Shown in pieces: positions 1 through 44,651 of a stretch of 44,651 bases of DNA (position 1 is the stretch's first letter; every line of letters begins with the position of its first letter). The position numbers were made by a program, and so were the translations under genes. The stretch is from an uncultured Verrucomicrobiales bacterium (GTDB lineage Bacteria; Verrucomicrobiota; Verrucomicrobiia; Verrucomicrobiales; DEV007), in NCBI GenBank assembly GCA_937891465.1, contig CALAHF010000218.1, positions 1 through 44,651 on the forward strand, written 5' to 3'. The notes under the pieces were generated by a model, which made no database searches, had not been told where the DNA came from, and was given only the letters and a program-made list of their open reading frames with translations.

Positions 1-45
1 TGATTCGCGCGTATCTGATTCGCGCGTATCTGATTCGCGCGTATC
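1..45. repeat. Three perfect tandem copies of a 15-bp unit
   Basis: The unit TGATTCGCGCGTATC is repeated three times without a mismatch, directly at the window edge, and then breaks off into TGATGGGC. Read in the frame of the kinase that follows, it encodes three copies of the pentapeptide I-R-A-Y-L just ahead of the ATP-binding domain's G1 box. In related kinases this spot is a single beta strand of the ATPase domain, so three copies look like an expansion. Because it sits at base 1, an assembly-end artefact is possible. Confidence 0.9.
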
Positions 46-791
46 TGATGGGCGAAAACAAAAATGGCACTCTTCCGCTTCGTTTTGAAGTCGCTGACAC
101 AGGAATCGGCATCAGTGAGGAAGTGCTCGATCGTCTCTTTTTGCCATTCTCCCAAGCCGACGCTTCAACGACCCGGCACTATGGCGGTACTGGACTAGGT
201 CTCGCCATTTCGAAAAATCTTGCTGAACTGATGGGGGGTGAGCTTTCCATTAAAAGCACTGTGAGTGAGGGAACTACCTTCGTTTTTACGGTAAATGTTG
301 GCGCGGCCCGCGAAGGGAACGGGCGTGAATCGGCCCGCTGTCTGAAACCAGATCGTCCGGGCGAAGGCCGCAAGGGAGCGATTACTGAAGCCGGACTGAA
401 TATTCTCCTCGTAGAAGACAATGAAGTGAATCAAAAGGTCGCTCGGCTCACGCTCGAGAAATTCGGATGCGACGTCATCATTGCTGACAATGGAGCCATA
501 GCCGTCGATCTGGCAAACGGTTCCAAAGAGTTCGATCTGATTTGCATGGATAACCAAATGCCCGTGATGGACGGGCTTGAAGCCACTCGCCGGATTCGGA
601 GTTCTTCTGGATTAAATAACGATACCTACATATTGGCCATGACCGGATTGGCCTTTGATGAAGACCGCGAACTGTGCCGGATTGCCGGAATGAACGATAT
701 CATTACCAAACCGATCGAATACGAGCTTTTACAAGCCGCTATCGGGAAAGTCGCTGAGCAGAAAAATTCAAAAGTGGAATTGCCTGCATAA
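3..791 (+). CDS. Hybrid sensor histidine kinase/response regulator, C-terminal part
   Basis: The reading frame is open from the first bases of the window, so the sensor, dimerisation and N-box parts lie outside it. Counting from the ATG at 48, the HATPase domain shows the G1 box DTGIGI (residues 17-22), an F-box region (LFLPFSQAD) and the G2 box GGTGLGL (46-52). A linker of about 30 residues leads to a receiver domain from about residue 117. That domain has acidic residues E123/D124, the phosphoacceptor D168 (in [10 protein letters not shown]) and the conserved K221 (TKP). The protein would autophosphorylate and pass the phosphate to its own receiver. The order kinase then receiver is that of hybrid kinases, which usually feed a phosphorelay. 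The ATG at 48 is internal and not the true start. The signal sensed is unknown. Repeat copy 1 lies just after the stop. Confidence 0.9.
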
Positions 792-798
792 TTCTTCA

Positions 799-841
799 CG
801 AGGCAATACTATCGGTTCGGCGAACCAACTCTATTAGATCG
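799..841. repeat. 43-bp palindromic element, copy 1
   Basis: This is the most diverged copy of the dispersed 43-bp family. It keeps the perfect inner palindrome GGTTCGGCGAACC, the outer ends CGA/TCG and the A-A-T-A/T-A-T-T pairing at positions 7-10. The GGG/CCC part of the arms is lost. It lies 8 bases after the kinase stop and about 95 bases before the isomerase start. One frame reads F-G-E-P-T-L-L-D-R-W. A role as transcript end or RNA hairpin is possible but not shown. Confidence 0.7.
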
Positions 842-936
842 TTGGAACTCTCCTTCGGTGAGGTCGTGCGTATGACCAATTCACCGCGATTTCGCCGCTG
901 GACATCAGGGCGAGTTTTGGGGCATGTTTGGTTTGT

Positions 937-1884
937 ATGAAATCCTCGAACTCAATTTTGCAGCCGTCATCCCGTCGCCACTTTTTGCAAACCTCTGCTG
1001 CCGCTGTTGCGGGGGCCTCGCTCGCAGGTCAGGGCATTGTTGGAAATGCGGCGGAAAGCGCAGATTACCCTCTGAAAGGGAAGCTCTTTAAAACACTAAA
1101 AATTGGAATGGTTCGGTTGGAGGACAAAGAAGCAACATTAACGGATCGTTTCAAAGCAGCGAAAGCAGCCGGCTTCGGAGCGATTGAACTGGGCAGCCCT
1201 GGAAACGATGTCGATGAAGTGAAGCGGGCGATTGATGAGTCGGGGCTTCCCGTCGACGGATCTGTTTGTGGGGCTCATTGGAGCGTGCGACACACTGATC
1301 CTGATCCTGCGGTGCGCGCAGAAGCCCTGAAAAACCTCACCGGCGCGCTGCGTGAAACCAAAGCGGTCGGCGGACACACGGTGTTGTTGGTTGTCGGAAA
1401 GGGAGCGGACGGCCCCGAGGAAGAAATTTGGAAACGCTCCGTGGAAAACATCAAAAAAGCGCTTCCCCTTGCGGCTGAGTTAGGCGTAGCGATTGCGATC
1501 GAAAACGTGTGGAATCAGTTTTGCTACGATCATGATGGTGACGCGACTCAGACGGCAGATAAGTTTGTGAAATACGTCGACGAGTTCAATTCACCGTTTG
1601 TTGGCATGCAGTTCGATATCGGAAACCACTGGAAATACGGCTCGATGGGTGATTGGATTCGCCAGCTGAACAAGCGGGTCATCAAACTCGACGTGAAAGG
1701 ATTTTCCCGGACTGAAAGTAAGTTCAAGAAAATCGGCGAAGGTGATCTCGATTTTGCCGATGTTCGCAAGGCACTGGCGGAGATCAATTTCCACGGCTGG
1801 TGCGCTGCCGAAGTCGGTGGAGGTGGTCCTGAGCGGCTCGCGGAAGTTTCTGCGAATATGGACAAAGCATTTGGTCTGGCGTAA
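937..1884 (+). CDS. Tat-exported sugar phosphate isomerase/epimerase-like TIM-barrel protein
   Basis: Translation from ATG 937 gives 315 residues; an upstream TTG at 928 would add only three and is less likely. The N-terminus carries a twin-arginine signal (SSRRHFLQT, R13-R14) followed by an Ala-rich hydrophobic stretch, so the protein is probably exported folded, as is common for this family in PVC bacteria. The body matches the xylose isomerase-like AP-endonuclease-2 TIM barrel. Candidate metal ligands typical of the fold are the Glu in AIAIENVW, the Asp in MQFDIGNHW, the Asp in IKLDVKGF and the Glu in CAAEVGGGG near the C-terminus. The substrate cannot be read from the sequence; sugar or sugar-acid epimerisation is likely from the family. 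The next gene starts 9 bases after the stop, which suggests co-transcription. Confidence 0.85.
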   Translation: MKSSNSILQPSSRRHFLQTSAAAVAGASLAGQGIVGNAAESADYPLKGKLFKTLKIGMVRLEDKEATLTDRFKAAKAAGFGAIELGSPGNDVDEVKRAIDESGLPVDGSVCGAHWSVRHTDPDPAVRAEALKNLTGALRETKAVGGHTVLLVVGKGADGPEEEIWKRSVENIKKALPLAAELGVAIAIENVWNQFCYDHDGDATQTADKFVKYVDEFNSPFVGMQFDIGNHWKYGSMGDWIRQLNKRVIKLDVKGFSRTESKFKKIGEGDLDFADVRKALAEINFHGWCAAEVGGGGPERLAEVSANMDKAFGLA

Positions 1885-1893
1885 TTTCTGCCC

Positions 1894-2598
1894 ATGGCCG
1901 CCCACTCCAACCCGAACGCCGCCCCGCAGTCAGATGCTGATTCTGCAACCAAGGTTGCGGCGGGTTGTGGAATCGGATGTTTGATCACCGCGATCGTCGT
2001 GGTGCTTGTAGTTGTGGGAGGCTTTTTCTTTGTCACCAATTGGCTGAAAGGAAAGGCGGAGGAACTTACCGATGATGCTCCGATTGCGATCGAAGCGCCC
2101 GATGGAACCGATGCCGAGATTGATGCAGTGATTCTAAAATTCGACAGCTTTCGTGAGGCGTTGGCTACCGGAAAATCAGCCCAACCCTTCAGCCTGACAA
2201 CTGAGGAAGCGAACTTGCTGATATACAACCACCCCGATCTGACTGAGATGGTCGGAAAGGTGAAGTTTGAGTTCATTGACGACAAGGTAGCAGTCGACGG
2301 AAGCGTGCCGCTTGATGGAATTAATAAGTTGGTCGAAGGCAGGTTCTTAAACGGGCGCGCCTTGATGAAATTTGCATTTGTTGAAGGCCGGCTCACCCTC
2401 GATCTTGAATCCGTCGAAGCGAACGGTACGAAAGTTCCTGAAGTGTTCATGAAGGGATTTCGCGACTCTTTAAGTCAGGAGAACATCGCGTCAGGTCCGG
2501 AGTTTGACGCGATGAAAAAGATCATTGGTTCAATTTATATCGAAGAAGGAGTCTTGAAAGTTGTGCCAAAACCGATTGGCGATCGCACCGCTCCGTGA
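1894..2598 (+). CDS. Single-pass membrane protein of unknown function
   Basis: This is a 234-residue protein that I do not recognise. Residues 1-25 are polar and cytoplasmic-like. They are followed by a Gly-Cys rich entry (GCGIGC) and a strongly hydrophobic helix of about 22 residues rich in Val, Ile and Phe (to about residue 48). The rest, about 185 residues, is soluble with mixed charge and no Cys; it would sit outside the membrane. Phrases such as LTTEEANLLIYNHPDL and KVKFEFIDDKVAVDGSVPLD suggest a small beta-rich lipid-binding-like fold similar to other PVC hypothetical proteins, but that is a guess. It follows the isomerase by 9 bases and may be in the same transcript. Confidence 0.75.
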   Translation: MAAHSNPNAAPQSDADSATKVAAGCGIGCLITAIVVVLVVVGGFFFVTNWLKGKAEELTDDAPIAIEAPDGTDAEIDAVILKFDSFREALATGKSAQPFSLTTEEANLLIYNHPDLTEMVGKVKFEFIDDKVAVDGSVPLDGINKLVEGRFLNGRALMKFAFVEGRLTLDLESVEANGTKVPEVFMKGFRDSLSQENIASGPEFDAMKKIIGSIYIEEGVLKVVPKPIGDRTAP

Positions 2599-2678
2599 TT
2601 CATTTTGCCTCGACACAATTAAATTTTACGGCAACACTGCCGCCTCAAATTTTTAAGAAAACCAACCCCTAATTTATC

Positions 2679-3482
2679 ATGCCACACGCAGAAACGAACG
2701 GAATCCAAATGTATTACGAAGAGCTCGGAGAAGGTGATCCGTTGATCCTGATCATGGGCATCACCGCCCGTGGTGCGAACTGGGAAGCTCACGCTGCTGA
2801 CTGGAGTTCTGATTACCGCTGCATCATGCCGGACAACCGCGGCGTTGGCCTCTCTGACAAGCCGGCCGGTGATTACACATCCGAAATGATGGCGGATGAC
2901 TACGCTGGTCTGATGGATGCGCTCGGCATTGAAAAAGCACAGATCGTTGGTGTTTCGATGGGATCGATCATTGCCCAGCAGCTCTGCCTTCGTCATCCCG
3001 AAAAAGTCCAGAGCGCCGTCCTGATGTGCCCTTGGGCCGAGTGCGATCGCTACGCGACTTCGACTTTCAATCACATGGAGTATTGCAAAGCGCACCTCGA
3101 TAACCGCCAGTTTTTGGAGTGGATTCAGCTTCTAATTTTCACCAAGCCGTTTTGGGATAATGACGAGTGCCACGCAGGAATGTTGGAAGGCCGCGACGGA
3201 TTTGATACCGATCCTGTTCCCCAGCCGCTCCACGGTTTGAAAGGCCAGTCCGCAGCTTGTAAAAGCCACAGCGTGGTTGATCAGCTGGGAAATATCTCGG
3301 CTCCTTGTCTCGTGATCAGCGGAAAAGACGACATTTTCACCCCACTCTGGATGGGCGAGCAGGTTGCTGCCGGCATTCCGAATTGCGACACGCATTTCTA
3401 CGACGGGGCAGGGCACGCGTTTCACTGGGAAGTCCTCGAAGACTTCAATCCACGCGTGAAAACGTGGTTGGATGAACACTGA
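2679..3482 (+). CDS. Alpha/beta-fold hydrolase
   Basis: This 267-residue protein has the usual length for the family and no signal peptide, so it is cytoplasmic. The catalytic triad can be read directly: nucleophile S93 in the elbow G-V-S-M-G, acid D217 or D218 in SGKDDIFTP, and H246 in DGAGHAFHW. The oxyanion region is LILIMGITARG, and PDNRGVGLSDKP is the typical loop after strand 4. The overall pattern resembles 3-oxoadipate enol-lactonase and related esterases, but the substrate is not determined. It stands alone between an unrelated upstream gene and a convergent downstream gene. Copy 2 of the 43-bp palindrome lies about 56 bases after its stop. Confidence 0.9.
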   Translation: MPHAETNGIQMYYEELGEGDPLILIMGITARGANWEAHAADWSSDYRCIMPDNRGVGLSDKPAGDYTSEMMADDYAGLMDALGIEKAQIVGVSMGSIIAQQLCLRHPEKVQSAVLMCPWAECDRYATSTFNHMEYCKAHLDNRQFLEWIQLLIFTKPFWDNDECHAGMLEGRDGFDTDPVPQPLHGLKGQSAACKSHSVVDQLGNISAPCLVISGKDDIFTPLWMGEQVAAGIPNCDTHFYDGAGHAFHWEVLEDFNPRVKTWLDEH

Positions 3483-3538
3483 TTTTGATAGCCGCAAAAA
3501 GGCACAGAAGCCGCAAAAACGGGGGCTGATATTTTTTA

Positions 3539-3581
3539 CGAATCAATAGGGTAAGTTCGATGAACAGACCCTGTTGGATAG
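3539..3581. repeat. 43-bp palindromic element, copy 2
   Basis: The arms CAATAGGGT and ACCCTGTTGG face each other around a GTTCG-A-TGAAC centre. About 14 of 21 opposed positions pair by Watson-Crick rules and three more by G-T wobble. It occupies the gap between two convergent genes (ends at 3482 and 3611), where a bidirectional terminator would be expected, but there is no clear T-run. On the minus strand one frame reads F-I-E-L-T-L-L-I-R-K. Confidence 0.85.
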
Positions 3582-3610
3582 TGGGATGATGCGACTGAGG
3601 AATTCCACAT

Positions 3611-5292
3611 TCAGTCGCGATTGGCCTGAAGCTTTTTTGTTTCCGCAGCGGTATGCTGCAAGCGCGCAAATCGGTTGCGGACTTTCCGTTCGATGAGGTC
3701 TGCAGCCCGTTCCATTCCGCCTGCCGAATAACGTCCGAGCTGAATGTCTTCGAGGCGTTGGGCGTCGGTTTGCATTTCTGCTGCCTCCGCTTCACTGCTT
3801 GGTGGACTCAGTAGCGAAGTTAGTTCCTGCTCGACTTCTCGAGTCAGAATTTCAACACGAGCGACAAACACACGATCAATTTCTGTGGGAACCGGGCTGA
3901 TTTGTAGTGGCACCATTTCGTCAGCAGTTTGTTGAGGCAGAATGGCCAGAATGCGGGTGCCCGGTTCGGTGAACCAAAGATTGTCCCACGTATTCACCAT
4001 CGCGGTGGCCTCGTCTTTCGTCAGCCCCTCGGAATGGAGACTTTCGATCATGGCTGCCCGTAAATCGTCTGCAACTTGGTGGGTGGCGCCGGATGGTTTT
4101 GGAAAAGTGATTGACCGATGGTTCAGCCTTTTGGTCTTATCGTATTTGACGATTTCAAGTTGGTCGAGTGATACCCACGAAGTCTGGCCGTCGCTGATTT
4201 GGAGAGCGAACAATTTGGGAACTGCCGACTTGCCGTAATTATACAAAGTGAAGTTACCGGGACCATTTCCCTGTCTCGCGCTAATTTGGGAGAAGTTTGG
4301 TCGGCCAGCACCGCGATAGAAAATAAAATGATCGATGGGGTCGACTGGCTCGGCCTTCTGTTCAGACGCCTTCTCCGCCAGTGGCAGAACCTGAAGCATT
4401 CCTGCTTTGATTCGCGCGATCTCTTCTTTTTCTTCTTCATTCCCGATTGGCAGAGGAGTGTTTCGAAACAACCAAGCCTCAGGAACTTCACGAGCAGCTG
4501 CGTAATGTCGCCCTTTAAGACCGTCTGCCTTCGGGATCTTCGCTTTTTCCGGTGAATTCGGCGGCAACAATGATCCATGCCACATTGTAGGTCCGCTGAA
4601 ATTACGATTTACTGCTGGAGGAAAAATCTCGGTGATGCGGCCATTCAAAAATTTTGCGGTGACCGTAACGTCCATTTCCTTTTCGGGATAGAAATACAAA
4701 ACCGGAGTTTCCATGCGGACGGTGTCCATTCCGCCAGTTTGAGTCGTTCCGCTTTTTCCACTTAACCTGATTCGTTGTTGTTTCACGAACGGAGGCAGAT
4801 CTACCAGTTTGTTTGGGGCTTGATACCAGTCGATCGCCTGACCGCTGGAGCCCTGAAGAACGGAGAATGTTCCCCATTCGTGAACTTTGAGTGCACTTGG
4901 TTTCGTGTCGTTTTTTAAGGCGCTGCCGATGGCCGGCATTGTCTTTGATCTCGCTGAAATGGGATGCCAATGCTGCACTGTAAGATTGTCTTTTGCGCTG
5001 CCGAATGACCACAGTTCAACGCGATCGTCGTCGTATCTAATTTCGGTGACTCCATCTTTCACGACCGCTTTGCCCTTCGCTGTTCGTTTTGGTTCGGTGA
5101 CTGTTACTTTTCCATCAGCCGCGATGTCGACGGTTTGCTCAATACCGTTTGTAAAAGTGACTATCCATTCACCCAACGGAAGGGGGTTACAGTAACGTCG
5201 TCAGCCGATTGAACCGGCGAGATGTAGATGAAGAAACTGGCTAAGCTTACCATCATTGCGGATGCGGATTGGCGAAGTGAAGTAGTCCTCAT
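3611..5292 (-). pseudogene. Secreted protein of unknown function, split by a one-base frameshift
   Basis: Two minus-strand frames together form one plausible 560-residue protein. The first starts at ATG 5292 with a signal peptide (MRTTSLRQ, hydrophobic core, cleavage near PVQSADD), runs into a run of five C (G on the plus strand, 5182-5186) and stops 8 codons later. The second frame continues from the same place to 3611 with 520 coding residues but no signal peptide and only a TTG start at 5176. Adding one C restores a continuous frame reading T-P-L-P-L-G-E-W-I-V-T-F. The body contains KVHEWGTFSVLQG, which I associate with uncharacterised proteins of PVC and myxobacteria, and a C-terminal charged helix. 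No catalytic motif was recognised. It may be a recent pseudogene, a slippage-switched gene or a sequencing error. The PAS-AraC gene lies 98 bases upstream on the same strand. Confidence 0.75.
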
Positions 5293-5390
5293 GATAAGTA
5301 TGTTAGCATTCTTTTCGAACGAGTTGTCAGAAGGACGTAAAAATATTCGCCGAATTTGAGGGGATTCGTTTTTTTCTCTGACAATGCGTT

Positions 5391-6152
5391 TCAACTCTTA
5401 CGCAAAAACTCACGGCGGTACTTCAGCGGTGTGATTCCCGTCACCTTCTTGAAGCGCTTCGTGAAGTGGCTTTGATCGTAATATCCGGTCGAGGCTGAGA
5501 TTTCAGCGACCGATTCTTGAGTCGTCGCGAGAAGGCGTTGAGCCTCCTGAATTCGGAGTGACTGCACATATTCCATTGGCGACAAACGCAAGAGCTCGCG
5601 GAAGCGGCGATTGAAATGTGGAATGCTGAGCCCGGCAATTGCGGCGAGTTTTTCAGCATCGATTTCGTCGATAAAATTCGATTCTAAAAACTCGATGACG
5701 CGTTGCAGCTCACGGAAGTGTTGGCGCTGATCTTCCGGCGTCGCAATCGGGTGCATCAGTCCTGCGAGTCCCATGATTTCTCCCTTTGAATCGAACAACG
5801 GAGCTTTTGACGAAACAAACCAACGTGGCGTTCCCCGAATGTGAGGGACGAGCCAGACTTCATTCCAGATGTGTTTTTCGCTTTCAAAAACAGTGCGGTC
5901 ATTGGCTTCGTAGGCCTCGGCAAGGAGGTCAGGAAAATAGTCGCGCGCAGCTTTGCCGACGAGATCGTCTTCACGGACAAGATCGTAAGTCACGAGATGA
6001 AAGCGATTGCACATCACGTAGCGACTTTGCCGATCTTTCACAAAAAAACAGGCTTTCGGCTCCGCCGCCATCAGCTCGAGCGCAGGTCTGAGCGATGGAT
6101 TGTGGCTGAAGAATTCGGCCTGAAATTGTTGAGCGGATGTCAAGGACGACAC
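5391..6152 (-). CDS. AraC-family transcriptional regulator with N-terminal PAS domain
   Basis: The gene begins with GTG (6152) and encodes 253 residues. Residues about 25-135 form a PAS domain (ACFFVKDRQSRYVMCN and GLAGLMHPI are typical). It is followed by a linker helix and a C-terminal pair of AraC helix-turn-helix units (about 150-250) with LAAIAGLSIPHFNRRFRE and the signature ASTGYYDQSHFTKRFKK and GITPLKYRRE. The protein is probably a cytoplasmic DNA-binding regulator whose PAS domain senses a small ligand or redox state, in place of the usual cupin. The 17-bp palindrome at 6184-6200 lies about 32 bases before its start and is a candidate operator. It sits upstream of the broken secreted gene on the same strand and divergent to the small gene at 6231; either may be a target. 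Confidence 0.92.
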   Translation of the reverse strand: MSSLTSAQQFQAEFFSHNPSLRPALELMAAEPKACFFVKDRQSRYVMCNRFHLVTYDLVREDDLVGKAARDYFPDLLAEAYEANDRTVFESEKHIWNEVWLVPHIRGTPRWFVSSKAPLFDSKGEIMGLAGLMHPIATPEDQRQHFRELQRVIEFLESNFIDEIDAEKLAAIAGLSIPHFNRRFRELLRLSPMEYVQSLRIQEAQRLLATTQESVAEISASTGYYDQSHFTKRFKKVTGITPLKYRREFLRKS

Positions 6153-6183
6153 AGTGGCTGAAAACCGATTGAATTCAAAATAA

Positions 6184-6200
6184 CTTAGAAAATTTCTAAG
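6184..6200. promoter_or_regulatory. 17-bp perfect palindrome, candidate operator
   Basis: CTTAGAAA-A-TTTCTAAG has two perfect 8-base half-sites around one central A. It is placed almost exactly midway between the divergent starts at 6152 and 6231, 31 bases from the first and 30 from the second. This is the expected place for a site shared by both promoters. Binding by the neighbouring AraC-type protein is inferred only; AraC proteins more often bind direct repeats, so another dimeric repressor is also possible. Confidence 0.45.
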
Positions 6201-6230
6201 GGAAACTCTGGCGCTGTGTCATAAACAGTT

Positions 6231-6653
6231 ATGAGAGTATGTGTGATCTTTTTTCTGCTTCTAGTCGTGGCTGGTTCTTGTTTTGGCTTGATCAGCTTGG
6301 GAACGCTCGACAAGGAAAGAGCAGCCAAAATGGGCATCGTGATGAAGTCACGGCCAAATGGCGATGCCGGAACCAAGGTCTGGCTTGAGTTCAAGCAGAA
6401 AGATGCATTCAAAAATTTCACCTACGCTGAATTGCGGATGAAAGACGATGATGGGAATCACCAGCTTTCTGCGATGCTTCGCGTGAATCCCGTTCACCAC
6501 AAACAAACTGCCGACATCACGTCTGTCGTTTTTTCCGCCGACCCAACTCAGCTGAAAAATTGTGAGTTCTGGGTGGTCTGTAACAATGCCATGGAAGGCG
6601 TTGGGTACATTTTGAAAGTGTCCGACTTTTTGGATTTGGAAGCGTTGAAGTGA
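6231..6653 (+). CDS. Small exported protein of unknown function
   Basis: This is a 140-residue protein with an N-terminal hydrophobic segment (MRVCVIFFLLLVVAGSCFG). It can be read as a signal peptide, possibly a lipoprotein signal with AGSC as a weak lipobox. The remainder is soluble and beta-like (TKVWLEFKQKDAFKNFTYAELRMKDDDG, SVVFSADPTQLKNCEFWVVCNN). The family is not recognised. It starts 78 bases from the divergent PAS-AraC regulator and shares with it the palindrome at 6184-6200, so it may be regulated by that protein. Confidence 0.7.
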   Translation: MRVCVIFFLLLVVAGSCFGLISLGTLDKERAAKMGIVMKSRPNGDAGTKVWLEFKQKDAFKNFTYAELRMKDDDGNHQLSAMLRVNPVHHKQTADITSVVFSADPTQLKNCEFWVVCNNAMEGVGYILKVSDFLDLEALK

Positions 6654-6784
6654 ATGCCGATCACTCTTCGGTCGGCGGTGGCTAGACGTCGTTGGGGGAG
6701 TTTTGGATTGAGCAATCTCAGATCACCGCGGTAACAAAACGGAGATTAATTCGTAGAAAAGGGCGTCAACCCGTTCAATCTACT

Positions 6785-7204
6785 ATGTCGATCTACATCC
6801 CCGCCGAAAATCTCAGTAAGCTGGAAGTCAATGATAAAATGACTTCTGAGCAAGCCAGTGAAACGTTTAAAATTCATTCGACTCGCGGAACTGCGTTGGC
6901 TGAAAATGAGGTAACGATGGGGTTTGCCAAGCGAGTCATTGGAGCCCAAACAGCCAAACTAGAGGCCGACGCAGCGACATTGAAGGCGGCAGTTTTTGGA
7001 GGAGCTAATCAAAATATAGCTGCGCAAAAGGACATTTTACATTTTGCCCACAGTGTCATCACTGAGGAAGTTGCAGAAAAGAACGAAAAATCAGAACAAG
7101 AAGACGTCGCTGAGAAAAAACCCAATGGCGCTGCAGTCAATTCCGACGACCGCAAGCAGAAGACTCCAGTTGCGAACGTGAAGATGGGTGGGCACCGCAA
7201 CTGA
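6785..7204 (+). CDS. Small hypothetical protein, highly charged C-terminus
   Basis: ATG 6785 gives 139 residues. The open frame extends upstream to a TTG at 6692, but those extra residues are unlikely to be translated. The N-terminal 80 residues look folded (MSIYIPAENLSKLEVNDKM, then an Ala-rich helix around FAKRVIGAQTAKLEADAATL). The last 45 are rich in Glu, Lys and Asn and probably disordered. There is no signal peptide or membrane segment. I do not recognise the family. Its stop lies 8 bases from the end of the convergent sulfatase gene at 7213. Confidence 0.6.
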   Translation: MSIYIPAENLSKLEVNDKMTSEQASETFKIHSTRGTALAENEVTMGFAKRVIGAQTAKLEADAATLKAAVFGGANQNIAAQKDILHFAHSVITEEVAEKNEKSEQEDVAEKKPNGAAVNSDDRKQKTPVANVKMGGHRN

Positions 7205-7212
7205 TTCGGGGC

Positions 7213-8703
7213 TCACTTTTTATCCGGCACTTCCCAACGAAATGTCTCGCCTTCTAAAATGAGATGCTTGTGCTTGTTTAGTTTAAACGCAGGTTTGGCG
7301 AACTTTTTCGGCGCGCGTTTTTGGTAAAGAGTTTTCACGTCGTCGAACTCAGGCTTCATCGCGAGGTTGGTCCATTCGTTGGGATCTTTGCGGACATCGT
7401 AGAGCTCCTCGGTTTCGTCGGCGTAACGAATGTAGCGATACTGCCGATCGATGATCGCGTAGGCACCTGGCTCCATATTGGGAAGGTAAACTTTCTGATG
7501 CTTTGCGGTTGAAGGATCGGTCAGCATTCCTGCGAGCGAGCGGCCTTCAAGCTTATGCGGCGTTGTTGGTAGACCGCACTGCTCAAGAAGCGTCGGATAC
7601 ATGTCGATCAGGCTGACGGTGGTGTTTGTTTTTTTGCCTTCAGCAATACCCGGCCCAGCCCAAATAAAGGGGACGTTCGAAGTTCGTTCCCACAGCGTGT
7701 GTTTTCCCCAATCACCTTTTTCACCGTGGTGATAGCCGTGATCTGACCAGAGAACGACGATCGTATTTTCCGCGTAGGGACTGGCATCAAGCGCATCGAG
7801 AACGCGGCCGATCATTGCGTCGGCGTAACTGATGCAGGCAAGGTAGCCATGTATCGCATCGTCAACTGCGTCCAGTTCTTCCAACCCTTTGTGATGCAGA
7901 TTCTTTCGATTCGTTTTCTGTTTTTTGATCTTCTCAGGCAAATCATCGAGGTCATCTTCTTTATACGGCGGTAGTTCGATTGTTGCGGGATCGTAGAGGT
8001 CAAAATATTTCTGCGGGCAGTAATTTGGGAAGTGAGGAGCGTAAAGACCCACCGCTAAAAAAAAGGGGGCCTCGTGCTTTTCTTTCAATTTTTGCACGGC
8101 CCAATTCGTCCGCATCGTATCGGCTAGTTCTTCTTCTTTCTCATTCGGGACAGCGCCCCATTCGAGAAATAATCCGCCTGTCACTTTTTTACCTTTGTTG
8201 TAGATGCTATTCGGAAAAGGATCGGGGAAGGGGACTTCGTCGCTCCACGAATCGAGCGGCCAACCGTTTTCGCGCTGGCTTTGGTTCCGAAGATAGAACT
8301 CCGTCCAACCGCGCTGATCGATCGCGCCTTCGGGATGATGGAAAAGTTTGCCACCGCCAAAAGTCTGGTAGCCACCTTCGGCAAAGCTCACCTGAAGCGG
8401 TCGAATTTCTGGATGGTCGTAGAAATAATTCGCGGTGGTGTAACAACCGGTCGTCGAAGCAAATTGCCCAGTAAAAATTGCCGCGCGTGATGGTGCACAG
8501 AAAACTCCAGCGGTGTGGGCATTTGTAAAATTAACGCCTCGAGCCGCGAGCCGGTCAATGTTTGGAGTCAGCGCACGCGGCGTCGTTTCGAGGCAACCAA
8601 TCCAATCATTCATATCATCGACTGCGAGGAAGAGGACGTTTGGTTTTTCAGCAGCGTAAAGACTACCTAAAAGCAGTAGGCAAAGTGAGAGAAGGTGTTT
8701 CAT
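7213..8703 (-). CDS. Secreted sulfatase, iduronate-2-sulfatase type
   Basis: ATG 8703 gives 496 residues with a signal peptide ([22 protein letters not shown]); an upstream TTG at 8727 is not needed. The metal-binding Asp pair appears in [10 protein letters not shown]. The active-site motif is F-C-A-P-S-R-A with C69 as the residue to be oxidised to formylglycine. Further metal ligands are in [21 protein letters not shown]. The overall pattern is that of the iduronate-2-sulfatase subgroup, which in bacteria removes sulfate esters from glycans in the periplasm. It is the last gene of a minus-strand run of three sulfatases and one haem protein. Copy 3 of the 43-bp palindrome fills most of the 69-base gap before it. 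Confidence 0.95.
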
Positions 8704-8719
8704 GATGTTTTGGCTTCTA

Positions 8720-8762
8720 CGAAGCAATAGGGTTGGTTCGCCGAACGGATAGGGTTGGTTCG
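8720..8762. repeat. 43-bp palindromic element, copy 3 (direct-core variant)
   Basis: This copy keeps the outer ends and the GTTCG-C-CGAAC centre. The core hexamer TAGGGT has the same orientation on both sides instead of facing its complement, so ATAGGGTTGGTTCG occurs twice. Its reverse complement matches the copy inside the WD40 gene at 36 of 43 positions without gaps. It lies in the 69-base gap between two sulfatase genes of one presumed operon. The minus strand is open as [10 protein letters not shown] and joins in frame the region upstream of the sulfatase start at 8703. Confidence 0.85.
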
Positions 8763-8772
8763 AAAATGTTAT

Positions 8773-10230
8773 TCAGCGCTTGCTGGCGGCTTCGATTTGT
8801 TTTGCAGCGAGCAGCGCCCGGAATTCTTTGAGTCGCTCGATTTGGTCTTCGCGTTTTGCTAAATTTTGTTTTTCTTCGGGATCTTTCGTTAGGTTGTAAA
8901 GCTCTTCACCATTGGGCCATTTTCCATAGCGCCAGCGCTGATTGCGAAGCGCGTAGCCGAGGTTTGGGCCGCGTGAGACGACACTGTAAGCAACTTTTTT
9001 CTGACCCGAGCGCTCGGGATGTTTGAGCAAGGGGACGAGCGAGGTGCCTTGTAAATGATCGGGTGCCTTGAGATTGGCGAGTTCGGCAAAGGTCGGATAG
9101 ATGTCGATCAACTCGACCATCGCTTGAGATGTCGAAGCCGGTTTTGTGATACCCGGGGCGCGAACGATGAAGGGAACTTTGGCTCCGATATCGAAGAGCG
9201 TCACTTTACCCCAGAGGAAATGATCGCCGAGGTGATAGCCGTGATCGGATGTGAAAATGACGATGGTGTTTTCTTTGAGGTCTTTGGCTTCAAGTGAATC
9301 CAGAACCAGTGCGATTTGAGCATCAATGAAAGAAATGCAGGCGTGGTAAGCTTGCAGGTATTGGCGGCGCAGTTTGTCGTCTTCTTTCCCGAGTTCAAAT
9401 CCAAAGGCTTCATAGCGTTTGGAAATCGCAGTCGATGGAATCGAATTCCACAAATTGGCACGGTCGGATTGATAAACTATTTCGTCGAGCGGGTATTGAT
9501 CGAAATATTTATCCGGTGCGAGAAACGGAACGTGCGGCTTTTGAATTCCGCAGGCAATGAAAAACGGTTTGTCTCCGCTGGCATCATTTTGAATCCAATC
9601 TGCAACTTGCCGCGCGTTTTTTCCGTCTTTGTGTTGTGCATCGGCTAGGCCGCTGCGTCCATAGCCGGGTGGCGTTTGCGCGTCGAGTTTACTCTTCGCT
9701 GCCTTTTCAGTTTCCTTCCACAACTTGCGATTTTTACGATCTTCAGTCGAACCGTGTTCGGCTTCGAATTTTGTTCGAGCTGCGGTTACGACGGGAAGTT
9801 CATCATTTTCGAAGCGGGTAAATTCACTCCAAGCGACCTCGCCATGTTCGTGCCGAGGCGAGTGAAACACTTTGCCAACGCTAGCAGTCCAGTAGCCGTT
9901 TTTTTTGAAAAACTGCGGCATGGAAATCGTGTCGGGCCGAGTCTTTCTGATGTCGGCAGTGTTGTCGATTACCCCGCTCGACTCTGGATACAGCCCGTTT
10001 AAAAACGAAGCTCGCGAGGGGCCGCAAACGGGATACTGGCAAAATGCGCGATTAAATGTCATCGACTCGGACGCAAACTTTGCGAGTGTCGGTGTGCTGA
10101 TTGGGTTGTAGCCGGATGGCGAAACGTGGGTGTTCAAGTCATCGCAAACGATGAAGAGAATGTTTGGTTTTGGATCAGCTGCGGCGCTAAAGCTACAGAG
10201 GAAAACGAGAGTGAGGCAGAAATTCTTCAT
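8773..10230 (-). CDS. Secreted sulfatase, iduronate-2-sulfatase type
   Basis: This protein has 485 residues with a signal peptide (MKNFCLTLVFLCSFSAAADPKPN). The metal-binding pair is in FIVCDDLNTH. The active-site motif is V-C-G-P-S-R-A with C69, and a second metal and catalytic region reads FTSDHGYHLGDHFLWGK. The C-terminal domain (RYGKWPNGEELYNLTKDPEEKQNL) is typical of the subfamily. It is exported and expected to hydrolyse sulfate esters. It starts 12 bases after the stop of the preceding sulfatase, so both are very likely on one transcript. Its sequence differs clearly from the two neighbouring sulfatases, suggesting different positions or sugars as substrates rather than recent duplication. 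Confidence 0.95.
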   Translation of the reverse strand: MKNFCLTLVFLCSFSAAADPKPNILFIVCDDLNTHVSPSGYNPISTPTLAKFASESMTFNRAFCQYPVCGPSRASFLNGLYPESSGVIDNTADIRKTRPDTISMPQFFKKNGYWTASVGKVFHSPRHEHGEVAWSEFTRFENDELPVVTAARTKFEAEHGSTEDRKNRKLWKETEKAAKSKLDAQTPPGYGRSGLADAQHKDGKNARQVADWIQNDASGDKPFFIACGIQKPHVPFLAPDKYFDQYPLDEIVYQSDRANLWNSIPSTAISKRYEAFGFELGKEDDKLRRQYLQAYHACISFIDAQIALVLDSLEAKDLKENTIVIFTSDHGYHLGDHFLWGKVTLFDIGAKVPFIVRAPGITKPASTSQAMVELIDIYPTFAELANLKAPDHLQGTSLVPLLKHPERSGQKKVAYSVVSRGPNLGYALRNQRWRYGKWPNGEELYNLTKDPEEKQNLAKREDQIERLKEFRALLAAKQIEAASKR

Positions 10231-10242
10231 CGAGCGTTGGGG

Positions 10243-11856
10243 CTATTTTACGAACTCACCGAATGGGCGGTCATCGAATTTTGAAAGCGCATCAGACAAT
10301 TCTTTTTTCATGCGCTCAGCTATTTTTGGTTTTTTTGAAAATACATTTTCGTTTTCTTCGGGATCCGTTTTCAGATCGAATAACTGATCGGTCGTGAAAT
10401 AATGCGGATTGTGTTTGGCGGCTCCGTGTCCGAGATGGCTGTTTCTTGTGAGATAAGGCCGCTCCAAAATTTCACCTTCGAATCCTTTGAACGTCTTTCC
10501 TGCGTCGAGCTGTTTCTTCACTTTTTCGGGATAACGCACCGCGATGTATTTCCAGTTTTTGGTTTTGACAGAGCGGGAATGTCCTAGCTCGCCGAAGAGA
10601 ACTTGACGTAACGGTTTCTTATCTCCAAACACCGCTGGCTTGAAACTGATTCCGTCCATGGAGTAATCTTCTGGCGGTTTGATTCCGCAGATATCGAGAA
10701 TGGTTGGGGCGACGTCGATATTCGAAACGAGACCGTTGTATTCTGATCCCGGTTTGATTTTTCCTGTCCATTTCAGCAACATCGGAACTCTCATTCCATA
10801 ATCGTAGAGCGTCGCTTTGGCAGTTCGGTAAGAGCCGTGGTCGGGAACGAAAATGATGAGTGTGTTTTCGTCGAGCCCAAGGTTACGGACTTTGTCGAGC
10901 AGGGCGCCCACGCCATCGTCTAGCCAAAGCGCATACGCTGCGCGATCTTGAAATCCGGCGGCGCGATTTCGCCGAAGCACATCTTCACGAGATGGCATGA
11001 CATCAAATCCGTCTTCAACAAAACCCTCACCGGTCATGCGCGGATCGGCTTCGAGAGAAAATTTATTCGCCCAGGGCGCGGGGCCGTGGTGAAGCGTCGT
11101 CGAGAAATAAAGGAAGAAGGGTTCGTCTTTGCTTTCTTCGAGAAAATTAAACGCCTTGCTCACGGTCCAGTCGAGATTGTGAACGTTGAGCGAATCATTC
11201 AGCAGCTCTTTCAGGTTCGCTCCGTAAACTCCGTCTGCCCAATCGAAGCCGTATTTTTTAATTTCATCGCACCACTTTTGGTGATTGGCTTGCATCTTCG
11301 AATTCACTTCCGGATCACGCGGGTCGGCCGTTTTTGGATACGTCTGAATCTCAGCGGATTTGATGACAGCGTCTTTTCCGCCATGAGCCAGCCAGTCATG
11401 ACGGATGACATGCGACTTGCCAACGAAGCCCGTTTTGTATCCGTTTTTCTGAAGGACTTTGGGAAGATTCCACAGATCAGGTTCCAATTCGCCGATGTTT
11501 TCCACTTGAGTTTGATCTCCTGGAGGATGCTCTTCGAGAAACTTCTTTCCTTGGCATCGCCCCGCAAAACGTCCCGTCAGAAAGCTGTATCGAGAAGGCG
11601 AGCACACCGTCGAAGTGACATTGAAGTCCGTTAGGTAAAGTCCATCCTTGGCCATCTGATCCAGTCGTGGCGTATGAACGTTACCGCCCATGAATCCCAG
11701 AGAATCCCAACTTTGATCATCGGTCATGATCAGGATGATGTTTGGTTTCTCTGCGTGGTCGCCTTGGCTTATTGAAATCGTCGCATTGAAAATCAAAAGC
11801 ACGCCTAAAAATCTTGTGATCAGGGCATGGCTAACGCTGGGGAGGTCTATTTTCAT
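10243..11856 (-). CDS. Secreted sulfatase, heparan N-sulfatase/arylsulfatase-like
   Basis: The chosen ATG at 11856 gives 537 residues with a signal peptide (MKIDLPSVSHALITRFLGVLLIF and on to about residue 31). An in-frame extension to an ATG at 11913 would only translate palindromic repeat copy 4. The metal site is in LIMTDDQSWD, the active-site motif is V-C-S-P-S-R-Y with C85, and FVPDHGSYRTAKATLYDYGMRVP holds the second metal ligands. The C-terminal part (DQLFDLKTDPEENEN) is the usual tail. The pattern resembles N-sulfoglucosamine sulfohydrolase-like sulfatases. It is the second gene of the minus-strand run beginning at 14516. Confidence 0.93.
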   Translation of the reverse strand: MKIDLPSVSHALITRFLGVLLIFNATISISQGDHAEKPNIILIMTDDQSWDSLGFMGGNVHTPRLDQMAKDGLYLTDFNVTSTVCSPSRYSFLTGRFAGRCQGKKFLEEHPPGDQTQVENIGELEPDLWNLPKVLQKNGYKTGFVGKSHVIRHDWLAHGGKDAVIKSAEIQTYPKTADPRDPEVNSKMQANHQKWCDEIKKYGFDWADGVYGANLKELLNDSLNVHNLDWTVSKAFNFLEESKDEPFFLYFSTTLHHGPAPWANKFSLEADPRMTGEGFVEDGFDVMPSREDVLRRNRAAGFQDRAAYALWLDDGVGALLDKVRNLGLDENTLIIFVPDHGSYRTAKATLYDYGMRVPMLLKWTGKIKPGSEYNGLVSNIDVAPTILDICGIKPPEDYSMDGISFKPAVFGDKKPLRQVLFGELGHSRSVKTKNWKYIAVRYPEKVKKQLDAGKTFKGFEGEILERPYLTRNSHLGHGAAKHNPHYFTTDQLFDLKTDPEENENVFSKKPKIAERMKKELSDALSKFDDRPFGEFVK

Positions 11857-11869
11857 TGAATTGATTTTT

Positions 11870-11912
11870 CGAATCAACAGGGTCTGTTCGGCGAACATAC
11901 CCTGTTGGTTCA
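11870..11912. repeat. 43-bp palindromic element, copy 4 (most symmetric)
   Basis: This is the best palindrome of the family: 19 of 21 opposed positions pair by Watson-Crick rules or are complementary and one more is a T-G wobble, around a central G at 11891. The inner part is TGTTCGGCGAACA and the arms include AACAGGGT and ACCCTGTT. It ends 14 bases before the sulfatase start at 11856 on the minus strand, inside the 77-base gap after the haem protein gene. The minus strand reads F-A-E-Q-T-L-L-I-R-K in frame with the sulfatase. An RNA hairpin here could affect processing or translation of the downstream gene. Confidence 0.9.
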
Positions 11913-11933
11913 TTGGAGATTTTTGTGGAAGTA

Positions 11934-14516
11934 TTACTTCTTCTCAGGCGCTTTCAGCACCTGGAGATCGTGGATCGACCAATGCAGACGGTGCTTTCCT
12001 GTCTGAGTGATCTTGACGAATTTGGCTTTTTGTGTCGGGCAATCCACGGAGATCTTTGAGGACTTCTCTTCCTTCTTTTTGATCGGCTTCGTCCAGTTTT
12101 TCCCATCAGTGGAAAACTCCACATCGCATCCGCGAGGGTAGTCGTTTCGTGAACTGGCCGCGTCGAGAATGACTCCTGTGATTTCAGTGACTTCGGGCAA
12201 TTCGATTTGATACCACATACCCGGCTTCATGCTTCCGCCCGTGGTGTAGCGGCTTTTCAAATCACCATCGATTGCTTTTCGAGCATCATTCGGATTGGCG
12301 CTGGCGGTGACTTTCCACTTGTCACGACCGGGGATAATCTGGGGAACGCTGGCGTGAAGCTCAGCTTCGGTCCAGGGAGTTTTGCGATCGAGGCTGGCAG
12401 CGCGAATGGACGCGACTTCGCTTTCGCTGATGAAGCCCAACTGATTGCCAAAACTGTTTCGAAGGTAAGACAGAACGGAGGCAATCCATTTGTCTCCATT
12501 TGATTCCATCGAGATCATTTCGCCCGGATAGGTCTTCCCGTTGATCGGACCAGTGAGACCATGAAGGACAACCTTGGTTGCCAGATCGCGGTGCCCATGG
12601 AGAATTTTTGAGTCGACCAGCGAAGGGGCAAGCCGAAGGTCGTCACCTCCAGGAATCGAGGTTCCTTTTCCATCAGCCCCATGGCAGGCAAAGCAAAGGG
12701 ATGCGTAAATCGTCTTCCCCTCTTTGAATTGGGTGAGCTCTTCTTTACTTAATTTCGGTGGCGTCTGGTTATTCCCTTTGAGCATTTGCCCGCCGATCGC
12801 TTTTACGCCGGCGCTTTGCGATCCTTCAACCGTTGTTGCAATCAGGGTCGCGTGATCTTCGAACTTCAGAAGTTTCGCCGTCATCAGCGATTGCGTCACG
12901 ACATTGGGATCGGAGTCTTTTGCCAGCGCCGCGATGTCGTCCTTAAGGCTTGTGTCGCCATTTTTGTAAAGCGTCTCGCTTGCACGGATCGCCGCCTGCC
13001 GAACCAAAGCGTGTTCATCTTTCATTTTAGAACGGGCAAACTCAGGGGTGAGTGAACCAATTCCTTCAAGCGACCAGATCGCGTGCATCCGGGCGAGATC
13101 ACTTTTACTTTCATTGGCCATTTTTTCCAAGGCCGGAGCAACACTTTTGTCGCTACTGAGAACGATCAATTTCTGGGCTGTGTCACGCCACCAGCCGTTC
13201 GGGTGTTCGAGATGAGCCACTAGGTCAGCCGCCTTTTTGCCGATCATATTCGGCTTGGTCGTGTCGCGTTCGAAATCATCATGCACGAGACGGTAGACCC
13301 GGCCTCGCTGAATGTTTTTTGCAAAGCCGTATTCATCGACCACCCCGCGCAAGTAGCTGCCGGGTTTGGTCCAATTACCTTGCTGGACGATCCCGCGGTA
13401 CATGTCGACGATGTAGAGACATCCGTCAGGGCCCGTCTGCATGTGCATCGCGCGGAAGTTTGGATCGGTCGAACGAATGAACTCACTGCCGGGATGCGCG
13501 TTTGTTAGGTGGGTCACGCCGTCGCGAACTTCTACTTTGCTACGACGAATGAGACGGCCCACGGGCTCAGAGAAAAACAAGTCGCCCCTCATTTCAGCAG
13601 GCAAACGGTCTCCGCGGAAAATTCCTTCACCACACGTCGCAGTGAAGTGATTGAGCGTGTTGTTTTCCGGACGAAAACGTTTCGCGCCGCCTTGCACATC
13701 AGGAATTCCCACAAGCGGAAACACTTCGCGGTAGTCCACAGGGAATTGGTCGGCAACGTTAAACGCACCATACACAATCGGCTGTTGAAAATTGAGAGGG
13801 CCACGCTCGCCGCCCGCATTTACGAACCACGGCTTTCCGTGATCATCCTGACAAAGTCCCCACTGACCGCCGTTCGCTGCCGTCGCTTCCTTATTTGCGA
13901 GACCTGATTCGTTGTGGCGCAGGCGATAGGCGTTGTAGGTGGTGTAAATCCAGTTATCCATCGACCAGATCAGGCCGCTCGGCTGGTGTTCCATATTGCC
14001 TCCTCGCTTGCCGCCTTCATACCAGAGTGTTTTTTCGTCGGACACTCCATCCCCGTTGGCGTCGCGATAGCTGAAAATATCGAGCGTGTTCGTTTCGCCA
14101 ATCAATACCCGATCATCGAGCGGCAGAACCATTCGTGGCAGCAGCAAATTATCCGCAAATACCGTGTGTTTATCCATTTTACCATCGCCGTTAGTGTCTT
14201 CGTGCATCGAAACGCGGCTCGTGGGCTCCTGCTCTCCAGTGGCGTCGGCATCCTGCATGTAGGTCCGCATTTCCACGACATAAAGTCGGCCGTTTCCATC
14301 GAACGCACACACGACCGGCTCAGCGATTTCCGGTTCAGTCACCACAGGTTCGAGACGATAGCCTTCTGGAAGTTGAAAGGTCTTCAGGCTTTCTTTAACG
14401 GACAGATAGGGGAGCGATCCGGTGGGTTCGTAGCGCTTCACTTCATCAGCGAAGGAAGCCGTTCCCGCGACAACAAGCGCGGACAATGTGATTAAAGTTA
14501 GGTGAAATCCTTTCAT
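11934..14516 (-). CDS. Exported membrane-bound dehydrogenase-type propeller with cytochrome c and discoidin domains
   Basis: This 860-residue protein has a signal peptide (MKGFHLTLITLSALVVAGTASFA). The domains in order are: a beta-propeller of the 'putative membrane-bound dehydrogenase' type common in PVC bacteria (about 45-400, with DEDTNGDGKMDKHTVFADNLLLPRMVLPL-like stretches shown here as NGDGKMDK and GETNTLDIFSY); a HEAT-like helical segment (about 430-580); a c-type cytochrome with one haem motif C-F-A-C-H (about residue 610); and an F5/8 type C (discoidin) domain (about 725-857) likely to bind carbohydrate. It is exported. It probably oxidises a sugar or alcohol and passes electrons to its haem; the substrate is unknown. 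It is the first gene of the minus-strand sulfatase run, so a role in the same glycan pathway is inferred. Confidence 0.88.
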   Translation of the reverse strand: MKGFHLTLITLSALVVAGTASFADEVKRYEPTGSLPYLSVKESLKTFQLPEGYRLEPVVTEPEIAEPVVCAFDGNGRLYVVEMRTYMQDADATGEQEPTSRVSMHEDTNGDGKMDKHTVFADNLLLPRMVLPLDDRVLIGETNTLDIFSYRDANGDGVSDEKTLWYEGGKRGGNMEHQPSGLIWSMDNWIYTTYNAYRLRHNESGLANKEATAANGGQWGLCQDDHGKPWFVNAGGERGPLNFQQPIVYGAFNVADQFPVDYREVFPLVGIPDVQGGAKRFRPENNTLNHFTATCGEGIFRGDRLPAEMRGDLFFSEPVGRLIRRSKVEVRDGVTHLTNAHPGSEFIRSTDPNFRAMHMQTGPDGCLYIVDMYRGIVQQGNWTKPGSYLRGVVDEYGFAKNIQRGRVYRLVHDDFERDTTKPNMIGKKAADLVAHLEHPNGWWRDTAQKLIVLSSDKSVAPALEKMANESKSDLARMHAIWSLEGIGSLTPEFARSKMKDEHALVRQAAIRASETLYKNGDTSLKDDIAALAKDSDPNVVTQSLMTAKLLKFEDHATLIATTVEGSQSAGVKAIGGQMLKGNNQTPPKLSKEELTQFKEGKTIYASLCFACHGADGKGTSIPGGDDLRLAPSLVDSKILHGHRDLATKVVLHGLTGPINGKTYPGEMISMESNGDKWIASVLSYLRNSFGNQLGFISESEVASIRAASLDRKTPWTEAELHASVPQIIPGRDKWKVTASANPNDARKAIDGDLKSRYTTGGSMKPGMWYQIELPEVTEITGVILDAASSRNDYPRGCDVEFSTDGKNWTKPIKKKEEKSSKISVDCPTQKAKFVKITQTGKHRLHWSIHDLQVLKAPEKK

Positions 14517-15162
14517 CGGTTTGGGTAAATAATTGAGTCTTAAAAATGTAGGTTTCGCTAAAAAAGCGTGTCTCGGAGGCTAATGACACCGTAAAACAAC
14601 TCAGGCGCAAGCAACGGAGTTGACCCCTGCAAAAATCGCCGAAAAGTGGCGGGCCGAAAAAACAGAGGCGACGACCGCAATTCCCGCACCCATCGAAAAT
14701 GCTGCGTGAAGTCAAGAAGGCGAATTTTACGACGCTTACCGTGTGACCAACCCGGCAAAAAGTAGAATAAGAATTGAAATCCAGCGGTTCATTGAATCAG
14801 ATATTAGGAACTCCAGCTCATTTTTCAAGACCAAAGAAGCTTAATTCCCATGTTATAGAATTTGAGGCGAAGGCTTTGGATCCAAGGCCGGAAATCATTT
14901 TGAACCAATAGTCTGATTTGGTGACAAGACGCTGACGCTTCATTTTTTTATTCGTCGTTAAATTCAACAGCTATCAGTGGGGGCTGACATCCAAATTATT
15001 GAGCGGCGAAATGGCTGACGCTGTTGGTTCGTTTTTGTAATTCCCCCCAACGTCCAACAAGCTGGATAGCGTCACGAATCAACTGATGAGGCGCTCAACC
15101 TGCGAAACCATTCAGTGGTCGGGTGAACCCAGCGCGGTTGCTGCGTGAGATTGAATCAGTCT
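14517..15162. other. 646-base gap without a convincing gene
   Basis: It lies between the start of the haem-propeller gene and the end of the giant metalloprotease gene, both on the minus strand. The promoter of the sulfatase run must lie in its left part. Short open frames of about 66-90 codons exist on the minus strand (14446-14758), but they are rich in Arg and Phe without any recognised pattern and overlap each other. No tRNA, clear terminator or full repeat was seen. A fragment GTTGGTTCG near 15023 matches only one arm end of the 43-bp family and is not called. Confidence 0.6.
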
Positions 15163-18100
15163 TTATTGTTCGCGGTGTTCAATCACAATACGATTAGATT
15201 CACCACCGGTCATGTGAAAGCCAGTCACGAGTTGCTGATCTTCGAGGAAAACGCCGCCTATTCTGATGCTGATTCCATTCGGCTTATCCACGTAGCTTCC
15301 TGAGATGAGGCCGGTTTTCACGTTGAATTTCAGTTTGATGGATTCTGGGCCGTAGTAGGTGATGTTGTTAGTTGCTGCCCAGGTGAGGGAATGTTCCAGA
15401 TCGAGATTTTCTATGCGGAGCCAAGCATTGTGATGGCTATCGGAAAGACTGCTGAACGCGGAAACGCCTTTGGCAGGTCGGGTAAATTGGCTTCCAACAA
15501 CGGCACGCAGGCTGTCGAATCCATTTGTATAAACGGTCGTTGGCCGGGATCCGCTCAGTTTTACCCAGCGAATTTCACCGTCGACATCCGAGATATCAGG
15601 AAGCTCGCGAAAGGTGAGGTTTCCGGCAAGAAATCCGGTTGGTTTAGAATAAATTCGACGATGAATAGACCACTGATCGTTTCGGGAATGATGGCCTGCG
15701 AGGGTTGCTTTGGTTCCGTCGGCTAGGGTAAATGCACCTTTGCACGTTCCGGTTGTTGAAACCGAAATGGTTCCATACCCATCGCCCGCTGGTTCGAGGG
15801 CGGGGGCGGTCGAAACGGGAGCGATGATGGCCACGGTGTAACGTCCAACATGCGGAGAAGGTGCCGCTTTGGAATGCGGATTTTTCTGAGCGTCAACGTT
15901 GTGGGAGACGCCGTCTATATCGACAGTGCCGGAGATTTGGAATCCGTCGGTTGTTCCGTCAGCGAGGCCAAGTTGCAGGACGAGGTCAATCGGAGGCAAC
16001 CCGCCTTTCCGATTGATGGATGTGATGATCGCGCCGGTTCCTGGATCGACAGCTCCTTTGAAGCTATACCGTAAGCCATCGATCCAGATTCTGCCGGTGA
16101 GGGTCCCTGATGAGTTGTATTTGACGCTTTCGATTCCGCCGGAAAATTCCAGAGACAAGGTATTGTTCAACACGCCGTGATAACTCCCTGCTGCCGCTGA
16201 ATCGTGGGCGATGGCGGTGAGAATCGGTCCGCTGGCGATCGATCCTGGTGCGGACGTGTCAGTGACGGCGCCGGGATCTTCGGAGCCGGGGTATACCCAA
16301 TCCGTGCCGGGTTTTATCCTTACGGCACCGGTCTTTCCACCATAGCTGAACACTCCAGCGGTGCGGGCTTGTTTTTGGAAGGCGACTCCGGTGAATCTAA
16401 TTTTCTTTTTTACAGCAGGATCGTAATAGCTGCCTTTGAGAGCTCCATTTTTATAGCTAACGGTTGCAGCGAGTTTTTCCGGGCCGTAATGCAGGATCTT
16501 GTTGTTCGCAAACCAGCTGGCGGCGCGGTGGGTGAATTCTGCCTCAGGGGTTTCGACGGGTGCAGTCGGGCCAACGAAGGTGATCTCAGCGTTGTAGTGT
16601 TGATCTGCCAGTTCCGGGAAAACGCGGACGTTTTTCGGTGGCGCGACAAACTTGGAACCGAGGGCCCACACGGCAAGATCGAATCCGTCGGGGTAAGTTT
16701 TCTCGCGGGTGTCGGCAAATTTTACCCACTGGAGAATGCCATCGAAATCGGATTGTCCGGGACGTTCGGCAATGGTCAACTGACCGCCGACGCGTCCTTT
16801 AGCGGGTTTGGTCCGATATATTTCCCGATAAAGGCAAAATTGATTTTCGGCGCTGAGATAGCCGACTTCGGTGAGCTTGGTTCCGTCCCCCAGTTTACCT
16901 GAGATTTTTACGGTTCCGCTGGTTGCAACACTAACTGTCGCCCAACCGTCGCCGCCGGGCTTGGTTTCGCCCCATCCTCCGATTGCAGGCATGACCATGG
17001 TGTAAGCACCAACGACCGATTCAGGAGCGGGGTTGTGTTTTTTATGAAACGGCATTCGCGGACAGTCCAGAGCGGCGGATGTGCCGTTGTGGCTCACCGT
17101 TCCTATAACGATTTCGCCCGCAGTACCCACGGCTTCGTGAAGCTGGAGTTCAACCGAGAGGATCGTTTTGTCTCTTTGGAGGAAGTCCTTCTGAAAGTAT
17201 CCGTTTTGATCGAACGCTCCCTTGACGCCAAAGCGACGCCCATTGTGATAGATGAGGCCGGAGAGAGAGCCGCCGGTAGTGGCTGTTGCTTTCGGGTTTT
17301 TAAGAGTCAACGTCGCGGAGCCAACGAGGGTGGTTCCGTCTTCGCTATTGAGAAGAAGGCCATCGTATTTTCCGGCATCGGAAGTTTTCCATTCGGCTGA
17401 GGGAGACGTTGTCAGAGGGATACCTGCCTCGAGTGGAGTTTCGGCCCGTTTTGTCGGGTCATCTGTAGAATCGGTTCGGCCGGGATCGCTTTGTCCGAAG
17501 GTGGAAAGCCCGTCTTCATCTTCAGCTCGAACCCAGTAAAATTGCCAGGATCCGGCAGGTGCGGCGGTGTCTTCGAACGAAGTAGAGCCGACTGGAAGCG
17601 TCGCGATTTCAACCGCGTTGTGGGTCAGGTTGAAGTCATTTCGGAAAACGCGATACCCGATGGTAGCCTCAGGCTGATCGGTCCAGCTGAGTTCGACTTT
17701 GTCTTCGAAAATGTCGTCCGTAGCGAGGAGATCTGAGATTGGATTGGGGAGCAATTTTTTCTCGACTGTATGGTCGGCCGATGTGCTGGCGAAGGTTTCA
17801 TTTCCTGCAAGGTCGGTGGCGATTCCAGCGGGAAGTGAGGCAATGACATCGCCTTCGCCGGTGGTTTCAGAAACTTCTGCAGCGAACGAGGCATCGCCAT
17901 CGGTTCCTGAATTGATTTCGGTTATGGCATTTGCGCCAGCGGTTCCTGCGAGTGAAACGTCTGCAGATTCAAAACCATAAACGGGCTCGGAGAAGTCGAC
18001 GTCAAAAATGATCGGATGTTCGATGGTAGGATCTTCCTGCGAGGTACCTTGTTCGATGGTGACGGTCGGTGAAATCGTATCGATGGTAAGGGAAGTAGCA

Positions 18101-21100
18101 CCCGTATTTGGGCTCATATTTCCAGCGACGTCGGACGCCCGGGCATGGATTTGATAAACGCCGTCGTCGAGTGGATCAGAGGTTTGCCAATCCGCATTGT
18201 TCAATCCGGAACCGATCGGATCCTCGTTTTCATCGAACAGGAAAACAGTGGTTCCATTTTCACCAATCCCGATAAAGGCAGGTTGGTTTTCACTGGTGAT
18301 TGCGTCGTCATCGAACGCACCTAAATCGCTCGTTGTTTTCAGAACTGGAATCGATGGTTTTTCAGGTTTGGTGATATCTACTTCTACGGAGAAGGGATCA
18401 TTTGAGATACCCTGGTTCCCGGCGAGATCGATTTGGCTTGCGGTGAATTGAGTGTTGCCTTCTGCCAGGTTCGCCGCGGGTGTGAAGTTCCAAACTCCAT
18501 CGCCTTCGACCGTGATTAATCCCTGATCGACTCCATCCTGATGAATTTGGATTTCGCCGGGTTCAGCATTCCCTTGAATGGTTGGAATTCTGATGTTGGT
18601 AATACTGTCCGAATTTGAAAGCCCGGAATCATCCTCTGAAGAAAGACGCAAGGCGCTTGGGGCTGGAGGTGCTGTGGTGTCGATCGTTACCGGAACAACG
18701 ACTGAAGACGGGCCCAAATTACCTGCTGTATCAGAGCTGCGGGCTGTCATTTGGTAGATACCGTCCGGGATAGGGGATGTTGATTTTGTCCAGGCGCCGA
18801 TGGTTTGAAACTGGGCGTAACTGGTGTCGTCAGCGAAGATTTTGACGACTTCTCCGAGTGAGGAGAACGCAGAAAACGCAGGGGTGTTATCACTGGTAAT
18901 TCCGTCAACGTCCGATGCGCCGGAGTCACTGGATTTCTCAAGCTTGAAATTAAACGGAACGAAGTTTGGCTTCTTGTTGTCGACAATGATTGAGATGCTC
19001 GCGCTCGGAAAGCTTTGGTTTCCGGCCAAATCGACACTGAGGGCATGCAGTGTTCGCTGCTGATCGTCGGATGGCGGGGAATCTCCAATGTCAGTGCTGG
19101 CGGTGACTTGAAAATTCGGGCCACCGTCTCCAGTTCCGATTTCTTCGTTGTCTGAAAAGAGTTTGATGAGTGTATCGGCTTCGGAATTCCCGGAGATCGT
19201 TGGTGTTGTATCAGCGGTCAGGTCGTCATCGTCGGATTCCCCAAGATCACTGGCAGCGATTAGATCCAAGTCGGTTGGAGGAATGGGTTTGGTAGTGTCG
19301 ACCACCAGGGTAATTGACGGTGAGATAGGTCCTTTATTTCCAGCAAGGTCAATCTGACGGGCATTGATTTCAAATGTGCCTTCGTCGATGGCGGCAGTGA
19401 GACTCCACGATCCACCAGTGCCGGGCGTGCTGCCGATCGAGGTTCCATTTGAGAGAAGTTCGACGGTCGCAGTGCTATCACTCCCTGATCCGGAAAATGA
19501 AGGTGTGGTGTCTTGGGTGATATTGTCAGTGTCAGAAACGCCGGTATCGCTGAGCGTTTGAAGATCCGGTGCGGTGATTGCTCCGGGAGTGGTGATGTCG
19601 ATGGTCACATTGAGAGTCGAAACCGGGCTCTGGTTTCCGGCGGCATCCGTCGATTGCGATGTGAAGTTATGAATTCCTTCACCAAGGGTGGACGTCGTAA
19701 AGAAGAACGTACCGGTGCCTGATCCAACTAGACCTGCGGTTGACTCTGTTATTGCGATACTGGCCGTGGATTCGGTCGAATTGTAAAATTGCAGGGTTCG
19801 GTCTTTAGTGATGTTATCGGTCTGCGAAGACCCTAAATCGCTGGCAGCAGTGAGGTCCAATCCGGGGGCAGCCGGGGCAGTGGTATCGACTTGTAACGTC
19901 ATCACCGGTGACGTTGTCGTATTCCCTGCAATGTCGATTTGGCGTGCCGTTATCAGCCGTGTGCCATCTGACAGGTTATTCAAAGGAAGGCTCCAAGCGC
20001 CACCACCGGCCGTTGACCCGACTTCGACGCCATTTGAAAGAAGTCGCAATAATTGTCCGCTGGTGGAGTTCGACCCGTCGATCGTCAGATTTTTGTTCGA
20101 AGTGATGTTGTCAGTATCTGAAATTCCCGAGTCCTGGGCTGCTGAGATATTCGGCTGTGCAATCGCGGCGGGTGGTGTGGTATCAATCGTCAATGCAAAC
20201 GGTGTCGTTGCAGAGCTGACGTTGCCTGAGACGTCGGACGCGGTCGCTGTGATCTGGTGGACTCCATCGGCGAGTTGAGGCACGCTTATTCCGCTTCCAA
20301 CATCAGCAGAACCAATGAGGCTGGCGATGCTACTGAATAGTGAAACTCTAGTTCCGTTATCTGAAGAAAACGTAAAATTAAGCGTGGTGGCATTGGTAAT
20401 GTTATCAGAATTCGACACGCCGGAATCCGATCCGGAAGTCAGGTCTATATTTGTCGGTGAACTTGGGGCCTGAGTATCGATCACGACGACAAGCTCGGGA
20501 GACGTGCTGCCGCCAGCAGGAGTAACCGTAACCGAGTGACTACCATCGGCCATTGCGGTCGATGGCTGAATGGTCCAAACACCTGAAGCATTCGCAGTCG
20601 CGGTGCCGAGATTACCGGCAATGCTGGAGTTCAACGTGACAATCGTAGAAGGAGGAGTGAGTCCCTGAAAAACAGGTTGATTGATGTTTGTCTGATTGTC
20701 GGAATTTGATTCTCCAGAATCGCTGGAGGTAGAAAGGTCGAGCGTCGATTCCGCCGGCGGCACGGTTCCGGTCAACGATACATCATCGAATGCAAAACCA
20801 TCCATTGTGATGGAGTAGTTGTCGAAATGGTTGAACCGGATTCTAAAATCACCGTTGTAACTGATGCCGGCAGCCAAAATTGCCGCATCAAGATCAACCG
20901 TGAATTGCTGCCAGTCCGCGGTAATTGCGGTCCCTCGAAGCGGAGTCACTTCGTGCCAGGTAACGCCGTCTTCGCTGATTGCAACGCCGTCGAAGTCAGC
21001 GCCGTTGGTGAAGGGGTTGGTTGGGGGCGCATTGTCTTCGTCTCCAAATTCCTTCGCATAAAATTCGAGTTGAACTGAGTTCGCTCCAAAAAGATTTAGA

Positions 21101-23316
21101 GAAAGCGTCAGTTCGTTTCGCGCATTCGAATTGTCTGTAGCGCTGTCCATTGTGACGTGCCACGCGCCGGTTCGTGGCGAGTTCTCTTGTGTGACAATGG
21201 TCCGATGAGTTCCAGTACCCGTAACCGTCCATTCCGAGCGAAAATTCCCCGTTTCGAAGCCATCCCCAAAAATCAAAGCCACCACCGAAAATGCTGCGTC
21301 CGAGAAATCTTCAATTGCCGGATTGTTCAGACTGCTGACTCGAATGGTATAATCCGAAGTCGAAGGTAGGCTTGAAGGAGGCGTCCACAGATAGTCGCCG
21401 GCTGAGGACGCGCCGGGGCTAATGACCGAATGAAACGTCCCCGCTTTATAGAGATCAATTTTCACGTCTCCGGTAATGTTCGCACCGAATTCGATGTTTG
21501 TTGGTTGACTGGTAAAAACAGATTCCCCTCCGTTCGGAGACGTCACTGTGATCGTATTCAGAGGCTGTCCGCCAAATCGAACATCCATGCTTGCGCCGGG
21601 AAGACTTAGCACCTCAATCGTGATATTTGAATCCGTTCCGTCCCACCATTTGGCGTCTGGAAGCGAAGTGTCATCGAACTTCCCAAAATTTAGATCAAAC
21701 GCATCGCCCGAATCACCCCGGCCCTGATTATTTTCCAAATTAAATAAACCATCAGCCTGCTCCACGGAAACCTCGTAGTGCAGCGCCGACGTCATTTGCT
21801 CATTGTTGTTGCCGTTCACCGTTTCATCGATGTGCCAAATCATGATCCCTTTATCTGCAACATGATCCGCCCAAATGTCCCCGGAACCCCGGTTATCAAG
21901 AATGAAATATTCCGTCGACGAGCTCGGTTTTCGGATGCGATACGCGACATTCCCCGTCGTTGGCAGTGTAGCTGTCGTGAAGGATGATGCCGAGAGATCC
22001 GTGATATTCATCCACCCGGATACATCTTTAAAATACGGATTGATTGGAGCCGGAGTCCGCCCACCATTGACGTGATTGCCCGAGCCCATCAGCGCGAGAT
22101 TTCCAACCCCGGCCGATTCGCCACCGTAGTCATAAAGGTCAGGTAGTTTCAGCAGAAGGTGCCCGTTCTCGTGGCAGAAAGTCCCGATCGTCATTGATGA
22201 CGAAGCTGCATTCGTGATTTGATAATCGTAGGCGTAAATCGGATTCGCTGTTGTCCCAGCATTCACGATTGGGTTTGTCACCCAACGGTGCGGCCAAAGG
22301 CCCTCACTCCAAACGCCGGAGTTCGCTCCGGCGAAAATAATGTTGGTCGCGATCATCCGGTTCGATCCGTTCACAGTCACCCCGGAAAAGTCGAAACTCT
22401 GAGCCTTCAATGCCTCAATTGCATGCTGAACGACCAATCGTCCGGTCTGGCCGCTGTCACGCAAAGTCGCATTGGTCGGATGATCCGAAAAATTGTACCA
22501 ATTCCTTGGATTTGGCAGCGTCACAATCGGGGCGACAACTTGCGTGTAGGTCACCTGGCCCAACGATTGTCCCGAAAAATAATCCCGCACCGATCCGGTA
22601 TTTCCATCGTCCGTGTATCCAGCTTCGTTGCAGTAGCGCTCCACCTTGGCGTAGGGCGCCGGGAAGTTCACAGGGTCCGACGTTGCCGTTGTCAGGTCAT
22701 CCGGAAATTGAACGGGAACCGTCAAGCCCACCTGATTCCCCAATACAGCAAATGCTGGTGGGTCCTCGTCACCTTCATCAGCCGCGATACCTGAGCCTGA
22801 GCCATCCGGTTTAGGAGCGGCGGCAGGAGTTTTTGCTTCAGTTTCCCGTTGCTGCCTCGCCTGCTGAACTCGAGCCTTCCAATTCGCTTCTTCGTTCGGG
22901 AAAATGGCATCCCTCCGCGCTCTCCAAAGCGATTCCCTTTTTTCAGACGAAAGCTGAACCGGTTTAGCCCCGTTTGCCTCCATACCGGCTTTTGGCGACG
23001 CTTTCGCGGCGGCACTCCCTACTCGAATCCCCGAGGGAACCAGGTCAGTGCCATCCGCCGAAAGCGATGCAAATTCATAGGCATTCGTCGCTTTGTTAAA
23101 AACCACCGTTCGCCCTTCTTCAGACTCGGTCCGCGCATAAAATTCGTCCCCGAAAACACGAAGTTTGATGAGGTTCCCATCTGGCTGAGTCCACTCGACT
23201 TCCAGCCCCTCTGGTGGATACGGCGCACTTCGAAGATCTAGCGCCACAAACGCCAACAAAAACAAGGCTACTACACAATAAATCAAATTGGTTCTTCCAA
23301 AAAAACAATAATTCAT
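15163..23316 (-). CDS. Giant secreted M6-like metalloprotease with Ig-like repeats and duplicated C-terminal module
   Basis: This 2717-residue protein starts at ATG 23316 with an AGGAGG ribosome site 9 bases upstream. Domains in order: signal/anchor helix (11-31); pro-region; M6-type protease (about 190-580) with zinc motif H382-E-N-G-H386 followed by LPDLYDY; a Ser/Thr-rich beta domain (NTITVTSPNGGESVF, about 595-690); a MAM/jelly-roll-like domain (about 690-850); nine Ig-like repeats of about 97-105 residues (about 855-1745), each with a D-[ST/L]-G-x-S-x-x-D-[NDG]-[IQL]-T signature and ending in V-D-T-T or similar; one different Ig-like domain with SEPV; a fibronectin III domain (about 1865-1960); and two related modules of about 350 residues (about 1980-2340 and 2370-2717). 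It is probably a cell-surface or secreted protease with a long stalk. No autotransporter, PEP-CTERM or LPXTG end is visible; the two C-terminal modules may act in binding or secretion. Confidence 0.9.
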   Translation of the reverse strand: MNYCFFGRTNLIYCVVALFLLAFVALDLRSAPYPPEGLEVEWTQPDGNLIKLRVFGDEFYARTESEEGRTVVFNKATNAYEFASLSADGTDLVPSGIRVGSAAAKASPKAGMEANGAKPVQLSSEKRESLWRARRDAIFPNEEANWKARVQQARQQRETEAKTPAAAPKPDGSGSGIAADEGDEDPPAFAVLGNQVGLTVPVQFPDDLTTATSDPVNFPAPYAKVERYCNEAGYTDDGNTGSVRDYFSGQSLGQVTYTQVVAPIVTLPNPRNWYNFSDHPTNATLRDSGQTGRLVVQHAIEALKAQSFDFSGVTVNGSNRMIATNIIFAGANSGVWSEGLWPHRWVTNPIVNAGTTANPIYAYDYQITNAASSSMTIGTFCHENGHLLLKLPDLYDYGGESAGVGNLALMGSGNHVNGGRTPAPINPYFKDVSGWMNITDLSASSFTTATLPTTGNVAYRIRKPSSSTEYFILDNRGSGDIWADHVADKGIMIWHIDETVNGNNNEQMTSALHYEVSVEQADGLFNLENNQGRGDSGDAFDLNFGKFDDTSLPDAKWWDGTDSNITIEVLSLPGASMDVRFGGQPLNTITVTSPNGGESVFTSQPTNIEFGANITGDVKIDLYKAGTFHSVISPGASSAGDYLWTPPSSLPSTSDYTIRVSSLNNPAIEDFSDAAFSVVALIFGDGFETGNFRSEWTVTGTGTHRTIVTQENSPRTGAWHVTMDSATDNSNARNELTLSLNLFGANSVQLEFYAKEFGDEDNAPPTNPFTNGADFDGVAISEDGVTWHEVTPLRGTAITADWQQFTVDLDAAILAAGISYNGDFRIRFNHFDNYSITMDGFAFDDVSLTGTVPPAESTLDLSTSSDSGESNSDNQTNINQPVFQGLTPPSTIVTLNSSIAGNLGTATANASGVWTIQPSTAMADGSHSVTVTPAGGSTSPELVVVIDTQAPSSPTNIDLTSGSDSGVSNSDNITNATTLNFTFSSDNGTRVSLFSSIASLIGSADVGSGISVPQLADGVHQITATASDVSGNVSSATTPFALTIDTTPPAAIAQPNISAAQDSGISDTDNITSNKNLTIDGSNSTSGQLLRLLSNGVEVGSTAGGGAWSLPLNNLSDGTRLITARQIDIAGNTTTSPVMTLQVDTTAPAAPGLDLTAASDLGSSQTDNITKDRTLQFYNSTESTASIAITESTAGLVGSGTGTFFFTTSTLGEGIHNFTSQSTDAAGNQSPVSTLNVTIDITTPGAITAPDLQTLSDTGVSDTDNITQDTTPSFSGSGSDSTATVELLSNGTSIGSTPGTGGSWSLTAAIDEGTFEINARQIDLAGNKGPISPSITLVVDTTKPIPPTDLDLIAASDLGESDDDDLTADTTPTISGNSEADTLIKLFSDNEEIGTGDGGPNFQVTASTDIGDSPPSDDQQRTLHALSVDLAGNQSFPSASISIIVDNKKPNFVPFNFKLEKSSDSGASDVDGITSDNTPAFSAFSSLGEVVKIFADDTSYAQFQTIGAWTKSTSPIPDGIYQMTARSSDTAGNLGPSSVVVPVTIDTTAPPAPSALRLSSEDDSGLSNSDSITNIRIPTIQGNAEPGEIQIHQDGVDQGLITVEGDGVWNFTPAANLAEGNTQFTASQIDLAGNQGISNDPFSVEVDITKPEKPSIPVLKTTSDLGAFDDDAITSENQPAFIGIGENGTTVFLFDENEDPIGSGLNNADWQTSDPLDDGVYQIHARASDVAGNMSPNTGATSLTIDTISPTVTIEQGTSQEDPTIEHPIIFDVDFSEPVYGFESADVSLAGTAGANAITEINSGTDGDASFAAEVSETTGEGDVIASLPAGIATDLAGNETFASTSADHTVEKKLLPNPISDLLATDDIFEDKVELSWTDQPEATIGYRVFRNDFNLTHNAVEIATLPVGSTSFEDTAAPAGSWQFYWVRAEDEDGLSTFGQSDPGRTDSTDDPTKRAETPLEAGIPLTTSPSAEWKTSDAGKYDGLLLNSEDGTTLVGSATLTLKNPKATATTGGSLSGLIYHNGRRFGVKGAFDQNGYFQKDFLQRDKTILSVELQLHEAVGTAGEIVIGTVSHNGTSAALDCPRMPFHKKHNPAPESVVGAYTMVMPAIGGWGETKPGGDGWATVSVATSGTVKISGKLGDGTKLTEVGYLSAENQFCLYREIYRTKPAKGRVGGQLTIAERPGQSDFDGILQWVKFADTREKTYPDGFDLAVWALGSKFVAPPKNVRVFPELADQHYNAEITFVGPTAPVETPEAEFTHRAASWFANNKILHYGPEKLAATVSYKNGALKGSYYDPAVKKKIRFTGVAFQKQARTAGVFSYGGKTGAVRIKPGTDWVYPGSEDPGAVTDTSAPGSIASGPILTAIAHDSAAAGSYHGVLNNTLSLEFSGGIESVKYNSSGTLTGRIWIDGLRYSFKGAVDPGTGAIITSINRKGGLPPIDLVLQLGLADGTTDGFQISGTVDIDGVSHNVDAQKNPHSKAAPSPHVGRYTVAIIAPVSTAPALEPAGDGYGTISVSTTGTCKGAFTLADGTKATLAGHHSRNDQWSIHRRIYSKPTGFLAGNLTFRELPDISDVDGEIRWVKLSGSRPTTVYTNGFDSLRAVVGSQFTRPAKGVSAFSSLSDSHHNAWLRIENLDLEHSLTWAATNNITYYGPESIKLKFNVKTGLISGSYVDKPNGISIRIGGVFLEDQQLVTGFHMTGGESNRIVIEHREQ

Positions 23317-23783
23317 AAAAAGGTTCCTCCTAGTCTAACAACTGTAGATGTATACGCCCTGCAACCTTATTTGTTTCATGCGGCTTAACAAATCGGACAT
23401 GTTTCAAAACGCGTTCCGTTAGTTATTATTTTCATAATAAACCGAGAGTACAAGGTTTAATCTCGATTTCGATGGTTCACTTTGTTCATACACGAATGAT
23501 TACAGCCGCTCCCGGATCGGCCCTTGCGAGGATGAAGGAGAAAATCCGACTGCCTTCATGCGCACTCGCCGGCGTGATTTAGATTTCTTATAGCCAGCAA
23601 GACGAGAAATCGGGTGGAAGGTGCAGGTTTTGATTTGATCGAGACATACCAAAAATAGACCGTGCGCTACAAGACTGATTTCTGTCTTTCGGTTTAGGCT
23701 GCGGGAGACCTCCTTGAAAACGGACCGTGACGAGTTCGGCATTGCGAGTAGGATTTTAAAAGAACCCCCAACTTTCTAAAACC
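23317..23783. other. 467-base divergent intergenic region
   Basis: It holds the promoters of two divergent long transcripts: the metalloprotease to the left and the DUF1501 trio to the right. The left part (23390-23470) is AT-rich, as expected of a promoter. An 80-codon minus-strand frame at 23500-23742 (rich in Lys, Arg and Ser) is open, but I could not link it to any family and do not call it a gene. No repeat of the 43-bp family and no RNA structure was found here. Confidence 0.6.
23326..23331 (-). promoter_or_regulatory. Strong Shine-Dalgarno site of the giant protease gene
   Basis: On the minus strand AGGAGG lies 9 bases upstream of ATG 23316. It is one of the best ribosome-binding sites in the window and supports this start. 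Most other genes here have weak or no recognisable site. Confidence 0.8.
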
Positions 23784-25166
23784 ATGTTTGATTTTTTAGC
23801 GGAAGGAAAAGCGCCAGTCTGTGGACCCCGAAAACGGTCGCGACGTGAATTCTTGACGGTGGGAGCGTTGGGGCCGATTGGGCTGTCGTTACCGCAATAC
23901 ATCGCAGCGAAGGAGGCGGGAAAAGTGAAGCCGGGGAATGATGAAAAGGCGTGCATCATGATTTTTAATCTCGGTGGGCCGAGCCATATTGATCTCTGGG
24001 ACATGAAGCCGGATGCGCCGAGTGAAATTCGAGGGCCGTTCAAACCTATCCGGACGAAATCGGAAGACATCGATATTTCTGAAATCCTTCCGCTGCACGC
24101 GAAGGTTGCGGATAAATTTTCTTTGGTGCGTTCCTGCCATCACAGCGGGGCGGCGGTTCATGATGCCGGCTGGCAAATGATGCAAACGGGGCGTCGATTC
24201 ACCGGAGGGGTGGAAACTCCCCATGCCGGAGCGGTGGCTTCCTATTTGATGGGGCGAAAAACGGACTTGCCTCCATTTGTAGTCGTGCCAGAGCTGATGG
24301 GCCGTGGCGGAGGTAATTTACCGAATGGGCAAGCCGGCGGATTTTTGGGGAAAGCCCACGATCCCTTCGAATTGGCTGCTGATCCTTCGAAGCCTGATTT
24401 TAAGGTGCCTGATTTGCTGCCGCCGGATCAAATCGGGGCTTCGCGCTTGCAGCGTCGCCGATCGATGCGCGACATCGTTGATCAAACGGTGAAGGATTTT
24501 GAAACAAGTGAAGACGCTCGGTTGCTGAACGATAATTTCAGCGCGGCTTTTCGAATGATGACGAGCGAGCAGGCACGATCTGCTTTTGATCTGTCGCAGG
24601 AGCCGACCAAAGTTCGCGAACGCTACGGGATGAATCGCGTTGGTCAGTGTTTTTTGCTGGCGCGTCGCCTTGTTGAAAATGGCGTGCGGTTCGTGACGGT
24701 GAATACATTCCTGACAGTCTTCAATGAACTCAGTTGGGACATCCACGGATCGAAGCCGTTCATCTCGGTTCAGCAAATGAAAGAGCAGGTCGCACCAATG
24801 TATGATCAAGCGTATTCCGCATTGCTCGAAGATCTTCATCAGCGGGGAATGCTGGATAACGTGATGGTTACGGGGCTGTCAGAGTTTGGCCGTACCCCGA
24901 AAGTGAATCCTGCTGGCGGACGCGATCACTGGCCTTCGTGCTTCACGTGCTCATTTGCGGGCGGTGGCGTTAAGGGCGGGCGCGTTGTTGGCAAGAGCGA
25001 TCCGATTGGAGGCTTTCCGGCCGATCGCCCAACGGGGCCTGGCGATATCGTTGCGACGATTTTTAAGGGGCTTGGATTTGATCATACATCACATTTGCCG
25101 GGGCCGGCAGGTCGACCATTCCCAATGGTCGATATCGGAGACGAGCCGATTAGCGAACTCTTTTGA
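23784..25166 (+). CDS. DUF1501 family exported protein
   Basis: This 460-residue protein has a twin-arginine signal near the N-terminus (KRSRREFLTVGALGPIGLS), indicating export in folded form. The body is the DUF1501 family, related in fold to sulfatases and alkaline phosphatases, with typical phrases IFNLGGPSHIDLWDMKP, CHHSGAAVHDAGWQMMQTGRR and GLSEFGRTPKVN--GRDHWP. The family is abundant in planctomycetes and verrucomicrobia and has no proven activity; a hydrolase role on sulfate or phosphate esters is inferred from the fold. The stop is followed after 12 bases by the DUF1549/1553 gene, and then by the cytochrome-WD40 gene. This three-gene order is a known PVC arrangement. Confidence 0.92.
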   Translation: MFDFLAEGKAPVCGPRKRSRREFLTVGALGPIGLSLPQYIAAKEAGKVKPGNDEKACIMIFNLGGPSHIDLWDMKPDAPSEIRGPFKPIRTKSEDIDISEILPLHAKVADKFSLVRSCHHSGAAVHDAGWQMMQTGRRFTGGVETPHAGAVASYLMGRKTDLPPFVVVPELMGRGGGNLPNGQAGGFLGKAHDPFELAADPSKPDFKVPDLLPPDQIGASRLQRRRSMRDIVDQTVKDFETSEDARLLNDNFSAAFRMMTSEQARSAFDLSQEPTKVRERYGMNRVGQCFLLARRLVENGVRFVTVNTFLTVFNELSWDIHGSKPFISVQQMKEQVAPMYDQAYSALLEDLHQRGMLDNVMVTGLSEFGRTPKVNPAGGRDHWPSCFTCSFAGGGVKGGRVVGKSDPIGGFPADRPTGPGDIVATIFKGLGFDHTSHLPGPAGRPFPMVDIGDEPISELF

Positions 25167-25178
25167 TTCAATTTTGTT

Positions 25179-27680
25179 ATGAATTCATTTCGTATTTTTA
25201 CGGCGCAGTTATTCAGTGCAGCAGCTTTGTCGGCTGCATGTTTTGCTGGTGACATCGCGATCGTTCCAGAAACGGCAACGCTTCAAGGTCTCGAAGGTCG
25301 TCAGCATCTTCTCGTATTAAAAAAGGACGGAGAGTTTTTCGCTGGCGAAGCTGAAGGAGTAACATTGGTATCTTCGAATCCGGACATCGTTTCAATCAGT
25401 AATTCTGAAATCGGATTGCCGGTTGCTCTTGCGAAGGCCAATGGCGAGGTCACGATCACGGCGACGGATGCATCGGGTACAAAATCAACGGCGACCGTGA
25501 AAGTCACTGCTTTCGATCAGGCTCACACGTGGTCTTTCTCAAATCACGTGCTGCCGGTTCTCTCACGTAACAACTGCAACACCGGCGGTTGCCACGGTTC
25601 GATTGCGGGGAAGGGTGGGTTTCGACTCAGCTTAAACGGCTACGATCCCCCGAGCGATTTTTTCAGGATGACACGCGAAATGCGCGGTCGAAGAATTGAG
25701 ATGGCAGACCCTGCGCGGAGTCTAGTGCTGACAAAACCGACCCAGGCAACGCCTCACAAAGGTGGAAAAAGATTACATCCGACGTCACGAGATTACCGAG
25801 TGGTAGCGGAGTGGATCACAAACGGCGCGGATGCTCCTTCGGAAAAAGATGCCGCACTCGCCCGGCTCGAAGTGCTGCCTGAATTGTCTCAATTGAAGCC
25901 GGGGCAAACCCAGCGCGTTGTTGTGATGGCCCACTACGCCGATGGTAAAGTCGAAGACGTCACGAGTTGGGTGCGCTGGTCATCTGCGGATGAAACAGTT
26001 GCTGAAGTGGATAAAAACGGAACGATTTCTGTGATCGGTCACGGGCAGGGAGCAGTTACCGCTTGGTTCTCCAGTCAGGTCGCTATTTCCCGAGTGACGG
26101 TTCCATTTCCAAACGACATTCCAGATTCGTTTTTTACCGATTCCAATCGCGCGAATTTTATCGATGACCTCGCGTTGGTGCAACTTCGTCAGCTCAACCT
26201 GAAGCCTTCACCGCGCACCACTGACAACCAGTTTGTTCGTCGCGTCTTTGTCGATACGATTGGAAAGCTTCCCACCATCGAAGAGACTCAGGAATTCGTT
26301 GCTGATAAAGATCCTGACAAGCGCACCAAATTAATCGCTGCGCTTTTGGAGCGCCCTGAATTTGTCAGTTACTGGACCTACCGCTGGTCGGACATGTTCC
26401 TCGTGAACGGCCGGTTGCTTCGTCCTGATCAAGTGGAGGCCTACTACAAATGGATTCGCGGAAACGTAGAGAAAAATACTCCCTGGGATCAAATGGCTCG
26501 GGAATTAGTCACGGCAAAAGGAAGCAGTGTTGAGAACGGCGCGACGAACTTTTACGCCGTTCATCAGGACCCCGAAACGATGGCTGAAAATGTGAGCCAG
26601 GCGTTCCTGAGTCTTTCGATCGGTTGCGCCAAGTGCCACAATCATCCGCTCGAGAAGTGGACCAACGATCAATACTACGCCTTCGCAAATCTGTTTTCCC
26701 GCGTCCGCGCGAAAGGCTGGGGAGGGGACGCCCGAAATGGCGACGGCATTCGCACCCTTTATGTCGAGCCACGTGGAGATTTGATTCAGCCACGCACCGG
26801 AAAGCCGCAGCCGCCAGCGCCGCTTGATGGCGATATCGTCGATCCCGATTCAGAAATGGATCGGCGCGATGCCCTGGCAGAATGGTTGGTTGCTCCGGAA
26901 AATCCCTACTTTGCGCGTTCAATTACGAATCGCGTCTGGGCCGCGTTCTTTGGAAAAGGGATTGTTGAGCCGGTCGACGATTTGCGTGCTTCCAACCCAG
27001 CCAGCAACGAACCGCTATTGGCTGCGTTGAGCGATCATTTGGTGAAAAATAAATTCGATCTAAAATCCATCATGCGAGTTATCCTGGAAAGCGAAACCTA
27101 CCAGCGCAGCTCGGAAGCCCTGCCAGAGAACGAAAAAGACGAGCGCCAGTTTTCCCACTATTACCCGCGCCGGATGATGGCCGAAGTGTTGCATGATGCT
27201 ATTGCCGACGTCACGAAGGCTCCGGCGATGTTCAAGAAAATTAAATTGAATGATGGCAGCACGGCGGACACAAAACATTACAAAGACGGTGCGCGAGCCC
27301 TGGAGCTTTACGATTCAGCGGTCGATTCCTATTTCCTGAAAACCTTCGGGCGGAATGATCGCGATATCGCCTGCGAATGCGAGCGTAGCAATCAGCCGAG
27401 CATGGTTCAGGTCCTGCACCTTTCCAACGGCGACACGCTCAACAAAAAGCTCAGTCAAAAAGAGAGCATCGTTGAAACATTGATGTCCGAAAAAGACGTC
27501 ACAGACGAATCGATTATCACCGCGGCCTACATGGCTTGTTTGTCCCGCGAACCGGAGAAGCGGGAACTCGATGGCTTCCGCGTGATATTCAAACAAACCC
27601 CCGAACTCGAAAAACGAACCGCAGTCGAAGACCTCTTCTGGGCGCTGATGACATCGCGCGAGTTTTTGTTTCAGCATTAA
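25179..27680 (+). CDS. DUF1549/DUF1553 protein with Ig-like domains and haem-type motifs
   Basis: This 833-residue protein has a signal peptide (MNSFRIFTAQLFSAAALSAACFAG). Domains: a BIG2-type Ig-like domain (about 25-110); a cysteine segment C-N-T-G-G-C-H (about 130-140) typical of planctomycete cytochrome-like regions; a second BIG2-like domain (about 230-310); DUF1549 (about 325-540), including the haem-type motif C-A-K-C-H-N-H-P; and DUF1553 (about 560-820) with DRRDALAEWLVAPENPYFARS and SITNRVWAAFFGKG. These proteins are exported and thought to bind c-type haem; the reaction is not known. It lies between DUF1501 and cytochrome-WD40 genes with gaps of 12 and 24 bases, so the three products probably work as one complex or pathway. 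Confidence 0.92.
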   Translation: MNSFRIFTAQLFSAAALSAACFAGDIAIVPETATLQGLEGRQHLLVLKKDGEFFAGEAEGVTLVSSNPDIVSISNSEIGLPVALAKANGEVTITATDASGTKSTATVKVTAFDQAHTWSFSNHVLPVLSRNNCNTGGCHGSIAGKGGFRLSLNGYDPPSDFFRMTREMRGRRIEMADPARSLVLTKPTQATPHKGGKRLHPTSRDYRVVAEWITNGADAPSEKDAALARLEVLPELSQLKPGQTQRVVVMAHYADGKVEDVTSWVRWSSADETVAEVDKNGTISVIGHGQGAVTAWFSSQVAISRVTVPFPNDIPDSFFTDSNRANFIDDLALVQLRQLNLKPSPRTTDNQFVRRVFVDTIGKLPTIEETQEFVADKDPDKRTKLIAALLERPEFVSYWTYRWSDMFLVNGRLLRPDQVEAYYKWIRGNVEKNTPWDQMARELVTAKGSSVENGATNFYAVHQDPETMAENVSQAFLSLSIGCAKCHNHPLEKWTNDQYYAFANLFSRVRAKGWGGDARNGDGIRTLYVEPRGDLIQPRTGKPQPPAPLDGDIVDPDSEMDRRDALAEWLVAPENPYFARSITNRVWAAFFGKGIVEPVDDLRASNPASNEPLLAALSDHLVKNKFDLKSIMRVILESETYQRSSEALPENEKDERQFSHYYPRRMMAEVLHDAIADVTKAPAMFKKIKLNDGSTADTKHYKDGARALELYDSAVDSYFLKTFGRNDRDIACECERSNQPSMVQVLHLSNGDTLNKKLSQKESIVETLMSEKDVTDESIITAAYMACLSREPEKRELDGFRVIFKQTPELEKRTAVEDLFWALMTSREFLFQH

Positions 27681-27704
27681 AATTTACGGTTCCTGAAAGA
27701 CATC

Positions 27705-30587
27705 ATGAAACCCTCTTTTCCAACCTTGTTTGCGACTTTCTTCGCCACGCTTTGCACCACGCTATTCGCTGCGCCCGGTTCACCCGACTTCCACGCCGAC
27801 GTCGCGCCGTTTCTCCGTGACTATTGCGCTGGTTGTCACAACGAGATCGATGCGGATGGCGACCTCAATCTCGAAACGTTTGCTCTGCTTTCAAAGGGTG
27901 GAGAATCGCAGGATGATCATCCCATTCTTGTTCCCGGCGACGCCGAAAAATCTTATCTTTTTCAACTCATTGCCGGTCTTGGAAAAGACGTGATGCCTCC
28001 CGAAGAGGAAACGGCGCAGCCTTCGGCAGCGGAAATCGGTATTATCAAACGCTGGATCGATGCCGGTGCGAAAGGCCCCAAACCGGAGGATGATAAATCG
28101 ATCATCTCGACGTTGAGCGTTCCCAAAATCACGGCGAAGCCTGAAAAAACGGCAAAACCAATCACTGCAGCGGGGTATTCGCCGGATGGAAAATGGCTCG
28201 CGATTGCCCGGTTCGGCGCCGTGGAAATTCAGGATGCGTCTTCGGGAAAAGTGGTGCGGACAATTCAGGATCAAACCGGAAAAGTGAATGCGGTTCATTT
28301 TTCGCCGGATGGCACGAAACTGGTAACGGCTTCCGGAATCACCGGTCTAAAAGGCGTCGCGACGATTTTCGAAGCGGCCACTGGAAAGATGCTTCACGAA
28401 ATCGGCGGTGAAACCCACCGTGATATTCTGTTCGATGCTGAGTTTTCACCCAACGGAAAGCTGCTCGCGACAGCGGGCTATGACAAAGTGATTCGGATTT
28501 GGAATGCGGAGTCGGGAACCTACATCAGTCAGATCGCGGGGCACAACGGAGCGGTTTTTGATCTCGCATTCTCGCCCGATGGGACGCTGCTTGCCTCGGC
28601 CAGCGCGGATGAAACCGGGAAGATTTGGGATGTGAGATCGGGGGAGCGGCTCGACACGCTGAACCAGCCGCAGGGCGAACAGTTTCGAATCGCTTTCACG
28701 CCTGATGGAAAGTTTATCGTGGGCGCTGGCGCGGATAACCGGATTCGGTTGTGGCGGTTGCTTTCGAAAACGAATCCACGCATCAATCCTGTGGTGCATG
28801 CGCGGTTTGGTCACGAGGATGCAATCAACGATTTTGCAATGTCGCGCGATGGAAGATGGCTGGTTACCGCATCGTCAGATGATTCGGTGAAACTGTGGTC
28901 ACTGCCGGATTTGGAGCAGAAGGAAATGTTTGGCGATCAGCCTGATCTCGTTTCGGCGCTCGCGTTTTTGCCGAAGGGCGGCGGTTTCAAAGCCGCGCGG
29001 ATGGACGGAACGATCCAACCCTATTCGTTCGATGAACAGACCCTATTGGTTCGTAAAACCGAAAATGAGCCCGACCGAACAGACCCTATTGGTCCGATGA
29101 ACGAACAGGGTGCGATCGTGAAAGTTGCTGAGGCGAGTGGCGATGCGGCGCAGGCGGTTTCGGTGCCGACGGAGATTTCGGGGAAGATCGAAACGGAAGG
29201 CGACATGGATGATTTTAAGTTTTCTGCGAAAGCAGGGCAGCAGGTGATTTTGGAAGTGAATGCGGCGCGTTCGAAATCGATGCTCGATTCAAAAGTCGAA
29301 GTTCTGACGGCGGACGGCAAGCCGATTGAACGCGTTGTGTTGCAGGCGCAGCGAGATTCGTGGTTCACGTTTCGGGGGAAAGATTCGAATACTGCTGATG
29401 ATTTTCGGGTTCATAACTGGCGTGAGATGGAGCTGAATGAAATGCTCTATGCGAACGGCGAGGTCGTAAAATTGTGGCACTATCCGCGCGGCCCGGATTC
29501 CGGTTTTCGGGTGTATCCGGGTTTTGGAAATCGGCGGACCTATTTTGATACCACGTCGCTTTCACAGCCGCTCGGTGGGCCGTGTTATATCGTGAAGCCA
29601 TTGCCGGCGGGTTCCGACCCGTCGCCGAATGGATTGCCGGTTTATCGGCTCTATTGGGAAAATGATGACGATGCCCGTCGTCGTCTTGGTAAAGATTCGA
29701 AGCTGACGTTCACGGCTCCGGCGGGTGGCGATTATATTGCGCGGATTTCAGATGTGCGTGGGTTTGGGGGTGAGAAGTACGATTATAAATTGACGCTTCG
29801 TTCACCGACCCCGGATTTTGAAATCAAGCTCACGCAAAATCTGATGGTGGGTCCAGGGAGCGGTAAGGAAATCGGGATCACGGTGACGCGGGCGGATAAT
29901 TTTGAGGGACCAATCACGGTCGATATCAAAAATCTGCCGAAGGGATTTTCTGCGAGCACGCCGATCACAATTGAGACGGGTCAGGACCGTGGCGTTGCCG
30001 TGTTGAATGCGGCGGCGGATTTGATTCCTGCGGTGATGGAAGATGTGAAAGGCAAGGATGACAAGGTGACCAAGAAGCCGAAATCGATTCCCGCCGAAGG
30101 CTGGGATAAGGTGACGGTCGTGGCGACGGCAGATCTCGCAGGCAATCCGGTGACAAAAGAACTTGGGCATCTTGGAAAGATCGCGCCGGGCGTTGCGCCG
30201 AAGGTTTTGATCACGATTAAGCCGGACGGCGACAACGGAAAAGTCGGCAAGGACGGGATTTTGGAATTCGAAATCGAGCCGGGCGAAACGATCAGCGCAA
30301 TGGTCGAAATCGAGCGTCGCGACAAGTTTACAGGGCTCGTGAATTTCGGAAAAGACGAATCCGGTCGCGGCATGCCGCACGGAGTTTTCGTCGATAACAT
30401 CGGCCTGAGCGGTCTGATGATTCCCGAAAAGAAGACCGAGCAGCGTTTCTTTTTCACGGCATCACCAATCGTCGGCGAGCAGGAGAGTTTGTTCTGGCTG
30501 AAGACCGGGTCGGACGGGACTCAGGCGAGTAGGCCGGTGCGGGTGCGGGTGGTGAACGTGAAAGAATTGACGACTGCGCAGAAATAG
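27705..30587 (+). CDS. Planctomycete-type cytochrome c with WD40 propeller, carrying an in-frame palindromic repeat
   Basis: This 960-residue protein has a signal peptide (ending near FAAPGSPDF). Residues about 25-125 are a PSCyt1-type cytochrome with haem motif C-A-G-C-H (in LRDYCAGCHNEID). Residues about 150-435 hold WD40 repeats (for example DLAFSPDGTLLASASAD, KIWDVRSG and DDSVKLWSLPD). Residues about 490-700 look like a pre-peptidase C-terminal (PPC) domain, followed by beta-rich domains to the end. Residues 437-470 (29011-29113) are encoded by one full and one partial copy of the 43-bp palindrome, between the propeller and the PPC domain. The insert keeps the frame (F-D-E-Q-T-L-L-V-R-K) and probably forms a surface linker. 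It is the third gene of the DUF1501 trio. Confidence 0.92.
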   Translation: MKPSFPTLFATFFATLCTTLFAAPGSPDFHADVAPFLRDYCAGCHNEIDADGDLNLETFALLSKGGESQDDHPILVPGDAEKSYLFQLIAGLGKDVMPPEEETAQPSAAEIGIIKRWIDAGAKGPKPEDDKSIISTLSVPKITAKPEKTAKPITAAGYSPDGKWLAIARFGAVEIQDASSGKVVRTIQDQTGKVNAVHFSPDGTKLVTASGITGLKGVATIFEAATGKMLHEIGGETHRDILFDAEFSPNGKLLATAGYDKVIRIWNAESGTYISQIAGHNGAVFDLAFSPDGTLLASASADETGKIWDVRSGERLDTLNQPQGEQFRIAFTPDGKFIVGAGADNRIRLWRLLSKTNPRINPVVHARFGHEDAINDFAMSRDGRWLVTASSDDSVKLWSLPDLEQKEMFGDQPDLVSALAFLPKGGGFKAARMDGTIQPYSFDEQTLLVRKTENEPDRTDPIGPMNEQGAIVKVAEASGDAAQAVSVPTEISGKIETEGDMDDFKFSAKAGQQVILEVNAARSKSMLDSKVEVLTADGKPIERVVLQAQRDSWFTFRGKDSNTADDFRVHNWREMELNEMLYANGEVVKLWHYPRGPDSGFRVYPGFGNRRTYFDTTSLSQPLGGPCYIVKPLPAGSDPSPNGLPVYRLYWENDDDARRRLGKDSKLTFTAPAGGDYIARISDVRGFGGEKYDYKLTLRSPTPDFEIKLTQNLMVGPGSGKEIGITVTRADNFEGPITVDIKNLPKGFSASTPITIETGQDRGVAVLNAAADLIPAVMEDVKGKDDKVTKKPKSIPAEGWDKVTVVATADLAGNPVTKELGHLGKIAPGVAPKVLITIKPDGDNGKVGKDGILEFEIEPGETISAMVEIERRDKFTGLVNFGKDESGRGMPHGVFVDNIGLSGLMIPEKKTEQRFFFTASPIVGEQESLFWLKTGSDGTQASRPVRVRVVNVKELTTAQK
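29011..29053. repeat. 43-bp palindromic element, copy 5, inside the WD40 gene
   Basis: This is a full-length copy within coding sequence. It belongs to the direct-core variant, with ACCCTATT on both sides of the GTTCG-A-TGAAC centre. It matches the reverse complement of copy 3 (8720-8762) at 36 of 43 positions. It encodes S-F-D-E-Q-T-L-L-V-R in the host frame. A second, rearranged partial copy follows after about 22 bases. Confidence 0.9.
29076..29113. repeat. Rearranged half-copies of the 43-bp element inside the WD40 gene
   Basis: The right half of the element (CGAACAGACCCTATTGG) is followed by a left half (GAACGAACAGGGT), so the two arms face each other in outside-in order. The stretch encodes R-T-D-P-I-G-P-M-N-E-Q-G in a different element frame from copy 5, still without a stop. 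It looks like a second insertion, or a duplication followed by rearrangement. Confidence 0.75.
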
Positions 30588-30603
30588 ACAAGCGTTTCAG
30601 TGG

Positions 30604-31155
30604 ATGACCAAAGCTAAAAAGAAACTCCTGTTCAAAGCAATTGAAGAAGGCGATCTCAAATCGTTGGAAGAGATTTGAGAGGATCATGTCGAAGCTTTGG
30701 AGATCACTGGTGAACACAATCGAAATGTTCGCGACAAATCTCCGCTCATGTATGCGATGCAATGTTCTAAATTTAAGGTGGTGAATTATTTGCTTGGAAG
30801 AGGTGCTGATAGCACTGCTCGAATGGCGGGAGGGCCTCGTTCCTCAGTGCTGGGACTGTGTGTGAGTTTTGCGTTTTGTGATGCCAAGAACCATGATCGA
30901 TGGATTAAGTTAGCCATCAAATTAATCGATTTAGGAGCTGATCCGAGTTCAGCTCTCTGGACGGCGCTTCATGGCTTTGGTGGAATCGTAGATCGTGACG
31001 ATCTTATCCGGCTTTTGCTCGATCGAGGAGCAGATCCAGATCAATTAGTTGGGAATAGTGGTGATGCGGTTCGTGAACTGGTTGCAGTAAACAGCCGGCT
31101 CTACACCGATAAGGTTCTTAAATTATTTACCGAAAAAAATGATCGAGCCGACTAG
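30604..31155 (+). pseudogene. Ankyrin-repeat protein interrupted by an in-frame TGA
   Basis: ATG 30604 opens a frame of 24 codons (MTKAKKKLLFKAIEEGDLKS, then LEEI) that ends at TGA 30676-30678. The same frame continues without further stops to 31155. The part after the stop reads like ankyrin repeats (KSPLMYAMQCSKFKVVNYLL, GRGADS; IKLIDLGADPSSALWTALHG; LIRLLLDRGADPDQLV). The first helix before the stop fits the start of the same repeat array, so a single base change explains the break. A shortened protein from TTG 30697 (152 residues) is possible. No SECIS-like element was sought or seen, so selenocysteine is unlikely. The gene begins 16 bases after the WD40 gene stop. Confidence 0.75.
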
Positions 31156-31210
31156 CAAAGAGATGATTTGTGTTTAGTAGAATCACTTTGACTGAACTGG
31201 CTGGATGAGC

Positions 31211-31294
31211 GGTCGCGACGCGACATGGAATTTTGGATTCGAGTTCCGTGGATTGAAACCCACGGCAAACATGATCTGTCGCTAACGCGACGGC
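31211..31294. repeat. Cluster of three short hairpins
   Basis: Three inverted repeats follow each other: GTCGCGACGCGAC (31212-31224), CCGTGGATTGAAACCCACGG (31246-31265, one mismatch in a 9-base stem) and GTCGCTAACGCGAC (31279-31292). The first and third share the GTCGC/GCGAC stem. The group lies in the 201-base gap between the broken ankyrin gene and the sulfatase. It looks like a composite repetitive extragenic element; no second copy was found in this window. Confidence 0.6.
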
Positions 31295-31356
31295 GGGTGT
31301 GATTTTCGAGAGGGAAGAGACTTGCGGTGTTGGCTCGAATTCGCCATCCTTTGCAA

Positions 31357-32814
31357 ATGAAACGCCCGCTTTTCCTAGCCCTCCTACTTTTCTGCACGCC
31401 ATCGCTTTTCTCCCAAAACGAATCGGGCACCAAAAAGAAAAACGTCCTTTTCGTCATCTGTGACGACTTGAACTGCGATATTGGCAGCTATGGGCATCCG
31501 CAGGTGAAGACGCCGCATATCGATAAGCTGGCGGCGCGTGGGGTGCGGTTTGCGAATGCGCATTGCCAGTATCCGCTGTGCGGGCCGAGCCGGGCGTCGT
31601 TTATGGCAGGGATGTATCCGGATCAGACGTTGATCCATCGGAATGCGATCTACATTCGCGAGCATCTTCCGAATGTAAAAACCATGTCGCAGTTGTTTCG
31701 GGACAACGGGTATTTCGCGACGCGGATTGGTAAAATTTATCATTACAATGTTCCGAAAAATATCGGGACGAGCGGGCATGACGATCCGTTTTCGTGGAAT
31801 TACACGATCAATCCGCGGGGGCGGGATGTGGAGGACGAGCCGATTATCAACACGCTGCGCAAAGGGCAATTCGGCGCGACGCTGAGCTGGCTGGCGGCGG
31901 ATGGCGCGGACGAGGAACAGACGGACGGGATGATCGCGGATGCGGCGGTAGCGGAGCTGAAGCGTTATAAGGCGGAGGATCGGGCGTTTTTTCTAGCGGT
32001 CGGGCTGTTCCGTCCGCACACGCCGTTTGTCGCGCCGAAGAAGTATTTTGATCTGTATCCGCTCGATGAAATCGTCGTTCCCGAGGTGCCGGAGGGTTAT
32101 GATGCGACGATTCCGAAGCCGGCGTTGAGCTCGATTAGGCGGAAGAAGGAGCAGCTGAATCTGCCGGACGCGACGGCGCGTGAGATCATTCAGGCGTATT
32201 ATGCGTCGATCTCGTTTGCGGATGCGCAGGTGGGTAAAATTCTCGAAGCGTTGGAGGAAACGGGGCTCGATGAAAACACGGTGGTGACGTTTACCTCAGA
32301 TCATGGGTATCACATGGGCGAGCAGGGGCATTGGCAGAAAACGACGTTGTTCGAAAATGCAACGCGGGTTCCGTTCATCGTGGCGGATCCGGATCAGAAG
32401 GAAAAAGGCGTGGTGTCGAATTGCCCGGTCGAGATGCTGGATTTTTATCCGACGCTGGCAGCGCGCTGCGGTTTGAAAGCGCCGGCGCATTTGTCGGGAG
32501 TGGATTTGTCGCCGGTGTTGGAAGATGTCTCAGCAAAGCCGCGTGATTCGGCGCTGACGCAATATTCGACGGGTTACAGCCTCCGCACTGAACGATATCG
32601 CTACACCGAGTGGGGCGTCGATGGCGCGGATGGGATTGAGCTTTACGATCACGAAACGGATTCCGAGGAGATGAACAATCTCGCTGGTGATACGTCGAAA
32701 GCCGAGGTGATCGCGGGGGTGAAAAAACGGCTCGCGGAACGGGTGGCGACTCAGAAGGTGAAGCCGGAGGGAATTGAGCAGATTCACTTTGAGAACCGGC
32801 GTCGGGAGCGTTGA
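31357..32814 (+). CDS. Secreted sulfatase, iduronate-2-sulfatase type
   Basis: ATG 31357 gives 485 residues with a signal peptide (MKRPLFLALLLFCTPSLFSQ); the frame is open further upstream without a better start. The metal-binding pair is in FVICDDLNCD, the formylglycine site is L-C-G-P-S-R-A with C75, and the second metal region is FTSDHGYHMGEQGHWQK. The architecture is closest to the sulfatase at 8773-10230 (shared C-Q-Y-P-[VL]-C-G-P-S-R-A-S-F). It stands apart from the main sulfatase run, between two ankyrin genes. Third positions are strongly G/C-rich from about 31500 to 32500, unlike the AT-rich stretch downstream. Confidence 0.95.
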   Translation: MKRPLFLALLLFCTPSLFSQNESGTKKKNVLFVICDDLNCDIGSYGHPQVKTPHIDKLAARGVRFANAHCQYPLCGPSRASFMAGMYPDQTLIHRNAIYIREHLPNVKTMSQLFRDNGYFATRIGKIYHYNVPKNIGTSGHDDPFSWNYTINPRGRDVEDEPIINTLRKGQFGATLSWLAADGADEEQTDGMIADAAVAELKRYKAEDRAFFLAVGLFRPHTPFVAPKKYFDLYPLDEIVVPEVPEGYDATIPKPALSSIRRKKEQLNLPDATAREIIQAYYASISFADAQVGKILEALEETGLDENTVVTFTSDHGYHMGEQGHWQKTTLFENATRVPFIVADPDQKEKGVVSNCPVEMLDFYPTLAARCGLKAPAHLSGVDLSPVLEDVSAKPRDSALTQYSTGYSLRTERYRYTEWGVDGADGIELYDHETDSEEMNNLAGDTSKAEVIAGVKKRLAERVATQKVKPEGIEQIHFENRRRER

Positions 32815-32907
32815 GGTGAGGCGGATTTTAGCTTCTACCGCCTGAACGTTGGCCGTTTGGAAAGGTCCTCCTTGATTTTGCTGACTGGCGGGATGTCAGT
32901 TTAACGC

Positions 32908-33513
32908 TCACTTTCCTTCAGTATCCTGAAGGTAGTGATTCGCCAGAGCTACGAGGTCTTCGCCGCCGTCGAGGTAACGATTGCGGTAATCGCTGATCTC
33001 GTCTTCGTGAGTCGCGATGAATTCTTCGGCTTGCCCGGTCTCGATGTTGTTCTCGACCTTCGCCCAGTGGAGGAATTCTGAAACGGTGCGGTAAGTGTGA
33101 TTCGCTCCGATTGCGTTAAGGTTATCGCGGAAAAGAGTGGCGTTGTCCCAGTCGATCTCGCTGATGAGACGATCAATGCCGCTTTCCTTGAGACTGGAAT
33201 CAACTTCTTCGATGATCTCAGGATTCACATTGCGTGGATCGTGCGGAGCGCAGGCGATCAAGGCTTCGACAAGTAAAAAGCGTGTCTGCAGTGGGCGCAT
33301 CTTGGCAGGTGAAAGCAACGTGGCAACATCAGCGTCGTGATCAAGCAGCAAATTGATGATGTGACGATGACGATTCATGATCGCAACAAACATCGGCGAG
33401 CCGCCATTGAAGTTCACATCAGCTCCGTCCTCTTCGATAGCTTCGAGGGCGTTGTCGATGGAACCAACCGTGCAGGAAAGTTCGAGGGTGCAGTTTGCGA
33501 CAGAATCACTCAT
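32908..33513 (-). CDS. Ankyrin-repeat protein
   Basis: This 201-residue protein has no signal peptide and is probably cytoplasmic. The N-terminal half holds two to three ankyrin-like repeats (GSIDNALEAIEEDGADVNFN, GGSPMFVAIMNRHRHIINLL, LDHDADVATLL). The C-terminal half is helical and acidic and ends in LVALANHYLQDTEGK. Ankyrin repeats mediate protein binding; the partner is unknown. With the broken ankyrin gene at 30604 it flanks the sulfatase gene. Small ankyrin genes of this type often change rapidly and some serve as immunity proteins; there is no evidence for that role here. Confidence 0.82.
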   Translation of the reverse strand: MSDSVANCTLELSCTVGSIDNALEAIEEDGADVNFNGGSPMFVAIMNRHRHIINLLLDHDADVATLLSPAKMRPLQTRFLLVEALIACAPHDPRNVNPEIIEEVDSSLKESGIDRLISEIDWDNATLFRDNLNAIGANHTYRTVSEFLHWAKVENNIETGQAEEFIATHEDEISDYRNRYLDGGEDLVALANHYLQDTEGK

Positions 33514-33525
33514 GAGTTTTCAGAT

Positions 33526-33783
33526 GAAATTGACTTGGTATTAAAAAAATTTGGAGAAAATGATTGGGATGTCCGAAATATTCGGCCGACAGAAATAAAC
33601 CACGTTCAGGAAGAATTTACAACGATTGGATTAGAAGAAATTATAACATTTCCAGTAATTCAGTTGCGAGTCGCGATTCTGATTTCAGTTCTCGCATTTG
33701 GAGGTGGTCATTTGAGTTCTTTTAAGCAATTTAGAAATAGAGAGGATTGTTTTTCTAAAAATTGTATGAGGTTTGGAAAATAA
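33526..33783 (+). pseudogene. AT-rich ORF remnant of unknown origin
   Basis: The plus frame that runs through this stretch reads as protein-like sequence for about 85 codons (SDEIDLVLKKFGENDWDV to FSKNCMRFGK) and uses A/T-ending codons, unlike neighbouring genes. The frame continues upstream only as antisense to the ankyrin gene start, so a normal start is missing; TTG near 33544 is the only candidate. A hydrophobic segment (VAILISVLAFGGG) is present. The most likely reading is the 3' end of a gene whose front was lost when the ankyrin gene region was rearranged. Confidence 0.4.
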
Positions 33784-34052
33784 ACTGGCTGATTTCCGGG
33801 GTTTTGAGCAGATTTTGGGGCTTCAAAACGACCTGCTAAGGTGAAATCTGGAAACAAATTCGAGATTTGACGCCGCTTTTCCCATTTACTACGAGTCGAC
33901 GAACGTTGGAATTCTGTGGATCTGTTGAAGAAAGGAAGTTTTAGCAACTTCCGCTACGGCACGGCGTCCCACATGGAGAGACTTATTACTTGCCCTTTGT
34001 TGAAAGTTTGCGAATTTTCACGATATTGAGCGATAATAAAGAATCTCCCACA

Positions 34053-34667
34053 ATGCCGCGGAAGGCGGTATACCGCCTGACGGTGTATCAGCGGTGCTTG
34101 CAAACACTTCTTGGAAACGGATTTGAGACGGTGTCTTCAGAAGCGCTTGCGAAAGCTGCCGGTGTGAAGTCGACCCAGCTGCGAAAGGATCTGGGTTATG
34201 TGGGGCAGTTTGGCACACGGGGGTTGGGCTACAACGCGGCGACGCTTTCAGATGCGATTACGGAAACCCTTGGTTCCACCCGGTTGCGGCCAGTTGTTTT
34301 GATCGGAGTGGGAAACCTCGGCTCAGCGTTGTTGGGATATAAAGGCTTCCAAAAAGAGGGATTCGAAATTGTGGGGGCGTTTGACCAGGCTCCCGCCGAT
34401 GTCCGGACGGATTCGTTGGAGGGTGCGCCCATTCCGTTGTTTCAATCGGACGAGTTGGCAGGGTTTATCAAAAAGAATGAAGTGAAGATGGCAATTTTAG
34501 CGGTGCCGGGCCCGGCAGCGCAGGGAGTGGCGAATGAAATCGTCGGGGCAGGGGTGCAGGCGATATTGAATTTCTCGCCAACGGTGTTGCAAGTGCCTGA
34601 ATCGGTCACAGTTAACAACGTGGATCTTGCTCTCGAATTGGAGAGTTTGAGCTACTTTGTTAAGTAA
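34053..34667 (+). CDS. rex: Redox-sensing transcriptional repressor Rex
   Basis: ATG 34053 gives 204 residues, the usual length for Rex; the frame is open upstream to 33990 but the extra residues do not fit the family. The N-terminal 80 residues form the winged-helix DNA-binding domain, including VSSEALAKAAGVKSTQLRKD and LGYVGQFGTRGLGYNA. The C-terminal part is a Rossmann NAD(H)-binding domain with V-L-I-G-V-G-N-L-G (G85, G87, G90) and AILAVPGPAAQGVANEIV. Rex dimers bind operators when NADH is low and release them when NADH rises, controlling respiration and fermentation genes. No clear Rex operator was seen upstream of this gene or of others in the window. Confidence 0.95.
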   Translation: MPRKAVYRLTVYQRCLQTLLGNGFETVSSEALAKAAGVKSTQLRKDLGYVGQFGTRGLGYNAATLSDAITETLGSTRLRPVVLIGVGNLGSALLGYKGFQKEGFEIVGAFDQAPADVRTDSLEGAPIPLFQSDELAGFIKKNEVKMAILAVPGPAAQGVANEIVGAGVQAILNFSPTVLQVPESVTVNNVDLALELESLSYFVK

Positions 34668-35168
34668 TCCAAAAGATTAGGATTTCAAAGTCACTCGCTC
34701 AATCTTGCGATTACCAGTAATAAAAAACACAAAAAATGCGGAAATTATAAAAAATAAGCCAAAAAAGTATGATTTTTATTGAAGTTATGAGAAAAGCTTA
34801 TGTATTGACTCTATTATGAAATCCCAAGCACAACATATCATGAACCATCGTTGAACGTTCGGACTATGACTGAGTCCGGTTTTCTCTACCACGCAATGCA
34901 ACTCCGCGAAGCTCGCGAATTGAAGCTACAGCTCCGTCGCGGACGGAACGCGAAAATCAAAGCATTCCTCTTTGGAGGCACGAAAGAAAAGTGTCGGAAA
35001 TTTGTGGGTCGGTGCCTTGCAAAGTTGACCTACTCCCTCTGGCGAAGCGGGTTCTTTGCTTCGTTTGAAGAGTTTTCTTCACCGCATTCGCACCATTCAG
35101 CGTAGTTTTGGCCATTTAGGCTGAATTTTTCATTGCGAAGTGCCCCGCTCTACTGAATTCGTTTCAGC
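34668..35168. other. 501-base gap between rex and yebC
   Basis: The first 150 bases are very A/T-rich (34730-34830) and may hold promoter elements; a TTGACT at 34806 lies near TATTAT but the spacing is wrong for a standard pair. From 34851 to 35105 a plus frame codes for an Arg/Lys-rich peptide of up to 84 residues without recognised pattern. It starts at TTG or an ATG 15 bases later and has no ribosome site, so I do not call it a gene. No hairpin terminator was recognised after rex. Confidence 0.5.
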
Positions 35169-35885
35169 ATGGGACGCGCATTTGAATACCGCCGAAAATC
35201 GAAGGAACTACGCTGGGACAAAATGTCCAAAGTGTTCCCGAAGATTGGAAAAATGATCACGATGGCCGCTAAAGAGAGCGGTCCTGATCCAGATAACAAT
35301 CCCAAGCTTCGTCTCGCGATTCTGAACGCGAAGTCGGAGAACATGCCGAAGGATAATATCACGGCAGCGATTAAGCGTGCTGAGGGTAAAGATTCGGCCG
35401 ACATCACCGAAATTAATTATGAGGGGAAGGGGCCTCACGGCGTCATGATCTTCATCGAATGCGCGACGGATAATACGAACCGTTCGGTGACGAATGTAAA
35501 AATGGCGTTCAACAAGAACGGCGGCGAATCGCTGCAGTCAGGCGCGTTGGACTTCATGTTCAATCGCAAGTCGGTGATCGAATTCAACGTGACCGAAGGG
35601 CTCGACATGGATGAAGTCGAGCTGAGCCTCATTGACGCTGGTCTGGAGGAACTCGAAGTCGAAGAAGACGGCAAAACCGCCTCTGCTTATGGGGATTACA
35701 CCGAATTTGGTAATCTCACGTCGGCGGCGGAAGAACTGAAGCTGGATATCAAAAAAGCATCGCTCCAACGGATTCCGACCAACCCGACTGAGTTTACCGA
35801 AGAGCAGATGGAAGAGATCGAGATCCTTCTCGATGTTTTGGAGGACGACGAGGACGTGCAGGCCGTTTACACAAACATCGCCTGA
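35169..35885 (+). CDS. yebC: YebC/PmpR family regulatory protein
   Basis: This 238-residue protein has the family length. The N-terminus [20 protein letters not shown] is a variant of the usual start of this family, followed by [20 protein letters not shown] and [17 protein letters not shown]. Middle and C-terminal domains show [35 protein letters not shown] and [12 protein letters not shown]. Family members act as DNA-binding regulators (PmpR) or as translation factors that relieve ribosome stalling. It is cytoplasmic. The gene stands alone; the usual ruvC neighbours are not in the window. Confidence 0.95.
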
Positions 35886-35897
35886 TTCCTTCCAATC

Positions 35898-36473
35898 CTA
35901 AATCATCCCGTTCAACGCAAGCATTCGATTGCGGCGGTGGAGCAATACGATCAGCGCAAAAAGCGCGGCTGAAAGGGATCCGATGATGATCCCGATGAAA
36001 TTCATGATGACTTTCATGGAAGTTCCGATGTTGCTTTCAGCGATCGAAATGACTGCGGTGTTTTTGAAGCCGCGTCCGATCACTTCGATTTCGGTGGCGC
36101 GGTAGGTGTCGAATTTTCCAATCACAATCGCTGAATCATTGTTGCTCGTTTTGCTCATGGAGCCAAAGGGCGGACTGATCGTCACTTTCTCGCCAGAACG
36201 TTTATCGGTGATGAAAACGAAGGCGCCCGGTGGCATTTTTTCATCGTGCTCATAGGCCTTGCCATCAAATACCGAATAGGTGTGAAGCCAAATGGTGTAG
36301 TTCGAAGGCTTTTCTAAAGCGAGGTCAAACCCGGGAGGAATAACGCCGCGGCCGCTCTCGGACGCCAGTTTTGGAAATTCATGGTAGCCGTAAACGCCTG
36401 CAAAAATGAGCCCGGTCAGCAGAATGGCAGCCGGGGCGAGAATGCAGGTGATGAGTGAAAGTGGGCGTGTCAT
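35898..36473 (-). CDS. Membrane protein of unknown function, two TM helices
   Basis: This 191-residue protein has an N-terminal transmembrane helix (about 8-30, ITCILAPAAILLTGLIFAG) and a C-terminal one (about 155-178, FIGIIIGSLSAALFALIVLL). The helices enclose an extracytoplasmic domain of about 120 residues that looks beta-rich (NYTIWLHTYSVFDGKAYE, AFVFITDKRSGEKVTISPP). Positive residues after the second helix (HRRNRM) place the C-terminus inside. I do not recognise the family. It begins 18 bases after the stop of the gene at 36492 and is probably co-transcribed with it. Confidence 0.8.
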   Translation of the reverse strand: MTRPLSLITCILAPAAILLTGLIFAGVYGYHEFPKLASESGRGVIPPGFDLALEKPSNYTIWLHTYSVFDGKAYEHDEKMPPGAFVFITDKRSGEKVTISPPFGSMSKTSNNDSAIVIGKFDTYRATEIEVIGRGFKNTAVISIAESNIGTSMKVIMNFIGIIIGSLSAALFALIVLLHRRNRMLALNGMI

Positions 36474-36491
36474 TCAGGGGAAAAGGGGCGC

Positions 36492-37025
36492 TTAGTTGGC
36501 GGCGTCGCGAGTGTGTTTTACCGTGCCTGAAACGAGAGCTTGTCCCTGGGCATCAAGGATTTTGACTTCGGCATCGATCGAATCTCCGTCTTTTGCGAGA
36601 ACATTCTTCACCGCGAGCGTTCCATTGTCGCCGAACGGAGTTTTCATGTCAGTCGTGCGCGTCGGTGTGGCGATGGAGAGCTCAAACCGAAGGGGCGTTT
36701 CTATTCCAGTGTGGGTGTATTCGCATTCAAAAATTTCGGAAGCAGCATTGTAGGAATACGTCCAGGTGAACTTCTGGTCTTCACCATTCATCGTCCGGTT
36801 GCCGGAAAGAGTAAGGATTCCGTCATCTCCAATAACGCCTTTCCACGTTTCGGTGATGGGAATTTTCTCGTCGGAAGTAGCTCCGCTGAGCTCGCCGGAG
36901 GCGCTCCAGCTCCCGATCAATTTGGCAAAAATCGGATGTTCACTGAAGGGACCCGCAGTGGCTTGCGTTCCCGAGAAAAGAACTCCCGCTACCATTCCTA
37001 ACCACACCACCGATCTTGATTTCAT
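36492..37025 (-). CDS. Secreted protein, possibly DUF1579-like
   Basis: ATG 37025 gives 177 residues with a signal peptide (MKSRSVVWLGMVAGVLFSGTQATAG). The longer open frame to 37127 would overlap the divergent gene and lacks sense. The mature part begins with F-A-K-L-I-G-S-W-S-A-S-G-E-L and contains ITETWKGVIGDDGILTLSG and KFTWTYSYNAASEIFECEY. This pattern (start of a lipocalin-like barrel with G-x-W, then repeated strands) is seen in DUF1579-type proteins. The ligand is unknown. It forms a two-gene unit with the membrane protein at 35898 and is divergent from the acetyltransferase gene. Confidence 0.7.
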   Translation of the reverse strand: MKSRSVVWLGMVAGVLFSGTQATAGPFSEHPIFAKLIGSWSASGELSGATSDEKIPITETWKGVIGDDGILTLSGNRTMNGEDQKFTWTYSYNAASEIFECEYTHTGIETPLRFELSIATPTRTTDMKTPFGDNGTLAVKNVLAKDGDSIDAEVKILDAQGQALVSGTVKHTRDAAN

Positions 37026-37125
37026 GGGGTGATGATGACGATTCGGCTGACTATTAACAAGCGGATTCGGAATTTCTATCCGATTTTCTTGCTTAATGTT
37101 TCCAAATTTTCTACAACTAGGGATC

Positions 37126-38052
37126 ATGTTTTCGATACGGACTCTAGAAAAGGCCGATTGGCCTGCGATCGCTGATTTAATTTACCTCTCGACCAACGTC
37201 TGGTACGAGAAAAATCAGGGACGATCCGCTTTCTCCGGCGGCCCGGAGGTTTGCCAATTGTTTCCAGAGGTCTATAACGACCTCGATCCGCGCTGTGGCA
37301 TCGTTGCCATTCACAGCGAGTCGGGAGCGATCATGGGCTCCTGTTTTTACCATCCCCGCGAAACGCATGTCTCGTTAGGTATCATGAATGTGCATCCGAA
37401 TTATTTCGGTGCAGGCGTTGCGGGCGCTTTGCTGCGTCACATCATCAGTTTTGCTGAGCAACGTGATCTGCCGCTTCGTTTGGTTTCGAGTGCGATGAAT
37501 ATCAATTCGTTTTCGTTGTATTCGCGCTACGGGTTCTCCCCGTTCGAAGTCTATCAAGACATGATTGTCACTGTGCCCAAAAAAGGGCTCGAGCCGCTTG
37601 AGGACGTGCCGGTGAATCGCGTTCGCGAGGCTGATCTCGAAGACGTTTCAGGAATGGGGGCTGCCGAATTTGATATTGCGGGGATTTCCCGTGAGCGGGA
37701 TTATTGTTATTTTATCGAAAACGATACCGGCATTTGGCGGACCTACGTTTCAGTAGATCAGGAGGGAAACATCGACGGCTATTTGGTTTCCGTGGATCAC
37801 CCCGGCAGCTGCATCATCGGGCCCGGCGTTTCGAAATCACAGGACATCGCCATGGCGTTGCTGATTACGCAACTGGATCACTTTCGAGGAAAAACTCCTT
37901 TATTTCTGGTTCCCGCAAACCGCCCCGAATTGGTTTCGATGTGTTACCAGATCGGAGCCCAGAACTGCGAGCTTCATCTGGGGCAGGTTCTCGGTGAAGC
38001 GCAGCCCGTTCAGGGAATCATTATGCCGAGTTTTATGCCGGAGACCGGATAG
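37126..38052 (+). CDS. Tandem GNAT-fold N-acetyltransferase
   Basis: ATG 37126 gives 308 residues; an in-frame ATG at 37096 would add ten. The N-terminal GNAT domain (1-145) shows I-R-T-L-E-K-A-D-W at the start and the acetyl-CoA pyrophosphate loop region MNVHPNYFGAGVAGALLRH, followed by SLYSRYGFSPFEVYQDM. A second, weaker GNAT unit spans about 165-308 (NRVREADLEDVSGMGAAEFD to CELHLGQV). Tandem GNAT proteins acetylate small amines or proteins; the acceptor is unknown. It is cytoplasmic. Copy 6 of the 43-bp element begins 16 bases after the stop. Confidence 0.85.
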   Translation: MFSIRTLEKADWPAIADLIYLSTNVWYEKNQGRSAFSGGPEVCQLFPEVYNDLDPRCGIVAIHSESGAIMGSCFYHPRETHVSLGIMNVHPNYFGAGVAGALLRHIISFAEQRDLPLRLVSSAMNINSFSLYSRYGFSPFEVYQDMIVTVPKKGLEPLEDVPVNRVREADLEDVSGMGAAEFDIAGISRERDYCYFIENDTGIWRTYVSVDQEGNIDGYLVSVDHPGSCIIGPGVSKSQDIAMALLITQLDHFRGKTPLFLVPANRPELVSMCYQIGAQNCELHLGQVLGEAQPVQGIIMPSFMPETG

Positions 38053-38067
38053 GGCGGATGCGTTTTT

Positions 38068-38110
38068 CGATCGAACAGGGTTGATTCATCGAATGTACCC
38101 TATTGGATCG
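38068..38110. repeat. 43-bp palindromic element, copy 6
   Basis: This inverted-core copy has arms AACAGGGT and ACCCTATT and the inner part GATTCATCGAAT. Compared with copy 4 it has compensatory changes at pairs 4/40 (T-A for A-T) and 17/27 (A-T for G-C). It lies between the acetyltransferase stop (38052) and the PQQ-propeller gene start (38200). A possible half-copy (TTCAATTGACCCTATCGAG) follows at 38143-38161. The plus strand is open as F-I-E-C-T-L-L-D-R. Confidence 0.88.
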
Positions 38111-38199
38111 TGAAAACTGAAATGCGAGCGCTCGGAATTTCGTTCAATTGACCCTATCGAGTTACTTGCCATTAGAGGGTGTCGGGGCGAGACTTCGCG

Positions 38200-39651
38200 A
38201 TGAAAATCCTGAAGTTTTTCCTTCTGGCCGCTGTATCCGCGGCAGTTTTTTTTGCAACCTCGATGAATGCGGAGGCTCGAATGTGGACGCAGCAATCGAC
38301 TGGGAAACAAATCGATGCCACGCTTGATAAAGTGGAAAACGGAGTGGCGTATCTCAGGCTGAAAGATGGTCGGGTCGGGCCGGTGAAATTGTCAGATTTG
38401 AGCGCGGATGACCAAGCTTTCATCACTGATTATTTGAAGCCGAAACCTGCAGGGGGCTGGCCTCAGTTTCGCGGGCCGAACCGCGACGGAATTTCAACAG
38501 ACACGGGTTTAAAAAAACAGTGGCCTGCCGACGGACCATCGAAAGTGTGGAGTTACAACAATGCCGGAAACGGATATAGCAGCGTTTCTGTGACAGGTGG
38601 AAAGCTCTACACGTCGGGAACGCGGGAATCGGATGTTGTCATCATCTGTCTGGATGCCGCATCGGGCGAAGAACAGTGGTCAACGGTGATTTCTCAGGAC
38701 GACAAGGAAGGGTATCTTGCGGGATGGGGGCACGGGCCGCGCGGCACGCCGACGTTCAGCGAAGGCATGGTTTTTGCGATGGGGCCGAAGGGAACCGTGG
38801 CGTGTTTGGATGCCAAAAATGGTTCTGCGATTTGGAAAAAACACATGGGGGATGACTTTGCCGGCGAGCCTGGAAAGTGGGGATATGCGTCGTCGCTGCT
38901 GATCGATGGGGCAAAGCTGGTGCTGGCTCCGGGAGGGAAAAAAGCGGGGATTGTCGCCTTGAATAAAAAGACCGGCGACCTGCTTTGGAAGGCAGATGAA
39001 GTAAAGCCGGGCATGGCTGAATATGCGACGATCGTGCCGGCGAATATCAACGGGATCGATCAATACATCCGACTTTTCATGAAAGAGATTGTCTCAGTGA
39101 ATGCGGAGAGTGGCAAGGTGGTGTGGCGTTCTGAATGGCCGGGGGCGACGGCGGTTATTCCGACTCCGATTGTGGATGGAAATGAGATTTTTGTAGGATC
39201 TGGATATGGCGTGGGCTGCAAGATGATCACGATCGACGAGAACAACAAAGCGACTGACAAATGGAACAACAAGGTGATGAAGAATCATCACGGCGGTTTT
39301 GTGAAAGTGGGCGATCACCTCTACGGATTTTCTGATGGAGCCGGTTTGATCTGCCAGTCGTGGGAAACGGGCGAAATGGTTTGGCAGGAAAAAGATCCTC
39401 AGTTTTTGGCAAAGGGAGCCATCACCGTCGCAGATGGAATGATCTACGCGCTCAACGAGCAGAACGGCGGATTGACGCTGACGGATCTTTCGCCAGACGG
39501 CTACCAAGGACCGGTTGGGCGTTTCGTTTTTGGGCCTCAGAGTAAAATTCGCAGCACGAAAGGTCGCATTTGGAGTCACCCTGTGGTTATCGACGGGAAG
39601 CTTTACTTGCGCGATCAGGAGCTCATTTATTGCTACGATGTGAAAAGCTAA
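38200..39651 (+). CDS. Exported SHD1 and PQQ-like beta-propeller protein
   Basis: ATG 38200 gives 483 residues with a signal peptide (MKILKFFLLAAVSAAVFFAT to about residue 27); a GTG at 38179 in frame is less likely. Residues 28-79 match the SHD1 (SLA1 homology) domain often fused to exported PVC proteins (R-M-W-T-x-x-S-T-G-K, LKDGRVGPVKLSDLSADD). The rest is a PQQ-type beta-propeller (G-W-P-Q-F-R-G-P-N-R-D-G-I, then blades such as LDAASGEEQWSTV, LDAKNGSAIWKKH and LNKKTGDLLWKAD). The W-P-x-F-R-G-P motif is a hallmark of PVC propellers that need not bind PQQ. It is exported; a scaffold or binding role is more likely than enzyme action. The CPBP protease gene starts 6 bases after its stop. Confidence 0.92.
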   Translation: MKILKFFLLAAVSAAVFFATSMNAEARMWTQQSTGKQIDATLDKVENGVAYLRLKDGRVGPVKLSDLSADDQAFITDYLKPKPAGGWPQFRGPNRDGISTDTGLKKQWPADGPSKVWSYNNAGNGYSSVSVTGGKLYTSGTRESDVVIICLDAASGEEQWSTVISQDDKEGYLAGWGHGPRGTPTFSEGMVFAMGPKGTVACLDAKNGSAIWKKHMGDDFAGEPGKWGYASSLLIDGAKLVLAPGGKKAGIVALNKKTGDLLWKADEVKPGMAEYATIVPANINGIDQYIRLFMKEIVSVNAESGKVVWRSEWPGATAVIPTPIVDGNEIFVGSGYGVGCKMITIDENNKATDKWNNKVMKNHHGGFVKVGDHLYGFSDGAGLICQSWETGEMVWQEKDPQFLAKGAITVADGMIYALNEQNGGLTLTDLSPDGYQGPVGRFVFGPQSKIRSTKGRIWSHPVVIDGKLYLRDQELIYCYDVKS

Positions 39652-39657
39652 CTTGTT

Positions 39658-41187
39658 TTGGAAGATCCAAATCCTGAGGGATTCACAGAGCCTCCGCCGA
39701 TTCCTGAGTTGGTGGAGAAAGATCGTAAAGCGGGATGGTGGGCGTGGCCGCTGATCGTTTTGTCGATCGCCTACATCGTTTTTCAAACTCAAAACCAGCC
39801 TGCGGAATCTGAGGCTGGTGTAATTGGGGAGGTGAATGAGGATGGTCAAATCTATGTGACGCCGGCGACCGATCTCGCGATTCTCAAAGTGCAGGGAAAG
39901 CTCGCTGTCGGAATTTCGATGGCGAATCCAGTTCAGTCTCAGCAGACCGTCAACCAGCTTGAAGCCGCCGTTACCTCTGACACCACGGCTTTTGCGGTTG
40001 CTGCGTTGCATCGCTTCGTGAATTTTAATGGAAAGGGAATGACTAAGGCGGAGGCGACGTTGGACAAGCGTCGAAAATCTGCGGGTGCGAACCCTGAATA
40101 TTTGGAGCGGGTTTGGCAGGCGCTTTCTGCCGGTGTTTCTGAAAAAGAACGCGAAGCCTGGTCGAAACAGATCGGCTGGTTCGGATCAATTTTGCCGGAA
40201 GATGCGGAGGGCACGGTTCCGAATCGGGCGAAAATTCAGTCCGAAGGACTCTTTGTGGCGGGCTTGATGACCACGGCAATGGGGATGGGATTTTTGGGCG
40301 GGTTTGTTGGCCTTGCGCTGCTGATCACTGCTCTGGTGATGCGAAGTAATGGTAAGTTCTCAACCCGGTTTAAAGCCTTTCAGCAGCCTGCGGGCGTTTT
40401 CCTGGAGGCGTTTGCCATCTATCTAACGCTGATGGCCCTGACGGATTTGCTGGGTATTTATTTGGAGAAAAATGGTCCCGAAGTAGATGATGCTTTTCAG
40501 GTTATCGATCTCACTTACTTTCTTCCGCAGGTTTGTTTTGTGGCGGCATTTGTTATCGGATTGTTCTGGCCGTGCGCTCGTGGGCTTGGGCGAAAGCGGA
40601 TTTTTCAACTGCTGGGGATTCATCGTGGACAAGGAATTGGGCGCGAGATTCTTGCCGGATTTGTCGGTTATCTCGCGATGATTCCGGTGGCAGCGCTGGG
40701 AATGGTCGTGACATTCATTTTGATGCTCGCGGTCGGAATCGACGCCACAGGGCTTTCAGCTCAGGAAGGCGTTGATGCCGAACCAGCGGCGATTGAGTCG
40801 ACTGATCAGGCTGAAGACGTTGCCAGTCCGATTCCTGCCGCGCCTTCACATCCAGCGGCCGAGTGGGTTGCGATTGGCGGATGGAAAATGAAGCTCTTCG
40901 TGTTTGTGCTCGCTGCGATCATCGCGCCGCTGTTTGAGGAGACGATGTTTCGCGGGGCGTTGTTTCGCGCGTTTCGATCTCGCTGGGGATTTATCGTCTC
41001 CGCGCTGATTGGCGGATTTATTTTTGCGATCATTCACCCGCAAGGCTGGCTTGCTGCGCCAGCGCTCACCGCGATGGGCGTAGGCTTTGCCGTGATTCGC
41101 GAATGGCGTGATTCATTGATTGCCCCCATGGTCGCTCATGCCGTGAACAATGGATTGATCGTTGGTGGCCTTGTTTTGGTGTTGTGA
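39658..41187 (+). CDS. CPBP family intramembrane metalloprotease
   Basis: The start is TTG 39658, six bases after the stop of the propeller gene; no ATG occurs near, and the frame begins here with E-D-P-N-P-E-G-F. The protein has 509 residues with a first membrane helix near 25-40, a periplasmic or cytoplasmic part of about 140 residues, and then about seven helices. The CPBP/Rce1 active-site motifs are present: F426-E-E-T-M-F-R432, F-A-I-I-H460 and H494-A-V-N-N. The family includes CAAX-type proteases and bacteriocin self-protection proteins; the substrate is unknown. The close spacing suggests translational coupling to the propeller protein. The N-terminal 200 residues are unusual for the family and of unknown function. 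Confidence 0.9.
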   Translation: MEDPNPEGFTEPPPIPELVEKDRKAGWWAWPLIVLSIAYIVFQTQNQPAESEAGVIGEVNEDGQIYVTPATDLAILKVQGKLAVGISMANPVQSQQTVNQLEAAVTSDTTAFAVAALHRFVNFNGKGMTKAEATLDKRRKSAGANPEYLERVWQALSAGVSEKEREAWSKQIGWFGSILPEDAEGTVPNRAKIQSEGLFVAGLMTTAMGMGFLGGFVGLALLITALVMRSNGKFSTRFKAFQQPAGVFLEAFAIYLTLMALTDLLGIYLEKNGPEVDDAFQVIDLTYFLPQVCFVAAFVIGLFWPCARGLGRKRIFQLLGIHRGQGIGREILAGFVGYLAMIPVAALGMVVTFILMLAVGIDATGLSAQEGVDAEPAAIESTDQAEDVASPIPAAPSHPAAEWVAIGGWKMKLFVFVLAAIIAPLFEETMFRGALFRAFRSRWGFIVSALIGGFIFAIIHPQGWLAAPALTAMGVGFAVIREWRDSLIAPMVAHAVNNGLIVGGLVLVL

Positions 41188-41216
41188 GGTTTACCAAAGA
41201 GCGGCGGGCATTCAAT

Positions 41217-42761
41217 TCAGCGATTTTGCTTTTTCACTGAATCGAGCTGAGCTTGCAGCTCTGCAACGATGTTCGGATTTTCGTCCCAAAGATTCTTCGT
41301 CTCCGAGGGATCGTTTGCGACATTGTAAAGCTGACCGGCAGGACCTCCGTCTTTGGCGGGATCGATTGTTTTCGGGTAGGTGAAGCCGCCGGAGCCGCGT
41401 TGTGGAATCATTTTCCACGGCCCTTTTCGGATTGCGAAATCGCCCCACAACGAATGGTGAATTGCAAATTCACGGACGGGCTTCTCCGGTTTCGCCGCCA
41501 AGAGGGCGGGGAGAACGTTGGTGCTGTCCTGGCCTGCGGTGTCCGGTAGATTTTCGCCGACGATCGCCGCGCTGGTTTTTAACAAATCGGTGAGCTCAAT
41601 AAGCACGTTGCTGACGGAGCCCGCGGGCGTTTTTCCGGGCCAGCGAACGACGAAGGGGACGCGATGGCCGCCTTCCCAAATGTCGGCTTTTGTTCCACGG
41701 TATTTCATATTTCCCTGATGCCCGTAGGTTTTCATGGAGGCACCGCGTTTGCTGATTCGATATTTCGCAACGTCATCAGCTTCTTGCGGTTTCCACCAAT
41801 GATAGAGCCCGCCGTTGTCGGAGGTGAAAATGACGAGCGTGTTTTCGGCCATGCCAGTTCGGTCCAACGCGTCAAGAATTGCTCCAACAAAGGCATCGGT
41901 TTCGACAACAAAGTCTCCGTAATCGCCGGCTTCGCTTCGACCGAGGAATTCATCGTTTGGCACGACTGGTAGATGGGGACTGGAAAGAGGTGCGTAGAGA
42001 AAAAACGGACGATCGGGCCGCTCAGCGGCTTGTTGTTCAATGACTGAAACGGCCTCGCCAGCAAAACGTGGCATGACGCCTCGAATGGCGAAATCTGCGG
42101 AGCGAACGCCTTCATCAACAGAGATGAATTCGGTCTGCATCCGAGGATGAGGAATGTTTGGAATGTGAACCGGGCGATCATTTTTCAGGTAGCAAAACGG
42201 CGACATGTTGAGTGAGGCCGAAATTCCAAAATAGGAATCGAACCCGACCGCCGTGGGGCCGCCGGTGATCGGAACGGAGTAATCAACTTCTGTTCCGGGA
42301 CGCGGTTTCGTTTTTCGATCGATTGAAACGGCCCGCATGGGATTCCCTTCGTTGTCAGTAAACGTCATGCCGAGGTGCCATTTTCCAACGCACGCGGTAT
42401 CGTAGCCAGAGGATTTTAAGAGCGATGCAACAGTTACCTGATCGGGCTTGATCAGAGGTGGATCGAATCCATCCAACACCCGATACTTCAATCGTGTTCT
42501 CCAACAGTAACGTCCTGTGAGAATGCCGTAGCGTGTGGGGGTGCAGACTGCCGAAGGCGTGTGAGCATCGGTGAATCGCATTCCTTCCGCAGCCATTCGA
42601 TCGACGTGTGGCGTTTGGATTTTTGACTCTGGATTGTAGCAGGAGACGTCACCAATTCCGAGATCATCAGCGAGGATGTAAACGATGTTTGGGTGTTTTG
42701 GCGCAGCGTGGGTGGTTGCGATAAATCCGGTGAGAAGCAGCCCGAGTGCAAGTCGATTCAT
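41217..42761 (-). CDS. Secreted arylsulfatase A-like sulfatase with C-T-P-T-R site
   Basis: ATG 42761 gives 514 residues with a signal peptide (MNRLALGLLLTGFIATTHAAPK); the frame is open upstream to 42857. The metal-binding pair is in YILADDLGIGDVSCY. The active-site motif is V-C-T-P-T-R-Y with C73, which has Thr in place of the usual Ser after Pro; this form occurs in many PVC arylsulfatases and should still be a substrate of the formylglycine-generating enzyme. GKWHLGM and FTSDNGGLYHWWKPQE are other family signatures. The long type with YGIS or YFGIS (SYFGISASLNM) is that of arylsulfatase A-like and choline-sulfatase-type members. It stands alone, convergent with the CPBP gene and divergent from avtA. 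Confidence 0.94.
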   Translation of the reverse strand: MNRLALGLLLTGFIATTHAAPKHPNIVYILADDLGIGDVSCYNPESKIQTPHVDRMAAEGMRFTDAHTPSAVCTPTRYGILTGRYCWRTRLKYRVLDGFDPPLIKPDQVTVASLLKSSGYDTACVGKWHLGMTFTDNEGNPMRAVSIDRKTKPRPGTEVDYSVPITGGPTAVGFDSYFGISASLNMSPFCYLKNDRPVHIPNIPHPRMQTEFISVDEGVRSADFAIRGVMPRFAGEAVSVIEQQAAERPDRPFFLYAPLSSPHLPVVPNDEFLGRSEAGDYGDFVVETDAFVGAILDALDRTGMAENTLVIFTSDNGGLYHWWKPQEADDVAKYRISKRGASMKTYGHQGNMKYRGTKADIWEGGHRVPFVVRWPGKTPAGSVSNVLIELTDLLKTSAAIVGENLPDTAGQDSTNVLPALLAAKPEKPVREFAIHHSLWGDFAIRKGPWKMIPQRGSGGFTYPKTIDPAKDGGPAGQLYNVANDPSETKNLWDENPNIVAELQAQLDSVKKQNR

Positions 42762-42906
42762 GTTTGAATTGAATCGAATTAAAGGCGCGAGGTAAAGCAC
42801 TCTGCTGAAAGAATCAGGGGAAGAGAGTCTGAAAAAAAAATCGCGAATTATCGCCATGACACTCGGCCGCGCTCGACGAATCCAAATCCTCAGGTAAATT
42901 CCCGCT

Positions 42907-44184
42907 GTGAATTATCCAAAATCAATCTTTGGCGAGAATTTGACCAAACCCAGCGGCACGACCGATCTGATGAATGATCTCGGCGAAGCGCTGGCACTGG
43001 GCGCGGGGAAAATTCATTTGCTGGGAGGCGGAACCCCGGCGCAAATCCCTGCCGTTCAGGACATTTGGCGGGCGCGGATGGCTGCCATGATTTCTGACGA
43101 GCCGGATGTCTTTGATGCGATGCTGTCGAATTACGATCAGCCAGCGGGGAATCCCCACTTTCGCGAGGCGATGGCGGGTTTTTTGAATCGTGAATTTGGG
43201 TGGCCGGTGACCGCTAAGAATATAGGCATCACCAATGGCGGTCAGACGGCTTTTTTCATGCTGTTGAATCGATTCGCCGGCCGAATGACTGATGATTCGC
43301 ATCGCAAAATTCTCCTCCCGCTTGTGCCGGAATACATCGGCTACGGCGATCAGGGTGTCGGGCGTGATGGTTTGTTTACTGCCCGAAAGCCGCGGATCGA
43401 GGAGCTGGGCGACCGACAATTTAAATATCGCGTCGATTTCGAAAACCTGAACGCTGACGCGGAAACGACCGGCGCCATTTGTGTTTCCCGCCCGACCAAT
43501 CCCAGCAGCAATGTCCTGACCGACAACGAGATCACCAGGCTTTCCGACGAAGCCATACGACTCGGAGTGCCGCTGATCATCGACAATGCTTATGGTCAGC
43601 CGTTTCCCGGAGTCATTTTCGAAGACGTCACGCCCGTTTGGGATGAGCACATCATTTTGACGATGAGTTTAAGCAAACTCGGGCTCCCCGGAACGCGCTC
43701 GGGAATCGTCGTCGCTGCCGAAGAGACCATCGCCGAATTGAGCTCGATGACGGCGATCATGGGGCTGGCGAACAACAACATCGGGCAGGGGATTGTGAAG
43801 CCGTTCATCGAATCCGGCGAGGTGTTGAAGATCTCGCACGAAATCATCGAACCGTTTTACCGTCGACGATCAGCGATGGCTCAGGAACTTGCCCATGAAC
43901 TGTTGCCTGCAGATTTGCCATGGAAAATGCACCGTTCCGAAGGTGCATTCTTCATCTGGTTCTGGTTTGAAGGAATGAAGATCACCGCCAAGGAATTGTA
44001 TGATCGATTAAAAGCGCGCAACGTCATCGTCATTCCCGGAAACTACTTTTTCTACGGCCTTGAAACAGTGGACGACGACTGGAAGCATCGGGATGAGTGC
44101 ATTCGCGTGAGCTTTACTCAGGGAGAAGCCACCTTGCGGGAAGGCTTTCGAATTCTCGGCGAAGAACTCGCCAACGCGTGGTGA
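42907..44184 (+). CDS. avtA: Valine-pyruvate aminotransferase
   Basis: The start is GTG 42907 and the protein has 425 residues, close to the E. coli enzyme (417). It is a fold-type I PLP aminotransferase with MNYPKSIFGENLTKPSGTTDL at the N-terminus in the pattern of AvtA, LGGGTPAQIPAVQDIW, NYDQPAGN, ITNGGQTAFFMLLNRFAGR, PLVPEYIGYGDQGV, CVSRPTNPSSNV and IIDNAYGQPFPG. The PLP lysine is K257 in SLSKLGLPGTRSG. It transfers the amino group between valine or alanine and 2-oxoisovalerate or pyruvate, linking branched-chain amino acid and alanine metabolism in the cytoplasm. Similarity to the E. coli protein as I recall it is high over the whole length. It precedes the initiator tRNA by about 110 bases. 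Confidence 0.95.
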   Translation: MNYPKSIFGENLTKPSGTTDLMNDLGEALALGAGKIHLLGGGTPAQIPAVQDIWRARMAAMISDEPDVFDAMLSNYDQPAGNPHFREAMAGFLNREFGWPVTAKNIGITNGGQTAFFMLLNRFAGRMTDDSHRKILLPLVPEYIGYGDQGVGRDGLFTARKPRIEELGDRQFKYRVDFENLNADAETTGAICVSRPTNPSSNVLTDNEITRLSDEAIRLGVPLIIDNAYGQPFPGVIFEDVTPVWDEHIILTMSLSKLGLPGTRSGIVVAAEETIAELSSMTAIMGLANNNIGQGIVKPFIESGEVLKISHEIIEPFYRRRSAMAQELAHELLPADLPWKMHRSEGAFFIWFWFEGMKITAKELYDRLKARNVIVIPGNYFFYGLETVDDDWKHRDECIRVSFTQGEATLREGFRILGEELANAW

Positions 44185-44293
44185 AGCCAGTCTAAAAGTT
44201 AAGGTTTCGAGAAAGTTCCAAAAACGTTTGCAAAGCCGGTGATTCCCCGCATATTCGGCGTCCACGAAATCAGCAATGAATTCGTTCCTAGAC

Positions 44294-44367
<74 letters not shown>

Positions 44368-44374
44368 TTCATTA

Positions 44375-44409
44375 AAACCCTGTAACTTAAACGGTTGCAG
44401 GGTTTTTTT
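44375..44409 (+). terminator. Rho-independent terminator after tRNA-fMet
   Basis: A 12-base stem, AAACCCTGTAAC with GTTGCAGGGTTT (one G-T pair), encloses a 7-base loop and is followed by a run of seven T. It begins 8 bases after the tRNA end. It is the clearest intrinsic terminator in the window. Confidence 0.85.
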
Positions 44410-44651
44410 GTGCCTTTTTCGGAAGAACGCAAAAACGCAAGAATACCCCCAAAATGACCCTAAATACACGTTTTCAGATGATGAAACGGATGATGAAAAA
44501 ACGATCATTCGAGAATGGCCTAAATTTTTGAATCATCGACATATCCACTCATCAAGATGTGATGATTCGTTCGAGGCTTAAAATCGCGTTCTAAGACGTC
44601 GCCGGCGTTTTGCTTGTGCAGATCCATTTAAACGGCTCCACGTCGATTCTA
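44410..44651. other. Window end: no gene seen, possible end of a minus-strand gene
   Basis: The stretch 44410-44590 shows no convincing gene. From the right edge to a stop at 44591-44593 a minus-strand frame of 19 codons reads R-I-D-V-E-P-F-K-W-I-C-T-S-K-T-P-A-T-S. The P-F-K-W part is reminiscent of the C-terminus of some IS630-type transposases, but this is too short to claim. Since the tRNA lies next to it, an inserted element further right is possible. Confidence 0.3.

Follow-up and report, generated by a model that had tools for sequence, protein, structure and literature searches.

An in-frame array of half-units in a WD40 gene

The window, that is, the whole 44,651-nt stretch of DNA analyzed here, contains a 960-aa ORF at positions 27705 to 30587 of the plus strand (from the ORF list and Pfam). 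Its product consists of a PSCyt1 cytochrome domain, a WD40 propeller, and a C-terminal region without a Pfam match. A PPC-like domain had been proposed to follow the propeller in a sequence-only reading of this DNA; however, no Pfam family was obtained at E ≤ 0.001 for residues 472 to 960. Matches to the protein were found in 51 of the 57 genomes searched (its own included), many of them being partial only. Rfam detected only a tRNA in the window.

Residues ~436 to 471 are encoded in frame by sequence of a palindromic repeat family, the ORF is open throughout, and orthologues of the WD40 protein align both before and after this segment. The same reading had placed a full palindromic element in the gene. 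The in-frame position and the intact frame were borne out, but the gene lacks a canonical palindrome, in which inverted halves lie 23 nt apart; instead, a search with the half-unit pattern GAACNNACCCTRTTGGTTCG gave four half-units, which set the bounds of the array at 29012 to 29117. They are located at 29012 to 29031 (plus strand, two mismatches), 29034 to 29053 (plus strand, perfect match, encoding EQTLLVR), 29077 to 29096 (plus strand, one mismatch, encoding TDPIGP), and 29098 to 29117 (minus strand, three mismatches, inverted relative to the third). These matches exceed chance: the reversed pattern had no match at ≤3 mismatches in 1.085 Mb. Half-units 1 and 2 form a same-orientation pair 22 nt apart, and half-units 3 and 4 form a plus-minus pair 21 nt apart; 64 and two such pairs, respectively, occur in the 1.085 Mb. 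The array does not fold as a canonical hairpin. A terminator role of the array was rejected, since positions 27000 to 31000 contain five terminator-like sites, one of them in the array, versus 5.7 expected.

The array was compared with the corresponding sequences of the sister species (G001) and of the sister genus, g12. At the codons of half-unit 1, g12 has a minus-strand half, and G001 has no half at ≤4 mismatches; because a unit is present at these codons in g12, the corresponding stretch of G001 may be a decayed one. The counterpart of half-unit 2 is LLVRK in G001, and counterparts are also found in g12 (DPTLLVG in G035). The spacer between half-units 2 and 3 (29054 to 29076) is probably a decayed half-unit, because G001 has a recognizable minus-strand half at this position. 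Half-unit 3 corresponds to NPVDS in G001.

Further copies are scattered over the contig. A canonical palindrome of this family lies between genes at 3539 to 3581, its fold being a hairpin that contains an internal loop, and another canonical palindrome (11870 to 11912) overlaps the predicted 5' end of the minus-strand ORF at 10243 to 11913. An intergenic copy at 8720 to 8762 has two minus-strand halves 22 nt apart and does not fold as a canonical hairpin. A degenerate canonical palindrome (38068 to 38110; 3 + 2 mismatches) and a single degenerate plus-strand half-unit (822 to 841; three mismatches) are also intergenic.

Copy number, build, and location of the repeat family

Genome-wide, 1,669 half-site matches were found at ≤2 mismatches, versus 46 for the reversed pattern. 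At ≤1 mismatch, there were 1,051 in the genome that contains the window (G000) and 1,020 in G001, both of which are draft genomes of genus g1. The corresponding number was 28 to 74 in the four g12 genomes, whose own genus-specific variant of the repeat is undercounted by the search pattern, and 10 or fewer in every other of the 57 genomes. No exact match to the element was found in viral contigs.

The family is built of 21-nt units at a 22-nt pitch, and inverted pairs (94) outnumber same-orientation pairs (64). Among 160 clusters, 28 had four halves and 27 were single halves; 104 were intergenic and 14 were inside genes, the coding fraction of the sample being 0.904. Only 11 of the 135 multi-half clusters lay inside genes, though 90% of the sample is coding. 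The family is a repeat that avoids genes. The distance to a gene 3' end was ≤20 nt in 64 of 106 cases, and that to a 5' end in 18 of 97; no excess of copies was found between convergent genes. The base frequencies around 327 halves revealed neither a GTAG nor a CGTC tag, and 21 of 98 pairs had GTC or GAC as their center trinucleotide.

In inverted pairs, the internal dinucleotide was complementary in 5 of 98 (15.1 expected) and in 5 of 130 (27.5 expected). Same-orientation pairs showed no such avoidance, the dinucleotide being identical in 22 of 62 (13.7 expected). Because complementarity is avoided in inverted but not in same-orientation pairs, these results point to a bulged hairpin as the putative working form of the element, and hairpin folds were obtained for two copies. 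Structural covariation of the arms was rejected, as pairing at conserved positions equaled that of shuffled partners. Selection for a bulged hairpin is measurable in this family, for which no mobilizer is known.

Alternatively, the half-unit may be a motif of the protein-binding or uptake type, toward which native DNA drifts or is driven, the palindrome being a secondary arrangement. Conservation of the units without covariation between the arms, the 27 single halves, the partial coincidence of in-gene copies with native residues, and the adherence of the copies of each genus to its own variant are consistent with this explanation. On the other hand, both the fixed pitch of the 94 inverted and 64 same-orientation pairs and the restriction of the avoidance to inverted pairs show that the pairs are units. 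In addition, the known uptake motifs are much shorter and are common in genes. We consider a binding or uptake motif improbable.

In-gene copies and their counterparts in genus g12

In line with the sequence-only reading, the element is dispersed and occurs in frame in other genes, namely those of PanC, GalM, a HemN/HemW-type protein, UvrA, IscS, MnmA, a DUF7133 protein, a DUF1549 protein, and more. The search that it had recommended for other genes with the encoded peptide was successful, the same element-coded peptides being found in unrelated enzymes. Its suggestion that the element encodes surface segments fared less well: no evidence for it was found, and several of the carriers are cytosolic enzymes. 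When the interiors of 1,454 genes were recoded synonymously, 0 to 2 paired sites arose in 15 runs versus 26 observed, some of which are counted twice at overlapping loci. Single halves at three mismatches in L110 and L035 were rejected as probably due to chance, since recoding yields 3 to 10 of these per set; by eye, L110 encodes an MscS-like protein and L035 a DUF1501 protein.

The in-gene palindromes used the three frames 9, 6, and 4 times among 19 cases, which are not all independent; in non-genic copies, the frames were open in 298, 311, and 252 of 418 strands. A frame preference, which the recurring peptide TNxQGxFDExTLLVR had suggested, was dropped after these counts.

The g12 variant was found at identical codons in 3 of 3 WD40, 4 of 4 PanC, and 3 of 4 DUF7133 orthologues. 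Because it sits at the same codons, these three sites either predate the genus or received the element on two occasions. The sharing of sites could also reflect function, conversion, or independent hits instead of age; as each genus has its own variant at these codons, conversion and independent hits can be tested against each other directly. The prediction that an alignment of WD40 orthologues would reveal relatives lacking the segment held for 16 orthologues from eight other genera (best pair, 16 to 21 mismatches of 36), but all three g12 orthologues carry a diverged form (8, 9, and 11 mismatches). With 16 orthologues free of the element, the segment is not an old part common to all distant relatives. 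Nothing recognizable was found in the four g12 orthologues of UvrA and GalM. UvrA and the DUF7133 protein of G001 have only a single half at ≤4 mismatches, and MnmA has a single half in G000 and a full palindrome at the same place in G001.

That this linker contains element sequence in the two g1 species as well as in g12 would also be expected if the encoded peptide gave the linker a selected property. However, the arrangement and sequence differ among the two g1 species and g12, the linker of other genera is unrelated and has a similar length, and the peptides themselves recur in unrelated enzymes. We consider such exaptation very unlikely. The encoded segment is most likely tolerated filler in the WD40 protein.

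Effect on the length of host proteins

The element had been assumed to add residues to the WD40 linker, an assumption that did not survive comparison: the linker is 70 aa long versus 65 to 85 aa in 19 other-genus orthologues. At other sites there was a net gain relative to the median of relatives or homologues, amounting to 3 aa in GalM, 8 in UvrA, 10 in the HemN/HemW-type protein, 11 in the DUF1549 protein, and 44 in the DUF7133/cytochrome protein of G000. These gains, together with the hypervariable length of the UvrA loop (22 to 49 aa), fit ordinary insertion, in which transposed copies added residues, selection retained those in frame within loops, and deletions subsequently shortened these loops. 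In all eight measured cases, however, the gain was below the element-encoded length. The alignment of G001 IscS with a mitochondrial cysteine desulfurase runs through the element gaplessly (the IscS orthologue of G000, at 19054 to 20220 of its contig C217, is 74% identical), and the PanC segment of G000 is 41 aa long versus 43 to 44 in 25 of 28 relatives. The four g12 PanC proteins with the variant align gaplessly to PanC without it, as do the g12 DUF7133 copies to element-free orthologues. We consider ordinary insertion less likely than not.

According to these alignments, several copies, as in IscS and PanC, appear to replace codons without added length. Overwriting, in which copies replace partly similar native sequence by short-patch replacement or template switching at the hairpin, has in our estimation close to an even chance of being correct; the frame would be kept because the length hardly changes. 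In addition to the length-neutral IscS, PanC in two genera, and g12 DUF7133 copies, it is favored by the presence of TTTTACGAA and TTCGTA, the flanks of the family consensus, in IscS. In addition, of 400 other element-coded 15-mers, 399 fitted the relatives less well than the PanC segment did, a comparison that mixes frames and whose result could come from selection after arrival. Against overwriting stand the net gain at other sites and the possibility of insertion followed by deletion. Short-patch illegitimate recombination would be one route to such replacement; a literature search for it gave no match.

Protein segments derived from repeat DNA are known, but they have been viewed as residues added in loops. 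If short palindromes can overwrite codons in place, block substitutions would arise in conserved enzymes that are gapless in alignments and are missed by annotation.

Spread of the element

The sequence-only reading had suggested that the element is, or was, mobile. Recent mobility was not supported, because G001 has the array in the same linker and also carries element sequence in the six further genes that could be compared, giving 7 of 7. Two intergenic sites are common to G000 and G001, with the element aligning and most of the flanking intergenic DNA not aligning; of the three intergenic sites with an element that could be compared, the remaining one, where the alignment is poor, is not common to both species. 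A MITE would have terminal inverted repeats with a target-site duplication; no duplication was noticed in the three intergenic alignments, which lack a clean empty site, and the six pairs from the first G001 contigs compared for synteny contained no element. As for a RAYT (Y1) transposase, G000 has a single Y1_Tnp match, which contains a stop, and G001 a single weak one. No halves were found in 13 Y1_Tnp loci (only three of them from g1 or g12) in a scan with the g1 half-unit pattern. A RAYT-driven family was rejected as far as the draft genomes show, no transposase being tied to the element.

We consider it probable that the linker following the WD40 propeller is filled by an old array of REP-like half-units. 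The working form would be a bulged single-stranded hairpin. Its copies would have spread before g1 and g12 separated, by means of an enzyme of the HUH type (RAYT-like) or a similar one that is not found today; alternatively, hairpin arms may have been copied at replication forks. In-gene copies would last where the frame is open and the segment tolerant, and conversion or repeated copying would keep them near the family sequence of their own genus. We tentatively propose, as a possibility and not as the favored outcome, that a REP-like hairpin-borne element of ~43 bp colonizes genes by substitution of partly similar native codons, length-neutrally and in any open frame, even in conserved enzymes (IscS, PanC), and is then kept in step with the family sequence within each genus. 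Identical codons would thereby hold a different version of the repeat in each genus.

Comparison with known palindromic repeats

The element is a REP-like palindromic family, and short in-frame REPs are a kind already published. REPs, which include the GTAG and CGTC superfamilies, are short imperfect palindromes present in hundreds of copies; they lie near gene 3' ends, arranged as inverted dimers or in larger arrays, with intragenic copies, including one in frame in uvrA, in the verrucomicrobium Opitutus terrae (PMC3733652), and E. coli REP hairpins keep a bulge (PMC8266576). The present family resembles REP/REPIN in its high copy number, mainly extragenic location near 3' ends, and inverted dimers and arrays; as in O. 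terrae, a small part of the copies is intragenic, uvrA being among the genes concerned (PMC3733652), and it shares with E. coli REPs the kept internal mismatch or bulge (PMC8266576). It differs from REP/REPIN in having no conserved GTAG/CGTC tag, no RAYT gene found in the draft genomes, no excess between convergent genes, and several in-gene copies without protein lengthening.

The behavior of Rickettsia palindromic elements (RPE), to which the element had been likened, was matched in part. According to a review, RPE are ~150 bp long, with nearly half of the copies in genes (PMC10969869), and both are palindromic, dispersed, and in frame within genes of unrelated function. By description, the present element differs in its length (43 to 106 bp in the listed cases), its avoidance of genes (11 of 135 clusters versus nearly half), and its lack of a frame preference (9/6/4 among 19). 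PARCEL repeats likewise have coding sequence with dyad symmetry; they are tandem 25-residue domains in ORFs (PMC2996958), whereas the present repeat is mainly intergenic.

Structure of the repeat array in the WD40 gene

The open reading frame at 27705-30587 (+) encodes a 960-aa product in which Pfam identified a PSCyt1 domain and WD40 repeats. The array within it, at approximately residues 436-471, consisted of four copies of the half-unit GAACNNACCCTRTTGGTTCG, one arm of a REP-like palindromic repeat, at 29012 (+, two mismatches), 29034 (+, none), 29077 (+, one), and 29098 (-, three), and the frame was open across the whole array. The in-frame palindromic element described in the sequence-only reading is therefore real, and its anatomy, given there as one full and one rearranged half copy, was corrected to four half-units. 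The PPC label proposed for the C-terminal part was not confirmed, since Pfam gave no match in residues 472-960 at E ≤ 0.001. Elsewhere in the window, three 24-nt copies (TGATTCGCGCGTATC) overlap at 15-nt intervals at positions 1-54, where the contig starts; the protein encoded at 15163-23316 (-) is 2,717 aa long and contains nine Big_13 Ig-like stretches; and a gene for tRNA-Met (CAT) lies close to the end of the contig (44294-44367).

Family size and unit anatomy

The 5.97-Mb source draft genome (G000, whose contig C218 is the window) contained 1,669 matches to GAACNNACCCTRTTGG at ≤2 mismatches versus 46 for the reversed pattern. At ≤1 mismatch, 1,051 matches were found in G000 and 1,020 in its congeneric sister species (G001); the four genomes of the sister genus g12 gave 74, 28, 53, and 47, and the rest of the 57 genomes ≤10 each. 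Among the matches listed in a scan of named genomes (at least 72), 67 belonged to Verrucomicrobiales bacterium isolate SS_bin_30, two to other Verrucomicrobiales records, and three to unrelated records that each matched once. The 20-nt pattern had no exact match in viral contigs.

In a 1.085-Mb sample of G000 (18%, window included), there were 160 clusters with at least one half at ≤3 mismatches, and the reversed pattern gave none at this threshold. One half was present in 27 clusters, two in 91, three in 14, and four in 28. Neighboring halves were arranged as '-+' at 23 nt (94), in the same orientation at 22 nt (64), or as '+-' at 21 nt (2), and four-half arrays had extra spacings of 31-32 nt. 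Because of where the half pattern is cut, the three half spacings are a single geometry, in which 21-nt units (CGAAC-11 nt-GTTCG) of either orientation recur every 22 nt. The commonest form is a palindrome of about 43 bp, whose stem is lengthened by T and A flanks. When folded as DNA, copies 3539-3581 and 11870-11912 gave hairpins that contain an internal loop; no such fold was obtained for copy 8720-8762 (two '-' units) or for the array in the WD40 gene. A second dispersed repeat, in 56-70 bp pieces with 89-91% identity to the copy at L098:12824-12911, was seen at five places in all among the searched loci of G000 and G001, the others being L033:9969-10032, L040:19816-19885, L111:11393-11448, and L046:8780-8844; in L098, it is flanked by two palindromes and translated in frame.

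Genomic placement and host genes

In the sample, 90.4% of which was called coding by our own hexamer caller, 104 of the 160 clusters were intergenic, 42 touched gene ends, and 14 lay within genes; 11 of the 135 clusters with at least two halves (133 after merging overlapping matches) were within genes. A gene 3' end was ≤20 nt away for 64 of 106 intergenic copies and a gene 5' end for 18 of 97, and we consider it established that the family is mainly intergenic and close to gene 3' ends. The orientation of the flanking genes resembled the background (22 '-+' and 20 '+-' of 105 versus 135 and 136 of 667 in 0.82 Mb).

The multi-half in-gene sites of G000 were in genes for the WD40 protein, PanC, GalM, a HemN/HemW-type protein, UvrA, MenD-like, hydantoinase-like, and DUF1549 proteins, a DUF7133/cytochrome protein (two sites), and a 1,145-aa protein whose sole match, DUF748, was sub-threshold. 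Further carriers in G001 included IscS, MnmA, and a solute-binding protein. When 1,454 gene interiors were recoded synonymously, each of 15 runs gave 0-2 paired sites, versus 26 observed, a count that includes overlapping loci. Among 19 in-gene palindromes, the reading frames were distributed 9/6/4; some members of this set lie close to a gene end or in ORFs that are short or weak, and the HemN/HemW-type gene is counted for both species. In other copies, the same frames were open in 298/311/252 of 418 strands, and this comparison showed no frame preference. At G000:C20:28782-29077, fragments that resemble the beginning of the HemN/HemW-type protein and are interrupted by two stops are likely a pseudogene.

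REPs within genes of several species were described by Di Nocera et al. 2013 (PMC3733652). In that paper, Opitutus terrae, a verrucomicrobium, has the most intragenic GTAG repeats, and both of its uvrA genes hold them; in-frame REP-like DNA in Verrucomicrobia, uvrA included, is thus an already known phenomenon. The present family lacks the tags of the REPs described there, and no other description of such a palindromic family in Verrucomicrobia was found in the literature searched (one library). The initial analogy with Rickettsia palindromic elements holds partly, and the idea that the repeat encodes surface segments was not supported. The points of interest are the length-neutral occupation of conserved enzymes, the presence of genus-specific versions on identical codons, and the bulge that the family retains.

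Comparison with the sister species

Element sequence was present in both G000 and G001 in all seven genes comparable between them, five of which had been picked from G000; recent mobility of the repeat is thus not supported. The sites in WD40, GalM, and the HemN/HemW-type gene were common to both species, as were those in UvrA and DUF7133, where G001 has one half at ≤4 mismatches. MnmA carries a full palindrome in G001 and one half in G000, and the L331/L105 gene is also common to both, G000 showing the last part only. Outside the comparison were PanC (no G001 match), L094, L096, and L106 (no match among the G001 loci searched), L162 and L035 (34% and 42% matches without halves), and L110 (match stopping before the site). 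Among 13 conserved gene neighborhoods, elements were present in both species in two, in G001 only in one, and in neither in 10; at the two shared intergenic sites, the element was alignable and most of the flanking intergenic DNA was not.

A variant repeat in genus g12

Each site was scored in the orthologues by its best-matching pair of units, over 36 positions. In WD40, mismatches were 8, 9, and 11 in g12 (3/3) versus 16-21 in 16 sequences of other genera. Distant orthologues thus do not all carry the segment, which would have refuted the initial reading: those 16, from eight other genera, lack it, but all three g12 sequences carry a variant. The values were 7, 9, 10, and 10 (4/4) versus 18-22 in 24 others for PanC, and 8, 10, 13, and 21 (the last a remote homologue) versus 17-22 in 21 others for DUF7133. 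The ten g12 copies in these three genes had no equal-scoring window elsewhere in their own aligned DNA. For the HemN/HemW-type gene, the ranges overlapped (10, 12, and 15 versus 13-20 in 25 others); GalM gave 18-21 (0/4) versus 19-23 in 24 others, and UvrA 21, 23, and 23 (0/4, the fourth too short) versus 19-27 in 14 scorable of 24 others.

The g12 copies in WD40, PanC, and DUF7133 were '-+' palindromes of a GACYCAACCCTGTTGASTCG-like variant that is also present outside these sites. Its core, ACCCTGTTG, had 13 occurrences in the g12 loci (90 kb, mostly from loci chosen for the studied genes) and 4 in sequence from other genera (565 kb). At the WD40, PanC, and first DUF7133 sites of G000, one unit is oppositely oriented relative to g12. 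Identical codons in the three genes are thus occupied by genus-specific repeat versions. These can be explained by old copies plus conversion or by repeated hits on the same codons, and we regard the in-gene sites as old or recurrent. Outside the six studied sites, the variant was observed at L199:3877-3930 (two same-orientation units, 22 nt apart) and near 1070 of L224 (reverse strand).

Insertion or replacement

The element encodes 36 aa in WD40, whose linker was 70 aa versus 65-85 in 19 relatives (omitting L072, in which the region is absent, and the more distant L073-L077). In PanC, it encodes 15 aa, and the segment was 41 versus 43-44 in 25 of 28 relatives (after removal of a truncated sequence); the four variant-bearing PanC of g12 aligned without gaps to element-free PanC. 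The lengths were 39 versus a median of 36 (34-45) for GalM (15 aa encoded), 38 versus 30 (22-49) for UvrA (14 aa), 56 versus 46 (40-52 excluding G001) for the HemN/HemW-type protein (32 aa), 39 versus 28 (22-32; 13 homologues) for DUF1549 (15 aa), and 82 versus 38 (33-58) for DUF7133 (58 aa including two copies), where g12 copies added no length. In IscS of G001, the element encodes 15 aa and was gapless there against the mitochondrial cysteine desulfurase 6nzu_A, which we take to be the human protein; IscS matches were 1,167 nt in G000 and 1,176 nt in genome G012 versus 1,164 nt. By these lengths, no protein gained as many residues as the element encodes, some gaining none and others many. 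The PanC segment outscored 399 of 400 other element-coded 15-mers, and because this comparison mixes frames, selection after arrival can explain the high score. Overwriting of native codons by the repeat, with hardly any change in length, is a serious possibility and not a proven outcome. Repeat copies are probably tolerated within proteins.

The kept bulge and the spread of the family

Each unit has two variable internal bases, and their complementarity is avoided within inverted pairs. A complementary dinucleotide was found in 5 of 98 inverted pairs of G000 (shuffling predicts 15.1, and 5 of 5,000 shuffles reached so low a count) and in 5 of 130 of G001 (27.5 expected; 0 of 5,000). Same-orientation pairs, in which the dinucleotides of the two units would not pair, served as a comparison and showed no avoidance, the dinucleotide being identical in 22 of 62 in G000 (13.7 expected) and 4 of 20 in G001 (2.6 expected). 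Since this sharing exceeds expectation, it fits the copying of a unit onto its neighbor. Pairing at the remaining positions equaled that of shuffled partners, so that the arms showed no covariation. The avoidance is sensible only if the arms meet, for example in a hairpin; such a bulge is required by the transposase for E. coli REPs, according to PMC8266576. Alternatively, the mismatch may protect against the clearance of long perfect palindromes, as discussed for heterodimers in PMC3733652. The family probably spread through a hairpin-reading enzyme, not found in the two draft genomes now, or through template switching at hairpins.

Y1 transposase matches were scarce in the two draft genomes of the source genus (one with a stop, one weak) and numbered 0 to 36 in the other 55 genomes; no halves of the source-genus type were present in 13 Y1 loci. 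The sole Y1_Tnp match in the G000 search, L081 (G000:C171:2452-2754), has an internal stop codon, and its neighbors, judged by eye, are a dihydroxy-acid dehydratase-type gene on one side and a sulfatase-type gene on the other.
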